Assembly (NCBI GenBank): GCA_031432545.1 | Contig: JAVKGX010000004.1 | Location: forward strand, 120,686-184,685 | DNA length: 64,000 nucleotides | Direction: 5' to 3' | Origin: Armatimonadota bacterium | Lineage (GTDB): Bacteria > Sysuimicrobiota > Sysuimicrobiia > Sysuimicrobiales > Sysuimicrobiaceae | Shown here: positions 1-64,000 of the stretch, piece after piece | Position numbering within the stretch: position 1 is the first letter of the stretch | How the letters are laid out: each line of letters opens with the position of its first letter | Translations under genes and position numbers: made by a program | The notes under the pieces: generated by a model | Told to the model about the DNA's origin: nothing | Seen by the model: only the letters and a program-made list of their open reading frames with translations | Databases searched by the model: none

Positions 1-49
1 CGTACAGCGCCAATCGCCGCAGGACGCGCGTCAGGCGCCGCAGTGTCAT
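1..49 (-). CDS. Carbohydrate ABC transporter permease, second subunit (5' fragment)
   Basis: Only the first 16 codons are inside the window. Translation from an ATG at 49 gives a basic N-terminus (MTLRRLTRVLRRLALY) and runs off the left edge. The ATG overlaps the stop of the preceding permease in an ATGA arrangement, the usual coupling between MalF- and MalG-type permeases of sugar importers. By position I infer a MalG/UgpE-like partner that would form the heterodimeric channel with the upstream permease. The sequence itself is too short to prove the family. Confidence 0.6.
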   Translation of the reverse strand, partial: MTLRRLTRVLRRLALY

Positions 50-984
50 ACGCCCACCTCCGCGCGCCGTGCCACCCGCAGCATCACGACGGCCAGCACG
101 AGCAGCAGCGGGAGCAAGAACAGCGCGACCGCTGCCCCCTCCCCGAGGTTCGCGCCGAGGATGCCGCGCTGGAACGCCAGCGTGGACAGCACGTGCGTCT
201 GGTTGTACGGGCCGCCCCGGGTCAGCAGCCACACGACGCTGAAGTCCGTGGCCGTGAACACCATCCCGAACAGCACCGCGACCGTCACGACCGGCAGCAG
301 CAGCGGGAGGTTCACTTGGAACAGGCGCCGGAAGAACCCCGCTCCGTCCACCACGGCCGCCTCGCGGACGTCCTGCGGGATCGCGGTCATCCCGGCGAGC
401 ACGATCACGGTCGCGAACGGAAACATCCGCCACACGTGGACAATGATGATCGCCGCAGTCGCAAGTGCCGGTTCTCCGAACCAGTACAGCCAGCCCGGCA
501 GCAGGCCCGCGACCTTGAGGGTCCAGTTGATCACGCTGAACGTGGAATCGAAGATCCACACCCACGCCATCGACGCGAGGGCGACCGGTGCCGCCCAAGG
601 CAGGAGCAGCAGCGACCGGACGACGCGCTTGCCGAAGAAGGCCGCATCCAGCACGTGGGCTGCCGTCACCGCCAGCACCATGACCAGCAGCTGCGAGACG
701 ACCACGAACCGCAACGTGTTGGCGAGGGCGCGGCGGAACAGCGGGTCTCCGAGCAGGGTCTCGAAGTTCCGGAATCCCACCCAGCGCAGGTCCAGGCTTC
801 CGGCGGTCGCGGCCGAAAAGCTGAGGAGGATGGCGAGGGCGAACGGCACGGCGACCAGCAGGATGACATAGGCCAGCGCCGGCCCCAGCATGAGCGGGGC
901 GAGCACCGCCTCGCGGTCGGCGATCGTCCGCCGAACCAGTCCGGGCGCCGCGGGCGCAACCGCGGCCTCCCTACGCAGCGCCAT
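46..984 (-). CDS. Carbohydrate ABC transporter permease (MalF/UgpA-like)
   Basis: A 312-residue inner-membrane permease with about six hydrophobic segments, starting near residue 35 (LMLGPALAYVILLVAVP) and ending just before the basic C-terminus. The EAA loop that contacts the ATPase is visible around residues 208-226 (EAAVVDGAGFFRRLFQVNLP). It is of the usual length for MalF-type permeases without a large periplasmic domain. Its start overlaps the end of the ATPase gene by 14 bp, and its stop overlaps the next permease. The operon order is binding protein, ATPase, permease, permease. The substrate cannot be read from the sequence; an oligosaccharide or sugar-acid derivative is the best guess given the linked GarR-like reductase. 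Confidence 0.9.
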   Translation of the reverse strand: MALRREAAVAPAAPGLVRRTIADREAVLAPLMLGPALAYVILLVAVPFALAILLSFSAATAGSLDLRWVGFRNFETLLGDPLFRRALANTLRFVVVSQLLVMVLAVTAAHVLDAAFFGKRVVRSLLLLPWAAPVALASMAWVWIFDSTFSVINWTLKVAGLLPGWLYWFGEPALATAAIIIVHVWRMFPFATVIVLAGMTAIPQDVREAAVVDGAGFFRRLFQVNLPLLLPVVTVAVLFGMVFTATDFSVVWLLTRGGPYNQTHVLSTLAFQRGILGANLGEGAAVALFLLPLLLVLAVVMLRVARRAEVGV

Positions 985-2008
985 TGCGTGCGAGCCCTGT
1001 CCGCGCGTCGAATCGGCGCAGATCCCGTGAGCGCAGGGCGAACTCGTACACTTCCCCCTCGGCGATCGGCGTCGTGATCGTGACCGGCACCGCCGAGATG
1101 ACCGGCTGGTCGGTCCTCCGCTCTTCCTCCAGGTAGCCGTAGATCAACCGGTCGGAGCCCAGGTGTTCCACCTCTCGGACGCGGAACCGGTACACGACCA
1201 GGTCGTCGTTGGAGCCGAAGGCGTTCCTCGGGAGGAAGTTCTCGGGCCGGAAGCCGTAGATCGTCTGCTCGTCGTGCTCGACGAGGTTCATCGGCGGCGA
1301 TCCCAGAAACGTTGCGACGAACGTGTCGGCCGGGTTGTCGTAGACTTCCTGCGGCGTCCCGATCTGCCGGACGCGCCCCTGCTCCATCACCGCGATCCGG
1401 TCCCCCAGTCCCATGGCTTCCACCTGGTCGTGGGTCACGTAGATCGTGGTGGTCCCCAGTTGCCGCTGTAGCTGCTTGAGCTCGAACCGGGCGACCGCGC
1501 GCAGTTTTGCGTCGAGGTTGCTGAGCGGCTCGTCGAGCAGGAACACGCGCGGGTCTCGCACCACCGCCCGCGCCAGCGCCACGCGCTGCCGCTCCCCACC
1601 GGACAGCTGGCGCGGCCGGCGCCCGAGCAAATGGCCGATGCCGAACAGTCCGGCGGCCCACTCCACCCGCTGGCGGATCGTCGGCCGTTCTGTGCGCAGC
1701 GCTTCCAGCGGGAAGGCGATGTTCTCGAAAGCGGTCTTGTGCGGGTACAGCGCGTAGCTCTGGAACACCATGGCGATGCCGCGTGCCCGGGGCGGCACGT
1801 CCTCGTCGACGCGCTGGCCGCCGATGTAGATCTCCCCGGCCGTCGGCGTCTCGAGGCCGGCGATCATCCGCATCAGGGTCGTCTTTCCGCACCCCGAGGG
1901 TCCGAGCAGGACCAACAGCTCGCCCTCGCCCACCGAAAGATCCACGCCGTCGACGGCACGCACCTCGCCGAAGTGCTTGTGCAGAGACCGGGTTTCCACG
2001 TAGCCCAT
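971..2008 (-). CDS. Carbohydrate ABC transporter ATP-binding protein (MalK/UgpC-like)
   Basis: A 345-residue cytoplasmic ATPase that powers the sugar importer encoded around it. Motifs in order: Walker A GPSGCGKTT (residues 36-44), signature LSGGE (135-139), Walker B VFLLDEP (155-161) and H-loop VTHDQ (191-195). About 110 C-terminal residues after the ABC domain fit the TOBE/MOP region of MalK-type ATPases. The start chosen is the ATG at 2008, giving MGYVETRSLHKHFG; longer readings enter the binding-protein gene in another frame. The gene lies between the binding protein (77 bp upstream) and the first permease (14-bp overlap). Confidence 0.93.
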   Translation of the reverse strand: MGYVETRSLHKHFGEVRAVDGVDLSVGEGELLVLLGPSGCGKTTLMRMIAGLETPTAGEIYIGGQRVDEDVPPRARGIAMVFQSYALYPHKTAFENIAFPLEALRTERPTIRQRVEWAAGLFGIGHLLGRRPRQLSGGERQRVALARAVVRDPRVFLLDEPLSNLDAKLRAVARFELKQLQRQLGTTTIYVTHDQVEAMGLGDRIAVMEQGRVRQIGTPQEVYDNPADTFVATFLGSPPMNLVEHDEQTIYGFRPENFLPRNAFGSNDDLVVYRFRVREVEHLGSDRLIYGYLEEERRTDQPVISAVPVTITTPIAEGEVYEFALRSRDLRRFDARTGLARNGAA

Positions 2009-2085
2009 AGCAGTTTCCTCACACTGCGCCGGGGGCGAGGGCCCGGCGGCCCCCGACCCCCGGCGTTCCGTTCGTGCGCCGGCCG

Positions 2086-3546
2086 CTAGCGGTCTCCCCC
2101 TCCTCCGCCGACGAGCCCCTGACGGCGCCACTTCGTGAAGATCTCGCGGCAGCGCCGATTCGCCTCGTCCAGCGCCTGCCGCGGCGTCAGCTGTCCGGTC
2201 GCCGCCTTGGCGAACATGTCGGTGATCACGTAGGTATCGAAGATCTCGCCGATGGCCGGGTTGGCCGGACCGGGGTGACCAACGTTGGTCGTCCACTCCT
2301 CCGCGTCCGCGATCGGCCGCAGCTTGTCGGGCGGATTCGACCCGAACGGATCGCGGATGCACGCGGCGCGGATCCAGCGGCGTCCCTCCGCGGGCTTTTC
2401 GGCAACCGGCACGCGCCGGTCCGCCACCGATCCCATGAACGACGGGAAGTTGTACAGCTTGCTCGCCAGCACGGCGCTGCGGTAGTTCTCCAGCAGGTGG
2501 AGCAGGAACTCCTTGGCGACATCGGGGCTGCGGGCGAACCGCCAGATGACCCATACGCCGGTCAGGTGGCCGCTCACCCACCGCGCCGCGGGACCGCGCA
2601 GCGCGGGAACGAAGTGGATGTCGTCGGCGACCGGCAGACGGTTGTCCTGCGCGGTGCGGTAGGCCGAGATCGAGTTCAGGATGTACGAGGTCTGCCGCGC
2701 GTTGAGGGCCTGGTTGTTCGACGCGGCGTTCCAGCTCAACACGGCAGGGTTCATGACTTCCCGGAAGAGGCGGACACCGTACTCGAGTGCGCGGATCGTC
2801 TGCTCGCTGTTGAGCACGACGTTCTCCTGGGCGTCCTGCACCGAGGCACCGAACGACCACAGGATCGCCCGCACGGCCATGTTCGAGTCGATGTCCTGGG
2901 AGTACCCGATCCCGATGGGGATCTGGATCTCCGGGAACCGCTGCTTGATCCGGTTGCCGCCCACCAGCAGATCGTTCCAGGTCGCCGGACCGTTGGGGTA
3001 TCCGACCGCGGTCCAGACGCTCTTCAGATAGTCGCCGGGATCCGGCACCCAGTTGTCGGAGAACCCGAACCACTTGTTCGTGTTGCGGTTGAAGGTGCTG
3101 CGCCGGATGAACGGCATCATCGGGCCGTACAGACGCTCCGCCTCGCGGTTGATGTCGGCCAGATCGAGCACGTGCGGCTCGAACGCCGCCGGCGGCGCCA
3201 GAAAGAAGAACAGGTCGTGGCCCTGCTGCGCGGCGACCTCCGCGTTGGCCCGCGGCACGACGTCGGCGAATGAGATGTGGTCGACGGTCACCTGGATGCC
3301 CTTGCTCTCACCCCAGCGGCGGGCGAACGGATCGAACCACTCGTCGTAGGCCGGCACGAAGTGGCTCCACGTGCCGATGCGCAGCGTCCGCTGCTGCGCC
3401 ATGGCGTACTTCGGCACGTAAAAGTACGGCATGCTGGCGACCGCCGTCGCGGCGGCGGCGCGCTTGAGGAAATCCCGTCGGGAGATCCGCCCTTGTTCGG
3501 CGCCGCCCCCGTCGACCGGTGCTGGTGCCTTCTTCGGTTCTGACAT
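2086..3546 (-). CDS. Tat-exported extracellular solute-binding protein, family 1
   Basis: A 486-residue substrate-binding protein of the carbohydrate ABC system. The N-terminus has a twin-arginine signal, SRRDFLK at residues 22-28, followed by a hydrophobic stretch and an Ala-X-Ala-like end (KYAMAQQ), so it is probably exported folded. The mature part has the extended alternating alpha/beta character of family 1 sugar-binding proteins. I chose the ATG at 3546 because GGGGTGAG sits at good spacing upstream. A GTG at 3558 in the same frame overlaps the stop of the reductase gene. Tat export of a sugar-binding protein is typical of thermophiles and Armatimonadota-like lineages. Ligand unknown. 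Confidence 0.9.
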   Translation of the reverse strand: MSEPKKAPAPVDGGGAEQGRISRRDFLKRAAAATAVASMPYFYVPKYAMAQQRTLRIGTWSHFVPAYDEWFDPFARRWGESKGIQVTVDHISFADVVPRANAEVAAQQGHDLFFFLAPPAAFEPHVLDLADINREAERLYGPMMPFIRRSTFNRNTNKWFGFSDNWVPDPGDYLKSVWTAVGYPNGPATWNDLLVGGNRIKQRFPEIQIPIGIGYSQDIDSNMAVRAILWSFGASVQDAQENVVLNSEQTIRALEYGVRLFREVMNPAVLSWNAASNNQALNARQTSYILNSISAYRTAQDNRLPVADDIHFVPALRGPAARWVSGHLTGVWVIWRFARSPDVAKEFLLHLLENYRSAVLASKLYNFPSFMGSVADRRVPVAEKPAEGRRWIRAACIRDPFGSNPPDKLRPIADAEEWTTNVGHPGPANPAIGEIFDTYVITDMFAKAATGQLTPRQALDEANRRCREIFTKWRRQGLVGGGGGDR

Positions 3547-3554
3547 GCTGCTTC

Positions 3555-4499
3555 TCACCCCCCTCGGTCTGCTTCGTTGTCCAGAGTACGCCCGCCGACG
3601 TCCCGTTCCCTCCCTAAAGACCGGGTTTCACCGGACAGTTCCTCCAGCAGCAGGGCGAGGGCCGACGAGTCCGCCTCGCCGCGGCCGGTTGCCACAAGCG
3701 CCGCCATCAGTTCGCCCACCAACGCCGTCGCCGGCAACGGCACGCCCGCATCCCGGCCTGCGGCGAGGGCGATGGCCAGGTCCTTGCGGTGCAGCCGACT
3801 GCGAAAACCGGGTTCGTAGAGGCGGTCAAGCATCCGCTGCCCGTGGACTTCCAGGACCCTGCTCGCAGCGAATCCCCCCAGCAGCGCCTGACGTACCCGG
3901 GCGGGGTCGACCCCGCTGCGCCGCGCCAGCGTCAGGGCTTCGGCGACGGCTTGCACGGTAAGGGCCACGACGATCTGGTTGGCTGCCTTGCACACCTGCC
4001 CGGCGCCGTTGGGACCGACGTGGACGATGTTCCTGCCCATCGCTTCGAACAGCGGCTGGCAGGCAGCGAACGTCTGGTCGTCACCGCCCACCATGATCGA
4101 GAGCGTCGCTTCCTCGGCGCCCCTTTGCCCCCCGCTGACCGGCGCATCCAGCATCTGAACGCCCCGAGCCCGCAGTCGTTGCGCGAAGGCGCGCGCCGCG
4201 CCGGGCGCAATCGTGCTCATGTCGATCACCACGCCGCCCGTCCGCAGCCCCTCCTCCACACCGCCCGGGCCGAACAGGACCTGCTCGACGTCGGGCGTAT
4301 CGGGCAGCATCGTGATCACCACGTCGCTGGCCTGTGCGACCTCCACGGGGGCACTCGCAGCCGCAGCCCCCGCGGCCACCAGTTCGTCCACCGGCGGACG
4401 GCTACGGCTGTGCACCGTCAGCCGATACCCCGCGCGCAGGAGGTTGCGGGCCATCGGCTTGCCCATGATGCCCAAACCGATAAAACCCACCGAACTCAT
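3555..4499 (-). CDS. garR: 2-hydroxy-3-oxopropionate (tartronate semialdehyde) reductase-like dehydrogenase
   Basis: A 314-residue member of the 3-hydroxyisobutyrate/tartronate-semialdehyde reductase family. It begins with the dinucleotide motif GFIGLGIMG (residues 5-13), has the substrate-binding block DAPVSGG in the first half and the catalytic lysine region GQVCKAANQ near residue 170. The family reduces tartronate semialdehyde to D-glycerate, or oxidises 3-hydroxyisobutyrate; the motifs do not separate these two. The start is set at the ATG 4499 because the dinucleotide fold begins there; a GTG at 4541 would add 14 unconserved residues. It directly precedes the sugar-binding protein gene and overlaps its alternative start, suggesting co-transcription and a sugar-acid or glycerate pathway. 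Confidence 0.82.
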   Translation of the reverse strand: MSSVGFIGLGIMGKPMARNLLRAGYRLTVHSRSRPPVDELVAAGAAAASAPVEVAQASDVVITMLPDTPDVEQVLFGPGGVEEGLRTGGVVIDMSTIAPGAARAFAQRLRARGVQMLDAPVSGGQRGAEEATLSIMVGGDDQTFAACQPLFEAMGRNIVHVGPNGAGQVCKAANQIVVALTVQAVAEALTLARRSGVDPARVRQALLGGFAASRVLEVHGQRMLDRLYEPGFRSRLHRKDLAIALAAGRDAGVPLPATALVGELMAALVATGRGEADSSALALLLEELSGETRSLGRERDVGGRTLDNEADRGG

Positions 4500-4561
4500 C
4501 TGGGGATCGAACCGACCGGAGCGATCCGCGGCGCCGTTCACCGTTCACCGCCCACGGCCGT

Positions 4562-4637
4562 TGGTGGCCCCAGGGGAATTCGAATCCCCGTCTCCACCTT
4601 GAGAGGGTGGTGTCCTAGGCCTCTAGACGATGGGGCC
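4562..4637 (-). tRNA. tRNA-Glu (CTC anticodon)
   Basis: On the minus strand the acceptor 5' strand GGCCCCA (4637-4631) pairs with TGGGGCC before discriminator A at 4565. The anticodon arm is CCACC-CTCTCAA-GGTGG, so the anticodon is CTC, reading the GAG Glu codon. The T arm carries the usual TTCGAAT loop. The 3' CCA is encoded (4564-4562). It lies 58 bp downstream of tRNA-Gln and in the same direction as gltX. Confidence 0.95.
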
Positions 4638-4695
4638 ATGCACCGCAGTGGTCGGTGGGCCCCACACACCGGGCCTCCCCGACCGTCGTCCTCAC

Positions 4696-4769
4696 TGGCT
4701 GGGGGAGGAGGATTCGAACCCCCGCTAACGGGTCCAGAGCCCGTCGTCCTACCGCTAGACGATCCCCCA
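4696..4769 (-). tRNA. tRNA-Gln (CTG anticodon)
   Basis: The minus-strand acceptor TGGGGGA (4769-4763) pairs with TCCCCCA, followed by discriminator G (4699) and an encoded CCA (4698-4696). A leading U and discriminator G are hallmarks of tRNA-Gln. The anticodon arm is ACGGG-CTCTGGA-CCCGT, giving anticodon CTG for CAG codons; the T arm has the TTCGAAT loop. Its first base is also the last T of the T-run that follows the hairpin behind gltX. Confidence 0.95.
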
Positions 4770-4797
4770 AAACAAGCCCCACGGTTGCCCGTGGGGC
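4770..4797 (-). terminator. Intrinsic terminator or processing hairpin between gltX and tRNA-Gln
   Basis: A perfect 9-bp stem (4776-4784 with 4789-4797) closes a 4-nt loop. On the minus strand it is followed by TTGTTTT, which runs straight into the first base of tRNA-Gln. It is placed correctly to end the gltX transcript. Because the tRNA begins inside the T-run, read-through would yield a gltX-tRNA precursor whose 5' leader is this hairpin. Confidence 0.7.
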
Positions 4798-4850
4798 CAC
4801 ACCCCCTATCTTGGCGGACCGCGCCGACCCTGTCAAACCGCTGCCACGCT

Positions 4851-6398
4851 CTATGCGGCGCCGCCGGCCAACGCCTGCGCGTCGGCCAGGCGCCGAACGA
4901 CCCGGTCCTTGCCGAGGACCTCGATCAGTTCGAACAGGCCGGGCCCCACAGTCTTGCCCGTGAGCGCCACCCGCAGCGGATGGACGATTGCACGCATCTC
5001 CAGATCCCGTTCGCTTGCCAGCGCCCGCAGCACGCGCTCGATGTGAGCAGCCGCAAACGGATCCGCCGCCCCCAGCTGCTCCGAGGCCTCCCGCAGCACC
5101 TGTCCGGCACCCGGCTGCCGGAGGTACTTGGTGACGGCTGCCTCGTCGTAGCGGGGTCGCTCTAGGAAGAAGAAGTCGCCGTAGGTCACCACATCCTCCC
5201 CGGTCTTCAGACGCTCGCCGAGGACTTCGACCACCCGGCGCACGTAGTCCCGCACCTCGGGGCCCACCGGCTCGGTGAGCAGGCTCCGGCGCACCAGGTA
5301 GCCGGTGACCAGGTCGACGACCCGCTCCGGATCGTCGCGCATGGCCCGGCGCATGTACTCGCCGTTCATCCATACCAGCTTTTGGCGGTCGAAGATCGGC
5401 GAGGCCCGCCCCACCTGCGCGATGTCGAAGCGCGCCACCAACTCCTCGGTGCTGAAGATCTCTCGCCCGTCCTCCGGGTACCAGCCCATGAGCGCGAAGA
5501 AGTTGCGCATGGCCTCGGGCAGGTACAGCTCGTCGCGGTAGTCGCGCAACGCCGTATCGCCGTGCCGCTTGCTGAGCTTCTTGCGGTCGGGTCCCAGCAG
5601 CACGGGAAGGTGGGCAAACTGCGGCGGATCCCAACCGGCCGCATGGTACATCAAGAGCTGGCGCGGGGTGTTCGACAGGTGCTCAAGCCCGCGCATGATG
5701 TGGGTGATCGCCATCCCGTGGTCGTCGGTGACGTTGGCGAAGTTGTACAGGGCGCTGCCGTCCGAGCGCACGATGATGAAGTCGTCGATGTCGTCGAGAT
5801 GGAACAGGACCTCCCCCCGGATCAGGTCGTGCACCACGACGCAGATCTTGGCCTCGCCGTCGTGGCGCCGCGCTTGCAGCCAACCATCCGGCGCCGTCAG
5901 CGCGGGATCCCGGAACCGCTCCGTGTTGAACCGCAATGCCGGACGCCGGCCGGCGGCCTCGAGCGCGGCGACCTCCGCCGCCGACAGGTCACGGCAGCGG
6001 CCCGAGTACCGGTACGGGCGATGCTCCGCCTGCGCCCGTTCGCGGTCGGCATCGATCTCCTCCGGGGTGCAGTAGCATGGGTAGGCGGCACCGCGTCGCA
6101 CGAGTTCTTCGGCGGTCTGTCGGTACAGATCGGTGCGTTCGGTCTGTCGGTACGGTCCGTTCGGGCCGCCCACGTCCGGCCCCTCGTCCCAGTCGATGCC
6201 CAGCCACCGCAGGTCCTCGTAGATCGCCTGCTCGAACTCCGGGCGCGACCGCGTCCGGTCGGTATCCTCGATCCGCAGCACGACCTGCCCACCGTGTCGG
6301 CGCGCATACAGCCAGTTGAAGAACGCGGCCCAGGCGTTGCCCACGTGGATGTAACCGGTGGGCGACGGCGGGATCCGGGTGCGCACGGTCGTGGACAT
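4851..6398 (-). CDS. gltX: Glutamyl-tRNA synthetase
   Basis: A 515-residue class I aminoacyl-tRNA synthetase that charges tRNA-Glu. The HIGH-type motif is present as HVGN (residues 18-21) inside PSPTGYIHVGN, and the KMSKS equivalent is KLSKR (274-278). A YPCYC-containing segment near residues 106-110 is typical of the family's zinc-like region. The C-terminal part from about residue 330 is the all-helical anticodon-binding domain. No glutaminyl-tRNA synthetase is in the window, and tRNA-Gln and tRNA-Glu lie directly downstream in the same direction. This makes a non-discriminating enzyme plausible, but the sequence does not settle it. The gene starts 15 bp after prs ends. Confidence 0.96.
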   Translation of the reverse strand: MSTTVRTRIPPSPTGYIHVGNAWAAFFNWLYARRHGGQVVLRIEDTDRTRSRPEFEQAIYEDLRWLGIDWDEGPDVGGPNGPYRQTERTDLYRQTAEELVRRGAAYPCYCTPEEIDADRERAQAEHRPYRYSGRCRDLSAAEVAALEAAGRRPALRFNTERFRDPALTAPDGWLQARRHDGEAKICVVVHDLIRGEVLFHLDDIDDFIIVRSDGSALYNFANVTDDHGMAITHIMRGLEHLSNTPRQLLMYHAAGWDPPQFAHLPVLLGPDRKKLSKRHGDTALRDYRDELYLPEAMRNFFALMGWYPEDGREIFSTEELVARFDIAQVGRASPIFDRQKLVWMNGEYMRRAMRDDPERVVDLVTGYLVRRSLLTEPVGPEVRDYVRRVVEVLGERLKTGEDVVTYGDFFFLERPRYDEAAVTKYLRQPGAGQVLREASEQLGAADPFAAAHIERVLRALASERDLEMRAIVHPLRVALTGKTVGPGLFELIEVLGKDRVVRRLADAQALAGGAA

Positions 6399-6413
6399 GG
6401 TGGGGCGTCGACG

Positions 6414-7358
6414 CTACGTGAACAGCGCGCTCACGGACTGGTCACCGTGGATCCGGCGGATGGCCTCCCCCAGCAGCGGCGCGACCGACAGGATGGTGAC
6501 CTTCTCGGGCAGCCCGGCCGGCGGCGGGATCGTATTGGTGACGATGACCTCCCGAATCTCCTCTCGCTGCAGGCGCTCGAGCGCCGCTCCGGCGAACGCC
6601 GCGTGCGTGGCGCAGATGTACACCTCGGGCCGGGCCCCGTGCGCCATGAGGATGTCGACGGCGTTGTACAGTGTGCCGGCGGTGCTGATCCGGTCCTCGA
6701 TGCCGATGACCGGCGTCTTGCCTTCCACGGTCCCAACGATCTCGACGGGTTCCTTCTGGTCCTTGCCGATCCGCCTCTGGAAAATGATGGCCAGCGGAAG
6801 GTTCAACCGGTCCGCGAGCTCCTTGCTGCGCTTGACCGCGCCGGCGTCCGCGGCGACCACCACCGCGTCCCGGAGGCCCTTGTGGCGGAGGTAGTCGGCG
6901 AACAGCGGCATCGCCCTTAGGTGGTCGACCGGGATGCTGAAGAATCCCTCGATCTGGCCCGCGTGCAGGTCGACGGTGAGGACACGGTTCGCGCCGGCGG
7001 TGATCAGCATGTCGGCCACCAACCGGCCGGTGATCGGCTCGCGCGGCGCATCCTTCTTGTCCTTCTGCGCGTATCCGTAGTAGGGGATCACCGCGGTGAT
7101 GCGTCCGGCCGATGCCCGGCGAGCGGCATCGAGCATGATCAGCAGTTCCATGAGGTTCTCGTTTACCGGATGACAGAGGGGCTGCACGACGAACGCGTCG
7201 ACCCCGCGCACGTTCTCCTCGTACCGCACGTAGATCTCCCCATCGGCGAACCGCTCGATGCGCACCTGGCCGAGCTCGACCTCCAGACACTCGGCGATCT
7301 CCTGGGTCAGCGGGCGGTTGCCGGTTCCGGAGAAGATCTTCAGCGGTCCGTACTGCAT
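6414..7358 (-). CDS. prs: Ribose-phosphate pyrophosphokinase (PRPP synthetase)
   Basis: A 314-residue enzyme making PRPP from ribose 5-phosphate and ATP for nucleotide, His and Trp synthesis. The FADGEIYVRYEENVRG and IPYYGYAQKDKK (ATP-binding) regions and DLHAGQIEGFF (metal and ribose-phosphate contact) are all present. The PRPP-binding loop reads IEDRISTAGT instead of the more common VDDMIDTGGT, a conservative but noticeable variant. Length is normal for class I enzymes. It lies between spoVS and gltX on the same strand and is probably co-transcribed with gltX. Confidence 0.95.
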   Translation of the reverse strand: MQYGPLKIFSGTGNRPLTQEIAECLEVELGQVRIERFADGEIYVRYEENVRGVDAFVVQPLCHPVNENLMELLIMLDAARRASAGRITAVIPYYGYAQKDKKDAPREPITGRLVADMLITAGANRVLTVDLHAGQIEGFFSIPVDHLRAMPLFADYLRHKGLRDAVVVAADAGAVKRSKELADRLNLPLAIIFQRRIGKDQKEPVEIVGTVEGKTPVIGIEDRISTAGTLYNAVDILMAHGARPEVYICATHAAFAGAALERLQREEIREVIVTNTIPPPAGLPEKVTILSVAPLLGEAIRRIHGDQSVSALFT

Positions 7359-7411
7359 CGCCTCACCCCTCGGTCAACCTCCTCCGACGGCACGTGGGCA
7401 CGGACCGTCGC

Positions 7412-7675
7412 TCACCGCGCCTCCACCACGAACCGGATGGCAGTACGCTCCTCCCCGTCGATCTCGACTCTCGCGAACGCGGGGATCACCACCAAGTCGA
7501 TGCCGTTGGGGGCGACGAAGCCGCGCGCGATCGCGATCGCCTTCACGGCCTGGTTGACGGCGCCCGCCCCGATCGCCTGCAACTCCGCAGACCCCTGCTC
7601 CCGCAGCAGCGCCGCCAGCGCGCCGGCGACGGCCTTGGGATTGGAATCGGCGGACACCCTCAGCACGTCGGCCAT
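7412..7675 (-). CDS. spoVS: Stage V sporulation protein S (SpoVS/Alba-like)
   Basis: An 87-residue protein nearly all of which matches SpoVS: the opening VLRVSADSNPKAVAGAL, the central QAIGAGAVNQAVKAIAIARG and the end RTAIRFVVEAR. SpoVS belongs to the Alba fold and in Bacillus affects septation and coat formation, but it is also found in many non-sporulating bacteria such as Thermus. The start is ATG 7675 with GAGGGGG upstream. It lies 68 bp after tagA and before prs, on the same strand. No sporulation operon is present, so a general nucleic-acid-binding role is as likely as sporulation. Confidence 0.92.
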   Translation of the reverse strand: MADVLRVSADSNPKAVAGALAALLREQGSAELQAIGAGAVNQAVKAIAIARGFVAPNGIDLVVIPAFARVEIDGEERTAIRFVVEAR

Positions 7676-7743
7676 CCCGGCCCCCTCGCCGGCGCATGCG
7701 TCGCGCGAAGAGTCTTCCTCCTCGCGCAGTTGATCCCCTGCCT

Positions 7744-8502
7744 TCAGCACCGCCGCACCAGGATCGCCCACGCAAACGCCAACAGGGCCGTCTGCCGGCG
7801 CCAGCGGGACGGCTGACGCAAAAGCCTGTACAGCCACTCCAGGTGCAGCCTTCGCAGCCAGCGTGGGGCGCGCCGGACGCGCCCCGCGAGCACGTCGAGG
7901 CTGCCACCCACACCCATGGCCACGCGCACGTTCAGCCGATCCAGGTGGCGTGCCAACCACTTCTCCTGCAGCGGCATCCCCAGCCCGGCGAACAGCAGGT
8001 CGGCGCTCGAAGCGGCGATCTGCTCGACGGCGTCGGCGGCCCGTAGACTCCGGTATCCGTCCCGGGTGCCTGCAATGCGCAACCCTGGGTAGCGGGCGGC
8101 GAGGGACCGCGCGGCGGCCTCGGTCACTCCCGGCACACCCCCCAACAGGAAGACCGACCGACCGGCCCGCTCTGCCCACGCGCAGAGGCCGAGCATCAGG
8201 TCGACTCCCGCCACCCGACCCGGCAGAGGTCGGCCCAAGCGGCGGGCCGCCCACACGACACCGATGCCGTCGGCGACCACCAGGTCGGCGCCGCGGATGG
8301 CCGCGGCCAGTTCCGGATCTTTCCGAGCGGCCATCACCGCCTCGGGGTTGGCCGTCACGATCAGATGCGGTCTGCCGTCCTCGGCGAGGTCGGCGACGTA
8401 CCGGACCGCAGTGGGGAGGTCGACGGGGTCGAACGGCACGCCCAGGATCCTCACGCGGTCGTTCCGCGCGCCGCCACTCCCTTCGGCTCCCGACACCCGC
8501 AC
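7744..8502 (-). CDS. tagA: WecG/TagA/CpsF-family glycosyltransferase
   Basis: A 252-residue glycosyltransferase of the TagA/WecG family, which transfers ManNAc (or a related sugar) from its UDP form to a polyprenyl-PP-GlcNAc acceptor at the inner membrane face. Recognisable segments are ILGVPFDPVDLPTAV near the start, TANPEAVMAAR, the ADGIGVVWAARRLG block with its conserved Asp, and LGMPLQEKWLARH toward the C-terminus. The basic, hydrophobic C-terminus can associate with the membrane. It starts with GTG at 8502, 4 bp after csaB stops. Its neighbours csaB and DUF5693 place it in secondary-wall-polymer synthesis. Confidence 0.9.
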   Translation of the reverse strand: MRVSGAEGSGGARNDRVRILGVPFDPVDLPTAVRYVADLAEDGRPHLIVTANPEAVMAARKDPELAAAIRGADLVVADGIGVVWAARRLGRPLPGRVAGVDLMLGLCAWAERAGRSVFLLGGVPGVTEAAARSLAARYPGLRIAGTRDGYRSLRAADAVEQIAASSADLLFAGLGMPLQEKWLARHLDRLNVRVAMGVGGSLDVLAGRVRRAPRWLRRLHLEWLYRLLRQPSRWRRQTALLAFAWAILVRRC

Positions 8503-8506
8503 GCGC

Positions 8507-9544
8507 TCACACCCCCAGCAACTCCGCGGCGACCTCGGCCGGACGGCGCGCGAGTGGGCGCATGCGCGCGGCCTGCGCCGCGGTGCGTGGCGCGGCCTCC
8601 GGATCCCGCCACACCGAGACCACCGCCCTCGACACGGCCTCGCCGGTCAGACCCTCGTCCGGCGGCAGGACCGGTGCGCCCAGCGTCCGGGCGAGCACGG
8701 TTACCTTCGGGTCGTAGGCCAGCGCCACGAACGGCCTCCCACACACGGCGGCCAGGATCAGCGCGTGCAGCCGCATCCCCACCAGCAGGGTGACGTCGTC
8801 CATCGCCTCAAGTGCCTCCGCCGGACCTCCGGGGACCACGAGGTCTGCCGGCTCCAGGCGCTCGACGAGCTGCCGCGAGACCTCGAGGTCGGCGCGTGGG
8901 TGCAGGCAGACCACCTTCACCCTCGCGCCCGTTTGGCGCTGCGCCTCCTGCAGTCCCCGGGCCAGCGGCCCCAGCCACACCCCGGGCCAGGACCGGACCG
9001 AGACGCCGATGAGCAGGGTACGGGGTTCGGGCCCGCGCGACGGCGCCTGGAGGCCGAAGACCGGATCGCAGGTGACCTCGATGGGCCGACGGATGCCCAG
9101 CCGCCGCAGCAGGGCGGCGGAGTCCCCATCGCGCAGCGTGATCCGCTCCGCCGCGTCCATCGCCCGCCGCGTGAGCCAGCGGCTGAGCGGGCGTCGCAGC
9201 GGCCCCACGCCCTGCGCGTACACGAGCGTGTGCCGGGCAAGCCTGCTCAGCTCGTGCAGTGCCGCGTACACCACCGGGCTGCGCCACGACGTCACGTCCT
9301 GAAAGAGGCTGCCACCTCCGCTGCATACCAGATCGGCCGACCGAAACGCCTTGGCGACGGCGCGGAGGTCGCCCCGATGGACCGCGTCCACGCCGTGCAT
9401 CGCCTGTGTGCCCTCGGGATCCCCGGAGAGGACGCACAGCTTCGCGTTCGGCAGACGCTCGGCCAGGTGCGTCCGCATCGCCCACAGCACGGCCTCGTCT
9501 CCGAGGTTGCCGAACCCGTAGTAGCCCAAGACGGCGATGCGCAA
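8507..9544 (-). CDS. csaB: Polysaccharide pyruvyltransferase CsaB
   Basis: A 345-residue enzyme that adds a ketal-linked pyruvate to secondary cell wall polymer, creating the anchor for SLH-domain S-layer proteins. The signature opening VLGYYGFGNLGDEAVL (residues 4-20) and later SGGGSLFQD and GMRLHALI segments are typical. The start codon is TTG at 9544, 3 bp after the DUF5693 stop, with no strong ribosome site, suggesting translational coupling. With DUF5693 upstream and tagA downstream it forms a compact wall-polymer operon. Its presence predicts SLH-anchored surface proteins elsewhere in the genome. Confidence 0.93.
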   Translation of the reverse strand: MRIAVLGYYGFGNLGDEAVLWAMRTHLAERLPNAKLCVLSGDPEGTQAMHGVDAVHRGDLRAVAKAFRSADLVCSGGGSLFQDVTSWRSPVVYAALHELSRLARHTLVYAQGVGPLRRPLSRWLTRRAMDAAERITLRDGDSAALLRRLGIRRPIEVTCDPVFGLQAPSRGPEPRTLLIGVSVRSWPGVWLGPLARGLQEAQRQTGARVKVVCLHPRADLEVSRQLVERLEPADLVVPGGPAEALEAMDDVTLLVGMRLHALILAAVCGRPFVALAYDPKVTVLARTLGAPVLPPDEGLTGEAVSRAVVSVWRDPEAAPRTAAQAARMRPLARRPAEVAAELLGV

Positions 9545-9547
9545 CGC

Positions 9548-11698
9548 TCAATCGGCGCCGGGGGACCGTGGCGGAGCGGCAGTGGGCAGCCGGCGGCCGG
9601 ACAGCGCGACGGAGCCCGGACGCTGGCTGTCGGACGTCGGGGCCGTCTGCGCGGGTTCACCTCCATACGGCGGACCGTCGCGTGCTGCGGCCGTCTGCGG
9701 GACCCATCCCGCCCACCGGCGGAGGACAAACTGCGCGACGACGACGAAGACGGCACCGAGGGCCGTGCCGAGCACCAGCCCGTTGAAGGTACGCCAGACC
9801 GTGTACAGGATCGGCGTGTGGGCGTGGGCGAACGAGTTGATCAGACCCACCTGGCCGATCATCCCGACGAGGATCAGCGGCACGGCCCACCGCCGCAACC
9901 CGACCGCGGCGGCGGCTGCGCCCGCTATGAACATCGGGTGGCCCAGCAGGTATTCCTTCGTGCGGGGCCGCGCCACCAGCGCCCGCTCCAGCGCCTCCCG
10001 CAGCCGCTCCTCGACGCCGAGGACCGGAAGGCCGGTGTTCCCCGTCCGCAGGAGCAGCAGCAGCGCCGTTGCCCCGACGGCCATCACCGCTACCACCGCC
10101 CCCAGCGTCACCGGACGGCTGGCCAGGTCTCGCACGCGTGCCACCGCATCCCGCACGCCGCGCCGGGTGTCGAGCAGCCACAGTGCCGCCAAAAGCCCGA
10201 TCGGCACCACGGTCGCGACCTTGACGCCCCAAAAGACGTCGAACGCGAGCATGAACGACCACTCCGTCAGCAGTGCGGCCACGACGATCCCGCCCAGCAC
10301 CGATCCCGCAGACACCGCCCACAGCGCGAGCGCCGCGTCTCCCACTGCGGAAGATGCGCGTGCGTGCCCTCCCTCGGACCACAGCTGGCGGATGCCGTAG
10401 AACACCGCAAGGGTCGGAAAGGCGATCGCGGCCGCCAGCGCGTACAGCTTTCGCATCCACGCACCGTACCCGGCGGCCGACAGCCCGACGGCGCCCAAGA
10501 CGCCCACGGCAATCAGGACGCCGGCAGTCCACGAGGGTACGCCCAGCTCCACGCGCTCCGCAAAGAGCAACAGCATCCAGACGACCGCCACCACGGCCGC
10601 CAACACCGCTCCGTACAGCAACCCGCGCGGCATGCCCGGGGCGGGCAGGGGGCGCGCCGTGCCCAGTGCAAAGCCCGCATCCCGGACGCCGGAGACGATG
10701 GCACGCAGATACGTCAGGTTGTGCTCCACGGCGTCCACGCCCCCGGGCGTGGACAGAAACGGCCGCACGTACAGGACCCGCAGGTTGCGTTCCCGCGCGC
10801 CCCGGACGTAGCGGTCCACCGCGACGCGCATCTCCAACCGCTCCAGCTCCTCGGGCACGATGCTGAAGACCCGTACCACGTTCGGGCGCATGAGCTGGGC
10901 CATCGTCTCCTCGCCCCTCATGCGCCGGGCGGTGGTGAGGATCTCCACCCGTCCGTATACGGCGTCGATCTCGCGCAGGGCGGCAGCCGCCTCGTCGACC
11001 AGCCGCTCGAATCCCAGCACCTCCGCCAGGTCGAAGACGAAGGTGCGGCCGCGGCCGAACGCTGCGTAGCCGCTGATCCGCTGTGGCAGGCGCTGTGCGG
11101 TCATGCTGCGGACGTTGCGCGGCCGCAAGATCACCCGGAATCCTTGCCGCTCCCATGCGGCGACGGCCGAGGGTAGAAAGCCCAGCCCGGTCTCCTCCAG
11201 GTCCTTCAACCGTCCCCGCACCCGGTAGACCGGCGGCTGGTCCCGAACGCGCTCGATGCGGTCGGCACCGATCGCGGTGGCAAAGCCGTCCCGGACCAAC
11301 GACGCGACCTCCTCGTTTGCGGGCAGCACGTACACCGTACCCGGGTCTGCGTCGGCGGCCAGCGACCGGAGTGCGCTTCCGACCGTCCCTGCCCGCGCCT
11401 GGGAGATCAACGTCGCCCCGTCGACATATGCCACCAGGCCGGCGTCTGCCAGCCTGCGCAGCGTCGAGTCGTAGACCGCGATGGACCCGGCGCCCAGTCG
11501 CCGCAGTTGCTGCCAGAACACGGGGTCGTCCTGCCCCTCCCGCACCGCCAGGATCCTCCAGTCCTCGGAGTCCAGCGCCACTTCCACGACCCGGTACGCC
11601 GAGTCCAGGCGGTGGCGCGTCCACGCGATCCAGCCCGACGCAGCCAACCCCACCACCAGCAGCACGGAGAGCCAACAAAGACGGGGCGCGGCGCTCAT
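9548..11698 (-). CDS. DUF5693 family multi-pass membrane protein
   Basis: A 716-residue protein with one N-terminal membrane anchor (about residues 7-25), a soluble part of about 330 residues with alpha/beta character, then roughly eight to ten hydrophobic segments in the second half. This layout and the neighbour csaB match DUF5693, a family of unknown function that recurs beside csaB in Firmicutes and relatives. A role in building or exporting the pyruvylated wall polymer is inferred from the neighbourhood only. The ATG at 11698 overlaps the stop of the DUF2993 gene (ATGA), and csaB follows after 3 bp. The proline-rich C-terminal 40 residues look disordered. Confidence 0.8.
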   Translation of the reverse strand: MSAAPRLCWLSVLLVVGLAASGWIAWTRHRLDSAYRVVEVALDSEDWRILAVREGQDDPVFWQQLRRLGAGSIAVYDSTLRRLADAGLVAYVDGATLISQARAGTVGSALRSLAADADPGTVYVLPANEEVASLVRDGFATAIGADRIERVRDQPPVYRVRGRLKDLEETGLGFLPSAVAAWERQGFRVILRPRNVRSMTAQRLPQRISGYAAFGRGRTFVFDLAEVLGFERLVDEAAAALREIDAVYGRVEILTTARRMRGEETMAQLMRPNVVRVFSIVPEELERLEMRVAVDRYVRGARERNLRVLYVRPFLSTPGGVDAVEHNLTYLRAIVSGVRDAGFALGTARPLPAPGMPRGLLYGAVLAAVVAVVWMLLLFAERVELGVPSWTAGVLIAVGVLGAVGLSAAGYGAWMRKLYALAAAIAFPTLAVFYGIRQLWSEGGHARASSAVGDAALALWAVSAGSVLGGIVVAALLTEWSFMLAFDVFWGVKVATVVPIGLLAALWLLDTRRGVRDAVARVRDLASRPVTLGAVVAVMAVGATALLLLLRTGNTGLPVLGVEERLREALERALVARPRTKEYLLGHPMFIAGAAAAAVGLRRWAVPLILVGMIGQVGLINSFAHAHTPILYTVWRTFNGLVLGTALGAVFVVVAQFVLRRWAGWVPQTAAARDGPPYGGEPAQTAPTSDSQRPGSVALSGRRLPTAAPPRSPGAD

Positions 11699-12375
11699 GG
11701 AATCTCCGCCGAAGCCACCAGCCGGTGGTTCTCCGCCCGCACCTCGACGACGGTCACGGACAGGGGAAGCGCCGACAGGTCCAAGACGGGGTTGACGCCC
11801 GCTGCGAGCCCGGCCACCGCCGCCGACTCCACGCGGAACCCTCCGACCCGCAGCGTGTCAAGTTCCAGGTTGACCCGAGCGCCAGCAGCCACCAGCCTAC
11901 CCTCGGCTTGCACGACGTTCCCGAACAAAGGGGCTCGGACGCGCACCCTACCGTCCAGAAGGGTCAGTTCGAGGTCGACGTTGCGCTGCTGTCGGATATA
12001 GGCCTGCAGGTCGTCCTCGTGCACCACGACCCGCGCCCGGCCGCTTCCGACGTCCGCCACGCGCACCTCCTGGCGTCCCACCAACGCCCGCAGATCCAAC
12101 GCGACGTTGCGCATCTCCGCCTCGAAGGACTCGGCGGCAAGACCGGAGATGGTGACTTTACTCTGCCGCGACCGGACCGTGACCTGGGCAACCCTTCCTG
12201 CCAACAACAACAGCGGGTCGGCGCGGACCACCACGTCCAGCGCGTCGGGAGGATCTGCTGCCAACTGGTGGCGGATCTGCGCTTCCACCCCGGAAGCCAC
12301 GTAGCCCGACAGCGCGAACGCGCCGACCACCACCGCGACGAAGATGACAACGATCAGCCACAGAAATCGTAGCAT
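11695..12375 (-). CDS. DUF2993 (LmeA-like) membrane-anchored protein
   Basis: A 226-residue protein with an N-terminal signal anchor (MLRFLWLIVVIFVAVVVGAF) followed by a beta-rich exported domain. The repeated short strand pattern and the segment spacing fit DUF2993, the family of mycobacterial LmeA, which binds phospholipid and aids lipomannan maturation. I selected ATG 12375 because the hydrophobic anchor starts immediately there; longer readings overlap prfB. It ends in an ATGA overlap with DUF5693, so it is the first gene of the wall-polymer operon. The exact function here is unknown; lipid or polymer-carrier handling is a reasonable guess. Confidence 0.75.
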   Translation of the reverse strand: MLRFLWLIVVIFVAVVVGAFALSGYVASGVEAQIRHQLAADPPDALDVVVRADPLLLLAGRVAQVTVRSRQSKVTISGLAAESFEAEMRNVALDLRALVGRQEVRVADVGSGRARVVVHEDDLQAYIRQQRNVDLELTLLDGRVRVRAPLFGNVVQAEGRLVAAGARVNLELDTLRVGGFRVESAAVAGLAAGVNPVLDLSALPLSVTVVEVRAENHRLVASAEIP

Positions 12376-12403
12376 TGGGTGGTCGTTCGCCTGGGGGGAT
12401 GCC

Positions 12404-13571
12404 TCACGTCTCTGGCCCCCGGGCCCACCGATCGGGCTGGACGGCCACCTGTCCGCCCTCTCCGGGGGGCGCAGACGCCTGAGTGCCCCTCTGCCTGAGG
12501 AACGCGTAGATGAACGGGTCCAAGTCCCCGTCCAGGACGGCCTGGACATTGCCCGTCTCGTACCCCGTCCGGTGGTCCTTCACCAGCGTATAGGGCTGGA
12601 GCACGTAGGACCGGATCTGGTTGCCCCACGCGGCGTCCCGGTGCTCGCCGCGGATCTCACGCAGCCTGGCCGCCTGCTCACGCTGGCGGTGCTCGAACAA
12701 CCGCGCGGCCAAGATCCGCATCGCGTTCTCGCGGTTGGCGTGTTGCGACCTCTCGTTCTGGCACTGGACCACGATCCCGGTGGGTACGTGTGTGATGCGC
12801 ACCGCGGTCTCGACCTTGTTCACGTTCTGGCCGCCGGCTCCGCCGGCGCGGTACGTGTCGATCCGCAGGTCCTCGGGCCGGATTCCGACCTCGACGGCTT
12901 CGATCTCAGGCAGCACCTCCACCAGCGCGAACGAGGTGTGGCGGCGTTTGGCGGCGTCGAACGGCGAGATCCGAACCAGGCGGTGCGTGCCGTGTTCGCT
13001 GGCCAGATAGCCGTAGGCGTGTGCGCCCCGGACCAGTACCGTCACACTCTTGATCCCTGCCTCCTCCCCTGCCGACAAGTCGAGGATCTCCGTGGCGTAC
13101 CCACGCGACTCCGCCCACCGCAGGTACATGCGCAGCAGCATCTCGGCCCAGTCCTGGGCCTCCGTCCCCCCTGCGCCGGCGTGGATCGACAGGATCGCGT
13201 TCGCCTCGTCGTGCTCCCCGCCGAGGAGGGTCTCCAGTTCGAGCGCCTCCAGGCGCCGGTGCACCTCGGCGGCTTCTTGCTGCAGCAGCGCGATTTCGTC
13301 TGGGTCTTCCGGTCGGTCGGCGAGAAGGTCAGCCAGGTCGCGCAGGCCGCGCTCGATCTGTTCGAACGTCGACAACCGCTCGCGCAGCGTGGTCAGTTCC
13401 CGACCGACGGCCTTGGCCCGTTCGGGGTCCCGCCACAGGTCCTGCGCCTGCGCCATCCGCTCGAGATCGGCGATCCGCTCGCGCCAGCGGTCGGTGTCAA
13501 AGATGCCTCCCGATGTCGCGCAGGCGCTCTGCGTCCGCCTCCACCTGTGCGCGAAGTTCGTCTGCTGTCAC
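12404..13571 (-). CDS. prfB: Peptide chain release factor 2, expressed by programmed +1 frameshift
   Basis: RF2 terminates translation at UGA and UAA. The reading begins at GTG 13571 (GAGGTGA upstream), runs 24 codons and meets an in-frame TGA at 13499-13497. A +1 shift on CTT continues into a 350-codon frame to 12404. The large frame carries the GGQ tripeptide in [12 protein letters not shown] and, upstream of it, the tripeptide region of domain 2 that reads the stop codon. The joined product is about 374 residues, the normal RF2 length. Starting instead at the first ATG of the long frame (13456) would lose conserved N-terminal helix residues. Confidence 0.95.
13496..13511 (-). promoter_or_regulatory. 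prfB: RF2 programmed +1 frameshift site
   Basis: On the minus strand the order is GGGAGG (13511-13506), a 3-nt spacer CAT, then CTTTGAC (13502-13496). This reproduces the classical RF2 element: an internal Shine-Dalgarno-like block three bases before a slippery CTT and an in-frame TGA followed by C. Low RF2 slows termination and favours the shift, giving autoregulation. Confidence 0.95.
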
Positions 13572-13608
13572 CTTGTCACCTCACACTGCCCTCGCCAGTT
13601 CGACTGTA

Positions 13609-15618
13609 TCATAGGCCCAGCAGGGTGCGCAGGGCGGCGTCGCCTACGCCCCGCGCCACGACCGGGCCCAACACGCTGCCGGTGAGGCGGCGCACGCCGA
13701 AGAACAGGGCAGCGGTCACGACGTGCCATGCGGCGACCTCTCCTGCGGCCGCGCCGTGCAGGACGAGGGAACCCGCAACCGACACTCCGAATGCCGCCAG
13801 AGGCCAGCGCGCCAGCACGTGGGGAACTGCGCCGCGCAGCCAGATCTCCTCCCCGGCGCCCGCCAGCGCGGACAGCGCCACGGTCGCGGCGCCCGGCAAC
13901 CCGTCCGGGAGCGGGATCCCGTGGGCCGCATATCCGACGCGGATCAGCCACACCGCCACCACGACCGCTCCGGTCGCAACGACCACGCCCACCACCGGCC
14001 TGCCACCTGCCAGGCCCAGCCCCCGTGCGTCCGGCAGCACGGCGGCGACCGTCAGGAGGACGGCCACCATCGGGGCCACATCCGGCCACGGGCTGACCCA
14101 TGTCAGGGCCCCGACCGCCAGCCACGAGACCGCGGGTGCGACCAGAACGACGAGGCTGCGCGGGGGCAACTCGCGCAGCACGCCCGGGAGCACGGTGCCG
14201 ACCAGCGCCGCACATACGATCCACACCCACGCGTCACCGAATCGCGCGTAGGGCGTCGACCCGTCCCGGGGCGTGATCGCGCCGGGCAGCCACGCCCGCT
14301 CGAACCGCGGCAGGCTGGCGAGGATGCGGCCGTGTCGGTCGATGATCGCGGTCACGCCGGTGCTGGCGGCGCGCACGGCGTCCCGTCCCGACTCCACGGC
14401 GCGGAAGACCGTAAACCCCAGGTGCTGCAACGGTCCTGCCGAGGGCCCAAACCACCCTTCCTCCGTGGTGTGGACGAGGTAGCGGGCACCGCGGCGGACG
14501 AGTTCCCGCGTGGCAGACGGATACACCGACTCGTAGCAGATCAGAATCCCGGCCGGGCCCTGCGGGGCCGGCACCGGGATGAAGCCCGGGCCGGGCTCGG
14601 CCCACCACTCCCCCATCGGCACCAGCCGTACCTTGTCGTACCGCCCCGCCATGCCCTCGCGCGTGACCACCACCGCGCTGTTCCTCCGCCCTTCGATGTG
14701 GCCGGTCGCCACGACCGCTCCGTCCGCAGGCGCCGAGCGCTCCACCTCCGGCGGCACCTGCCCCGATCGCACCAACTCCTCCGGCCACACGTGTTCGGGC
14801 CACACGACCAGCTGTGCGCCAAAGGCGACCGCCTGGCGCGTCAGCGCAAGCAGCACGTCGCGGTTTCGCTCGACCAGGTCGGGCAGGAATTTCTCTCGCT
14901 GCGCGATGTTGTGCTGGATGGCAGCGACCCGAAGGATCCCGGCGTCCACGGGTTCCAGCCTGGCCGAACCCCACGCCCAGACCGCTGCGAGCACCACCAA
15001 CGCGCCGGCCGCGGGCAGCCACGCGCGCGTGCGGACCGCCACGGCCATCCCCGTGTTGACGAACACGACGAGGGCCGAAACGGCGAACACACCGCCGACC
15101 GATGCCACCTGCAGCACCGGCAGGTTTTGCCACTGGGAGTAGCCGACCAGCCCCCAAGGGAACGACGCGGTGCCCAGGGTCCGAACCCACTCCACCGCAA
15201 CCCAGCACGCTGGGATGCCGATCAGCCAACCGAGTGCGCGGCGGCCAGCTGTGGCCGCGCGCGCCAGCACACCGAACAGTCCGAAGAACAGAGCGACGGT
15301 GCAGACGACCACAGCGTAGGCCGGAACGCCGAAGACGGCCATCCACGAGAACACCAGAGCGTGGAAGGCCAAGCCGAACACGAAGGACGGGACAAACGCC
15401 TGGGTGGGTGTGAGTCCGTCGAGGGCCACCAGCAGCGGCACCAGCGCAATCCAGGCCAACGCGGCCCATCCGGGCGTGGGGAACGCCAGCGCCAGCAGCA
15501 CGCCGGACAGCGCGCCGGCCGCTACGCGCGGGAAGCGAAGACCAACCGCAGATTCGGCGTGCCGGGGTACGAGTGCAGCGGCCGCTCGCTCTTCAACCGG
15601 CCACGGACCACCGGCCAC
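13609..15618 (-). CDS. lnt: Apolipoprotein N-acyltransferase fused to a C-terminal CPBP-like intramembrane protease domain
   Basis: A 669-residue protein. Residues about 25-220 are multi-pass membrane helices and 225-455 the nitrilase-like domain of Lnt, which N-acylates lipoproteins. The catalytic triad is visible as Glu275 (VVWPEH), Lys329 (GRYDKVRLVP) and Cys361 (ILICYES). Usual Lnt ends near 500 residues. Here a further 170 or so residues form several helices carrying EEIWLR (EExxxR at 590-595) and a membrane His (H621), the pattern of CPBP/Abi proteases. The third CPBP motif looks degenerate (ARGVGD instead of HxxxN). The GTG start at 15618 lies 3 bp after the secA stop. Lnt suggests an outer membrane or actinobacterial-type lipoprotein maturation. 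Confidence 0.88.
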   Translation of the reverse strand: MAGGPWPVEERAAAALVPRHAESAVGLRFPRVAAGALSGVLLALAFPTPGWAALAWIALVPLLVALDGLTPTQAFVPSFVFGLAFHALVFSWMAVFGVPAYAVVVCTVALFFGLFGVLARAATAGRRALGWLIGIPACWVAVEWVRTLGTASFPWGLVGYSQWQNLPVLQVASVGGVFAVSALVVFVNTGMAVAVRTRAWLPAAGALVVLAAVWAWGSARLEPVDAGILRVAAIQHNIAQREKFLPDLVERNRDVLLALTRQAVAFGAQLVVWPEHVWPEELVRSGQVPPEVERSAPADGAVVATGHIEGRRNSAVVVTREGMAGRYDKVRLVPMGEWWAEPGPGFIPVPAPQGPAGILICYESVYPSATRELVRRGARYLVHTTEEGWFGPSAGPLQHLGFTVFRAVESGRDAVRAASTGVTAIIDRHGRILASLPRFERAWLPGAITPRDGSTPYARFGDAWVWIVCAALVGTVLPGVLRELPPRSLVVLVAPAVSWLAVGALTWVSPWPDVAPMVAVLLTVAAVLPDARGLGLAGGRPVVGVVVATGAVVVAVWLIRVGYAAHGIPLPDGLPGAATVALSALAGAGEEIWLRGAVPHVLARWPLAAFGVSVAGSLVLHGAAAGEVAAWHVVTAALFFGVRRLTGSVLGPVVARGVGDAALRTLLGL

Positions 15619-15621
15619 GGA

Positions 15622-18306
<2,685 letters not shown>

Positions 18307-18370
18307 CGTCCTCTAAGTATAACGGCTGCTGTGGTCTTCGATTCCTGACCGCCCCCATTCCACGACGGCC

Positions 18371-19429
18371 CTATCGTACCGTCACCGGCGTCCCGACCGG
18401 CACGAGAGCGAGCCAGACCGGGCCCGCCAGCAACAGGCCCCGTCCTTGGGGGTCGCGAAACGCGGTCTGGGCGCGGAGGTCGGCTTTGCGCCACGTCGCT
18501 TCCGTGACGCGGCCTTCCGCGAACACCAGCGCCCGACCCGTGCCCACCAGATCGACCCGGGAGACGTCTACCCTGCCCTCACGCCAGCCGTGCCAGCGCA
18601 CGAACTGGACGATGACCGCCCTCACACGGATCGGGGCACCGGTGAGAGCATCCCTGTGCTCCCGGCCGACGACGTGGCGAACGTAGGCGCCGTCTTGATA
18701 TGCGAAGCGAACGCCGAATCCGGGTGGGTAGGCGATCTCCACCTCCGCCGCGTCCGGACCTTCTGGCTCCGCGTATGTCATGACTTCGGGCTGCGGGCGT
18801 GCCGGGGGCCGGTCGTAGCCGCCGCGGGCCATCGCCTCGCGCAGACGCGGCACCGAGCCGTAGAGGTTGTGGGGCATGTGACGGTCTCGCACCCGCCAGA
18901 ACGGGCCGGCGGTCCAGAGCTCGTTGATCACCGCAAACCCATAGCGCCGGATGTCGCGAAACGCCTCGAGGCTGCCCCCCGAATGGGCCACGACCGCTCC
19001 CAGTTCTGCGCCCAGCTGCAAAAACGACGGCCGCACGCTGCGAACCGGACCGACCCGCGAGGGCGCCCCGTTGGAGAACACCGCCAGAAGACGTGGGATC
19101 TTCGCCTCGGTCGGCACCTCGTAGATCAGGCACGCCTGGGACAGCCCGCTCTGGGGCCGGGCGCGCGGGTCGTTGTCCACGACCACGGCCAGCAGCCGTC
19201 CGGCACCCTCCACCAGCGGGCAGGCGGTGGCGAGATCAGCGGACAGCGCATATCCTGGCAGGATCGAGGCCAGCAGTGCGCCCGGCGCCCTCAGCCGCAG
19301 CGGCGGCAGCGCGGAGACGTCGGGTCGGGCGGTGCACGACACCGCGAGCAGCGCGCTGGTCACGGCGGCCGCCGACCGTGCGAGGATGTCCGATCTGCGA
19401 GATCCGATTCCGGCCTCCCCGCCCGCCAC
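18371..19429 (-). CDS. DUF3048 family putative lipoprotein (YerB-like)
   Basis: A 352-residue exported protein. The N-terminus has a hydrophobic segment ending in AVSC near residue 32, an imperfect lipobox. The rest resembles DUF3048: VDNDPRARPQSGLSQACLIYE, a GPVRSVRPSF segment, VVAHSGGS and FWRVRDRHMPHNLY are typical conserved blocks. Bacillus YerB is the best-known member; its biochemical role is not established. The GTG start at 19429 directly abuts the hpf stop, with GAGG inside the end of hpf as a likely ribosome site, so the two are co-translated. Confidence 0.85.
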   Translation of the reverse strand: MAGGEAGIGSRRSDILARSAAAVTSALLAVSCTARPDVSALPPLRLRAPGALLASILPGYALSADLATACPLVEGAGRLLAVVVDNDPRARPQSGLSQACLIYEVPTEAKIPRLLAVFSNGAPSRVGPVRSVRPSFLQLGAELGAVVAHSGGSLEAFRDIRRYGFAVINELWTAGPFWRVRDRHMPHNLYGSVPRLREAMARGGYDRPPARPQPEVMTYAEPEGPDAAEVEIAYPPGFGVRFAYQDGAYVRHVVGREHRDALTGAPIRVRAVIVQFVRWHGWREGRVDVSRVDLVGTGRALVFAEGRVTEATWRKADLRAQTAFRDPQGRGLLLAGPVWLALVPVGTPVTVR

Positions 19430-19993
19430 CTACTCGGCCTCGATCAGACCGTACTGTCCGTCGCGGCGCCGGTAGACGACGTGGATGCGATCCGTCCCGG
19501 CATCGCGGTACACGAAGAAGCTGTGGTCGAGCAGTTCCATCTGCAGGATCGCTTCTTCCTCGGTCATGGGCTTCATCGGAAACCGCTTGCGCCGCACGAT
19601 GCGGGGTCCGTTCTCGACGACATCGGCGGCCGCCAGGGCGCGCGCCGCCTCCGTCGCGCGCCGGCGCCGCTTGCGCTGTTCGTCCAGCCGGCGCTTTTCG
19701 ATCAGCCGGCTGCGGTACTTTTCGATCTGTTTTTCCAGCTTCTCGACGACCTGGTCCACCGAGGCGTACATGTCCGGCGAGGCCTCCTCGCCGCGCAGGA
19801 CGATTCCGTCGCCCCAGATGGTCACCTCCGCGATCTGCGCTCTGCCCAGGTCACGCTGCCGCTCCACTCGGAACACGACCTTCGCTTCCTGCAGGTGTTC
19901 GAAGTACCGCGTTAGCTTGCCCAGCTTGTGGGTCGCGTACTCGCGCAACCGATCGCTGACTTCGGTGTGCATGCCGGTGACATTGATGTTCAT
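19430..19993 (-). CDS. hpf: Ribosome hibernation promoting factor, long form
   Basis: A 187-residue protein that dimerises 70S ribosomes into inactive 100S particles. The N-terminal domain (residues 1-100) opens with MNINVTGMHTEVSD and has the basic RNA-binding helices. A charged linker follows, and the C-terminal dimerisation domain begins near residue 128 with IVRRKRFPMKPMTEEEAILQ and includes the FFVYRDAGTDRIHVVYRR stretch. The start is ATG 19993, with GGAGG six bases upstream. The long form is usual in Gram-positive and deep-branching phyla. Confidence 0.95.
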   Translation of the reverse strand: MNINVTGMHTEVSDRLREYATHKLGKLTRYFEHLQEAKVVFRVERQRDLGRAQIAEVTIWGDGIVLRGEEASPDMYASVDQVVEKLEKQIEKYRSRLIEKRRLDEQRKRRRRATEAARALAAADVVENGPRIVRRKRFPMKPMTEEEAILQMELLDHSFFVYRDAGTDRIHVVYRRRDGQYGLIEAE

Positions 19994-20060
19994 GGGAACC
20001 TCCGCCGAGCCGCGGGCGGCTGCGATTTCGTCCTCGACCGTTCGCACGCCCGGCTGCCCC

Positions 20061-20816
20061 TCACAGGATCTTGCTCAAGAACAGTTTCGTCCGGTCCAAA
20101 GAAGGCCGGGTGAACAGGTCGTCCGGGGGTGCCACTTCCAGGACCCGTCCCTGGTCCATGAAGACGACCCGGTGACCGACCTCGCGCGCGAATCCCATCT
20201 CGTGTGTCACCACCAGCATCGTCATCCCCTCGCGGGCCAGTCCCTTCATGACGTCCAGAACTTCCTTGATCATTTCCGGATCCAGGGCCGATGTCGGCTC
20301 GTCGAACATCATGATCTTGGGATTCATCGCCAGCGCCCGGGCGATCGCCACCCGCTGCTGCTGTCCGCCCGACAGCTGAGACGGGTAGGCTTGCGCCTTC
20401 TCGGGAATTCCGACCTTCTCCAACAGATGCCGGGCGATCCGTTCCGCCTCCTCCCGCGTCCGCCTGCGGACGACCCGCTGGGCAAGCGTGAGGTTGTCCA
20501 GCACCGTCAGGTGCCCGAAGAGGTTGAACTGCTGGAAGACCATGCCGACTTCCGCGCGAATCTGGTTGATGTTGCGGGGGTTGCGGCTCACCTCGATGCC
20601 ATCGACGAGGATCCGCCCACGTTCGGGCAACTCCAGCCCGTTGATGCAGCGCAGCAACGTGCTCTTGCCCGACCCGCTGGGCCCGATGATGACCACCACC
20701 TCCCCGGAGGCGATGTCCAGGTGGATGTCGTGGAGTACGTGCAGCGGACCGAACCACTTGTGGACGCCCTCGATCCGCACGATCGCCCGGGCATCCGACG
20801 GCTGCGCCACCGCCAT
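20061..20816 (-). CDS. Polar amino-acid ABC transporter ATP-binding protein (GlnQ-like)
   Basis: A 251-residue ATPase of the His/Glu/Gln/Arg transporter group. Walker [10 protein letters not shown] (residues 45-53), VFQQFNLF Q-loop, signature [14 protein letters not shown] (near 148-161), Walker [14 protein letters not shown] and switch VTHEMGFA are all present. The family-specific [15 protein letters not shown] opening is typical of GlnQ. ATG 20816 lies 11 bp after the permease stop. It belongs to the three-gene importer 20061-22573. Amino-acid specificity is not determined. Confidence 0.93.
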
Positions 20817-20827
20817 CGTCCGACCTC

Positions 20828-21619
20828 CTACCGGCCCCGCCCGGTGGCCCGCTCCAGCAGCCGCACCCCCGCTGAGCCCGCCAGCGTCATCATCAGGTAC
20901 AGCAGCGCCACCATATTGTACGTCTCGAACGACCGGAAGGTCCTCGCCACGTTGAGGTTGCCCGAATACGTCAGCTCCGTCACGGAGATGACCGAGGCCA
21001 GTGAGGAGTCCTTCAGCAGCGCGACGAAGTCGTTGCCCAGCGGCGGTAGAATGATGCGGATAGCCTGGGGCAGGACCACGTAGCGCATCGCCTGACCGTT
21101 CGACATGCCCAACGACAGCGCCGCCTCCACCTGACCTCGGGGGATGGCCTCGATCCCGGCCCGATAAACCTCCGCGAGGTATGCGCCGTAGCCGATCCCC
21201 AATCCCAGCACTGCGCGCACCACGTTGTCGCGCCAGAACCGCATCTGGGTCGCGTCGGCCAGCCACGGCGTCAGCACGAACGCGATGTACAGCAGCAGCA
21301 CCAGCAGCGGCACCCCGCGGACCACCTCGATGTACAGGATGGCCGGCGTGCGCAGCCACGGGCTCCCGGACACCCGCATCAGTCCGGCCACCAGACCGAT
21401 GACCAACGCGAGCCCGTACGAAGCCACCGTCAGGTACAGGGTGACGACGATCCCCGAGCCCAGGAAGCGCAACGTCTGCAGGTAGATCTCAGAACCCGCG
21501 ATGCGTGCGGCCACCAGGCCCCCCGAGATGGCCAGCACGAGCACCCACCACGGGAAACGGTGCAGAGGCAGGGGGAAGACGCGCCCCGTGCCCGGTGCAG
21601 CTGTGTGCGGCTGCGACAT
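20828..21619 (-). CDS. Polar amino-acid ABC transporter permease (GlnP/HisM-like)
   Basis: A 263-residue inner-membrane subunit with five or so hydrophobic segments. The family block [19 protein letters not shown] and the EAA loop ([22 protein letters not shown]) identify it as an amino-acid permease of the HisM/GlnP class. Only one permease gene is present, so the channel is probably a homodimer. It sits between the binding protein and ATPase genes. Confidence 0.93.
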
Positions 21620-21766
21620 CGCGAACCCTCGAGCTTCAGTGCCCTGTCGTCGCCGGCCTGCGCACGTTGGCCGCGAGGCGCCCGGTCACCCGGACGGGCA
21701 GCCGCCCAAACGAAGGAGACCGGCGCGGGTCGGCCCCGCAGTTCCGGTCCCCTTCGGCCCCTGAGC

Positions 21767-22573
21767 CTACTGCGTCGGCTTCCACTCCACGAACCACTTC
21801 CGCTTCAGCTCGTCCAGCCTGCCGTTCTCGCGCAGGGTCCGCAGCGCCGCGTTGAACGCATCGACCAGTTCCGGGTTGCCCTTGCGGACCACGATGCCCA
21901 GCTGCTCGCTGGTCATCATCTCCCCCACGGTCTTCAGGCGGCCCGGGTTGGTCCCCATGTAACCCTGTCCGGCCACGCTGTCGATGATGACCGCGTCGAC
22001 GTCGCGGTTCATCAACGCCTGTACGGCCAGGTCGAACGTGCGGTAGCGGCGGACGTCGCGGATCTTGCCCTCCTTCTGCATCTCTGTCGCCAGCTGGTCG
22101 TTGGTCGTGCCGATCTGGACGGCCACGACCTTGTCGGATAGGTCGTCCGCACCGCCGATACGGGTCTCGTCCTCCCGCACCATCACAACCTGTCCGATCT
22201 CGGTGTACGGCTCGGTGAAGTCCACCTTCTCCGCCCTCTGCTCTGTGATCGTGATGCCGGAGATCGCCACGTCGAAGTCGCCCTTTTCCACCCCGGCCAG
22301 GACGCCCTCCCACGCGACGCTCTGGATCTGCGGTCTGCAGTTGACGAGGTTGCAGATCTCGTTGATCAGGTCGATGTCGAACCCGATGAGGTTCTTCTCC
22401 GCGTCGAGCATCTCGAACGGCGGGTAGGTAGCGTCGGTGGCCACCCGGATCGTCCGGCCGCCGAGGTCCGGCAGCTGTCCTGCGGCCTGACCGGGCGCCG
22501 GTTGCTCTGCCGCGCGCGGCGCGCAGCCCGCCACCGCTACCGCAGCGGCGATACACAGAATCAGCCAACGCAT
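21767..22573 (-). CDS. Polar amino-acid ABC transporter substrate-binding lipoprotein
   Basis: A 268-residue family 3 solute-binding protein. The signal peptide ends in a lipobox, VAGC, with Cys at about residue 17, so the protein is lipid-anchored. The mature part shows the family hallmarks: VATDATYPPFEML, GFDIDLINEI, a WEGVLAGVEKGDFDVAISG stretch and the C-terminal LKRKWF. ATG 22573 was chosen because it starts the signal peptide. A gap of 147 bp separates it from the permease; the region contains no gene. Confidence 0.92.
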   Translation of the reverse strand: MRWLILCIAAAVAVAGCAPRAAEQPAPGQAAGQLPDLGGRTIRVATDATYPPFEMLDAEKNLIGFDIDLINEICNLVNCRPQIQSVAWEGVLAGVEKGDFDVAISGITITEQRAEKVDFTEPYTEIGQVVMVREDETRIGGADDLSDKVVAVQIGTTNDQLATEMQKEGKIRDVRRYRTFDLAVQALMNRDVDAVIIDSVAGQGYMGTNPGRLKTVGEMMTSEQLGIVVRKGNPELVDAFNAALRTLRENGRLDELKRKWFVEWKPTQ

Positions 22574-22674
22574 GCCGAATCCCTCCCTCGTGCCAGGCGC
22601 GTTACGTCGCGCGGGCGCATGGACTGACTTCGGGCCGAGCCGAGTACAGTCCTGCCGGGGTCCCGCCGCGCACT

Positions 22675-23673
22675 CTACCGTCGGGCATCCGACCGCGTCA
22701 GCACCTCCGGGTTCACGGGGTTGGGCGGCCGCCTCCCGGTGAGGACGGCGACGCAGTTCTCCGCCGCCAGCTCGGCCATGCGGGCGCGGGTCGCATGGGT
22801 GGCGCTGGCGATGTGCGGCGCGAGCACGACGTTGTCCAGAGAGCACAGCGGAGAGTGTGGTGGCAGCGGCTCGGTCTCGAAGACATCCAGCCCCGCGGCG
22901 GCGATGCGCCTTTGGGACAGAGCCTCGTACAGCGCCTGCTCGTCGACGACGGGCCCGCGCGCGGTGTTCACGAGGATGGCGGTCGGTTTCATCAGTGCCA
23001 GGCGTTCGCGGCCGATCAGGTGGCGGGTCTGCGGGGTGAGCGGTGTGTGGAGGCTCACGAAGTCCGACTCGCGGAGCAGCTCGTCCAGCTGTCGGTATTC
23101 GATCCCCAGCTCAGCCTCCAGATCCCGTCGACGGGAACGGCTGTGGTACAGCACACGCATCCGGAACCCCGCCGCTCGACGGGCGACGGCGCTGCCGATC
23201 CGGCCCAGCCCCACGAGTCCGAGCGTCCGGCCGTGGACGTCGTGCCCGAGCAGCAGCGTCGGTTGCCAGGACGTCCACCGCCCCGACCGCACGTAGCGGT
23301 CGGCCTCCGGGACCCGTCGCGCGGCGGCCATCAGCAGCGCCCAGGCGAAGTCCGCGGTCGTCTCGGTGAGCACACCTGGCGTGTTCGTGACGACGATCCC
23401 GCGGCGCGTGGCGGCGGGCACGTCCACGTTGTCGTAGCCCACCGCCACGTTGCTCACGACGCGCAGCCGGGGGGCCCGCGCGAACACCTCCTCGTCCATG
23501 CGGTCGGTGAGCAGAGACACGATCCCGTGGGCCGCCTCGGCTTCGGCAAGCAGCACGTCTCGCGGTGGAGGCTCTTCCGGCCGCTCCCACATCCGCACTT
23601 CGCAGTGCTCGGCGAGGATCTCCAGCGCGCGCCCGGGAAGCGGGCGGCAGACGTACGCGATCGGTCTGTCCAT
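22675..23673 (-). CDS. D-glycerate dehydrogenase / glyoxylate-hydroxypyruvate reductase
   Basis: A 332-residue D-2-hydroxyacid dehydrogenase. The NAD-binding motif [19 protein letters not shown], the catalytic-region [13 protein letters not shown] and the C-terminal [13 protein letters not shown] (active-site His) are present. Similarity to GyaR-type glyoxylate reductases is the best match by motif. The enzyme interconverts glycerate and hydroxypyruvate or glycolate and glyoxylate. The start is ATG 23673. It may act with the GarR-like reductase at the left end of the window in C3 acid metabolism, although the two are 19 kb apart. Confidence 0.88.
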
Positions 23674-23764
23674 CGGCTGCCTCGCGAACCGGTGTCGGGG
23701 TCCCGAACGTAGGAGGACAGGTGGAAGGTACGATGGGTGGTAGAGCGGCTCCTGCCGGAGGTCG

Positions 23765-24325
23765 ATGATGCGAACCCTCACGGTCGGCCTGATTGCGCTG
23801 CTCTTGGCCGCGCCGGCCCTGTCCCAGGAACGCGCAGCCCCTACGCCTCCGCCCGAAGACGTCCCGATCGTCTCCGGGCAGCGCATCGGTCCCATCACGG
23901 TCAGCATGACACCGCAGCAAATGGTCCGGATCCTGGGCCAACCGGAACGCATCGACCGCTACCCGGAGCGTAACATCCTGTCGTACGACTGGAAGCCGTC
24001 CGGGTATCTCGTATCGTTCCGTCTGGACAACCAGAGAGTACGCGTCGTGGCGGTCTACGGAGCGATCCAGGGTTTCAAGACCGATCGCAACATCCGGCTC
24101 CTCATGCCCATCTCCCGCGCCGAGGCGGCCTATGGAAAGGGCCATGGGTACGTTCGGACCGACTGCCCGCAGGACAGGATCACCCTGATCCGCTACCACC
24201 GCCTCGGGCTGCAGTTCGCCGCCGCCCACGACCCCGGCAAGCCCATCCACGGCATCATCTTCAACATCGGAGTCTTTGACCCCGCAGCCCTGCCGGAGCA
24301 GAGGGTTCGGTGCGCAACGGACTGA
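23765..24325 (+). CDS. Secreted protein of unknown function, paralogue 1
   Basis: A 186-residue protein with a clear signal peptide ([21 protein letters not shown]). I do not recognise the family. The mature part contains [14 protein letters not shown]-like opening segments, [20 protein letters not shown] and [12 protein letters not shown], which are repeated in the next gene. It is one of the few plus-strand genes. The downstream gene starts before this one ends, so the pair is translationally coupled. A single Cys in mid-protein (DCPQD) aligns with one in the paralogue. Confidence 0.7.
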
Positions 24326-24897
24326 TGGGACGGTCGGCGCTCGCGTTCGTAGCGGCCGCCCTGCTGGCCTCCGGCGCGGCTGCGGCGCCCAACGACTCCC
24401 AGTCCACCCCTCTGCCTACGCTGCGCATCGTCCCGGGCCAGGGCATCGGCCCGTACTCGTTGCGGGCCGGCCTGGACGGCCTGGTCCGCACCATCGGCAC
24501 CGAGGGGATGCACAGGACGATCGTGGACATGGCGGAAGCCACGCGGGAGTGTGACAGGCGGACGACCGGCCGCCTGATCCGGTTGGAGTGGCGGCAGCTG
24601 GGGCTGTGGCTGACCGCCGACGAGGCCTCGCGCGCGGTGCGCGTCCTAAGCGCCTATGGCACCGAACAGCGCTTCGTCACCGACCGAGGCGTCCGCCTGG
24701 GATCGTCCGCCGACGCTGTTGCGCGGCTGTACGGAGGCGACTTCGACCGCATATCGTGCCGAGTACCACGCGCCGACGCAACCGCGGTGATTTTCCGCTA
24801 CACCACGCTGGGGATCCAGTTCACGGCAGCCTACGGCTCTGCGCTCGGCGGCGGCCGCTTGTTCGAGATCGGTGTCTTCGCTCCGGGCACGTTCTGA
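24310..24897 (+). CDS. Secreted protein of unknown function, paralogue 2
   Basis: A 195-residue protein with a signal peptide. Shared features with the preceding gene are GQGIGPYSLRAGLDGLVRTIG, VLSAYGTEQRFVTDRGVRLG, a Cys-containing mid-segment and TTLGIQFTAAYG. The likely start is GTG 24310, but ATG 24325, which overlaps the previous stop as TGATG, gives an equally good signal peptide. The two genes look like an old tandem duplication. No function can be assigned. Confidence 0.68.
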   Translation: MRNGLMGRSALAFVAAALLASGAAAAPNDSQSTPLPTLRIVPGQGIGPYSLRAGLDGLVRTIGTEGMHRTIVDMAEATRECDRRTTGRLIRLEWRQLGLWLTADEASRAVRVLSAYGTEQRFVTDRGVRLGSSADAVARLYGGDFDRISCRVPRADATAVIFRYTTLGIQFTAAYGSALGGGRLFEIGVFAPGTF

Positions 24898-24907
24898 ACG
24901 GGGGGTT

Positions 24908-25765
24908 TTATCGGAAGGCGTCGGTCACCGCGCGGCCGTCCCAATCTCCTGGGACCGGTATCCCCAGCAACCACAGTGCGGTCGCCGCGGTGTCGTAGAT
25001 GCGGACCGCCTGGGAGATCGTGCCGCCTGCGCGAACGTGACTCCCGAAGACCAGCCACGGGATCGTGACCTCCTCCGGTCGGGCGCCGCCGTGCCTGCGG
25101 CCCAAACCCCCGTGGTCTGACGTCACGATGACGGTCAGCGGGATCCCCGAGCGGCTCGCCCCCTCCAGAAAGCCCGCCAGCGCCTCCAGGGACCTGCGAA
25201 CGCTCTCGCGGTAGTTGTGGCTTTCCCAGCTCCACCGGTGCCCGGCGTCGTCGGGGTCGGCGACGTGGACGAACAGCAAGGCCGGTCGGTGTCCCAGTCG
25301 TTCGGCCGCCTGGCGGAGCACACCATCAGCTCGGTACCGTGGATAGGGAAGGTAACGAAACAACCGAACGGATCCCGGGCGCGCGAAGATCTCCAGCTTC
25401 AACTTCGCAACGATCATCTCCGCGCCCATTCCCGCACGCGTGGCGATCTCCATGACGGTCGGCACGCCGACGTATGCGTCTCCCTTCCGCCAGTTGTTGT
25501 GCCGCACCCCATGCCCTGCCACGTCCCAGCCAGTCAGCATCGAGGCGTGTGCCGGCAGGGTGCTGCTGGGGACCACCGTTCGCGCACGGAACGTTACCGC
25601 CCCCGCCGAGCGCAAAGCAGGTGGCAGGAGCGCTTCGGCGGCGTCGCCCCGCAACCCGTCAATGCTGATCACGACCACCGCGCGCAGCCGTTGAGGCGAC
25701 TGAGCACCCGCGGATGCCGCCAGCACGAGGATGAGCAGCAGCACGCGCAAACACGTATTCTCCAT
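24908..25765 (-). CDS. Exported alkaline-phosphatase-superfamily / nucleotide pyrophosphatase-like protein
   Basis: A 285-residue secreted protein with a signal peptide of about 21 residues. The metal-binding pattern of the phosphodiesterase/alkaline phosphatase superfamily is visible: VVISIDGLRGD (first Asp), PSSTLPAHASMLTG (nucleophile Thr/Ser region and His), HVADPDDAGH (Asp and His) and VTSDHGGLGRRHGG (Asp-His pair). It is shorter than most relatives (about 400 residues), lacking some insertions. It is likely a periplasmic or extracellular phosphohydrolase. It converges with the two secreted paralogues. Confidence 0.85.
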   Translation of the reverse strand: MENTCLRVLLLILVLAASAGAQSPQRLRAVVVISIDGLRGDAAEALLPPALRSAGAVTFRARTVVPSSTLPAHASMLTGWDVAGHGVRHNNWRKGDAYVGVPTVMEIATRAGMGAEMIVAKLKLEIFARPGSVRLFRYLPYPRYRADGVLRQAAERLGHRPALLFVHVADPDDAGHRWSWESHNYRESVRRSLEALAGFLEGASRSGIPLTVIVTSDHGGLGRRHGGARPEEVTIPWLVFGSHVRAGGTISQAVRIYDTAATALWLLGIPVPGDWDGRAVTDAFR

Positions 25766-25801
25766 TGCGCTCTGCCCGGGTTTGTCGGTAAAATATTGAA
25801 C

Positions 25802-25876
25802 GTCAGCGAGAAGCGGATCCCGAAGGGCAAGCGCGGGGAGACCCGCACCGGTCAGTCGGGGAGCGCACTCGCTGAC
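25802..25876. promoter_or_regulatory. Structured inverted-repeat element between the XRE regulator and the phosphatase gene
   Basis: A 9-bp inverted repeat (25802-25810 with 25868-25876) encloses two smaller hairpins, one with a UUCG-type loop if read on the minus strand and one with a GAGA loop if read on the plus strand. On the minus strand it lies 18 bp after the XRE stop and is followed by an AT-rich run, so it could be a terminator for XRE or a leader of the phosphatase gene. I do not match it to a known RNA family. Confidence 0.4.
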
Positions 25877-25894
25877 TTTGCTTGTTGCCTGCCC

Positions 25895-26464
25895 CTAATT
25901 CCTCTTGCGGCGTCGGATCCAGGTCCTGATCGCGTCCCGTGTGACCTCCCAGGCATGCCATGCGGCGTTGCGGGCGACGCTGTAGGTCGTCTCCTCGAGG
26001 ACCGGGGGAATCTTGCGGGTGCGCAGGGCACCGCGGATGTCCAGCGGGAGTGCGGGCAGCACGTCCCGTTCGAAATCCATCCCGTCCAGGAAGCGCACGA
26101 TCTCGTCGGGCGGGACGCAACCGCTGATTTCGGCCGGCAGCTGCTCCAATCGGTGCAGCAACTCCAGGTGCCTGTGATGCAACCGCTGCTCCAGGCGTTC
26201 CAGCGCCGCCACCGGGTCCGATTCAGCCGGTGGCTCCGCGTACCCCTCCAGGAAGTACGCAGGAGGCCGGTTGAGCACCTCGCACAGCCGCAAGAAAGTC
26301 TCGAACTTCGGGAAGGCCTTGCCGCGTTCCCAGTCCCCGACAGCCACGGCACTGCGCAGCGCGAGCAGCCGGCTGAGGTCGCGCTGCGACAGGCCGGCAG
26401 CTACACGCGCCTCATGCACGCGTAGCCCGAAGGTTCTCCGCACGTCCGTCAGGAGTCGACCCAT
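25895..26464 (-). CDS. XRE-family helix-turn-helix regulator
   Basis: A 189-residue DNA-binding protein. The N-terminal HTH spans residues 14-70: LRVHEARVAAGLSQRDLSRLL with a recognition-helix region VAVGDWERGK. The C-terminal 110 residues are helical (LEQRLHHRHLELLHRLEQLP) with a basic end (RTWIRRRKRN) and match no known ligand domain that I recognise. ATG 26464 follows a strong GGAGGG. It is transcribed away from the zf-HC2 gene, sharing a 202-bp divergent promoter region with a TAGAAT -10-like box, so self-regulation is plausible. Confidence 0.85.
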   Translation of the reverse strand: MGRLLTDVRRTFGLRVHEARVAAGLSQRDLSRLLALRSAVAVGDWERGKAFPKFETFLRLCEVLNRPPAYFLEGYAEPPAESDPVAALERLEQRLHHRHLELLHRLEQLPAEISGCVPPDEIVRFLDGMDFERDVLPALPLDIRGALRTRKIPPVLEETTYSVARNAAWHAWEVTRDAIRTWIRRRKRN

Positions 26465-26666
26465 CGCCCTTCCCTCCACGTAGATCCATTCTATCTCGGT
26501 CCCGGAGCACCCGTAGGAAATACTTTGTGCCGCCGCTAGAAATGACTCAGGCGTTGTGCGACCATTTGTTCGATACTCGAGCGAGGATTTGAGACGGCCC
26601 GTGGGGAACGTATCCCAAAGCGAGCGCCGACGGCGTTGCGTGTTTGAGGGCAGTTGGGAGGCCAGG

Positions 26667-27254
26667 ATGCCGCGAACCGAAGACGAAGATGCGTTGGAGC
26701 GTACGCTCCGACGGCGGCTGTATCGCAAGGACTGCCCGCCCCCCGAGGTGCTGGGCGAGATGCGCTTGGGGCTGCTCTCTCCGGCCAGGTCCGACGCGTT
26801 GGAGCACCACCTCCGCGACTGTCCGCACTGCCGGGCGGAGCTGCAATCCCTCGACCGGCTGCTGCAAACCGAAGACCGGGAGCGATCCGGCCTGCGCCGC
26901 CTGCTCGGCCGACTCATACCCCCGTCCATGGTGGCGGAGCGGCCGGCGTTCGCGTTGAGGGGCGGCGGTCGCCTGACCGACGCGACGTACGAGGCCGGTG
27001 ACTTCACGGTCATGCTGGCCATCCACGAAGATCCACAGGACCCACACGCTAGATCCATCCTGGGCATGCTCACTTCCGGATACGAGACCTCACTGGACGG
27101 GACCGCCTTCCTTGCCGGCGAGGCCGGCCACCTCGAAGCAGAGATCGACGAAGACGGCCAGTTCGCCTTCTCGGGGGTCGTGCCGGGGCGCTACGTGCTG
27201 GACCTGGAGGTCGGCTCGGTGCGCGTGGAACTCGAGCCGCTGGAGATTCGCTAA
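26667..27254 (+). CDS. zf-HC2 (anti-sigma-like) domain protein
   Basis: A 195-residue cytoplasmic protein. Residues about 20-60 contain the HxxxCxxC zinc motif (LEHHLRDCPHCRAEL) of ZAS-type anti-sigma factors. The rest has no membrane segment and ends in a small beta domain (FAFSGVVPGRYVLDLEVGSVRVELEPLEIR) like carboxypeptidase-regulatory modules. No sigma factor gene is adjacent, which is unusual for a ZAS protein. The ATG at 26667 with GGGAGG upstream is preferred over a longer reading from 26556. It ends about 65 bp before the promoter of the riboswitch array. Confidence 0.75.
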   Translation: MPRTEDEDALERTLRRRLYRKDCPPPEVLGEMRLGLLSPARSDALEHHLRDCPHCRAELQSLDRLLQTEDRERSGLRRLLGRLIPPSMVAERPAFALRGGGRLTDATYEAGDFTVMLAIHEDPQDPHARSILGMLTSGYETSLDGTAFLAGEAGHLEAEIDEDGQFAFSGVVPGRYVLDLEVGSVRVELEPLEIR

Positions 27255-27319
27255 AGCGCCGACGATGGCACGGGACTTGCTCATTTTCGGTGCGGGCGGC
27301 AGCCGCGCCAGCGTTCAGG

Positions 27320-27348
27320 TTGACAGGATCGGTTGCCGTGGGTAGCGT
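27320..27348 (+). promoter_or_regulatory. Sigma-A-type promoter for the riboswitch array
   Basis: A perfect -35 TTGACA (27320-27325) and a -10-like TAGCGT (27343-27348) are separated by 17 bp. The predicted start near 27355 lies just before the first c-di-GMP aptamer (27369), which fits a riboswitch leader. Confidence 0.65.
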
Positions 27349-27368
27349 AAAGACAACCGAATAGCAGG

Positions 27369-27457
27369 ACCGTTCGAAGGGGCAAACCCGCAGCAATGCG
27401 GGGACGCAAAGCCTACGGGACCGCCGATCTGGCGGTCGGCCGGGTTGCCGAAGCGGT
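27369..27457 (+). promoter_or_regulatory. c-di-GMP-I (GEMM) riboswitch aptamer 1
   Basis: The GEMM core is plain: GGCAAACC, a hairpin with a GCAA tetraloop (CCCGCA-GCAA-TGCGGG), GGGACGCAAAGCC, a GC stem, then GCCGGGTTGCCG. The closing P1 helix pairs ACCGTTCG (27369-27376) with CGAAGCGGT (27449-27457), with one bulged G. The G directly before CAAACC is the base that selects c-di-GMP over cGAMP in this class. An intrinsic terminator starts 8 nt downstream, so this copy can act by transcription termination. Confidence 0.93.
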
Positions 27458-27464
27458 CAGATAG

Positions 27465-27496
27465 GCCCACTTCGACGTCGTCGCGGTGGGCTTTTT
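27465..27496 (+). terminator. Intrinsic terminator behind riboswitch 1
   Basis: GCCCAC (27465-27470) pairs with GTGGGC (27486-27491), followed by TTTTT (27492-27496). The CTTCG directly inside the 5' arm can instead pair with CGAAG of the aptamer P1 3' strand, so P1 formation (ligand bound) and an anti-terminator compete. That predicts termination when c-di-GMP is bound. Confidence 0.75.
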
Positions 27497-27517
27497 CATT
27501 GTAGCTGACCGTGTCAT

Positions 27518-27589
27518 CCGGACCGGGACATCCCCCCCTGCGTTCCGGTCCGGGGACGCCGCCGTGCGGGCCGCGTAGGCCCGCACGGC
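27518..27589 (+). other. Two strong hairpins between riboswitches 1 and 2
   Basis: A 9-bp stem pairs 27518-27526 with 27545-27553, and a perfect 12-bp stem pairs 27561-27572 with 27578-27589 around a 5-nt loop. Neither is followed by a T-run. They may insulate the aptamers, stall polymerase or be processing sites. No coding potential is apparent in this spacer. Confidence 0.5.
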
Positions 27590-27654
27590 GTATATCGCAC
27601 TGCCGACCGGTGCGGGGGTACCCGTCGGTTGGGGGGGAAAACCGAGTCGCATCC

Positions 27655-27738
27655 GGTTCGAAGGGGCAAACCTGCAGCGATGCGGGGACGCAAAGCCGAC
27701 GGGACCGCCCCCGAGGCGGTCGGCCGGGCTGCCGAACC
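27655..27738 (+). promoter_or_regulatory. c-di-GMP-I (GEMM) riboswitch aptamer 2
   Basis: The same core as copy 1 is present: GGCAAACC (27665-27672), a GCGA tetraloop hairpin, GGGACGCAAAGCC and GCCGGGCTGCCG. P1 is a perfect GGTTCG/CGAACC helix (27655-27660 with 27733-27738). Downstream, ACCAC overlapping the P1 3' strand can pair with GTGGT at 27780-27784 in an alternative stem; there is no T-run, so its output mechanism is unclear. Confidence 0.92.
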
Positions 27739-27799
27739 ACGCAGGTGCGCGCTTCGGACCCTGACAGGGGCGGGCGCTTGTGGTCTTCCGGCGCGCAAG

Positions 27800-27887
27800 C
27801 CCCTCGACAAAGGCAAACCCGCAGCGATGCGGGGACGCAAAGCCTACGGGACCGCCACCGAGGCGGTCGGCCGGGCTGCCGAAGGGG
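27800..27887 (+). promoter_or_regulatory. c-di-GMP-I (GEMM) riboswitch aptamer 3, overlapping the ribosome-binding site
   Basis: The core is nearly identical to copies 1 and 2. P1 pairs CCCCTCG (27800-27806) with CGAAGGGG (27880-27887). The G-run 27884-27889 is also the only credible Shine-Dalgarno sequence for the downstream TTG at 27896, six bases away. Ligand-stabilised P1 would hide it, so this copy is expected to block translation when c-di-GMP is high. Confidence 0.92.
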
Positions 27888-27895
27888 GGCGCTCC

Positions 27896-29074
27896 TTGGG
27901 GTACAGCGCCGAAAGAAAGAGAATCGCCGCGGTCGGCACTCTACTCACTGTGTTGGCTTTGGCCGCCGGCCGCTCTACCCAAGCGTCGGACCCCCCCGTC
28001 CGCGCGATCCGCTTCGATCCCGGATACTACTACAACACCGGTCTTTCGGCCGACGTGCTCGCCGCACGACTCGTGAATCACTGGGCGGATCACGGAGTAA
28101 ACCTCGTGTACTTCTATGCCTACAGTTTCGCCTATGGCGCCCGTTATCCCACGCGCTACTTGTACAACGCGCAGGAAGACTTCGGGCGCCTGAACCTCCT
28201 GCAGCGGATCGTCTCAGAAGCGCACCGCCGGGGCATCAGGGTGATCGCATGGGTGTACGTGCTGCGGCACAAGGGCGCCTGGGAGGCACGCCCGAGTTGG
28301 CGCAGCCTGACCGCCGACGGCACGCCGTACCGCGAAGGGTTCGACCAATACTTCCTGTCGCCGCACCATCCCGAGGCCGTGACCTGGTGGCTCGGTTTTT
28401 TGGAGGATTTGCTCCGGGCCGTGCCGGATCTCGATGGAGTCGACCTGGCGGAACCTGTCGTCAACTGGTGGGGAGACACTGCCGACCACTCCCTAGCAGC
28501 AACATACGCGTTTCACCGCGTCCATCCGCGCGTGCGTGTCGGCGGGCAGGAGTGGCTTCTGTTCCGCGCGGATGCGCTCCGTGTCGTCCTGGAGCGGAGC
28601 ACTGAGCTCGCGCGTCGGTACGGCAAGGAGGTCCACGTAACCACCGTAATGACGCCGGAGCCGAACGGCACCCTCATCTCATCCGACGCCCAACGGGACG
28701 CAACCGGATTCGATCTCGACGGCCTCCTATCCGGCAGGTTTCGCCCCGATGTCGTCAACGTGGAGCTGATCTTTCAACAGTGGGCCAGTCTGTATCGAAA
28801 CCCCGGCGTGTTCACGCCCGAGTGGACGGCGCGTGCCGCAAGAGCTGCCGATCGAAAGGTGCGCGGCCGTGCACGTCTTGTGATACACGTAGAACTGTCG
28901 TCGTTCGGGACGGCGTCTCCCACCGTGCCGGATCTGTCACGTGTCCTCACATCCCTCCAACGTGCGGGATACAGCTCCGTTGACGTGTACGCGGGCCATC
29001 TGATCGACGCCATCGGAGGGTGGGAAGCTCTGCGATCCGCCCTGCTTTCTCGGATCGCGGCTCACGGCCGGTGA
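27896..29074 (+). CDS. Secreted glycoside-hydrolase-like TIM-barrel protein under riboswitch control
   Basis: A 392-residue exported protein. The start is TTG 27896, preceded by GGGGGG; any longer reading would translate the riboswitches. A signal peptide spans about residues 1-31 (basic ERKRI, then AAVGTLLTVLALAAG). The mature domain begins RAIRFDPGYYY and has conserved barrel segments FYAYSFAYGARYPTRYLY, RIVSEAHRRGIRVIAWVYV and LDGVDLAEPVVNWWG. It is clearly paralogous to the first 390 residues of the 980-residue protein across the locus. This looks like the hypothetical glycosyl hydrolase (GHL) families that accompany exopolysaccharide systems. The Glu/Asp residues in DLAEP are candidate catalytic residues. 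The substrate is inferred to be the locus polysaccharide. Confidence 0.8.
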   Translation: MGYSAERKRIAAVGTLLTVLALAAGRSTQASDPPVRAIRFDPGYYYNTGLSADVLAARLVNHWADHGVNLVYFYAYSFAYGARYPTRYLYNAQEDFGRLNLLQRIVSEAHRRGIRVIAWVYVLRHKGAWEARPSWRSLTADGTPYREGFDQYFLSPHHPEAVTWWLGFLEDLLRAVPDLDGVDLAEPVVNWWGDTADHSLAATYAFHRVHPRVRVGGQEWLLFRADALRVVLERSTELARRYGKEVHVTTVMTPEPNGTLISSDAQRDATGFDLDGLLSGRFRPDVVNVELIFQQWASLYRNPGVFTPEWTARAARAADRKVRGRARLVIHVELSSFGTASPTVPDLSRVLTSLQRAGYSSVDVYAGHLIDAIGGWEALRSALLSRIAAHGR

Positions 29075-29107
29075 CACGCTTCCGCTGGCAACCAAGCGCA
29101 CCGGGGA

Positions 29108-30373
29108 TCAGTATCTCTTGGTCTTTTCCCACACCGGCTCGCCGCCCGGTCGCACTGTCCTCTGTCTCCTTCGCAGAGTCGGAACCATGCTGCGCAGCGC
29201 AACGTAGAGCCAAAGTTGTGTATAGGTAAAATACATCAGCGCCACGAGCAGCAGGTTCGGCAGGCGGTCTTCCCCCTCGATGACCAGCGTGATCGCAAAC
29301 TCAAGTACGAACATGGTGTACGCGAGAGCCCACAGGAGTCCAAACGGTCCCCACATAGAAAACCCGAGCCACCCCACCGCACCCCCGACAAACAGCACGT
29401 CGCTGAGAAGCACCGCGACCAAAAACAAGTAATACGTGGCGACCGACTGCAGGATCTCCAGCTTGACGGGAGAGTCCCACGGCTTCAACAGTTTGAAGAT
29501 GCTCTTCCGGATGACGTAGTTGTTCCCGCGCATCCACCGCATACGCTGCCGGATCCACACCCCGAGTTCCTCCGGCTCCTGTTCCCAGCTCACCGCCGTC
29601 GGCACGAATCCAATCCGCCAGCCCGCCTCATAGACACGAATCGTCAACTCCAAGTCCTCCGTGAGGGCACGCGGATCCCAGCCACCGACACGGTCAAGTA
29701 GATGCCTCCAAATCACGAAGTTGGTGCCCGGAAGAACCGTCAGGCCAGCGAGCCAGTACCTCCCGGCCTGATTGATCCACTGGTACGCGATGAACTCGAT
29801 GTTGGCCGAGCGCGTCATGAACGTCCGGCTACGGTTGAGGGTTCTGACCTTGCCGACGGCCGCACCCAGCTTCGACGAGTCGAGCAGCGCCGAGACCAGG
29901 TAACGCAGGGCGTAGCGATCCGGTCGGTTGTCTGCATCGTACACAGCAATCACATCGCCTGTTGCCGCTGCAAGGCCATGATTCAGAGCCACAGACTTCC
30001 CCCGGCCGCCCGCCGTTGCCGGTATGGACACCACAGTGAGTCTGTCGTGCTCGCGCTTCATTCCCTCCAGAATTTCCCCGGTCGCGTCCGTAGATCCGTC
30101 GTCGATCACGATGATCTCGACGCGTTCCCGCGGATAGTCCATCTCCGAGATTGCAGCGACCGTATCGGCAATCACCCGCTCCTCGTTACGGGCCGGAATC
30201 AATATCGACACGGTGGGCAAGTCGCGATGCACACGGAGAAGCTTTGGAAAGTAGTCTCTTGCGTGTCGGCTGTAGTGGTAACCGGCTACTGTCAGCACCA
30301 GGTAGTAGACGAGCAGCGCCCAGATCACAGCGACGCAGCTGTAGTAGACAATCAGAATCGCCGTACCGGTCAC
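29108..30373 (-). CDS. Processive family 2 glycosyltransferase (PgaC/BcsA-like polysaccharide synthase)
   Basis: A 421-residue membrane synthase. An N-terminal helix pair (residues about 5-30) precedes the GT-A domain: DDGSTD (91-96), YDADNRP with the DxD (145-151), acceptor-site TED (238-240) and QRMRW (276-280), the Q(Q/R)xRW motif of processive synthases. Three or four C-terminal helices (about 305-400) form the translocation pore. No PilZ domain follows, unlike BcsA, so c-di-GMP control must come from another subunit. It overlaps the upstream gene by 4 bp (ATGA) and ends the operon. A beta-1,4- or 1,6-linked hexose or GlcNAc polymer is the usual product; identity unknown. Confidence 0.92.
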   Translation of the reverse strand: MTGTAILIVYYSCVAVIWALLVYYLVLTVAGYHYSRHARDYFPKLLRVHRDLPTVSILIPARNEERVIADTVAAISEMDYPRERVEIIVIDDGSTDATGEILEGMKREHDRLTVVSIPATAGGRGKSVALNHGLAAATGDVIAVYDADNRPDRYALRYLVSALLDSSKLGAAVGKVRTLNRSRTFMTRSANIEFIAYQWINQAGRYWLAGLTVLPGTNFVIWRHLLDRVGGWDPRALTEDLELTIRVYEAGWRIGFVPTAVSWEQEPEELGVWIRQRMRWMRGNNYVIRKSIFKLLKPWDSPVKLEILQSVATYYLFLVAVLLSDVLFVGGAVGWLGFSMWGPFGLLWALAYTMFVLEFAITLVIEGEDRLPNLLLVALMYFTYTQLWLYVALRSMVPTLRRRQRTVRPGGEPVWEKTKRY

Positions 30374-33312
30374 CGAAGGTCCCTCCCACGGAGCCTGCGC
30401 AGCTTAATGCGCAAGTACAGCGTCAGCAGCAGCATCGTCCCAACGGCAGCCAACAACGACAACATCACCCCCAGAATCGCGCCGGCACGGCCCACGGCGT
30501 CCATTTCCCGCCACCGCCTCGCGTTCACCTCCAAGACGTACTCGGCGTGCAGGAAAAGGGCGCGAACGCTCATGGGGTGAAAGTGGAGGACCTCCAGAAT
30601 TAGCAGGCTGTCGGGACGCGTCCTCAACGCAACCTCGTACCGTTGGGTCTCGCGGATGCGACGCACGGACCGGGTCCGAACGCTTCCGGCACGGTCCACT
30701 TCGAGCTCACGAAGATACTGCCCCGCCTCGAAATGCAGCCGGACAGTACCCTCGGTCGAAACGATCGCCAGAGTATCGTCGACGACGCGGGCCGGCGCCA
30801 ACTGTCGAAGCGACGTGAAAGCAAAGCCTTCGCGTTTTGCCGCCGCCACGATTTCCCCCAGGACCGCATCGGACGCTGTTGAGGGCACGTCGATGACCGC
30901 CAGCGCATCGCGCACCATTCTCAAAGCGCGGAATGTGTCGTGGCCGGATTGGGGCCACTCCCTGGCCAGGACATTCGGAGACAACACGGTATGGCCATGC
31001 ACATCCTGCCACACCAGATAAGGAAACCGTTGCTGGACCGGCCGTCCGTGAGCGAATGCATACTGGCGAGACTCGACCATCAGAGAGAACGTGTTCCCGA
31101 ACATCGTATAGTCGAAGGGGGATGCCAAACCCCCCGGTGTCATCCATGCGATGGGGAACAGGCCTACCCGCCGCAGTGCCGTAAGCCCGGCACTCAGTCG
31201 GTCCCGGATCAACTCCACGGAGTCGTCCTCCCGCGCTTGGCCTCTCAGAGCGTCCCAGAACTCGAAGTCGGTGCCCGTCCGGCCCCGGAACTGGTGGCTG
31301 TAGCCAGCCAATACGATGTCCGCGCCGGAGCGGGCCAACGCACGCAGGCCATCCACCACAGCCGGGCGATCTTCGAGTCGCACTTGGATTTCGAGAACGG
31401 GATCTACGAACGTAGGCGTGACCGCGACGACCATGCGTACGCCGCTACGATCGGAGAACGCAGCCAGGCGCCACAGGTCTGTTGGCTCCACCTGCGGGTG
31501 CACGTTGCTGACAACCAGGACCGCACGGCGGTCGGCCGCATGCGGGGTCCGCAGCACATCGTGCAGGAGATCCGCCACGATCCACTGCAGGGGCGTCGTC
31601 TCGGGCTCGACATAGAGGTATCCGGCCACATACCAGAAATTGTTTTTCCGGACGACGACGGGCGCGTGTTGCTGGCCCACCGATCCTTCGGCGACGACTT
31701 CCACCGTCATCTCGCGTTGCCGCACTCCCAAAATCGGAATCCGCGGTCGCACTACCGCTTCCACCCCGCGATAACGCACCGCGTCCATTGCGCTCACCGA
31801 TACGGGAATCGGCTGATCGATGCCCAGGTCAGAATCCGTCACACGGAGGAGCTGCCACAGATTCGCTCCGACCCAGAGGACTGACCCTGTGTAACGATCG
31901 AGGTCCGCCAGCAATCGCGGCGGCAGCGGCGCATCCCACTGGGTTCCTTGGTAGATGACGGCATCGAACTTGTGAACGTCTCCCGCTCGATAGTCCGACA
32001 CCGTCTGCGTCTCGACCAGGACACGGAAGTGGCCGAGGAGGTTCACGAGCAACTTGGTGGCCAGCCGCGGGGCCGTTGATGCGTCACGATCCTCGTCCTC
32101 AAGCACAAGAACCGTCTGTGCCGGCCGGCGCCGATCCGGTACCTGGGGTGCCTCACCTCGAAAGGCTCGAAGCAGCCAGGGCCACGCATTCTTATCGTCG
32201 GCCAGTTTGCTTCCGTACACGTCGAACTCCCTCGCCCCCGCCAACCAGGCGGCCCGCATCGCCAAGTACGTCTCCTCGGGGGTAACGCGGCGCTGGCCGA
32301 AGTCGGTGAGTTCAACGTGCACAATCGTCCTGACACGGCCACCGATCCTGCGTAGGATTTCCGACGTCGCGTATCCTGTCCACCCAGGCGTGAAGGTCAC
32401 GTAGTCATACACATTCCCCCACTGCTGCCAGATGATCTCGACCTTGATGGCATCCGGATTATTGGGGGGCGCCAGGATTGCTTCCAAGTCGAATCCCGTC
32501 TGAGCTGCCTGCTCCTCGCTGGTCAACAAACGTCCATCCCCCCATGCAGATACCACGCTCGTCACGTGAATCTCTCGCCCGTGCTCCCGCACGAGCCGTA
32601 CGGTGGTTCTCACGAACTCCGTCAACTGCTCCGCCCGCCAGCGGATCCAAATACGTCCTCCAAGCGCGGCACCTGGGTGCGCTGCTCTGAACGCGCGTAC
32701 CGCCTCCGGGTGATAATCGGCCTCTGTGCCCCACCAGTTGATCACCGGCTCTCGCAGCTCGATTCCGTCGAGATCGGGATAGTTCACCAACACCTCTCGC
32801 AGCAGGCCCAACCACCAGCTGACCACCTCAGGGTGGGACACCGACAAAAAGTACTGGACATCGACACCACGTGGGTTGAAGTCCCTCCCGTCCCTTCTCT
32901 TGGCCCTCCAGTCGGGCCGTGCCAGCCAGGCGCCGCGGTGCGTGTGGCTGTAAAAGGCCGCGAAGACACGGATTCTGCGAGCGTGCGCTTCCTGGATCAA
33001 CAAGCGGAGGAAGTCAGCCCGTCCAAGCGTGTCCATCGTGTTGTGGATGTAGGTGGTTCGGTAGTAGGCGCCGTACGCGACGTTGTAGGCGTTCACGTAG
33101 ACCACATTGACTCCGTGGGCAGCCCACAAGGCAGCGAGCCGTGCCGCTAGGTGTTCTGGCGATACCCGTAGGGGGTAGTAGTCGGCGGGGTCGACGACGA
33201 TCGCACGAATAGGATCGGACGCTAAAGCTGTCGTTCCAAACGCCGGCAACGACGCCGTCATGACGACGAGCAGCACGGCGAAGGAAACGTACCTATTCGA
33301 GGGCACGGGCAT
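30370..33312 (-). CDS. Exported glycoside-hydrolase-like / deacetylase-like membrane protein
   Basis: A 980-residue protein. It contains a signal peptide (1-31), a GHL-type TIM barrel (33-390, paralogous to the riboswitch-controlled gene), a flavodoxin-like alpha/beta region (398-590), a polysaccharide-deacetylase-like DUF2334 region (595-860), a beta-rich tail and one C-terminal membrane helix (about 941-968) with a basic end. In the deacetylase-like part the expected metal-binding Asp pair is replaced (SNVHP at 602-606) and the HGYxH motif reads AGYSHQ (669-674), so it may be catalytically weak or dead. The hydrolase-plus-deacetylase layout recalls PelA and PgaB. It starts at ATG 33312 inside the end of the GGDEF gene. 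Confidence 0.82.
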   Translation of the reverse strand: MPVPSNRYVSFAVLLVVMTASLPAFGTTALASDPIRAIVVDPADYYPLRVSPEHLAARLAALWAAHGVNVVYVNAYNVAYGAYYRTTYIHNTMDTLGRADFLRLLIQEAHARRIRVFAAFYSHTHRGAWLARPDWRAKRRDGRDFNPRGVDVQYFLSVSHPEVVSWWLGLLREVLVNYPDLDGIELREPVINWWGTEADYHPEAVRAFRAAHPGAALGGRIWIRWRAEQLTEFVRTTVRLVREHGREIHVTSVVSAWGDGRLLTSEEQAAQTGFDLEAILAPPNNPDAIKVEIIWQQWGNVYDYVTFTPGWTGYATSEILRRIGGRVRTIVHVELTDFGQRRVTPEETYLAMRAAWLAGAREFDVYGSKLADDKNAWPWLLRAFRGEAPQVPDRRRPAQTVLVLEDEDRDASTAPRLATKLLVNLLGHFRVLVETQTVSDYRAGDVHKFDAVIYQGTQWDAPLPPRLLADLDRYTGSVLWVGANLWQLLRVTDSDLGIDQPIPVSVSAMDAVRYRGVEAVVRPRIPILGVRQREMTVEVVAEGSVGQQHAPVVVRKNNFWYVAGYLYVEPETTPLQWIVADLLHDVLRTPHAADRRAVLVVSNVHPQVEPTDLWRLAAFSDRSGVRMVVAVTPTFVDPVLEIQVRLEDRPAVVDGLRALARSGADIVLAGYSHQFRGRTGTDFEFWDALRGQAREDDSVELIRDRLSAGLTALRRVGLFPIAWMTPGGLASPFDYTMFGNTFSLMVESRQYAFAHGRPVQQRFPYLVWQDVHGHTVLSPNVLAREWPQSGHDTFRALRMVRDALAVIDVPSTASDAVLGEIVAAAKREGFAFTSLRQLAPARVVDDTLAIVSTEGTVRLHFEAGQYLRELEVDRAGSVRTRSVRRIRETQRYEVALRTRPDSLLILEVLHFHPMSVRALFLHAEYVLEVNARRWREMDAVGRAGAILGVMLSLLAAVGTMLLLTLYLRIKLRRLRGRDLR

Positions 33313-34213
33313 CCGTGCTGGTAAGCATCAGGCCGCGGCCAGACAGTTCGGCGCGTCGGAGCGTCGCCTTCACCGCCTCCAGCAAAGCCTCAGCCGACTC
33401 GCCGTCCTGAGGGTACGAGACGACGGCACCTGAAAGGGTGAAGCGGACCTCCTGTCCATTGGGAGCCAAAATCGGTGGGCGGCTCGACGACGACAACAGC
33501 CTTCGCAAGGCGACAGCCGCACGCGCTGCGTCCGTCTCCGGCAAGAGAAGGAGGAAGCGCCCCGGTTCGTCCTCCGCCAGGTGGTCGAAGCGACGCACCT
33601 GGCTGAGCATCTGACGTGCGATCTGCGTAACTGCTTCGGCGGCAGCTTTGGGACCGTGGGCCGCCTCGATCTCTCGAAGATTGTCGATCTGCATTGCGAC
33701 GAGTGTCAAAGGACGACCGTACCGCTGCGCGCGTGCAACCTCCTCGACGAGACTGAGTCTCATTCGGCTGCTCGTGTACAGCCCCGTTGTCGGATCGATG
33801 GCGGACAGGGCGGCCAGACTCTGGGAGGCGTGTTCCAGTCGCTCTTGAATCTGGGCGCGGGTGCGGGCCGTCGCCTGTGAGATCCACGTGGCAGCCGCGA
33901 GCATAGCGAGCCACAAGGCGCCCAAGCCCCGCCACGCCTCCTGGGCAACCCGCCAGGGCACGACCAGGCTTGTGCCAACGACCAGAACAACCGCGAGGGC
34001 AACCAGAAGTGCCACCGGGCGGTCGAAGTGCAGCCCAGCGCCGAGAACAACGGCAATACCCAGCGGCCCGGCCACGTGCCACGGCTGGGCGGTGTGTGTT
34101 GCCAAAAGCGCCGTCAATACAACTATCACGATGTGCCCCCACAGAACTGCGGTCAGAGATGGTACGCGGTCGACCCCGCTGGACTTCACAGCGTTCCGCC
34201 TGTCCTCCCACAT
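33293..34213 (-). CDS. Membrane protein with degenerate GGDEF domain and intact I-site (PelD-like c-di-GMP receptor)
   Basis: A 306-residue protein: about four membrane helices (residues 20-112), a short coiled coil (115-135) and a GGDEF-fold domain (138-306). The catalytic GGDEF is EPGRF (216-220) and the metal-binding Asp of the first motif is Gln (MQID), so it cannot make c-di-GMP. The inhibitory-site motif RxxD is kept as R207-R-F-D210 with exactly five residues before the former GGDEF, as in PleD and PelD. This predicts a c-di-GMP receptor that activates secretion. It is smaller than PelD, with no GAF domain. ATG 34213 has GGGGGA upstream; the TTG at 34237 overlaps the previous stop. Confidence 0.85.
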   Translation of the reverse strand: MWEDRRNAVKSSGVDRVPSLTAVLWGHIVIVVLTALLATHTAQPWHVAGPLGIAVVLGAGLHFDRPVALLVALAVVLVVGTSLVVPWRVAQEAWRGLGALWLAMLAAATWISQATARTRAQIQERLEHASQSLAALSAIDPTTGLYTSSRMRLSLVEEVARAQRYGRPLTLVAMQIDNLREIEAAHGPKAAAEAVTQIARQMLSQVRRFDHLAEDEPGRFLLLLPETDAARAAVALRRLLSSSSRPPILAPNGQEVRFTLSGAVVSYPQDGESAEALLEAVKATLRRAELSGRGLMLTSTDARALE

Positions 34214-34233
34214 GTCGAATCCCCCGCGTTGCG

Positions 34234-35469
34234 TCAACGGGCTGCGTCCTTATGCACCTGGATGACCGCGCCGTGATAGTAGTGCCCTAGGATCTGGCGG
34301 TAGGAGTAACCAGCGCGCGCCAGGCCCCATGCCCCATGCTGCGATAGGCCAACGCCGTGTCCGAGACCGAACCCCTCGACCCAAATGCCATCGCTCGTCG
34401 GCCGGACTTCGGCTCGTGCGCCGGGTAGACCCAGCGCAGTGCGAATCGGATCGGCCCCGTCAATCCGTAACCTGCCCTCCGAGTGCGCGACTTCCACCCT
34501 CATGAGTCTCTGCGATGCTCCGCCGCGCAGCGCTTGGATGCTGCGAACCTCGGTCACCAAGAACCCAGACTCACGCAACTTCTGCTCGATCTGCCGCCAC
34601 GTTAGAAACCTGGACCACCGCCAGCTGTCTTCGTACCCTGGGAGTTCGAGAGCCGACCGGTCGTATGGCGAGGCGACCGCGCGGAGATAGGGAAACTGAG
34701 ACCGAACCGAGCCCGGCCACACGACGTCGACCGTCTCCGTGTGTCCACCAGCGTTGGCGTCGTAAGCCGCGAACATCGGCCGGTCTGAATAGGTGAGCAC
34801 CTCCCCGAAAGTTGCCTGCACGGCGTGCCTGGCGAGGGGGGTCTCACCGGCGACACCTCGGTACACCTGGTCGGAAACCGACACGTCGAAGCCGGCATGC
34901 TGCCAGCGGCGTTCCACCCGGGCGACGTAGAGTGCGAATGTGCGGCTGATCACCGCCTGCACCTTGAAGGCTTCGGGATGGGCAAACATTTCGTTGGCCA
35001 CGACACCCGCCACGTAGTCCTCGATGCTAACCCGGTTGACGATTCTGAATCCCGAGCCTTCCGGCCAGACTTCCAGTGCGCCGCGCCATTGACTGCCATT
35101 GAGTTCCAGAAGCTTTCGGCGGTCGCGCGGGCGAATCGTCAGCGGCAGGTCGAGCGCCGCCTCCAGCCCATCGATACGAACGCGGGGTCTGATGCCTGCG
35201 GTGATCTCGAGACGCCCGACGGGGGACCGGCGGACTCCCCGAGCCTCGACTTCCGCCTCTCCGACGATCCGCACGGACGGTATGGCGTTGGTACCGTGCC
35301 ACAGCGCCACCCGCAGCTCCACCGGGACGGTAGCCGCTTCCAACCCGACCGGGTACGAGCCTGCCAGGACCCACCCCGACGCTAGGGTCGCAGACAGAAG
35401 GGGGGACACGATCCATCGGTTAACCCGCTGCCATCCGCGCTGCCTGCACACTTCTACCCCCCAGCTCAC
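34234..35469 (-). CDS. SpoIID/LytB-domain protein (peptidoglycan-processing type)
   Basis: A 411-residue exported protein with a hydrophobic N-terminal segment (about residues 18-45). The SpoIID domain includes VSIEDYVAGVVANEMFAHPEAFKVQAVISRTFALY, which contains the catalytic Glu of SpoIID lytic transglycosylases, and the C-terminal FGLGHGVGLSQHGAWGLARAG signature. It may open peptidoglycan glycan strands for the polymer export machinery; this is inferred from its place inside the synthase operon. GTG 35469 is the upstream end of the frame; GTG 35451 has a better GGGGGG ribosome site and is equally likely. Confidence 0.87.
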   Translation of the reverse strand: MSWGVEVCRQRGWQRVNRWIVSPLLSATLASGWVLAGSYPVGLEAATVPVELRVALWHGTNAIPSVRIVGEAEVEARGVRRSPVGRLEITAGIRPRVRIDGLEAALDLPLTIRPRDRRKLLELNGSQWRGALEVWPEGSGFRIVNRVSIEDYVAGVVANEMFAHPEAFKVQAVISRTFALYVARVERRWQHAGFDVSVSDQVYRGVAGETPLARHAVQATFGEVLTYSDRPMFAAYDANAGGHTETVDVVWPGSVRSQFPYLRAVASPYDRSALELPGYEDSWRWSRFLTWRQIEQKLRESGFLVTEVRSIQALRGGASQRLMRVEVAHSEGRLRIDGADPIRTALGLPGARAEVRPTSDGIWVEGFGLGHGVGLSQHGAWGLARAGYSYRQILGHYYHGAVIQVHKDAAR

Positions 35470-35523
35470 CCGCTGACCCCACCGTCAAGACCCTGGTGAG
35501 CAAGAACCGTGCCTTGTTGATCT

Positions 35524-36609
35524 CTAGCCGACCTCCTCTGAGCAGCGAATCTGGAATCCATTCCGTATCGTCTGCACCACGGGCTTTCCGAGGATTGCCC
35601 ATCCCCGGTCGTCCGGTGGGGTGGTCACGGCGGTGGGCCAGTAGAACCAGACGCTTCCCCGCCACCAAGATGCATGATCACAGAAGATATCGAATACCGA
35701 CTGGGCTGCTGTGGCCTGTTCCCGGAGATCCTGCACGGGTCTGCCGGTGTCAGCCGGAACACGAGCTGCCGAGTTCCACGGTTCGATAGCCGCACCTTCG
35801 ATGCTCCGATAGCCAACTTCAAGGAAGACGATCGGTTTCCCGAAGCGCCGGCTGATCGTTGCAAGTTGATATACGATGTCGTGCCCGTGCCGCGATGCGC
35901 GCCACCCCCTCCGCATCTCCGCCAGTGTCGCGCGAGGCTTGTTGACCAGGTCGAAGTAGGGTGCCAGTCCGATGACGTCCACATCCGCTAACCAATCCGA
36001 GGACAAAATGCGGTGCCAGTCCCTGAGATCCCACCAGGAGTTCAGTTTTACTGCTATCCATCCCCGGTAAACGGAGCGGATCTCCCGAATGATACGGCGC
36101 CAGGAGGAGGTCTCCTCTAGGAGGGAGGTGTACTCGTTGAAGATCGTCAGCAAGGAGACGTTCTCGTGCTGTGCCACCCGTGCGTATCCCTGCATCAGCC
36201 TCCCATAGGATCGAAACCACTGGGATCGATCTTCCGGCGCAACCAAGGCCGCCCAAGCGCGGCCCCCGTCGACCAACAAGTGGACGATCCAGGAGACTTC
36301 TCTACCCCCCTGCCTTGCTCGCCGAGTCAGACTCCGGATCGCGTCCAATTGCCTGTCACCGTCCGAGATGGTAGATGACGTCATGGATTCTTGGTCGAAG
36401 AAAAACCGAAATTGTACCCACTGCGTCTCCGGGACGTCCACGAGCAAACGACTCAGTGCTCGAAGTGCCTCGGGACTGTGGTAGGGGTTCGCGTCGGGGT
36501 ATAGTTCGACACCCCGCACGTACATTGGCGTCGACCCGACCGACATTGTTGCCGTGGTGAGCACGAAACCGATCGCAACGGCGAACTGCACGCACCGACT
36601 CCGGGCCAC
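35524..36609 (-). CDS. Exported GH113-like glycoside hydrolase
   Basis: A 361-residue protein with an N-terminal signal or anchor (FAVAIGFVLTTATMSVG). The TIM barrel has NEYTSLLEE (acid/base Glu region) and VFLEVGYRSIEGAAIEPW (nucleophile Glu region), matching the GH113 mannanase-like pattern. GTG 36609 follows AAGGA at proper spacing; an upstream GTG-rich extension to 36738 adds a non-conserved N-terminus. It is the first gene of the five-gene polysaccharide operon. It could trim or length-control the polymer. A weak TTGAGT-17-GTAGAC promoter-like pair lies upstream around 36771-36800. Confidence 0.82.
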   Translation of the reverse strand: MARSRCVQFAVAIGFVLTTATMSVGSTPMYVRGVELYPDANPYHSPEALRALSRLLVDVPETQWVQFRFFFDQESMTSSTISDGDRQLDAIRSLTRRARQGGREVSWIVHLLVDGGRAWAALVAPEDRSQWFRSYGRLMQGYARVAQHENVSLLTIFNEYTSLLEETSSWRRIIREIRSVYRGWIAVKLNSWWDLRDWHRILSSDWLADVDVIGLAPYFDLVNKPRATLAEMRRGWRASRHGHDIVYQLATISRRFGKPIVFLEVGYRSIEGAAIEPWNSAARVPADTGRPVQDLREQATAAQSVFDIFCDHASWWRGSVWFYWPTAVTTPPDDRGWAILGKPVVQTIRNGFQIRCSEEVG

Positions 36610-37024
36610 TGATCCTTCTAACCCGGATCCCTCACCGCAAGCAACTCCTGGCGCTTGCAGCGAGCCATTCCCTGCCTTCAGATTCCAGGGCACGCTCGAT
36701 CGCCCCCTCGGCTGACACCGCGCATGCGACTGGCACATCGCACTTACCCCCTAACATCACTAGGTCCGGAGAGGAAGTCTACCTCGGGGTCGCCATCTGA
36801 CTCAACGGATTGACCGCCGCCAACGTTCCAACGAGGCGCAGACTGGCGGGATGCCCCGGCTTCACCATACCGACGCAGGCGGTCCATTCGCGTCCGAACG
36901 GGGAAGGACGATCCGCGAACCTGGCGACCAGCCAGCGGACTCAGCGTCCGGACCCGCCGCGACCCATCGTGTTGGCTACCCGGACGGGCTTCGGCAGTTT
37001 GCGAGAAGTCCCGGGCCTTGTTGG
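36610..37024 (-). other. 415-bp region between nagA and the polysaccharide operon, no gene seen
   Basis: No reading frame here has plausible codon use or motifs; the one open frame on the minus strand is the shadow of nagA continued. I searched by eye for a c-di-GMP aptamer (GGCAAACC and GACGCAAAGCC) and did not find one. It probably contains the operon promoter and the nagA 3' end. Confidence 0.5.
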
Positions 37025-38173
37025 CTACGGCCCTGGCAAAGCGACACCCCCTCTGCCCACGATCCTCCCGGCGACGAGGGTCAAAGCAGCCCTGCCATCT
37101 GGCCCGAGCACGCACAGATCGGCCCGCATCCCGGCCTCGATCCTGCCTCGGTCTGACAGCCCGAGCAGCCGCGCGGGTGTGGCGGCTGCCATACGCACCG
37201 CGTCCCGCATCGGAATTCCCCACCGCACTGCGTTGGCGACCGCCGTGTCCATGCGGAGGGTGCTTCCGGCCAGCGTCCCGTCCGGGAGTCTCGGCTGGCC
37301 GTCGGCGGCTACAAAAATGGGTGCGCCGGCCAGGGTGTACTCACCAGGAGGCATCCCCGCGGCGGCGACGGCATCCGTGACCAGCGCGATCCGATCGGCG
37401 CCGAGCAGCCGGTAGGCGCACCGCGCGACCGCCGGATGCACGTGCACGCCGTCGGCGATCAGCCCGCACACGCAGGACGGATCGTCCAAGGCGGCTGCTA
37501 CCAGGCCGGGATCCCTGTGGTGGAAGGTGCGCATCGCATTGAACAGGTGCGTCACCATACGAACGCCTTTCCCGAATGCATGCGCCGCCTGTTCGTACGT
37601 CGCGTCGCTGTGGCCGGCGGACACGACGACGTGTTCTTGCGTGAGCTGTACGATCAACTCATCGGCTCCTGGCAGCTCCGGCGCCAGCGTGACGAGCCTC
37701 AGATCGGGCGACGCTTGCGCGTACAGCGCGCGTACCTCAGGGTCGTCGGGAGTGCGCAGCCACCGAGCCTCGTGTGCACCGCGCCGGACGGCGTTCAACG
37801 CCGGTCCCTCGAAGTGCATCCCCAGCAGCTCGGCTCCGGCCGCATGCGCCCAGCGGAGGATGCCCACAGCCCGGCGAGCACGGTCGGGTGCACACGACAC
37901 GAAAGTCGCCAGGAACCCCGTTGTCCCAGTAGATGCCAAGTAGACGGACAACCTCTCGACGTCGTCCTCGGAGCAGTCCAGCAGGTCCACGCCAGCCGCG
38001 CCGTTGACCTGGAGATCGATGAACCCAGGCACCAGAATCCCGTTCGGAAACTCCCAGTCCGAGGAGGGGGGCACGCCCGGACGAACGTCGTCGATCCTAT
38101 CGCCGCGGATCTCGACGTAGCCGGGTTGCAGATCCTGATCCCCTGTGACCACACGACCCACGGAGAGGATCAT
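37025..38173 (-). CDS. nagA: N-acetylglucosamine-6-phosphate deacetylase
   Basis: A 382-residue amidohydrolase-fold enzyme converting GlcNAc-6-P to GlcN-6-P and acetate in amino-sugar recycling. The PGFIDLQVNGAAG opening, metal-site Glu in GMHFEGPAL, AGHSDATYEQ with its His, THLFNAM and the catalytic Asp in LVTDAVAAAGMPPG are present. It is of normal length. It lies upstream of the polysaccharide operon on the same strand and next to the mod operon. It fits functionally with nagZ 4 kb away. Confidence 0.94.
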   Translation of the reverse strand: MILSVGRVVTGDQDLQPGYVEIRGDRIDDVRPGVPPSSDWEFPNGILVPGFIDLQVNGAAGVDLLDCSEDDVERLSVYLASTGTTGFLATFVSCAPDRARRAVGILRWAHAAGAELLGMHFEGPALNAVRRGAHEARWLRTPDDPEVRALYAQASPDLRLVTLAPELPGADELIVQLTQEHVVVSAGHSDATYEQAAHAFGKGVRMVTHLFNAMRTFHHRDPGLVAAALDDPSCVCGLIADGVHVHPAVARCAYRLLGADRIALVTDAVAAAGMPPGEYTLAGAPIFVAADGQPRLPDGTLAGSTLRMDTAVANAVRWGIPMRDAVRMAAATPARLLGLSDRGRIEAGMRADLCVLGPDGRAALTLVAGRIVGRGGVALPGP

Positions 38174-38217
38174 GCGTGACCGTCACCGCAGAAGCCTGGA
38201 TCGTAACGCGCACGAAT

Positions 38218-38235
38218 GGCGCACATATGTGCGCC
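38218..38235. promoter_or_regulatory. 18-bp perfect palindrome upstream of nagA
   Basis: GGCGCACAT followed by its exact reverse complement lies 45 bp upstream of the nagA start. Its size and symmetry fit an operator for a dimeric regulator, probably acting on nagA. No regulator gene is adjacent that obviously binds it. Confidence 0.4.
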
Positions 38236-38250
38236 GCCTCGGTCCGCCTC

Positions 38251-38340
38251 GGTACCTGGTACCGGTTCCTGGTACCGGTTCCTGGTACCGGTTCCTGGTA
38301 CCGGTTCCTGGTACTCGTTCCTGGTACTCGTTCCTGGTAC
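38251..38340. repeat. Tandem 13-bp repeat array, copy A (about seven units)
   Basis: Units of consensus GGTWCCTGGTACC, each made of two near-palindromic GGTACC cores, repeat head to tail seven times with divergence at the right end (CGTTCCTGGTACT). The array fills the gap between the modB stop and the nagA upstream palindrome. The same unit occurs in copy B at 40949-41000. There are no spacers, so it is not a CRISPR array. Confidence 0.92.
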
Positions 38341-38346
38341 AGCGGG

Positions 38347-39003
38347 CTAGATGACGCGCTCGCCGAGCCGGCCCACCGCGATCAGCACTCCGACGGCTAC
38401 CACGGCCAGAAGCACGGCGAGCGTTGCCGCCATCTCCCATCGGCCGGCCTGGACCGCATCGTACAGCGCGATGGGCATGGTCTGAGTGCGTCCCGGGATA
38501 TTGCCGGCGACCATCAACGTCGTGCCGAAGTCACCCAGCGCGCGGGCGAAGCCCAAGGACACGCCGGCCACGATTCCCCTTTGGGCCAGTGGGACGAGGA
38601 CGTGCACGAACTGCTGGATCCGGCCCGCGCCGTCCATCCTGGCCGCCTCCAGGATCTCGGTGGGGACGTCCGCGAAGGCCGCGCGCACGGTCCGCACCAC
38701 CAGAGGTAGCGACGGCACCGCCGCAGCCACCACAGCCCCCTGCCAGGTAAACACCAGCGACACGCCAAACGTCGCCTCCACCCACATCCCGAACCGGCTG
38801 CCGCGACCCAGCAGCACCAGGAGGTAGTACCCGAGCACGGTGGGGGGCAGGGTCAGCGGTAGCGACGTCAACGCCTCCACGATACCCCGACCCCGAAACC
38901 TGGACGTGGCCAGCAACCAAGCCAACCCCACCCCCGTCGCCGAGGCGATGAGCGTGGCGAGGGAAGCCACCTTGAGGGAAATCCACAGCGGCGCCGGATC
39001 CAG
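38347..39003 (-). CDS. modB: Molybdate-type ABC transporter permease
   Basis: A permease of the ModB family with about five membrane segments, the PLTLPPTVLGYYLLVLLG block and the EAA loop (EAARMDGAGRIQQFVHVLVPLA). I extend it to CTG 39003, giving 218 residues, because LDPAPLWISLKVASLATL matches the usual ModB N-terminus and GGAGGGG lies upstream. The only standard start in frame is GTG 38970, which has no ribosome site and would delete part of the first helix. It follows modA directly. No ATPase (modC) is adjacent, so it must use one encoded elsewhere. Confidence 0.85.
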   Translation of the reverse strand: MDPAPLWISLKVASLATLIASATGVGLAWLLATSRFRGRGIVEALTSLPLTLPPTVLGYYLLVLLGRGSRFGMWVEATFGVSLVFTWQGAVVAAAVPSLPLVVRTVRAAFADVPTEILEAARMDGAGRIQQFVHVLVPLAQRGIVAGVSLGFARALGDFGTTLMVAGNIPGRTQTMPIALYDAVQAGRWEMAATLAVLLAVVAVGVLIAVGRLGERVI

Positions 39004-39786
39004 CTACGGCCCCTCCCCCGGCAGCACGAACCCGTACCGCCGCATGACCGGTCGCCCCTGAGGCCCGTTCACGAAGGACAGGAACGCACGTGCCTGGACC
39101 TGGCGCCGGGAGCGAGTCACCACACCCGCGGCTTGGCGGATGGGGTCATGCAGCGACGCCGGCACCAGCCAGTAGCGGCCCTGCCGAGACACCGCGGGTG
39201 CAATCGCCAGCGACAACGCCACCACTCCGACGTCGGCGTTTCCGGACTGCACGAGCTGCAAGGTGGCACTGATGTTGTCCCCGTAGACGAGTTTCGGTCG
39301 CACGCGCGCGTATACCCCGGCACGCACCAGCGCCTGACGCGCGGCCTCCCCGTACGGTGCATGCTGGGGATTGGCGATCGCTACGTACCGGACCCGAGGG
39401 TCCAACAAGACGTCCATCCCTCGCTCCACCGCCAGCTCGCTGGAACGGCGCACCCACACAACGACGCGCCCCACCGCATACAGCTGCACTGTATCCCGCA
39501 AAATGTGCCCGTGCTCGGCCAGATGTTGTACAAACGCCTCGTTGGCGGAGAAGAACACGTCGAACGGTGCCCCGTGCTCCACTTGGTGTGCGAGCTGGCC
39601 CGACGATCCGAAGGAGAACGTCACGGGCACCCCAGCGCGGGCGCGGAAGGAAGTTCCCAGCTCCTCGAAAGCGTACCGGAGGTCCGCCGCGGCGGCGATC
39701 AGCAACCCGGCTGGAGGCGGTGCTGCGGCGGCCGACTGGTAGACCACCAGCGCTGCGAGTAGGGTGGTGATGGCTCTGCTTACCAC
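39004..39786 (-). CDS. modA: Molybdate-type ABC transporter substrate-binding protein
   Basis: A 260-residue periplasmic binding protein with a signal peptide of about 22 residues (ending SAAAA). Typical ModA blocks: AAADLRYAFEELGTSFR, FSFGSSGQLAHQVEHGAPFDVFFSAN, IANPQHAPYGEAARQAL and VVALSLA. The start is GTG 39786, overlapping no other gene and 2 bp from the regulator stop. Molybdate or tungstate oxyanion is the expected ligand. The gene order is regulator, modA, modB. Confidence 0.92.
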   Translation of the reverse strand: MVSRAITTLLAALVVYQSAAAAPPPAGLLIAAAADLRYAFEELGTSFRARAGVPVTFSFGSSGQLAHQVEHGAPFDVFFSANEAFVQHLAEHGHILRDTVQLYAVGRVVVWVRRSSELAVERGMDVLLDPRVRYVAIANPQHAPYGEAARQALVRAGVYARVRPKLVYGDNISATLQLVQSGNADVGVVALSLAIAPAVSRQGRYWLVPASLHDPIRQAAGVVTRSRRQVQARAFLSFVNGPQGRPVMRRYGFVLPGEGP

Positions 39787-39788
39787 GC

Positions 39789-40889
39789 CTAAGTGGCCAG
39801 CCCGCGCACTACGCCGGCCGGTGCCGGATCGTAGCCCCCGATCGCCTTCAGCTCCTCCCGGAAGCGCCGGCCGGTGAACACGTCCATGAGGATTCTCACG
39901 GGTGCGGTGTCTGTCAGGTCTTGCGGGATCACTAGATCGTAGCGCTGCTCGGCCAGTGGCAGGAACTCCAACCCGTACAACAGTGCCACCGGCAACACCC
40001 CCGGTCCGGCGTCGGCCAGCCCACCTGTGATCGCTTCGGCCACCGCGAGGTGGCTGGACAGCTCGCGGCGGTACCCGTCCAGGCTTTCTGCTGGCACGCC
40101 GGCGCCGCCCAACCACTGATCCAAGACCAAACGGCTGCCCGAACCCGGATCACGGTTCACGACTCGCACACCCCGCTGCAACAGGTCCTCAGGCCCGCGA
40201 ATCCGTATGCCGGGCCTCAACATCACCCCCTCCACCCACCGTGACACGGACACCACCACCGCCGGCTTGCGGCCCAGGGTGCGGCGGATCGTCTGCACAC
40301 CTTCCGGATCCCCCGGTGGATGCAGGTGGGTTCCCGCCACGTGCACGAGCCCGTCCCGCAGAGCCCCCAGCGCCCGAACGCTGTTTGCCGGGATCCAGTG
40401 GGCGCGCACGCTTCCCGAGGACTCCGCAAGCGCCGCCGCGATCCGTAGGGCCGGATCGCATCCGCCCAGGAAGACGGTCTGTTCTGCGACCGCCGAACCG
40501 GAAAACAGATCCACCGTCGCCAGGCGGCCCGCACGGCCCGCCACCGCACCGTCCGAGGGCACGGGGGCCGATGAACCCCACAACGGCCACGCGACCAGCT
40601 GGGACCTGACCCGCCCCAGTCGGACCCGGTGCGCCGGCGCGTCTTCGGCCAGTCGCACCTTCACCGTGGAGGGAGCCGGGGTGGCGAACAGCTCCTCCAC
40701 GGCACAACCCATGGCGCCGGCGAGACGCAGCGCCACCGCGGTGTTGGGGAGGTAGCGTCCGGACTCGATCGCAGATAGGGCCTGACGGGACAGACCGGCT
40801 AGGCGTGCCAGCTCCACCTGGGACAGCCCGCGGGACTCCCGCACCGCCCGCACGCGGTTCTGCAGCTCCGCCGGCACCCGCCGCCCCAC
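39789..40889 (-). CDS. XRE-HTH regulator with periplasmic-binding-protein-like ligand domain
   Basis: A 366-residue one-component regulator. Residues about 10-70 form an XRE helix-turn-helix (RAVRESRGLSQVELARLAGLSRQALSAIE). From about 130 to the end a PBP-like domain follows, with VVSVSRWVEGVMLRPGIRIRG, RVVNRDPGSGSRL and GVLPVALLYGLEFLPL segments, as in MopB/ModE-type molybdate regulators fused to HTH domains. It is divergent from nothing; the upstream gap holds the 13-bp repeats. It probably controls modAB in response to molybdate. Confidence 0.85.
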   Translation of the reverse strand: MGRRVPAELQNRVRAVRESRGLSQVELARLAGLSRQALSAIESGRYLPNTAVALRLAGAMGCAVEELFATPAPSTVKVRLAEDAPAHRVRLGRVRSQLVAWPLWGSSAPVPSDGAVAGRAGRLATVDLFSGSAVAEQTVFLGGCDPALRIAAALAESSGSVRAHWIPANSVRALGALRDGLVHVAGTHLHPPGDPEGVQTIRRTLGRKPAVVVSVSRWVEGVMLRPGIRIRGPEDLLQRGVRVVNRDPGSGSRLVLDQWLGGAGVPAESLDGYRRELSSHLAVAEAITGGLADAGPGVLPVALLYGLEFLPLAEQRYDLVIPQDLTDTAPVRILMDVFTGRRFREELKAIGGYDPAPAGVVRGLAT

Positions 40890-40948
40890 GGGAGCAGGTT
40901 ACGCTACGATAAACAGTGCTGTCAACGATTAGCGACACCCGGGCGATC

Positions 40949-41000
40949 GGTACCTGGAACGGGTACCTGGTACCGGTACCTGGTACCGGTTCCAGGTACC
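40949..41000. repeat. Tandem 13-bp repeat array, copy B (four units)
   Basis: Four head-to-tail units of the same GGTACCTGGTACC consensus as copy A, in the same orientation, fill the gap between nagZ and the mod regulator start. Together the two arrays exactly bracket the regulator-modA-modB operon. Confidence 0.92.
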
Positions 41001-41020
41001 GCGGTGGGGGGTAGAGGCGG

Positions 41021-42646
41021 TCAGGGGTCGGTGGCCCCGCGATGGCCGCGCGGGTACAGACCGGGGATCGCGACTGGGAGGCGGCCACGGGGGAGGAGTT
41101 CTCCGGTCAGGACACGGGCGGCGGCGCGCAGGCTGGGGGCATCCGGCCCGTACGTGGCCAGGTATGTGCCGACTTCGGGGAAGCCAGCCAGTTCGTACGG
41201 GTTGCCGACACCCACGACGACCAGGCGCTCTCCGACCCGCGCCCACAGATCCCGCACGACTTCGGCATTGGAGACCGACCGCCACGAAAGGCTGGCCACC
41301 ACCACGTTCGTCCACACGTCCGAGGCCAGGTGGTGCGGATCGGTCACCACTTCGACGTTCGGCCGCACCTGGAGCAACTCATGTCCCAGAGCCGTGGGTG
41401 AGCGATCCCACAGCTCGCCTCCCAGGTGCATGACCGCCGTACGCCCGGGACGCAGCGGCACTCGCCCCACCCGGTCCCGGAGCAGCGTCACCGCACGATC
41501 CGCCACGGATTGCGCGGCCGCGAAGTCCTCCGCGCGGATGTCCCACCTGCCTGGCGGGCCGGCGCAGGCTTCCTTGGCCCGCAGGATCCGCCGGGTGCTG
41601 GCGGCGATCTGTCCGGCGTCGAGGACACCCGCGGCCGCAGCCGACAGGGCGGAGCGGATCGAAGCCCACTGCTCGGCTTCCGTCCCGCACGCCATCACGA
41701 CGTCGGCGCCCGCCCGCAGGGCCGCGACCGCGGCCTCCCCACGCGTCCACCGGTCGGCGACCGCCTTCATGCCCATCGCATCGGTGAAGACGACTCCGTC
41801 AAAGCCCATCCGTCCGCGCAGCAGGCCCGTGTGTCTGGGCCTGTCTGGGCCGGCCTGTCTGGGCCGACCGTCAAAGCCCATCCGTCCGCGCAGCAGGCCC
41901 GTGAGCACGCGCGCGGACAGCGTCGCCGGGAGGCCCGCATCGAGGGCCGGGTACAGGACATGCGCCGCCATCAGGCCTCGGGCTCCGGCTGTGAAGGCCG
42001 CCCGGAAGGGGGCCAGTTCCTCCCGTTCCAGCACCTCCAGCGGCTTGTCGACGACGGGCAGTTCCAGATGCGAATCGACCGCGACGTCGCCGTGACCCGG
42101 AAAGTGCTTGACGGTGCACAGCACGCCCCATGCCTGCAGTGCGCGCACGTAGGCGCTTCCCAGGCGCCCCACGACCTCCGGGTCGTCTCCGAACGCCCGG
42201 ATCCCCACGATCGGGTTGTCGGGATTGACGTTGACGTCGAGGACGGGCGCATGGTTCACGTTGATCCCCAGCGCACGCAACGCGCGACCCGTCACGCTCC
42301 CCGCAATGGACGCCGCCTCCTCGTCACCCTCGGCGCCGATGGCCATCGCACTCGGGAAGACCGGGAAGTCGCGCCCGAAGCGGTTGACGATACCCCCTTC
42401 CTGATCCACCGAGATCCACAGCGAGGGCAGCCCGGCTTCGGAGGCGAGCGCCTGCAGATCGCGCGTCAGAGCCTGGACCTGTGCAACGGAGGCGATGTTG
42501 CCGGAGAACAGGATCACGCCGCCCACGCGCCCTTTACGGATGAGGCGCCGCAGTCCCGGGGTGATCTCCGTCCCTGGGAAGTCCACGACAAACCGTTGGC
42601 CCACCAGGTCGCGGATGTCTTCCATGTCGCAGAACTTGGCCGCCAT
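41021..42646 (-). CDS. nagZ: Beta-N-acetylhexosaminidase (family 3, NagZ-like) with internal duplication
   Basis: A 541-residue GH3 enzyme that removes GlcNAc from muropeptides or chitin-type oligomers. SVDQEGGIVNRFGRDF (substrate site), KHFPGHGD (catalytic His region) and FTDAMGMKAV with nucleophile Asp289 identify it. Just before the nucleophile residues 249-260 (TGLLRGRMGFDG) are repeated at 273-284 with a 12-residue linker between. This corresponds to a 36-bp direct repeat (41796-41831, 41868-41903) 72 bp apart. The insertion is in frame and the catalytic residues are intact. A C-terminal domain of about 200 residues follows. Starts at ATG 42646 (or 42625). Confidence 0.92.
   Translation of the reverse strand: MAAKFCDMEDIRDLVGQRFVVDFPGTEITPGLRRLIRKGRVGGVILFSGNIASVAQVQALTRDLQALASEAGLPSLWISVDQEGGIVNRFGRDFPVFPSAMAIGAEGDEEAASIAGSVTGRALRALGINVNHAPVLDVNVNPDNPIVGIRAFGDDPEVVGRLGSAYVRALQAWGVLCTVKHFPGHGDVAVDSHLELPVVDKPLEVLEREELAPFRAAFTAGARGLMAAHVLYPALDAGLPATLSARVLTGLLRGRMGFDGRPRQAGPDRPRHTGLLRGRMGFDGVVFTDAMGMKAVADRWTRGEAAVAALRAGADVVMACGTEAEQWASIRSALSAAAAGVLDAGQIAASTRRILRAKEACAGPPGRWDIRAEDFAAAQSVADRAVTLLRDRVGRVPLRPGRTAVMHLGGELWDRSPTALGHELLQVRPNVEVVTDPHHLASDVWTNVVVASLSWRSVSNAEVVRDLWARVGERLVVVGVGNPYELAGFPEVGTYLATYGPDAPSLRAAARVLTGELLPRGRLPVAIPGLYPRGHRGATDP
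41796..41903. repeat. 36-bp direct repeat within nagZ with 36-bp spacer
   Basis: The copies 41796-41831 and 41868-41903 are identical. The spacer 41832-41867 itself contains TGTCTGGGCC three times. The whole event adds 72 bp without breaking the frame. Confidence 0.95.
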
Positions 42647-42748
42647 CGGGCCGTTCCCTTGCGACGGGCCGGCGCGCCCTTCAATCGGTTGGGCGAGGGG
42701 GCACGACCGGGAATGGGGGGTTGAGCCGCCGACGACGGAGAACGAGCC

Positions 42749-43471
42749 CTACGTCTGCCCGGCGGCCAGCACGAGGGCCTCGAAGATCGCCTGCTGACAG
42801 ACCTCGCGTTCCGCCATCCGCTCGGGGTGCCACTGGACGCCCAGCACGAACCTGTGGACCGCTGACTCGATCGCCTCGACCACGCCGTCGGAGGCGGACG
42901 CCGCCACGACGAGTCCGGGGGCCGGGCGCCCGACGGCCTGGTGATGGAACGTGTTGACGCCCACGCGGCCTGCACCGACGATCGCTGCGAGCCGCGTACC
43001 GGGGCTGATGCGCGCCCAGTGGCCGGGCGCGTGCGGCACGAGCGGCGGCGAGCGGCGGGCCTGGTCGTGCGCGCTGCGCTCGAGGCCGAGCAACTTCACG
43101 TCCTGGACCAGATCTCCACCCGCCGCCACGTTGAGGACCTGGACGCCGCGGCAGATCCCGAGCACCGGCAGGTCGCGCTCGAGCGCCATCCGGACGAGCG
43201 GCAGCTCCAGGGCGTCCCGAGCCGGGTCGACCGTCACGGGAACGTGCAGCGCAGGGGGTTCCAGGCGCATCTGGCCGTAGTGAGCGGGGTCGACGTCCGG
43301 CCCGCCGGTCAGCAGCAGACCCTGGAGTCCGCACAGCACCTCCCCCGCCCGCACCGCATCGGCGACCGTGATGCGACGAATGGACCCTCCGGCGGTTGCG
43401 ACCGCGCGCTCGTAGTACACCTGTCTCCCTTCGTCGCCGCACCAGGTCACGCCAATTGTCACCCGCCTCAT
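42749..43471 (-). CDS. Class I glutamine amidotransferase-like, gamma-Glu-GABA hydrolase (PuuD) type
   Basis: A 240-residue hydrolase. LLLTGGPDVDPAHYG, the nucleophile elbow GICRGVQVLNVAAGG with catalytic Cys, and GVQWHPE with catalytic His are the PuuD-type signatures. The family hydrolyses gamma-glutamyl amines. ATG 43471 overlaps the stop of the desulfhydrase gene (ATGA). Its neighbours (dcyD-like, 5-oxoprolinase) point to gamma-glutamyl and sulfur amino-acid catabolism. Confidence 0.88.
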   Translation of the reverse strand: MRRVTIGVTWCGDEGRQVYYERAVATAGGSIRRITVADAVRAGEVLCGLQGLLLTGGPDVDPAHYGQMRLEPPALHVPVTVDPARDALELPLVRMALERDLPVLGICRGVQVLNVAAGGDLVQDVKLLGLERSAHDQARRSPPLVPHAPGHWARISPGTRLAAIVGAGRVGVNTFHHQAVGRPAPGLVVAASASDGVVEAIESAVHRFVLGVQWHPERMAEREVCQQAIFEALVLAAGQT

Positions 43472-44469
43472 GCCCCGAAACGCTCCTCCAGCGCAGCGCG
43501 GAACGCGAACAGCCCGGGCTGACCGCCGGTGTGCCAGAAGACGACGGCGTCGTCGCGGGCGAACCGTCCTTGTCGGATCATGGCCATCAGGCCCGCCATG
43601 CCCTTGCCGGTGTACACGGGATCCAAGAGCACGCCCTCCGTACGCGCAACGAGGCGGATGGCCGCGATGCACTCGGGGGTGGGGATCGCATACCCAGGCC
43701 CGACGAACTCGTCGTGCACCACCACATCGTCTTCGTGGAGCCGGAAGTCCAGCCCCAGCCGCTCCGACATCTCCGCGACGATGCCGCGAATCCGGTGGGT
43801 GCAGACCTCGCGAGGAGGGCCGGCGCTGACGCCGATCACCCGCACGCCAGCGCGTGCCAACAGCGCTCCGGTCAGCAGGCCGGACTGCGTCCCACCGGAC
43901 GAGGACGTGTGCACGACCGCGGCGGGACGAACCCCCATCTGGTTGCACTGCGCGGCGAACTCGCCGAACGCCGCCAGGTAGGCCGCGGCACCCAGCGCGT
44001 TCGATCCGCCGCGGGGGATCACGTACGGCCGGTGTCCGCGGCGTTGGTACTCGCGGGCGGTGTCCTCCAGCACGCCGTCCATCACGTAGTCCTCCTCGGC
44101 GTCCACGAACCGCAACTCGGCACCGAAGAGGTTGTCCAGGAGCACGTTGCCCTCGTAGGCCGGGGGCTGCGGGCCGCCCAGGACCAGGACCGCCGTCATG
44201 CCCAGACGTCGCGCCGCGGCGGCGGTCATACGGGCGTGATTGGATTGCACCGCCCCGACGGTGACCACGACGTCGCAGCCGCGTCGGTGCGCATCGGCCA
44301 TGAGGAACTCAAGCTTGCGCGCCTTGTTCCCGCCTAGCGCCAGCCCAGTGAGATCGTCGCGCTTGATGAGGATCCGAGGGCCGCCCAGGTACTCCGACAG
44401 TCGGGGCGCTTCCTCCAGCGGGGTGGGCAGGTAGGCCAGGCGGACACGCGGCAGGTCTCCGATCAGCAT
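43468..44469 (-). CDS. dcyD: D-cysteine desulfhydrase / ACC-deaminase-family PLP enzyme
   Basis: A 333-residue PLP-dependent enzyme. The Schiff-base lysine lies in GGNKARKLEFL (near residue 47), followed by GAVQSNHARMTAAAA and the phosphate-binding HTSSSGGTQSGLL. These match D-cysteine desulfhydrase and ACC deaminase. The specific substrate cannot be told from motifs. It is coupled to the PuuD-like gene. Confidence 0.85.
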   Translation of the reverse strand: MLIGDLPRVRLAYLPTPLEEAPRLSEYLGGPRILIKRDDLTGLALGGNKARKLEFLMADAHRRGCDVVVTVGAVQSNHARMTAAAARRLGMTAVLVLGGPQPPAYEGNVLLDNLFGAELRFVDAEEDYVMDGVLEDTAREYQRRGHRPYVIPRGGSNALGAAAYLAAFGEFAAQCNQMGVRPAAVVHTSSSGGTQSGLLTGALLARAGVRVIGVSAGPPREVCTHRIRGIVAEMSERLGLDFRLHEDDVVVHDEFVGPGYAIPTPECIAAIRLVARTEGVLLDPVYTGKGMAGLMAMIRQGRFARDDAVVFWHTGGQPGLFAFRAALEERFGA

Positions 44470-44547
44470 CGATCCCTCGGCGTCGGTGATCGTCGCGGTT
44501 CGCTATCGGGCAGCTCGCACTGCAATGCCAACAGTGTAACCCCGGAA

Positions 44548-46083
44548 TCAGCCCAGGACGAATTCGACCCGCTCACCCGGACGCCTCTGTGCCAGCCGGC
44601 CCAGATCTCTCTCGGCGACGACCGCCAGCACCGGGTAGCCGCCGGTGGTCGGCCCATCCGGCATGAGCACGATCGGCTGACCGTCCGGCGGCACCTGCAC
44701 CGCACCCACCACCATGGCCTCCGAGAGGATCTCGCTCGGTCCTGTGTGCTCGACCGCCGGACCTTCCAGACGGTAGCCGCTGCGGTCGCTGTGCGCGCTG
44801 ACCGCATAGCGGCCGCGGACGAACCTGTCCAGGGCATCCAGGGCGAACGCGTCGGGGTGCGGCCCGGGGAGGATCCGAATGGGCGCGTCGTGGGTCTGTT
44901 CCACATCGGCGGACGCGGGCCCCGGCGGGCCTGCCTGGACGCACAGGATGTCGCCCGTCCGCAGCGTCCTGCCCGACACGCCACCCAAGGCGGCTCGCAC
45001 GAGCGTGCTGCGGCTGCCCAGCACCGGCGGCACGTCAATGCCGCCCTGTACGGCGACGTACACCCACATTCCCCTCCGCGGTGCCACAAAGCGCAGCACC
45101 TGCCCGGGCCGCAGGTCCAGTGCCCGTGCTGGCTCGATCGGCTTTCCGTCCACCTCCGCGGCGAAGTCCCCGCCGGCCACCGCGATCGTCGTGGCCTCAA
45201 TCGCTTCGAGAATCGGGGCCGGCCACGTGCACTCCAAGGCCGCTGCGTCGAGTGGGTTCCCCACGGCGGCGTTCGCCCGTCCGAGAGACTCGCGGTCGAT
45301 GGCACCCGACGTCGGAACGCCGTAGCGGCGGAGTCCCGGACGTCCGCCGTCCTGCACCGTGGTGTGCAAGCCACTGCGCAGGACGACCAGCGCCCGCCTG
45401 TCCCCTCGGGCTTCGGGACACCGGACGGGTTCCGGCTCGCGCCACACGCCGTGGGGGATCGGGACGAACCGGACCGTATCCCCCACGTCGAACAGCGCAG
45501 CAGGCTGGCGTCCGGGGTCGAACAGCACCTCCGGCGTCCGGCCCAGGATCCGCCAACCCCCGGGGGTCGACGCCGGGTAGATGCCGGTCTGCTTGCCGGC
45601 GACCCCCACCCCGCCGGCCGCAACCCGCAGCCGCGGTCGGGACAGGCGCGGCGCGGCGATCCGATCGGGCACGATGCCCATGTACGGGAAGCCCGGCGCG
45701 AACCCCAGCATGTAGACGCGATAGTCCACGCCGGCGTGCAGCCGCACGACCTCACCCTCCGAGATCCCGGCCCACCGGGCGACGTCCGCCAGATCGGGCC
45801 CGAACCCGCCACCGTAGGCGACGGGCACTTCGTGCGAACGCCCCTCCGGGAACTCGGCGGTGTCGGGATCCACCGCTGACAGAGCCCGGGCGATGGATGG
45901 CAATGAGGTGCTCGCGCGATCGAACAAGACCAGGAGGGAGGCGTAGGCGGGGACGGTTTCGATACCCGGTCCCATCCGCCGCACCGCCGCGTCCAAGGCG
46001 AGGATGCGACGGTGCACCGCCGGATCGATTACGGTCTCCAGCCGCACCAGCACGGCCGACTCCCCGAAGGGCAGGATGTGCAT
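44548..46083 (-). CDS. 5-oxoprolinase subunits B and C fused (PxpB-PxpC / KipI-KipA)
   Basis: A 511-residue fusion. The N-terminal half (residues 1-220) is PxpB/KipI-like: FGESAVLVRLE, YMLGFAPGFPYMGIV and GGVGVAGKQTGIYP. The C-terminal half, from about 225, is PxpC/KipA-like: VLRSGLHTTVQDGGRPGLRRYGV and the C-terminal PDGPTTGGYPVLAVV. Together with PxpA they hydrolyse 5-oxoproline to glutamate using ATP. PxpA is not in the window. In some bacteria these are separate genes; the fusion is common in deep-branching phyla. Alr follows after 6 bp. Confidence 0.9.
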   Translation of the reverse strand: MHILPFGESAVLVRLETVIDPAVHRRILALDAAVRRMGPGIETVPAYASLLVLFDRASTSLPSIARALSAVDPDTAEFPEGRSHEVPVAYGGGFGPDLADVARWAGISEGEVVRLHAGVDYRVYMLGFAPGFPYMGIVPDRIAAPRLSRPRLRVAAGGVGVAGKQTGIYPASTPGGWRILGRTPEVLFDPGRQPAALFDVGDTVRFVPIPHGVWREPEPVRCPEARGDRRALVVLRSGLHTTVQDGGRPGLRRYGVPTSGAIDRESLGRANAAVGNPLDAAALECTWPAPILEAIEATTIAVAGGDFAAEVDGKPIEPARALDLRPGQVLRFVAPRRGMWVYVAVQGGIDVPPVLGSRSTLVRAALGGVSGRTLRTGDILCVQAGPPGPASADVEQTHDAPIRILPGPHPDAFALDALDRFVRGRYAVSAHSDRSGYRLEGPAVEHTGPSEILSEAMVVGAVQVPPDGQPIVLMPDGPTTGGYPVLAVVAERDLGRLAQRRPGERVEFVLG

Positions 46084-46089
46084 CGGGCG

Positions 46090-47169
46090 TCAGGTGTACC
46101 GCCGTGGCAGCCTCGGCGACAGCCGAGAGACGATCTCGTAGGGTATCGTCTCGCACAGCGCCGCCACCTCTTCTGCGGGTACGTGTGGACCGAGCAGTTC
46201 GACCTCGTCTCCCTCGGCAACGGGAAGGTCGCCGGCGTCCAGCATCAGGTAGTCCATGCACACCCGACCGGCATACCGCACGCGCCTGCCGCCGATCGCC
46301 GCGTGGCCTCGGTTGGACAACGCCCGGGGGATCCCGTCGGCGTATCCGATCGGCACGGTGACGATCGCGGTCTCGCGCAGCGCCCGATAGGTCGCGCCGT
46401 AGCTGATCGGCGTGCCGGCGGCCACCCGCTTCACCTGTACCGCCCGCGCCACGACCCGCAGCGCTGGCCGCAGGCCCGCCACCTCCACCCCGCACGACAG
46501 ACCGTACAGTCCGATCCCCATCCGGACCATGTCCAGGTGCGCCTCGGGAAGAGTGAACAGAGCCGCGCTGTTGGCCGCGTGGCGCAGGATCCCGCGATGC
46601 CCGGCCTCCTCCAGCGCCGCAATCGCCTCCAGGAAACGCCCCAGCTGTTGGCGGGCATAGCCCGAATCGGTGTCCGCGGTCGCGAAGTGCGTGAAAACGC
46701 CCTCGAGGATCAAACCGGGCGTGGACGCGATATCGCCGGCGATCCGCACCGCATCCTCCGCCCGGAACCCCGCCCTGCCCATCCCGGTGTCGATCTCGAG
46801 GTGCAGCGCAACGGGCGTGGCGGGATTCGCCGCGCGCCGCGCGGCGACGAGCATCGCGTGGGAAAACACGGTGAACGAGATCCGGCTGCCGGCGCCACGC
46901 GCGATCTCCTCCGCGTCGGCGGGGCCGAACACCAACACGGGCGAGCGGATCCCCGCCGCACGCAGCGCCTCGGCCTCCGACGGCAGCGCGACGCCCAGCC
47001 ACGCCGCGCCCGCCTCCAGAGCCGCCCGAGCCACCGGCGCCGCTCCGTGCCCGTACGCGTCCGCCTTCACGACGGCCATCAGGCGGGTGCTCGGTCCAAG
47101 AAAGGACCGGGCCGTGCCGACGTTGGTGCGGATCGCACCGAGGTCGACCTCAATCCACGCCGGCCGCAT
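46090..47169 (-). CDS. alr: Alanine racemase
   Basis: A 359-residue fold-III PLP enzyme producing D-Ala for peptidoglycan. The PLP lysine is in VVKADAYGHG (near residue 38), the catalytic Tyr in PISYGATYRA and the C-terminal active-site region in VCMDYLMLDAG. The start is ATG 47169; it overlaps the end of nnrED by 20 bp. It belongs to the run nnrED-alr-pxpBC. Confidence 0.95.
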   Translation of the reverse strand: MRPAWIEVDLGAIRTNVGTARSFLGPSTRLMAVVKADAYGHGAAPVARAALEAGAAWLGVALPSEAEALRAAGIRSPVLVFGPADAEEIARGAGSRISFTVFSHAMLVAARRAANPATPVALHLEIDTGMGRAGFRAEDAVRIAGDIASTPGLILEGVFTHFATADTDSGYARQQLGRFLEAIAALEEAGHRGILRHAANSAALFTLPEAHLDMVRMGIGLYGLSCGVEVAGLRPALRVVARAVQVKRVAAGTPISYGATYRALRETAIVTVPIGYADGIPRALSNRGHAAIGGRRVRYAGRVCMDYLMLDAGDLPVAEGDEVELLGPHVPAEEVAALCETIPYEIVSRLSPRLPRRYT

Positions 47170-48742
47170 GCAGGTAGCGGTACGGTTCGGAGATCTCCCC
47201 CATGCGCACGCGCCGCATTGCGACGGGCAGGCGCTCTGCGACCTCGTGCGCCAGCAGACCGCGGTCTCCGATCTCTGCGGCGAGCAAGTCCCCCGCGGCG
47301 CCGTGCAGGTACGCACCGACCCAGGCGGCGTCGAATGGACCGAGGCCCTGGCCCACCAGCGCCGCGACAGCACCCGTCAGCACGTCGCCCATCCCGCCGG
47401 ACGCCATCCCCGGGTTTCCGGTCGGGATGACCACGAGGCGCCCTTCCGGATCGGCCACAAGCGTGCGCGCGCCCTTGAGCAGAGTCACCGCGCCGGTCAG
47501 ACGCGCGGTCGAGCGCGCGGATTCGATCCGGCCCCTCTGAATCTCCGAAGTGGCCACGCCCAGCAGGCGCCCGAGTTCTCCGGGGTGCGGCGTGATGACT
47601 ACGGGCGCGCGGGCGCCGCGCAGTAGCGTATGCTGTCCCCGCAGCACGTTCAACGCGTCGGCGTCCAGGATCATCGGCCGGTCGCACGACCCGACCAACC
47701 CCCGCACGACGTCCTCGACGCCTTTGGCCGCAGACAGTCCAGGCCCGATCGCCACCACGTCGGCATCCTGGGCGAGTTCCAGGATGGGGTCCAACGCGGC
47801 CGCGTCCAGGGCGCCGTCGGCAGCCGGCAGACCGGCCGGCATGGCCTCTAGGACGTCCGCCGCGACGGCCCCGAAGATCGAATCGGGGACCGCCAGGCGG
47901 ACCAGTCCCGCGCCGGCGCGCAGCGCGCCCAGCGCCGTCAGTTTTGGCGCCCCGGCGAACCGGGCGGAACCCGCGACCAACAGCACCCGCCCGTAGGTGC
48001 CCTTGTGGGTCTCGGGTGCGCGCGGGGGGAGGAACCTGCGGACCTGCGCGGCTGTCGCGATCTCCGCGGGGATGCGGCTGTCCATGACGACGTTGCGGGG
48101 AATGCCCAGATCGGCGACCACCACCTCCCCGCAGTGCGCGGCCCCCGGATAGACGGCCATCCCAAGCTTGGGCAGCCCCATGGTCACAGTGACCGTCGCG
48201 CGGACGCACGGACCTTCGATCCGTCCGGTGTCTGCGTCCAGTCCCGACGGGACGTCCACGGCGACCACGGGTGTGCCGCTGTCGTTGATGGCCTCGATGG
48301 CCCGCGCCGGAATCCCTACCGCCGGACCGCGGAATCCGGTGCCGAAGATGGCGTCGACGATCAGGTCGGCACCCGCAACCATTCCCCGCACAGCGGCATC
48401 GCTGGCACCGACGATGTTGTCGACCTCGGTGTGGCAAGCCCGCAGCGCCCGGAGGTTGGTAGCGCTGTCGCCGGTCAGGTCCTGGTCACGGGCAAGCAGG
48501 TAGGTACGCACCGCCGCCCCGGCGTTCACCATGTGCCGTGCGGCACACAGCCCGTCCCCGCCGTTGCTCCCCTTTCCGCAGACGACCACCACCCGGCGTC
48601 CCGACCTCGCCCTGAGCATCCGCAGGGCGGTCACGGCCGTGGCGCGGCCGGCGTGCTCCATCAGCACGACCGTCGGGAGCCCCGCCTCTTCCAGCGCGCG
48701 ACGCTCGATCTCGCGGATCTGCTCCGTCGTTGGGAGCTTCAA
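47150..48742 (-). CDS. nnr: Bifunctional NAD(P)H-hydrate repair enzyme (epimerase plus dehydratase)
   Basis: A 530-residue protein repairing hydrated NADH and NADPH. The N-terminal epimerase (NnrE, residues 1-215) has CGKGSNGGDGL and VDAIFGTGFRG. The C-terminal ADP-dependent dehydratase (NnrD, from about 240) has HKGTYGRVLLVAGS, PHPGELGRLLG, LKGARTLV and GNPGMASGGMGDVLTG. The start is TTG 48742, overlapping the acpS stop. AcpS next to NnrE/D is a classical neighbour pair. Confidence 0.95.
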   Translation of the reverse strand: MKLPTTEQIREIERRALEEAGLPTVVLMEHAGRATAVTALRMLRARSGRRVVVVCGKGSNGGDGLCAARHMVNAGAAVRTYLLARDQDLTGDSATNLRALRACHTEVDNIVGASDAAVRGMVAGADLIVDAIFGTGFRGPAVGIPARAIEAINDSGTPVVAVDVPSGLDADTGRIEGPCVRATVTVTMGLPKLGMAVYPGAAHCGEVVVADLGIPRNVVMDSRIPAEIATAAQVRRFLPPRAPETHKGTYGRVLLVAGSARFAGAPKLTALGALRAGAGLVRLAVPDSIFGAVAADVLEAMPAGLPAADGALDAAALDPILELAQDADVVAIGPGLSAAKGVEDVVRGLVGSCDRPMILDADALNVLRGQHTLLRGARAPVVITPHPGELGRLLGVATSEIQRGRIESARSTARLTGAVTLLKGARTLVADPEGRLVVIPTGNPGMASGGMGDVLTGAVAALVGQGLGPFDAAWVGAYLHGAAGDLLAAEIGDRGLLAHEVAERLPVAMRRVRMGEISEPYRYLHAAGVD

Positions 48743-49122
48743 GCCTCGCCCTCCGCCACCGCCATTGCGGTAGCGTACAACTCGCCGTGCGAGACGGAGA
48801 CATGCAGTCGAACGACCCCGGCTCGCTTTGCCAGCTGTGCGGCCGCCCCGCTCAGTCGTGCAGCCGGGCGCCCGCCGTGCTCATTGGTGACTTCGATGTC
48901 GTGCCAGCCGATGCGCCCCCACCCCCAGCCCAGGGCCTTCATCACCGCCTCCTTGGCGGCGAAGCGCCCGGCCAGACGCCGTGCCCGCGCGCGTCCGGCC
49001 CCGGCGCCCTCCCACTCGGCTTCGGTGAACACGCGGCGCTGGAACGCCTCCCCCCAACGGTGCAGCGCCCGCTCCACTCGTGCCACTTCGACGATGTCCA
49101 CTCCCACGCCCACGATGTGCAA
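48739..49122 (-). CDS. acpS: Holo-[acyl-carrier-protein] synthase
   Basis: A 127-residue enzyme that transfers phosphopantetheine to ACP. VGVGVDIVEVARV at the start contains the Mg-binding Asp, and GRFAAKEAVMKALG is the second signature. TTG 49122 lies seven bases after GGGAGG and gives the family N-terminus; the upstream frame lacks homology. It ends with a 4-bp overlap with nnr. Confidence 0.94.
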   Translation of the reverse strand: MHIVGVGVDIVEVARVERALHRWGEAFQRRVFTEAEWEGAGAGRARARRLAGRFAAKEAVMKALGWGWGRIGWHDIEVTNEHGGRPAARLSGAAAQLAKRAGVVRLHVSVSHGELYATAMAVAEGEA

Positions 49123-49218
49123 CGACCAACCTCCCGGCAGGCCGCCCCGCAATCCGAGCACGACCCGCGGCTGCCGCCGAGCCCGGCACGCCGCGCGCCT
49201 GCGACCCATCCCCGGCCG

Positions 49219-49398
49219 CTACTCCGCCTCTTCCACCAGCATCACGGGGATCCCATCCCGCACAGGATAGCGGCGGCCGCACAGCGTGCACACCAAGCGG
49301 TCGTCCTCCGAGCGCACGGGCGCCTTGCACACCGGGCAGGCCAGCAGCTCGATCAGTTCGGGATCCAGGGCCACGACAGCGTCTTCGGTTCCCCCCAA
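49219..49398 (-). CDS. Trm112-like zinc-binding protein
   Basis: A 59-residue protein with two CxxC knuckles (CPVCK near residue 22 and CTLCGRR near 38) and the YPVRDGIPVML end of Trm112/UPF0434 proteins. Such proteins activate or stabilise methyltransferases. The start is TTG 49398 after GGAGGA; longer readings start inside a proline-rich non-conserved stretch. Confidence 0.8.
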   Translation of the reverse strand: MGGTEDAVVALDPELIELLACPVCKAPVRSEDDRLVCTLCGRRYPVRDGIPVMLVEEAE

Positions 49399-49451
49399 GG
49401 CGCATCCTCCCCGCCGGGGCGGCAGCCGCGGTGGGGGTCTGCAGCCCCCGC

Positions 49452-51278
49452 TCACTCCACCGTCACGCTCTTGGCGAGGTTGCGGGGCTGGTCGATGTCG
49501 TGCCCCCGCTCGCGCGCCACGTAGTAGGCCAACAGCTGCAGGGGGACGATCGACAGCACCGGGCTCAGCAGGTCGTCGGTGCGCGGGATCCGCAGCACGT
49601 CGTCGGCGTACTTGGCAATCTGGGTGTCGTCGTCGTAGGCAACCGCGATCACGTGCGCGCCGCGCGCCTTCACCTCCTGCAGCCCGGAGATCGTCTTCTC
49701 GTATACGTGCCGCTGGGTCAGGACGATCACGACAGGTGTGCCGTGGGTGACCAGCGCGAGGGTTCCGTGCTTGAGCTCGCCCGCGGGCATCGCCTCCGAG
49801 TGGACGTAGGAGATCTCTTTCAGCTTCAGGGAACCCTCCATCGCGACCGCGTAGTCCAGCCCGCGGCCGATGAAGTAGACGTCGTCACGCTCGACCAGGC
49901 GCCGCGCGAGACCTTCCACCGCCCCAGATGTGTTGAGGGCCTCCTGGACCTTCTGAGGCAGGAGCTTCAGCTCACGCACCAACGCACGGGCCCTGTAGGC
50001 GTCCACGCTGCCGCGCTCCCTCCCCACATACAGGGCCAGCAGCACCTGCCCGACGAGCATGGTCAGGTAGGCCTTCGTCGACGCGACGGCGATCTCGGGA
50101 CCGGCCCGCGTGTATAGGATGTCGTGGGCTTCCCGGCTGAGCGTGCTTCCGACGACATTGGTGATCGCCAGCAGCCGCGATCCCCGGTCGCGACACAGGC
50201 GGGCCGCCGCCAACGTGTCGGCGGTCTCCCCCGACTGGCTGATCGCGACGGTCAGGGTATCCGGCCCCACAAGGGGATCCCGGTAGCGCAGTTCGTGCGC
50301 GTAGTCGACCTCCACGGGCAGGCGCAGCAACGTCTCAAACAGCGCCCGGCCAACGAGTCCAGCGTGGTAGGCGGTGCCGCACGCCGTGATCCAGATCTTG
50401 TCCAGGCGCGCCGCCAAACCCGGCGGAAACCGGACGTCCTCCAGCTCGACAGCGTCTTCGCGGTCCAGACGCCCCATCATCGTCTCCTGGAGAGCCCGCG
50501 GCTGCTCAAAGATCTCCTTGAGCATGAAGTGCGGGTATCCGCCGCGCTCGGCCTCCTCCGCATTCCAGGTGACGTACATGCGCGCGCGCTCCACCGGCGT
50601 CCCGTCCAGCCGGTGGACGGTTGCGCCCTCGCGCGTGATCACGACCATCTCACCGTCTTCCACGACCAGGACGTCCCGCGTGTGCGGCAGGAGTGCGGGG
50701 ATGTCAGACGCCAGCAGCATCTCTCCCCGCCCGAACCCGATGACGAGCGGGCTGATCATGCGCACCGCCACGATGCGACCGGGTTCGTCGGCACACATCG
50801 CGACCAGCGCGTACGCGCCGGTGGCCCGCCGCACCGCCCGCCGCGTCGCCTCGGCGATGTCGCCGCGGTACTCCTCCTCAATCAGGTGCGCCAGCACCTC
50901 GGTGTCCGTGTCCGACCGGAAGGCGTGTCCCCGTGCGCCGAGTTCCTCGCGCAGCGCGAGGAAGTTCTCGATGATGCCGTTGTGGATCACCACGAACCGG
51001 CCCGATTCGTCGGTGTGCGGGTGCGCGTTGGCGTCGGTGGGCTGGCCGTGGGTCGCCCACCGCGTGTGTCCGATCCCGACCGTGCCGGCCACCGGGTTGG
51101 CGTCCACCAGCTCGGCCAGGCGGGCGAGCTTGCCCGCCGCTTTGCGCACCTCGATTGCGCCGTTGTGGGCGATGGCGATCCCGGCCGAGTCGTAGCCTCG
51201 GTACTCCAGGCGGCGCAACCCGTCCAGGAGGATGGCTGCCGCGTCCTTGTCTCCGATGTAGCCCATGATGCCGCACAT
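49452..51278 (-). CDS. glmS: Glutamine-fructose-6-phosphate aminotransferase (isomerizing)
   Basis: A 608-residue enzyme making GlcN-6-P, the first step of UDP-GlcNAc synthesis. The N-terminal Cys nucleophile (MCGIMGYIG) begins directly at ATG 51278, so the start is certain; GGAGGT is upstream. RWATHG, NGIIENF and the SIS-domain blocks SQSGETADT and ASTKAYLTML, with the C-terminal LAKSVTVE, complete it. It supplies the same pathway as glmM downstream in the genome order. The upstream gap of 64 bp holds no glmS ribozyme. Confidence 0.97.
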   Translation of the reverse strand: MCGIMGYIGDKDAAAILLDGLRRLEYRGYDSAGIAIAHNGAIEVRKAAGKLARLAELVDANPVAGTVGIGHTRWATHGQPTDANAHPHTDESGRFVVIHNGIIENFLALREELGARGHAFRSDTDTEVLAHLIEEEYRGDIAEATRRAVRRATGAYALVAMCADEPGRIVAVRMISPLVIGFGRGEMLLASDIPALLPHTRDVLVVEDGEMVVITREGATVHRLDGTPVERARMYVTWNAEEAERGGYPHFMLKEIFEQPRALQETMMGRLDREDAVELEDVRFPPGLAARLDKIWITACGTAYHAGLVGRALFETLLRLPVEVDYAHELRYRDPLVGPDTLTVAISQSGETADTLAAARLCRDRGSRLLAITNVVGSTLSREAHDILYTRAGPEIAVASTKAYLTMLVGQVLLALYVGRERGSVDAYRARALVRELKLLPQKVQEALNTSGAVEGLARRLVERDDVYFIGRGLDYAVAMEGSLKLKEISYVHSEAMPAGELKHGTLALVTHGTPVVIVLTQRHVYEKTISGLQEVKARGAHVIAVAYDDDTQIAKYADDVLRIPRTDDLLSPVLSIVPLQLLAYYVARERGHDIDQPRNLAKSVTVE

Positions 51279-51342
51279 GGTCCGACCTCCGCATATTTGG
51301 GCGGCAAGCCGCCGGCTCTGTGTCATCCGCCCGGGCTGTCTG

Positions 51343-52470
51343 CTACGTGCCGGACACGGTCGCCGGTTCGCGCGTGACCACGAACTCCTGCTCAAGCCTC
51401 TCCAGCCGCGCGACGATGCCGCCGTACTCGAGCTCCGACATCGGCAGCATCGCGGGCCCGAAGAACCCCTGGCGCCGCATCTCGACCGCCTTTTCTGCCA
51501 CACGCTGGCGGACCGGCTGCCAGACGGGGTCTGCGAACAGGTCCACCGGCTCGGTGAGGCGTCCTTCGTGCACGGAGAAGCCCAGCGCGGAGACCATCGG
51601 GCAGCAGAAGAACGTGCTGGCCGGTGTGTTGACCGGCACCGGCATCAGCGGGAGGTTGTGGCTGCCCCGGGTGTCACCCGCCACGAACTGGCCGATGGCG
51701 AACGGCGGCCCGAACTCCTCGGTGGCTGGGAAGATCTTCTGCACGCGCACCACTGCCACCGGGTCGTCCTTGCCGACGTACCGACCCGCGATGTTGCGCA
51801 GACGCGTCGTCGAGACCGCCGCCGCTTGCTCACCGGGATGCTTGCGCGACCAGATGGACTCAATCACGAACCGGTGCGTGTCGCGCAGCAACGCCGCGAT
51901 GTCGTATAGCCGCTCCGGGGCGTCCAACACGATCGTCCGGTCACCTTCGGTGTGATCGACGTCCATGATCCGGAACCGGAAACCGGCGTGCAGGTCCACC
52001 GACAGTAGCAGCCCCGAGGAGTACATCGGGTCGGCGAAGGCCAGGTACAGCGGGAGATTGAACGCGCCGGGCTCGGTCTTGTCGGCCGCCAGCACCATCA
52101 CGGCCTCGTTGGGCCGCTCGTCGAACTCGATCTCCGCGGATGCAGGTCCCAGCCCCCGCACGTTGCCGCTGAACGCATCCTTGAGCAGATCCTGGCCCGC
52201 GCCATATAGCCCCTGCCCCTTAGCCACCTCCGTGCCCCGGCGGAACGCCTCCCACGCCAGCGCGTGGACATCGGGTGAGTCCGTCCCCCGTGTGTGCGTC
52301 ATGATGAGGCAGATGTCGTCCCCCGTGTGGCACACGAAACTGTCGATCAGCAGGCCCGCGCCGGCCTCACGGACGTATGACGTCACGCTGTCCAGGACCG
52401 CACGGCTGGGCTGGGTGTGACCGCCGACGCTGCCGATGTCGGCCTTGATCACGCTGATAGTCGTCCGCAT
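51343..52470 (-). CDS. fbp: Fructose-1,6-bisphosphate aldolase/phosphatase (type V FBPase)
   Basis: A 375-residue bifunctional gluconeogenic enzyme that condenses triose phosphates and dephosphorylates FBP. VIKADIGSVGGHTQPS at the N-terminus carries the metal and substrate residues; DVDHTEGDR, HNLPLMPVPV and SALGFSVHEG follow. The family is typical of archaea and deep-branching thermophilic bacteria. ATG 52470 has an excellent AAGGAGGG. A 433-bp leader region lies upstream. Confidence 0.95.
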   Translation of the reverse strand: MRTTISVIKADIGSVGGHTQPSRAVLDSVTSYVREAGAGLLIDSFVCHTGDDICLIMTHTRGTDSPDVHALAWEAFRRGTEVAKGQGLYGAGQDLLKDAFSGNVRGLGPASAEIEFDERPNEAVMVLAADKTEPGAFNLPLYLAFADPMYSSGLLLSVDLHAGFRFRIMDVDHTEGDRTIVLDAPERLYDIAALLRDTHRFVIESIWSRKHPGEQAAAVSTTRLRNIAGRYVGKDDPVAVVRVQKIFPATEEFGPPFAIGQFVAGDTRGSHNLPLMPVPVNTPASTFFCCPMVSALGFSVHEGRLTEPVDLFADPVWQPVRQRVAEKAVEMRRQGFFGPAMLPMSELEYGGIVARLERLEQEFVVTREPATVSGT

Positions 52471-52903
52471 GCGAAATCCCTCCTTCCACGAGGTTTCGGG
52501 CTCGCGCACACAACGCGAAGGAGATCCTTCCTCCGCGGGAAAGCCGGTTGTGGGTTTGGCGGCACACCGGCGCGAGGTGGGAGGCATCGCGCCGCTCCGA
52601 GTCGTCGGACGCCGCAGGCGCCCGATCCAGCGCTGACTGGGAAGCCCTTTGTCCCGGGGTCGCCCCCGCGGCTTTGTCGGCTTCCTTTTCAAACCAGATG
52701 GCGTTCTGGAGGCCCGTCAGCAGGGCCTGGGGTCACCCGCCGAATAGGAGGAACGACCCTCCCATCGAGATCCCCCGCCTCGTCGCCCGGCACTCACCGT
52801 CCGGCCCTGGGTCGTCTACCACCCACCGCCGGGCACGGTGCCGGGCCTGGCGCTTTCGCCAGATCTCCCCCGAACCACCTCCCCACCGAAACTCCTCGGC
52901 CCA
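52471..52903 (-). other. Long untranslated region upstream of fbp
   Basis: No gene is apparent in these 433 bp. It contains a large symmetric hairpin (52640-52685) and, nearer the gene, a short inverted repeat around 52519-52543 of GAAGGAGATCCTTC type. Part of the region is read as low-quality frames only. It would be a roughly 200-400 nt leader of fbp or the 3' end of the vanZ transcript. Confidence 0.5.
52640..52685 (-). promoter_or_regulatory. Symmetric structured hairpin in the fbp leader
   Basis: On the minus strand: GGAAGCC, GACAAAG, a GC stem closed by a GCGA tetraloop, then ACAAAG and GGCTTCC. A 7-bp outer stem and a GC inner stem thus flank a symmetric ACAAAG/ACAAAG internal loop. 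The GNRA loop favours the minus strand as the RNA. It is not followed by a T-run on that strand. I cannot match it to a known riboswitch. Confidence 0.4.
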
Positions 52904-53296
52904 TTATACACCCCGCCCGGTCGGGCCGGCGCGACGCCGATGCAACCTCCGCAAGACCCATGCAGCGGCCACCACGCCCATCCCGTTGGCCAGCAGGTCT
53001 GCGACCTCAGGCGTCCGACCGGGCGAAAACATCTGCAGACACTCGATCGACGCGCCGTAGCACCAGGCGCCCACGGCCGCTCGGCGCACACCGACGCCCG
53101 AGCACACCAGCAGGTACGTGAGCACCGCATAGGCCAGCGCGTGTCCCGCCACGCCGGCCGTCCGCGAGAGCGCACCGATCGCGTCCTGAGGCAGCAGCGA
53201 CACCACCGCGACCAGTACCATCCAGACGGCGGACGCCGCGCGCCACATCCTGCTGCGCGCCGCGACGTCGTGGGCCGGCGGCGCAGACCCCCTCAC
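52904..53296 (-). CDS. VanZ-like family membrane protein
   Basis: A 130-residue small membrane protein with three or four hydrophobic segments. SLLPQD near residue 35, the H in AGHALAYAVLTYLL, and SIECLQMFSPGRTPEVADLLANGMG match the VanZ-like pattern (E..Q...pgR...DL.aN). Function is generally unknown; some members affect glycopeptide resistance. It overlaps the glmM stop by 4 bp and is co-transcribed with it. Confidence 0.85.
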   Translation of the reverse strand: MRGSAPPAHDVAARSRMWRAASAVWMVLVAVVSLLPQDAIGALSRTAGVAGHALAYAVLTYLLVCSGVGVRRAAVGAWCYGASIECLQMFSPGRTPEVADLLANGMGVVAAAWVLRRLHRRRAGPTGRGV

Positions 53297-54747
53297 GGGC
53301 GCGCCGGCCCGACCGCCGAAGCGATCTGCTCCGCCAGGTCGGATGCCAGGCGCCGAGCGGTGTCTTCGTCCTCGTGCTCGACCATGACCCGGACCACGGG
53401 CTCGGTGCCCGAGGGCCGTACGAGCAGCCGGCCGCGCCCTTCGATCGCCCGCTCGGTCTGCGCGATCGCCTCGCGCACGCGCGCGTCGGCCATGGCTGTG
53501 TCCTTCGATCCCACGCGCACGTTGACGAGCACCTGCGGGTACCGTCGGACGTTTTCTACCAGCCGGCTGAGGGGGAGTCCGGTCTGGACGACCACGTTGA
53601 GGAGTTGCACGGCGGTCATCAGGCCGTCGCCGGTGAGCAGCCCCTCGGTCCAGGCCGAGGAGTCCTCCGCTTCCACCTCACCCCGCACCAGTGGCGTCCG
53701 GGGAGGGGTGTGAGACGTGAGTGGCGGATCGGTCTCCGGGAGGATCGGCCGCCCGTGGACGGGGAGGCGGCGGAAGATGATGTGTCCGCTCTGCTCACCG
53801 CCCAGCACCGCCCCGGTCTGCAGCATCCGCTCCAGCACGTAGCGGTCCCCCACCGGCGCGCGGTCCACCTCGATCCCGTCCTCGCGCAGCGCGCGCTCCA
53901 CGCCCAGGTTCGTCATCACCGTGGCCACGATGCGGCGGGGCTGCAGCACGCCCTGACGCGCCAGGTGCCGCGCACAGACCGTCATGATGAGATCGCCGTC
54001 GACGACCGCACCGTTTTCGTCCACGGCGATGACGCGGTCGGCGTCGCCGTCGTGCGTGAAGCCGATGTCCGCCCCGTGTACGCGAACCGCGGAGGCGACC
54101 ACCTCCGGAGAGGTGGACCCGCATCCGACGTTGATGCGCGTCCCGTGGGGGTCGTCGTTGAGGGCGATCACCTCGGATCCTAAGAGGGTCCACAGCTGTG
54201 GGGCAACCCGGTAGGCGGCCCCGAAACCGCAGTCCACGACGACGCGCAGCCCGTCCGCGCGCCGCGCGTGGGAGACCAGATACCGCAGGTAGCGCTCTTC
54301 CGCGTCGACCAGGTCGGTCGCCACGCCCACGTCCGTCCCCACGGGCCGCGGTCCGTCCTCACCGATCGCGCGCTCGATCTCGTCCTCCACGGCGTCCGGC
54401 AGTTTCTGGCCGGTGCGTCCGAGGAACTTGATGCCGTTGTCCTCCACGGGGTTGTGGGACGCAGACACGACTACACCGGCGTCCGCGCCTACAGCCCGCA
54501 CCAGGTAGGCGACCGCCGGCGTGGGCATGATCCCGACGCGCACGACGCGGGCGCCGACGGAGCACAGGGCCGCCACCAGAGCCGCCTCGAGCATGGGTCC
54601 CGACACGCGCGTGTCGCGACCGACGACGAACGTCCCCCCTCGGGCCAGGACCGTCCCCGCCGCACGTCCGACTGCGAACGCCATCTCCGGCGTCAGCGTC
54701 TCGTTGGCCACTCCGCGAATCCCGTCCGTGCCGAACAACCGCCCCAC
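53293..54747 (-). CDS. glmM: Phosphoglucosamine mutase with an in-frame insertion
   Basis: A 484-residue enzyme converting GlcN-6-P to GlcN-1-P. The catalytic Ser97 in SASHNP, the metal site DGDADR and the C-terminal RPSGTEP phosphate loop are present. GlmM is normally about 445 residues. Here residues 326-371 (53635-53772) replace the usual five residues between GHIIF and TGDG, adding about 41 residues rich in Pro, Thr and Ser. The encoding DNA carries an inverted repeat of CTCACCCC type, as in REP-like elements. GTG 54747 has GGAGGTGA upstream. It follows ybbR and cdaA, the conserved c-di-AMP cluster. Confidence 0.93.
   Translation of the reverse strand: MGRLFGTDGIRGVANETLTPEMAFAVGRAAGTVLARGGTFVVGRDTRVSGPMLEAALVAALCSVGARVVRVGIMPTPAVAYLVRAVGADAGVVVSASHNPVEDNGIKFLGRTGQKLPDAVEDEIERAIGEDGPRPVGTDVGVATDLVDAEERYLRYLVSHARRADGLRVVVDCGFGAAYRVAPQLWTLLGSEVIALNDDPHGTRINVGCGSTSPEVVASAVRVHGADIGFTHDGDADRVIAVDENGAVVDGDLIMTVCARHLARQGVLQPRRIVATVMTNLGVERALREDGIEVDRAPVGDRYVLERMLQTGAVLGGEQSGHIIFRRLPVHGRPILPETDPPLTSHTPPRTPLVRGEVEAEDSSAWTEGLLTGDGLMTAVQLLNVVVQTGLPLSRLVENVRRYPQVLVNVRVGSKDTAMADARVREAIAQTERAIEGRGRLLVRPSGTEPVVRVMVEHEDEDTARRLASDLAEQIASAVGPARP
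53635..53772. repeat. REP-like in-frame insertion inside glmM
   Basis: This 138-bp segment includes CTCACCCC and GGGGTGTGAG as imperfect inverted arms around 53677-53714. Its translation (TSHTPPRTPLVRGE) resembles the well-known translation products of intergenic palindromic repeats in GC-rich bacteria. The flanking GlmM motifs are intact. Confidence 0.7.
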
Positions 54748-54752
54748 CCCGC

Positions 54753-55946
54753 TCACCTCCGTCGCAGGCGGACGGCGACCTCGGCCGGTTCCACGCGCGC
54801 GAGCAGGATGCCCTCCGGAAGTCTCACGCGCACGGGGACCCGCACGCGCTCGCCGCTGCGGCCGCTGAGGTCTGCGACCGCTGCGATCTGTCCAGCGTCC
54901 AACCGCTCTACCGCTTCCTTGGGCCCCACGACGGTGACGCGCACGGTCGGGCTTTCCGGCACGGCTTCGAGGCCAGCAGCCAGGCCCTCGATGCGCAACG
55001 GCACCGACTCGAGCAGGCGGGACACCGGCGCTGGCAGCACCGCGAGCCGCACCGTCACCGCGCGCAGCCCCTCGGCGCGCACCCCATCGGGCAGGACAAG
55101 GTCCACCATGCGCCGAACCTCCCCGTCCACGCGGCTGATGTCCACCGGTTCGGTCGTCGCCGACGTGAGGCCGACGACCACCTCCTGCGGCCCCACGACC
55201 GTGACGACAGCGGGTTCCGCCTGCACGAGCGCCAACGAAAGGCCTGCCTGCGGCTGGCCGGTGATGGTCGGGACTACCGGCAGCGTTCGCGTCAGCAACC
55301 CCTCGCTGACGGGCAGGGTGACCTGCACCGTCTGCGGCCGCACCGACAGACCCCCCACCTCCGCCCCTCCGGCGTCCAGCACCCGCACGCGCAGGTTCTC
55401 GATCACCGTATTGCGCACCACGCTGACGTCGATGACCACCACGGCCCGCTCCGACTGCTGCACCAGCGAACGGGGTCCCTGCACGAAGACGCGGGCCGGC
55501 TGGGCGACCGGTTGACCTGGGATGACGCCCACGGGCGGGCTGCCCCGCATCACCACTTCTACGGGCAACTCGCGTCCGACGACCGTGTCCACCACGACGA
55601 GTGCCTGTTCGGGTCGCACCGCGCCGATCTGGATGCCGGGGGGAACTTCGACGCGGACGGGCACGCGGTACTCTCCCGGCTGCAGCGCCACGTCGGCCAG
55701 GTTGACGGACGCCGCGATGCCCACCGGCGTCAGCGCCGCAACGGCGGAGCGGGGCCCGCGGACCCGGACTTCCACGCGTTCCGGCGCCTGCACGACCACC
55801 AGGTCGGCGCTGAGACCGCGGACCCGCAACTCCGCCGCCAGCCAGCGTTCGACCTCCGGGTTCTGAGCCGCGCCGACGAAGTACCACATGGCCACGGCGA
55901 CGGCCACCGAGATGACGATGTAGGCGTTGCGCTCACGCCGGCGCAT
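54753..55946 (-). CDS. YbbR-domain protein (CdaR-like regulator of diadenylate cyclase)
   Basis: A 397-residue protein with an N-terminal membrane anchor (residues about 10-27) and four YbbR-type beta repeats outside the membrane (each with a VxVxGP turn such as VRGPRSAVAAL and VVGPQEVVVGL). CdaR regulates CdaA in Firmicutes. The cdaA gene overlaps it at 55950-55946 (gap of 3 bp) and glmM follows. Confidence 0.9.
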   Translation of the reverse strand: MRRRERNAYIVISVAVAVAMWYFVGAAQNPEVERWLAAELRVRGLSADLVVVQAPERVEVRVRGPRSAVAALTPVGIAASVNLADVALQPGEYRVPVRVEVPPGIQIGAVRPEQALVVVDTVVGRELPVEVVMRGSPPVGVIPGQPVAQPARVFVQGPRSLVQQSERAVVVIDVSVVRNTVIENLRVRVLDAGGAEVGGLSVRPQTVQVTLPVSEGLLTRTLPVVPTITGQPQAGLSLALVQAEPAVVTVVGPQEVVVGLTSATTEPVDISRVDGEVRRMVDLVLPDGVRAEGLRAVTVRLAVLPAPVSRLLESVPLRIEGLAAGLEAVPESPTVRVTVVGPKEAVERLDAGQIAAVADLSGRSGERVRVPVRVRLPEGILLARVEPAEVAVRLRRR

Positions 55947-55949
55947 CTG

Positions 55950-56753
55950 TCATGCGGTCCGCCGCCATGGCCATAAAGCGGTCTGTTGCGCCGGGGGGCT
56001 GGCGAACAGCCGGAACAGTTCGGCCTTCAGTTCCTCCTCGCTGAGGCCCCGGGTGAGGGAACCGTCGCGGGCCAGCGAGATCGTCCCCGTCTCCTCGGAA
56101 ACGACGACGGCCACCGCGTCCGTGCCCTCGGTGATGCCGACCGCCGCGCGGTGCCGGGTCCCCAGCGCACGGCTGAGCAGCGGGCTCTCGCTCAGCGGCA
56201 GGAGGCATCCGGCGGCCACCACGCGGTTCCCGCGGATGATCACCGCGCCGTCGTGCAGCGGCGTGTTCGGGAAGAAGATGTTGATCAGCAGCGGGACGGT
56301 GACCGCTGCGTCCATCCGCACGCCGGTCTCTGCGAAGTCGCCCAGCCCCGTCCGCCGCTCGAGTACGATCAGAGCACCGATGCGCCGCTGCGAGAGCACC
56401 CGGGCCGCGCGCGCGACGTCGTTGACCAGACGCAGCGCCGCCTCGCGGTCGAGCTGGATGCCCGGCCACAGGAAGCGGCCGCGCCCGATCTGTTCGAGGA
56501 TGCGCCGCATCTCAGGCTGGAACAGCACGAGCAGCGCCACGGGGATGATCGAGCCGAGATAACCGAGGATCGCCTGCAGCGTGTACAGGCGGAGGGCGCT
56601 GGCGGCCGCGTACACCAAGAACAGCACCGCCATCCCCTGCACGAGCTGGACCGCACGGGTGCCGCGGATCAGCACCATTACCTGGTAGACGACGAACGCC
56701 ACGATGGCGATGTCAAGCAGGTCGGCGATGCGCAGCTCGATCGGCAAAGTCAT
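55950..56753 (-). CDS. cdaA: Diadenylate cyclase (c-di-AMP synthase) CdaA
   Basis: A 267-residue membrane enzyme. Three N-terminal helices (about 12-85) precede the DAC domain, which has the active-site motifs DGAVIIRGNRV (DGA) and GTRHRAAVGITE (RHR). It makes c-di-AMP from ATP and is controlled by the YbbR protein and GlmM. The start is ATG 56753, 7 bp from argF. Confidence 0.96.
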   Translation of the reverse strand: MTLPIELRIADLLDIAIVAFVVYQVMVLIRGTRAVQLVQGMAVLFLVYAAASALRLYTLQAILGYLGSIIPVALLVLFQPEMRRILEQIGRGRFLWPGIQLDREAALRLVNDVARAARVLSQRRIGALIVLERRTGLGDFAETGVRMDAAVTVPLLINIFFPNTPLHDGAVIIRGNRVVAAGCLLPLSESPLLSRALGTRHRAAVGITEGTDAVAVVVSEETGTISLARDGSLTRGLSEEELKAELFRLFASPPAQQTALWPWRRTA

Positions 56754-56760
56754 GGCCGGC

Positions 56761-57696
56761 TCACGCCATCACCAGCGCCAGCAGCGCCTTCTGCGCGTGC
56801 AGTCGGTTCTCCGCCTGGTCCAGGACTACGGACCGGGGCCCGTCCAGGACCTCGTCGGTGATCTCCTCGCCCCGATGGGCCGGCAGGCAGTGCAGCACGA
56901 TCGCCTGGGGATCGGCTGCGGCCAACAGCTGGGCGTTGACCTGGAAGGGTGCGAAGACCCGCGCGCGTTCTTCTCGCTCGGCCTCCCGGCCCATGCTCGT
57001 CCAGACGTCCGTGTACACGGCCTGCGCGCCCCGGACCGCGTCGGCCGGACGGTTCGTGAGTCGGATGGCTCCTCCGCTGCGCTCCGCCTGGGCCTGCGCC
57101 GAGGCCACCACCTGGGGATGCGGCTCGTAGCCAGGTGGGGTGGCCACGTTCACCGACAGACCCACCTTCGCGGCGGCCAGCAACAGGGAGTGGCAGACGT
57201 TGTTGCCGTCGCCGACCCAGGCGACGGTGCGGCCGGCAAAACCCTCCAGCTTCTCGTGGATCGTCTGCAGGTCCGCCAACACCTGGCACGGGTGCTCGTG
57301 GTCCGACAGGCCGTTGATGACCGGTACGTCCGCACCGTCGGCGAGTTCGACGACGGTGCGGTGGGCGAACGTCCGCGCCACGATGGCGTCGACCCACCGG
57401 CTGAGGTTGGCCGCCACGTCACGCACGCTCTCCCGCAACCCCAGCTGGACGTCTTGGGGGGCGAGGTAGACCGCGCTTCCGCCCAGCTGCCGCATGCTCA
57501 CTTCGAAGGTGACACGGGTCCGCAACGAGGGTTTTTCGAACAGCATCGCCAGCGTCTTGCCGCGCAGCGTCTCGTGCGGGCGGCCGCTGCGCAGGTGTCG
57601 CTTCATCTCCGCGGCGAGGGCCAGGGTCTCGCGGATCTCTTCGCCCGACAGGTCGTCGATCGAGATCAGGTCACGGCCGCGCAGCGTCCTTCCCAT
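56761..57696 (-). CDS. argF: Ornithine carbamoyltransferase
   Basis: A 311-residue enzyme of arginine synthesis (ornithine plus carbamoyl phosphate to citrulline). Carbamoyl-phosphate motif KPSLRTRVTFE, HPCQVLADLQT, DVWTSMG and the C-terminal HCLPAHRGEEIT are present. It lies between cdaA and a cDPG-synthase-like gene; other arg genes are not in view. It could also serve the catabolic direction. Confidence 0.95.
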   Translation of the reverse strand: MGRTLRGRDLISIDDLSGEEIRETLALAAEMKRHLRSGRPHETLRGKTLAMLFEKPSLRTRVTFEVSMRQLGGSAVYLAPQDVQLGLRESVRDVAANLSRWVDAIVARTFAHRTVVELADGADVPVINGLSDHEHPCQVLADLQTIHEKLEGFAGRTVAWVGDGNNVCHSLLLAAAKVGLSVNVATPPGYEPHPQVVASAQAQAERSGGAIRLTNRPADAVRGAQAVYTDVWTSMGREAEREERARVFAPFQVNAQLLAAADPQAIVLHCLPAHRGEEITDEVLDGPRSVVLDQAENRLHAQKALLALVMA

Positions 57697-57734
57697 CTCC
57701 TACCCTACCTTCCGCGCAACCCTGCCTCTCGCGC

Positions 57735-59093
57735 TCACCGCCGGTCCGGTCCGGTCGACGCGCGGAACCGGTTGCCCACACGGTCCCACCACGCTGTCAC
57801 GATCTGGCGGAGTTGGTCCGCACGATCGGCGAGCTCATACGTCACGCGCACGACGGGTTTGTCCAGGCGGGTCAGCACACGCCGCAGGTCAGCGGGCGTG
57901 CCGATCACCACGACGTCCGCGTCGCTGCGGTGGATCGTCTCCTCCAGCTCGCGGACCTGCTGCTCGCCGTACCCCATCGCCGGCACGACGTCGGCTAGGT
58001 GCGGGTAGGCATCGTACGTCGCGCGGATCGTACCAACCGCGAAAGGCCGCGGGTCGACGATCTGGGCGCCGTGCTCCCTTGCCGCGACCGTACCGGCCCC
58101 GTAGCCCATCTCCCCGTGCGTGACCGTCGGCCCGTCTTCAATCACCAAAGCCCGTCGGCCGCGCAGCGCCTGGGGGTCGTCGACGGCGATCACGAGGTCC
58201 GATTCCACGACCTGCGCCCGCGGGTTGAGTTCCCGCACGTTGCGCCGCACCGTCTCGACCTCGGTGGGAGATGCGCTGGACACCTTGTTGATGACGATGA
58301 CGTCCGCGGTCCGGACGTTCGCCTCGCCCGGGTGGTATCGGACCTCGTGCCCCGCCCGCAGCGGGTCGCAGACGACGACGTGCAGGTCGGGAGAGAAGAA
58401 CGGCAAGTCGTTGTTCCCGCCCTCCCACACGATCACGTCCCCATCCTGTTCGGCGGCGGCGAGGACCAACTCGTAGTCCACTCCCGCGAACACCGTCTGC
58501 CCCCGCCGGATGTGGGGCTCGTACTCTTCCCGTTCTTCGATCGTGGTCTGGTGAGCGTCCAGGTCTTCCAACGATGCGAACCTCTGCACGACCTGGCGGC
58601 GCAGGTCGCCGTAGGGCATCGGGTGGCGCACGACCGCGACCCGAACCTCAAGGTCCTTGAGCAGGCCCGCCACGTACCCCGTCAGCGGACTCTTGCCCGC
58701 TCCCGTCCGCACCGCCCCGATGCTGAGCACCGGCCGGTCGCTTTGCAGCATCGTGTCGCGCGGACCCAGCAGCCGGAAGCCCGCCCCCGCGGCCAGTGCC
58801 CGGGAGGCCAGGTGCATCACGTGTTCGTGCGAGACGTCGCTGTAGGCGAACACGACCTCGTCCACGGCATGCGAGCGGACCAGTTCCTCCAGCCGAGATT
58901 CCGGCTCGATCGGAATGCCCTTTGGGTGGTGGGGGCCGCTCAGTTCCGGCGGGTACCGACGCCCCTCGATCTGGGGAATCTGGGACGCGGTGAACGCCAC
59001 GACCTCGTATTGGGGACGCTGGCGGTAGTAGACGTTGAAGTTGTGGAAGTCGCGCCCTGCGGCGCCGAGGATGATCACACGGGTGCGCGTCAC
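57735..59093 (-). CDS. Cyclic 2,3-diphosphoglycerate synthase-related NTPase
   Basis: A 452-residue protein of the family of archaeal cyclic 2,3-diphosphoglycerate synthase. Features: an NAD/Rossmann-like start (RVIILGAAGRDFHNFN), P-loop-like GAVRTGAGKSPLTGYVAG near residue 128, VVVCDPLRAGHE, NKVSSASPTEVE (NKxD-like base motif) and VIEDGPTVTHGEMGYGAG. Bacterial homologues are often annotated as predicted GTPases. Whether it makes cDPG, a thermoprotective solute, is not known. It starts with GTG 59093, 38 bp upstream of argF. Confidence 0.85.
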   Translation of the reverse strand: MTRTRVIILGAAGRDFHNFNVYYRQRPQYEVVAFTASQIPQIEGRRYPPELSGPHHPKGIPIEPESRLEELVRSHAVDEVVFAYSDVSHEHVMHLASRALAAGAGFRLLGPRDTMLQSDRPVLSIGAVRTGAGKSPLTGYVAGLLKDLEVRVAVVRHPMPYGDLRRQVVQRFASLEDLDAHQTTIEEREEYEPHIRRGQTVFAGVDYELVLAAAEQDGDVIVWEGGNNDLPFFSPDLHVVVCDPLRAGHEVRYHPGEANVRTADVIVINKVSSASPTEVETVRRNVRELNPRAQVVESDLVIAVDDPQALRGRRALVIEDGPTVTHGEMGYGAGTVAAREHGAQIVDPRPFAVGTIRATYDAYPHLADVVPAMGYGEQQVRELEETIHRSDADVVVIGTPADLRRVLTRLDKPVVRVTYELADRADQLRQIVTAWWDRVGNRFRASTGPDRR

Positions 59094-59208
59094 ACGGCCT
59101 CCTGTGGAGGAACGTCGCCGTCGTGCATCTTCTGCGGGTGTCAGAGCGAGTCCTGTATGGCGACCGCAAAAGCGCCCGGCGCGGCGACAGGATGCGACCC
59201 GTCGGAGG

Positions 59209-60330
59209 CTAGGGCAGGACTCTGCGGGCTCCGATGTACGTACGGCGGTAGAAGGGGTCGTCCAGGGAGGAGATCACGACGCCGCGTCCGGCCGACGAGC
59301 CGTGCACGAACTGTCCGTCGCCGATGAAGATCCCCACGTGACCTGCGCCAGTACCGTCGGTGTTGAAGAACACGAGGTCGCCCGGGGCGAGGCCGGCGGC
59401 GGCGACGGGGGTTCCTGTTTTCCACTGTTCGTACGACGTCCGCGGCAGCCGCGCCCGCCCGGCGAACGCCAGCACCACCAGCCCCGAGCAGTCGACCCCG
59501 CTCCGGTCCGCCCCGCCCCACCGGTACGGGGTGCCCAACATGGCCAGGGCGTTTCGGACCACCGCTTGTCGGTCGGGGGAGAGACCGGCGGGCACCGTCG
59601 GGCGCTGCGCCGTTCGGCCCTCGGGGCCGGGAGGCGGCTGGGCGGCTGGCAGTTGCGCCACCGCACGCAGCTGCGCTGCCACGACCCAACCGCGCCGGCC
59701 GTCCCCGAGCGCCACGCGGAACCATCCCACGGACAGCTCGACAACTTCCAGGGAGCTTCCCGCACTGGGTTCGGCCACGACGGCGGCCCCGGACGTAGGA
59801 TGCTCACGCACCTGCACCGGCCGAAAGACGGTCACCGTCTTGCCGATCGGCCCGTCTCGGAACCAGTCTGTGCGGGCGTCCGCGGACAGAGCGGGCGCCT
59901 GGCCGGCAGGGATCCTCAACAGCTGCCCGACCGTGATCCGATCGTCGGACAGCCCGTTGGCCTCCTGGATGGACGTCACGGTCACGCCGTAGCGCAGCGC
60001 GATCCTATACAGGTTCTCTCCGGCCTGCACCACGTGCACCCGCTCCCCCGCGGCGGTCGATGGCGCAGCCTGCACCGGTGCTCGCTCGTCCTGCCTTGAA
60101 TCCGGGATCAGCAGTCGCGTGCCGATCCTGACCCGCGTCGGGTCGGTGATCCGGTTGAGACGCATCAACTCCGCCACGTCGACCCCGTAGGCGATTGCGA
60201 TGCGGTAGAGGGTCTCGCCCGGCTGCACCACGTGATAGCGCGCAGCTAGGACCTGCTCGGGCAGGCCGACCACCACGGCGACGGCAACCGCCCAGCACAG
60301 CAAACCTGCGGCGATGCGGGTCCGAAGCAT
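59209..60330 (-). CDS. Secreted peptidoglycan endopeptidase: two LysM, SH3, NlpC/P60
   Basis: A 373-residue exported cell-wall hydrolase. Signal peptide (1-29), LysM 1 (31-76, YHVVQPGETLYRIA), LysM 2 (97-142, VHVVQAGENLYRIA), an SH3b-like region (about 163-220) and NlpC/P60 (250-373) with Cys in GVDCSGLV and His in GHVGIFIGDG. It cleaves stem peptides during wall remodelling. ATG 60330 starts the signal peptide. Confidence 0.93.
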   Translation of the reverse strand: MLRTRIAAGLLCWAVAVAVVVGLPEQVLAARYHVVQPGETLYRIAIAYGVDVAELMRLNRITDPTRVRIGTRLLIPDSRQDERAPVQAAPSTAAGERVHVVQAGENLYRIALRYGVTVTSIQEANGLSDDRITVGQLLRIPAGQAPALSADARTDWFRDGPIGKTVTVFRPVQVREHPTSGAAVVAEPSAGSSLEVVELSVGWFRVALGDGRRGWVVAAQLRAVAQLPAAQPPPGPEGRTAQRPTVPAGLSPDRQAVVRNALAMLGTPYRWGGADRSGVDCSGLVVLAFAGRARLPRTSYEQWKTGTPVAAAGLAPGDLVFFNTDGTGAGHVGIFIGDGQFVHGSSAGRGVVISSLDDPFYRRTYIGARRVLP

Positions 60331-60474
60331 AGCAACTCAGAGGGATCGGCCGGCCCGGCGAACCCTCCATGGGGGCAAGAAGGGAGCAAGAAGCGGGCCA
60401 AGCAGCCCGCGGCACGGCACGACGATACCGGGTCGGCCTTCCGAGCCGTCGTCCCGGGACGGTCCTTCCTTACC

Positions 60475-60870
60475 TTACCGCTTGGAGTACTGGAACGCCT
60501 TGCGGGCCCGCTTGCGGCCGTACTTCTTGCGCTCCTTGGCGCGCGGGTCTCGCGTAAGCAGGCCGTGCTTGCGGAGTTGGGGACGCAGTCCCTCGTCCAC
60601 CTTCAGTAGGGCGCGGGCGACGCCGTGGCGCACCGCGTCGGCCTGTCCGGTTACCCCGCCCCCGCGGACGTTGACCAGCACGTCGAACCGACCCTCGTTG
60701 TTGGTGACCGCCAGAGGCTCGATGATTCGAATGCGCCGGGCAGCGGTCGGAAAGTAGACCTCGAACGGCTTTCCGTTGACCTCGATCTTGCCGGACCCCG
60801 GGCGCAGGATGACGCGCGCAACTGCCTCCTTGCGGCGTCCCGTCCCGTGGGGCAGAGTCAGCGTCGCCAT
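60475..60870 (-). CDS. rpsI: Ribosomal protein S9
   Basis: A 131-residue 30S protein. [14 protein letters not shown] at the start, [19 protein letters not shown] in the middle and the C-terminal KAFQYSKR tail that reaches the P-site tRNA are all present. It follows rplM by 9 bp in the universal L13-S9 operon. Confidence 0.98.
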
Positions 60871-60879
60871 GGCGCCTCC

Positions 60880-61308
60880 CTACAGTTCCAGCGGCTTCGG
60901 CCGCTGTGCGTGGTGCCGGTGGTCCGCGCCCCGGTAGACCTTCAGCTTCCGCAGCATGGCGCGGCCGAGCGGGTTCTTGGGCAGCATCCGCTCCACCGCC
61001 TCGCGTACGACGTACTCGGGTTTGCTGCGCAACAGCTGTCCCGCCGATGTCGCCCGCAGCCCGCCCGGATAGCCGCTGTGTCGGTAGTAGATCTTGCTTT
61101 CGGCCTTCCGGCCGGTCAGCCGCACTTTGGCCGCGTTGACGACGATGACGAAGTCGCCGCCGTCCACGTGCGGCGTGAAGGTCGGCTTGTGCTTGCCCCG
61201 CAGGATCGCAGCCACACGGCTGGCGAGCCGCCCGAGCACCTTGCCATCGGCGTCGACGACGAACCAGTCGCGCTTGACGTCTGCGGGCTTCTGCTGAAAC
61301 GTCTTCAC
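60880..61308 (-). CDS. rplM: Ribosomal protein L13
   Basis: A 142-residue 50S protein. [29 protein letters not shown] and [12 protein letters not shown] are diagnostic. GTG 61308 has GGGGGAGG upstream. It is the first gene of the L13-S9 operon, expressed from the promoter at 61363-61391. Confidence 0.98.
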
Positions 61309-61362
61309 CGCCTCCCCCGGATCTCTGCCCGAGCCACCCCCGGATCAGGCAAACCAACGTGC

Positions 61363-61391
61363 AGGATACTATGCGCCTGCACGGGTGTCAA
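61363..61391 (-). promoter_or_regulatory. Sigma-A promoter of rplM-rpsI
   Basis: On the minus strand TTGACA (61391-61386) and TATCCT (61368-61363) are separated by exactly 17 bp. The predicted transcript begins near 61356, giving a leader of about 48 nt before the L13 GTG. Confidence 0.8.
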
Positions 61392-61417
61392 ACGCGCGGG
61401 CCACAGCGCGTTCGCCT

Positions 61418-62440
61418 TCAGCCGCCCAGTGCGATCTCGGAGTCGTCTCCGAGGTTCACCCGCGTGGGGCGCCCCTCCAGGTACGCGCCCTCCCCGATCA
61501 GCGACCCGTCCAGCACCACGTTCTCCACAGTGGCGTTGCGGTTGACGATCGAGTTGCGGACCACCGAACGGACGATGCGCGCCCCGTCGGCGACCGAGAC
61601 GTGGGGACCGATCACCGACTCCTCGATGACGGCGGTAGGCGCGATCGCCACCGGGGGGCGGACGACGCCGCCGGGGATGTCCTGGAGCGTGGGGTTCAAG
61701 ACGTCCAGCAACGCCCGGTTGGCTTCCAGCAGCGCCTCAGCGGTCCCGCAATCGTACCACTCCTCCACGGGAAACGTTCGGACGGGCTCGCCGGAGTCCA
61801 CATAGAACTGCAGGGCATCCGCCAGCCAGTACTCGCCGCGCACCCGGTGGTCCTCGTCCACCAGCCGCTCCAGGCACCGGCGCAACAGAGCCCCGTTGCG
61901 CAGGAAGTAGACGCCCGTGATCGCGAGATGGGTGGAAGGATGCTCGGGCTTCTCGATGAGCCGGCGCACGAAGCCATCTCGGTCGAGTTCCACGATCCCC
62001 ATCCGCCGCGGGTCGGCCACCTCCCGGACACCGATCAGCGAGACGTCGCTGCGCAGCACCGGTGCGAAGTCGCCGCGGAAGATCGTGTCGCCCAGCATGA
62101 TCAGCACCGGTTCGGCCCGAAGGAACTCGCGCGCGACGTAGATGGCGTGCCCGTTGCCCAGCGGCTGCTCCTGCCGGACGAAGTGGACGCGGATCCGATA
62201 GTTCTCGCGGACGTACGCTTCGACCTTCTCGCCGAGGTGGCCCACGACCAACACGACTTCTTCGACCCCGATGGAGGTCAACTCGTCCAGGATGTGCCCC
62301 AGGATCGGCTGGCCGGCCACCGGCATGAGTGCCTTGGGGACTGTGTAGGTGTGCGGCCGCAGCCGCGTACCGAAACCCGCCACCGGCACGATCGCGCGCA
62401 ACGCTTCCCCCGTGACTGACGTCACAGACATCGGCATCAT
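61418..62440 (-). CDS. Sugar-1-phosphate nucleotidylyltransferase with left-handed beta-helix domain
   Basis: A 340-residue enzyme. The N-terminal domain has PVAGFGTRLRPHTYTVPKAL, the G-x-G-T-R-x(6)-K nucleotide-binding motif, and LGDTIFRGDF. A C-terminal hexapeptide-repeat region (about 255-330) forms the beta helix. This matches the long RmlA/Glc-1-P thymidylyltransferase type. It supplies NDP-sugars for surface polymers, in keeping with the WbaP-like gene beside it. Three ATG codons (62440, 62437, 62431) lie together without a clear ribosome site. Confidence 0.88.
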   Translation of the reverse strand: MMPMSVTSVTGEALRAIVPVAGFGTRLRPHTYTVPKALMPVAGQPILGHILDELTSIGVEEVVLVVGHLGEKVEAYVRENYRIRVHFVRQEQPLGNGHAIYVAREFLRAEPVLIMLGDTIFRGDFAPVLRSDVSLIGVREVADPRRMGIVELDRDGFVRRLIEKPEHPSTHLAITGVYFLRNGALLRRCLERLVDEDHRVRGEYWLADALQFYVDSGEPVRTFPVEEWYDCGTAEALLEANRALLDVLNPTLQDIPGGVVRPPVAIAPTAVIEESVIGPHVSVADGARIVRSVVRNSIVNRNATVENVVLDGSLIGEGAYLEGRPTRVNLGDDSEIALGG

Positions 62441-62505
62441 AATGCCGGCATACAGTCGCCGCAACGGTAGAGTGTGCAGGTAGAGTGTGATGGGAGACCG
62501 GGCGG

Positions 62506-63951
62506 TCAGTAGGCCCCCCTGCCGAAGGGCACTGCCCACAGCGTGCGGGCCAGGATGTACAGGTCCAGCCACACCGACCAGTTGCGGACGTAGTAGGTAT
62601 CGAGGGCGACGCGCTCCGCGTAGGACGTGTCGCTTCGGCCCGAAACCTGCCACAGCCCGGTCATACCCGGTGTGACCTTCGCGTACAGCGTAAACCTCTC
62701 ACCGTACCGCTTGACCTCCTCCTGCACGATCGGCCGTGGACCCACAAGGCTCATCTCACCCCGCAGCACATTCCACACCTGCGGCAGTTCGTCCAAACTG
62801 GTCCGGCGCAAAAAACGGCCGATCCTCGTAAGCCTGGGATCGTCGCGCAGCTTGTGGTCGTGTTCCCACTCGGCCCGCATCTTCGGATCCCCGGCGAGGA
62901 GGCGCTCGAGGACCCGGTCGGCGTCCTGGACCATGGTGCGGAATTTCCAGACCCGGATCCGGTGGCCTCCCCGCCCAACCCGGTCCTGCGCGTAGAACGC
63001 AGGCCCCGGCGAGTCCATCCGGATCAGCACCGCGAGCAAGGCCACCAGTGGCAGCAACACCGGAGCCGAAGCGACGATCAGAACCAGGTCCAGCAACCGC
63101 TTCAGACGGCGCGGCCAGGGCAACAACAGCGTCTGGCGAACCTCCAACCCCAGCGTGCCTCCCAGGTCGCGCGGCGTCACCCACAGGCTCGACATGCCGA
63201 ACAGGTCCGGGATCACGAGCAGGTGGTGGAAGGTGTGACCGTACTGTTCGATGATGTGTACGAGCCGGTCCCTCGCCACGCCCGGCATCGCCAGGATCGC
63301 GTACGTAATCCCCATGTCTCGGGCCAGCACGGGAGCGAGGTCCAGCCCGCCGGCGACCGGGACGTCAATCATGCGTCCGTGTTTGTCCGGGTCGTCGTCG
63401 AGCAGCGCGACGGGCCTGAGCCCGATGCCGGGTTGCCGGCGCAGTGTCTCGGTGACCAGCCGACCGGTCTCACCAGCACCCAGCGCCAACACCGGATACC
63501 CCCACCACCGGCTCCGGCAGAAGACGTGCCGCACCGCGGCCCTCCCCACCGGGACTAGGACCAGCGCGAGCAGCCAAGCGACGAGGAACACCGCCCGGGA
63601 GTACACCTCAGCGCCGCGGACGACAAACGTAGCCGCGCCGGCCACTAGGTGGACCAGGCTGACGGACGCACTCGTCCGGCGCAGTTCCTCAACCGGGTTC
63701 GTGCCGAAGCCCGGGTACAGTCCCTGCAGCCCGTTGGCGAGCACCAGCAGCACAGTCCCAGGCCACAGCTGCCAGTAGAGCTCCGGCGACAGGACGCCAC
63801 CGGCCAGGAGTCGGCCCTGCACCGCTAGCCACCAGGCCACCGTCAGAGCGGCCGCGTCCGAAGCCGCGAGCAGCAAGGACGCGAGCCCCGGCCTCGCCGA
63901 CGTCACCACCACCGGCAGCTCGAAACCGCGGATCCCCTTCTGCTCGCGCAT
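62506..63951 (-). CDS. Undecaprenyl-phosphate sugar phosphotransferase (WbaP-like)
   Basis: A 481-residue initiating transferase of exopolysaccharide or O-antigen synthesis. Four N-terminal membrane helices and a CoA-binding-like Rossmann region (LALGAGETGRLVTETLRRQ) precede the catalytic bacterial sugar transferase domain: RLLDLVLIVASAPVLLP, WKFRTM, RTSLDELPQVWNVLRGEMSLVGPRP and PGMTGLWQVSGRSDT. It transfers Gal-1-P or Glc-1-P to undecaprenyl phosphate. ATG 63951 is chosen over GTG 63981. The upstream gene would be beyond the right edge. Confidence 0.92.
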   Translation of the reverse strand: MREQKGIRGFELPVVVTSARPGLASLLLAASDAAALTVAWWLAVQGRLLAGGVLSPELYWQLWPGTVLLVLANGLQGLYPGFGTNPVEELRRTSASVSLVHLVAGAATFVVRGAEVYSRAVFLVAWLLALVLVPVGRAAVRHVFCRSRWWGYPVLALGAGETGRLVTETLRRQPGIGLRPVALLDDDPDKHGRMIDVPVAGGLDLAPVLARDMGITYAILAMPGVARDRLVHIIEQYGHTFHHLLVIPDLFGMSSLWVTPRDLGGTLGLEVRQTLLLPWPRRLKRLLDLVLIVASAPVLLPLVALLAVLIRMDSPGPAFYAQDRVGRGGHRIRVWKFRTMVQDADRVLERLLAGDPKMRAEWEHDHKLRDDPRLTRIGRFLRRTSLDELPQVWNVLRGEMSLVGPRPIVQEEVKRYGERFTLYAKVTPGMTGLWQVSGRSDTSYAERVALDTYYVRNWSVWLDLYILARTLWAVPFGRGAY

Positions 63952-64000
63952 GCTCGTGGCCTGGGGGTTACGTGCCCTCACTCCACCCTGGCCCGGCCTC

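Follow-up and report, generated by a model that had tools for sequence, protein, structure and literature searches.

The window (the whole 64,000-nucleotide stretch that was analysed, from an Armatimonadota bacterium) carries a locus best read as a variant form of the synthase-dependent exopolysaccharide systems of the yda type, rather than as an orthologue of Bacillus subtilis ydaJKLMN. Five co-directional minus-strand genes (GH113, SpoIID-like, a degenerate-GGDEF membrane protein, a GHL10-DUF2334 fusion and a processive GT2) form an operon that converges with a plus-strand gene for a secreted GHL10 hydrolase, and the leader of this hydrolase gene contains three c-di-GMP-I aptamers. We are moderately confident in reading the whole as a c-di-GMP-activated synthase paired with a c-di-GMP-repressed matrix hydrolase. 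A sequence-only reading had already described the six-gene layout, including the riboswitches ahead of a secreted hydrolase that is paralogous to an operon protein, and this is upheld by intact open reading frames and by Pfam and Rfam matches; it had placed the locus at 27369-36609, whereas the GH113 gene extends to 36738. The minus-strand neighbours overlap by 4 or 20 nt or lie 54 nt apart. The features are:

27371..27452, plus strand: c-di-GMP-I riboswitch aptamer 1 (Rfam RF01051, 65.3 bits, E 1.6e-10)
27464..27494, plus strand: predicted intrinsic terminator of aptamer 1 (stem of -18.5 kcal/mol, then a U-run; folding)
27655..27736, plus strand: c-di-GMP-I aptamer 2 (RF01051, 57.0 bits, E 1.7e-8)
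27767..27803, plus strand: predicted anti-P1 hairpin (-21.3 kcal/mol; folding)
27799-27805 with 27884-27890, plus strand: P1 of aptamer 3 (folding)
27803..27884, plus strand: c-di-GMP-I aptamer 3, GGC subtype (Rfam RF03167, 64.3 bits, E 7e-13)
27882-27889, plus strand: hydrolase Shine-Dalgarno AAGGGGGG, inside aptamer 3 P1 (sequence, folding)
27896, plus strand: hydrolase TTG start codon (27882..27898 together with the Shine-Dalgarno; sequence)
27896..29074, plus strand: secreted GHL10 glycoside-hydrolase-like protein, 392 aa, with signal peptide (Pfam GHL10)
29108..30373, minus strand: processive GT2 polysaccharide synthase, YdaM-type (motifs DDG, DADN, TED, QRMRW; Pfam GT2 E 2e-39)
30370..33312, minus strand: 980-aa membrane-anchored exported GHL10-DUF2334 protein (Pfam GHL10 2e-8, DUF2334 1e-21)
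33293..34237, minus strand: predicted YdaK-type c-di-GMP receptor (4 TM helices, degenerate GGDEF (EPGRF), I-site R215-x-x-D218)
34234..35469, minus strand: exported SpoIID/LytB-like protein, lytic-transglycosylase family (TIGR02669, 181 bits against a cut-off of 83)
35524..36738, minus strand: exported GH113-family (beta-1,4-mannanase-like) hydrolase (Pfam GH113 E 1e-26)

Comparison loci were found by a GT2 profile search of genome contigs, and the 80 best GT2 relatives, picked by GT2 similarity alone, come from many phyla; a contig search of genomes with the GHL10 pair gave no matches. DUF2334 lies immediately upstream of the GT2 in 75 of these 80 (the five exceptions are truncated by the start of a contig), and the window shows the same arrangement, with a DUF2334 gene (E 1e-21) directly upstream of a YdaM-kind GT2. 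A degenerate GGDEF gene accompanies 36 of the 80. The window's GT2 is 43-46% identical to the GT2s of GH8/GGDEF/DUF2334/GT2/BcsB operons and, judged by homology, the receptor, the DUF2334 protein and the GT2 correspond to the YdaK-YdaL-YdaM core of Bacillus ydaJKLMN. This core ranges across Bacillota, Bacteroidota, Ignavibacteriota, Armatimonadota and Myxococcota. The suggestion that the system might be undescribed is not supported: its core is of a known kind, which has also been predicted in C. difficile (PMC7710045).

Like B. subtilis ydaJKLMN (PMC5422440, PMC7064775, PMC13274460), which is under SigB control, the locus joins a degenerate-GGDEF receptor with an RxxD I-site and four TM helices to a DUF2334 protein, a processive GT2 and an extracellular hydrolase gene in one operon. 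It is unusual for its kind in several respects: there is no BcsB-like YdaN, DUF2334 is fused to GHL10 and no longer has its predicted catalytic residues, SpoIID is added, and a riboswitch array precedes the convergent secreted hydrolase. It also differs from ydaJKLMN in having GH113 where that operon has a GH8-type protein. A search of the whole genome for BcsB (PF03170) found none, while the E. coli and B. subtilis controls gave matches. Among the comparison loci, BcsB occurs in 32 of 36 receptor-type loci and in 2 of the 44 loci that have no receptor gene; missing from 42 of these 44 relatives, it does not define the wider yda-type group, and most non-Bacillota GT2 relatives likewise lack it. 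The yda-type locus of C. difficile (L088) shares the receptor, DUF2334, GT2 and GH113 but carries BcsB and WecB, and GHL10, SpoIID and a GEMM-I array are missing at that locus. Scott et al. predicted a ManNAc-rich exopolysaccharide for this C. difficile GT2/BcsB/GH113/WecB/deacetylase locus (PMC7710045). The polymer of the present locus would most likely be of an amino-sugar type (HexNAc/ManNAc); a GH113 gene is found at 12 yda loci, C. difficile with WecB among these, and here wecB lies elsewhere in the genome, outside the locus.

The receptor matches Pfam GGDEF (E 8e-17) and has the traits of the yda type: the GGDEF motif is lost, the RxxD I-site (R215/D218) is kept, being invariant in 39 of 39 receptors, and the predicted structure places helices at 24-46, 52-70, 73-98 and 105-143 ahead of a GGDEF fold. 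Its open reading frame encodes 314 aa from a TTG; the 306 residues given earlier fit an internal ATG start. In B. subtilis YdaK (motif SDERI, four TM helices), no exopolysaccharide is made by R202A or D205A mutants, and the R202A protein no longer binds c-di-GMP (PMC5422440, PMC7064775). It is this protein that the receptor resembles, not PelD as the sequence-only reading had it: PelD combines four TM helices, a GAF domain and a degenerate GGDEF, with PelF (GT4) and PelG as partners, and here Pfam detects no GAF, the model has no space for one, and the synthase is a GT2, not a GT4. The accompanying claim that the gene set is neither pel, pga nor bcs agrees with the tests made here, in which assignment to each of the three was rejected. 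Against the PgaC/IcaA equivalogue of pga/ica (PNAG) systems (TIGR03937) the GT2 scores 169.9 bits (cut-off 422.3), and against the CelA/BcsA equivalogue of bcs cellulose systems (TIGR03030) 100 bits (cut-off 699), with no BcsB. The Nfr system was rejected as well: the GT2 has just the general family in common with it; NfrB carries an MshEN c-di-GMP-binding domain at its C-terminus (PMC8669469).

The 980-aa protein, which within the phylum was found in the source genome alone, consists of a GHL10 barrel (36-384), an alpha/beta domain, a YdaL-type DUF2334, a beta-sandwich and two C-terminal TM helices. The DUF2334 domain looks catalytically dead: the conserved E/D-D and H-x-x-x-H motifs expected of DUF2334/CE4-like activity are gone (E602S, D603N, H669A, E724M, H727G), with the positions taken as catalytic from conservation and CE4-like spacing. 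All four core positions are kept in 55 of 75 sequences, a set of 75 that includes the window's own. In PgaB (a GH153 domain with a CE4 deacetylase) and in PelA, a single periplasmic protein likewise unites a hydrolase barrel with a deacetylase-type domain, and PgaB-C is the closest structure to the GHL10 barrel (Z 31.6); however, there is no sequence-level membership, DUF2334 with its motif lost stands in place of CE4, and pga or pel partners are missing. PelA was not among the fold matches listed for GHL10, and a PelA-like domain order of the 980-aa protein is an impression. Upstream in the operon, the SpoIID-like protein (Pfam SpoIID 2e-18; match to SpoIID in the PDB, E 3e-23) retains the NEM motif of the catalytic region, and the GH113 protein matches mannanases in the PDB (E 7e-9).

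The secreted hydrolase lies at the edge of Pfam GHL10 (27.8 bits where the cut-off is 27.9; E 1.7e-6) and shares 42-44% identity with the N-terminal part of the 980-aa protein, its paralogue. Given this paralogy and the neighbourhood of the genes, the enzyme probably cuts the polymer made by the adjoining operon. Hydrolase and synthase also occur together elsewhere in Armatimonadota: three loci (L082, L100 and L124, from Ca. Hebobacteria and others) have GHL10 joined to DUF2334 sequence, and L082 and L100 have a standalone GHL10 that is 49% identical to the secreted hydrolase, the closest relative being a neighbour of the same operon in Ca. Hebobacteria, whose GT2 is sister to the window's (97/82). 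In these three loci the fused protein has its GHL10 at the C-terminal end, unlike the 980-aa protein, and no degenerate GGDEF, SpoIID, GH113 or riboswitch was found.

All three aptamers exceed their Rfam gathering scores (35, 35 and 59 for aptamers 1, 2 and 3), so the proposed trio of c-di-GMP riboswitches stands; aptamers 1 and 2 are identical at 72 of 82 positions. It had been argued that overlaps of P1 with a terminator and with the Shine-Dalgarno predict a hydrolase that is off at high c-di-GMP. The second overlap is present: the P1 of aptamer 3 contains the Shine-Dalgarno, and for this reason aptamer 3 probably turns hydrolase translation off at high c-di-GMP. In folding predictions, the anti-P1 hairpin captures the 5' strand of this P1, so that hairpin and P1 are mutually exclusive, and the Shine-Dalgarno is on average 0.31 unpaired without ligand (where a local hairpin partly hides it) and 0.14 in the bound state, a modest contrast. 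The first overlap is not there. The stem of the aptamer 1 terminator (27464-27491; a pattern scan for terminators also marks 27476-27488) is clear of P1, whose 3' strand spans 27449-27458, and the sole link between the two is a candidate antiterminator at 27449-27474 (-8.6 kcal/mol), which shuffled P1 strands equal in 5% of cases. Folding favours the terminator both with and without P1, and the switch mode of aptamer 1 is ambiguous. The off prediction is therefore plausible at the aptamer 3 platform but ambiguous at that of aptamer 1. Elsewhere in the phylum, where GEMM-I elements occur in 43 of 43 genomes, further GEMM-I sites (L149, L151, L155, L160, L161) also have the Shine-Dalgarno in P1. 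At the other yda loci examined a GEMM-I array was sought and none was found, so riboswitch control lacks comparative support.

An unlikely rival keeps the yda-type synthase and has the array respond to high c-di-GMP by switching the hydrolase on (or act as a graded or two-input device), so that hydrolase and synthase would cooperate in the manner of the trimming hydrolases of pel, pga and bcs. Aptamer 1, followed by a terminator and ambiguous in its mode, would allow this, GEMM-I leaders L157, L163 and L166 of the phylum have an on layout in which the 5' arm of the terminator overlaps P1, and in Ca. Hebobacteria the standalone GHL10 and the synthase genes share a strand, which suggests co-expression. 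Against it, the usual on design is missing at aptamer 1, where terminator and P1 are separate, and the hydrolase Shine-Dalgarno sits within aptamer 3 P1 beside the start codon.

A second rival, which we consider improbable, directs the secreted GHL10, SpoIID and perhaps GH113 at the cell wall (denuded peptidoglycan glycans), with the riboswitch governing how the wall is remodelled or how cells separate. Denuded peptidoglycan glycans are the substrate of SpoIID, Cwp19 of C. difficile is a peptidoglycan lytic transglycosylase, and DigH belongs to the GHL10 family. In E. coli, DigH hydrolyses denuded glycans specifically (PMC12288456). The fold comparison speaks to both sides, as Cwp19 and the exopolysaccharide-cutting PgaB hydrolase domain tie as nearest folds of the GHL10 domain (Z 31). 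The operon, however, also encodes a processive GT2 and a receptor of the YdaK type, and the nearest GHL10 relatives found all belong to GT2/DUF2334 loci, in a set of loci gathered by GT2.

The locus is a low-G+C island, probably acquired horizontally. The conservation expected of it holds for the core, across many phyla, but not for the locus, which a single one of the phylum's 43 genomes carries; DUF2334 matches in the six other family members belong to a different locus, a short protein beside a short GT2. That the island is decayed and makes no polymer is very improbable: its rarity and low G+C, the lost DUF2334 residues and the lack of BcsB and of an exporter fit decay, but all six open reading frames are intact, the I-site of the receptor is retained, as are the motifs of GT2 and GH113, and most non-Bacillota relatives also do without BcsB.

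Under the preferred reading of an activated synthase and a repressed hydrolase, c-di-GMP bound at the I-site of the membrane receptor would activate the synthase, and the GT2 would polymerise and extrude an amino-sugar polymer. The membrane-anchored GHL10-DUF2334 protein would handle and trim the nascent chain with an active-looking GHL10 and a DUF2334 that is probably a non-catalytic scaffold, GH113 may trim or release the polymer, and SpoIID may open peptidoglycan for its passage. Two points speak against this reading: the organism is probably diderm (Omp85), yet no outer-membrane exporter was found in the operon, and the genome lacks the BcsB of most receptor-type loci. The convergent GHL10 would be a matrix-releasing hydrolase whose translation c-di-GMP represses through aptamer 3, and whose transcription may also be repressed through aptamer 1 and its terminator. 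The net outcome, polymer made at high c-di-GMP and cut or released at low, is plausible. More tentatively, one signal could control the locus in two layers, the receptor switching the synthase on while the tandem riboswitches hold a dedicated matrix hydrolase in the off state, in an imported island wired into the phylum-wide GEMM-I network and with its built-in deacetylase turned scaffold. We know of no described riboswitch on an exopolysaccharide-specific hydrolase. A similar logic, with an attachment factor and its releasing enzyme under opposite c-di-GMP control, is found in the C. difficile adhesins CD2831/CD3246 and the protease Zmp1/PPEP-1 (PMC6366702). There, riboswitches act on protein adhesins and a protease, whereas here they would act on a polysaccharide hydrolase, and a protein receptor would act on the synthase.

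Synthases of the yda type are much more widespread than their single well-studied example implies, and the I-site is invariant wherever the receptor is present. This variant, with a self-contained hydrolase under a tractable RNA switch, could help to identify the yda polymer and could test whether dispersal and synthesis answer the same signal. The genome encodes five strong GGDEF proteins, which suggests that the cell makes c-di-GMP.

Neighboring minus-strand genes in the window share 4 or 20 nt or are separated by 54 nt, spacing of the kind expected of a single operon. A sequence-only reading had proposed six genes and three riboswitch aptamers, and all are present:

27371-27884, plus strand: three c-di-GMP-I (GEMM-I) riboswitches, aptamers 1 to 3
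27896-29074, plus strand: gene for a secreted GHL10 hydrolase
Minus strand, in operon order: GH113, SpoIID/LytB, degenerate GGDEF (receptor), GHL10-DUF2334 (980 aa), GT2

The plus-strand product is secreted and is 42-44% identical to the GHL10 portion of the 980-aa protein. Elsewhere in the window are two amino-sugar metabolism elements: nagA (37025-38173) and a glmS ribozyme/riboswitch (52630-52865, minus strand; RF00234, 40.1 bits against a gathering threshold of 37).

The locus is a variant of a known exopolysaccharide system. Its GT2 corresponds to YdaM, its DUF2334 protein to YdaL and its receptor to YdaK, together the core of the ydaJKLMN system, so the suggestion that it might be an undescribed system does not hold. 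The first relatives recovered included a complete GH8-GGDEF-DUF2334-GT2-BcsB operon (locus L054), and a GT2 profile scan of named genomes yielded 80 yda-type loci from many phyla. DUF2334 adjoins GT2 in 75 of these; at the other five (L062, L071, L102, L104 and L108) the contig begins less than 2.3 kb upstream of GT2. Among the 36 loci of the receptor type, BcsB occurs in 32, GH8 in 22 and GH113 in 11. A diderm version with receptor, DUF2334, GT2 and GH8 was seen at locus L049 (G222:C121:27000-46000, positions 7415-18147). The same locus encodes a TPR protein of 1794 aa, possibly the exporter, whose C-terminus is barrel-like.

The receptor I-site (RxxD) is invariant in 39 of 39 genuine receptors, in which the GGDEF motif has been lost (the lone exception was a mis-predicted ORF and was left out of the 39). 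In B. subtilis YdaK, the R202A and D205A substitutions abolish exopolysaccharide production, and the R202A protein is unresponsive to c-di-GMP (PMC5422440, PMC7064775). The predicted structure of the window receptor consists of four TM helices and a GGDEF fold, and no GAF domain was found in the model; its earlier label, "PelD-like", is therefore a misnomer.

The 980-aa protein is predicted to contain a GHL10 barrel, an alpha/beta domain, the DUF2334 domain, a beta-sandwich and two TM helices. The best fold match of the barrel is the glycosidase domain of PgaB (Z 31.6, rmsd 2.8 over 329 residues), followed by Cwp19 (Z 31.0). Since PgaB cleaves deacetylated PNAG, this closeness agrees with an amino-sugar substrate. 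The protein had also been read as deacetylase-like, and here the DUF2334 domain supplies a new point against: neither the conserved E-D pair nor the E-P-H-Y motif is kept, and one histidine is also gone, so that the domain, judged by these residues, is probably a scaffold.

All three aptamers have scores well beyond those expected by chance. Flanked by an anti-sigma-like gene on one side and the gene for the secreted hydrolase on the other, they sit in the hydrolase leader. The anti-sigma-like protein (26556-27254, plus strand), encoded immediately 5′ of the array, has a weak zinc-finger (zf-HC2) match. Overlaps of P1 with both a Shine-Dalgarno sequence and a terminator had been proposed, and the first of these is borne out: at aptamer 3, the Shine-Dalgarno sequence of the TTG start (27896) lies inside the P1 3′ strand (27884-27890), and in folding calculations a hairpin at 27767-27803 (-21.3 kcal/mol) competes with P1 for its 5′ strand. 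Binding of c-di-GMP to aptamer 3 would thus favor P1 and should block hydrolase translation. The predicted contrast is modest, as a small local hairpin partly covers the Shine-Dalgarno sequence in the ligand-free fold (unpaired 0.31 vs 0.14 when bound). At aptamer 1 there is no overlap between P1 and the terminator. Coupling of the two through a weak antiterminator is conceivable and would give an OFF switch, but shuffled sequences match it about 5% of the time. Both layouts, Shine-Dalgarno in P1 and terminator overlapping P1, occur elsewhere in the phylum, where a GEMM-I network extends across 43 genomes. A further GEMM-I aptamer (genome G000, C4:62858-62945, minus strand, locus L014; 75.8 bits) follows a second degenerate-GGDEF gene and an EF-P-like one and immediately precedes the gene for a small secreted protein; an usher- or adhesin-like ORF is nearby.

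Taken from the sequence, opposite c-di-GMP control of the synthesis and the cutting of one polymer is plausible. Among described systems, the closest in logic is the adhesin/protease pair of C. difficile, which is under opposite c-di-GMP riboswitches (PMC6366702).

The reading had proposed checking for conservation in relatives, and of 43 genomes from the phylum, one has the locus. G+C content is 60-65% in the six genes, where 2-kb windows average 68.5% (sd 2.8), and their GC3 is 0.70-0.75, against mostly 0.8-0.9. This rarity and composition make horizontal acquisition of the six-gene locus likely. In the tree, the GT2 of the window is the sister of GT2s from Armatimonadota (support 97/82), a placement to be taken with caution given its long branch; the two window GHL10s cluster together with moderate support (90/91), and a standalone GHL10 adjoining the same operon in Ca. 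Hebobacteria shares 49% identity with the secreted hydrolase. The riboswitch leader is at the local G+C level (69%), a comparison weakened by the fact that structured RNA is G+C-rich in any case, and all 43 phylum genomes have GEMM-I elements (1 to 13 apiece, several in tandem). Together these suggest that an imported hydrolase gene may have received a host RNA control element upstream of it.

GH113 is a mannanase family. Across the 80 loci, GH8 (23 loci) and GH113 (12 loci) are mutually exclusive, and the window locus falls in the GH113 set. The GH113-type set of C. difficile additionally has WecB, and a ManNAc-rich polymer has been predicted for that locus (PMC7710045); the window's genome has a wecB that is unlinked to the locus. 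WecB is linked at 20 of the 80 loci, chiefly receptor-less ones (17 of the 20), and this bias and the exclusivity of GH8 and GH113 possibly reflect different polymers.
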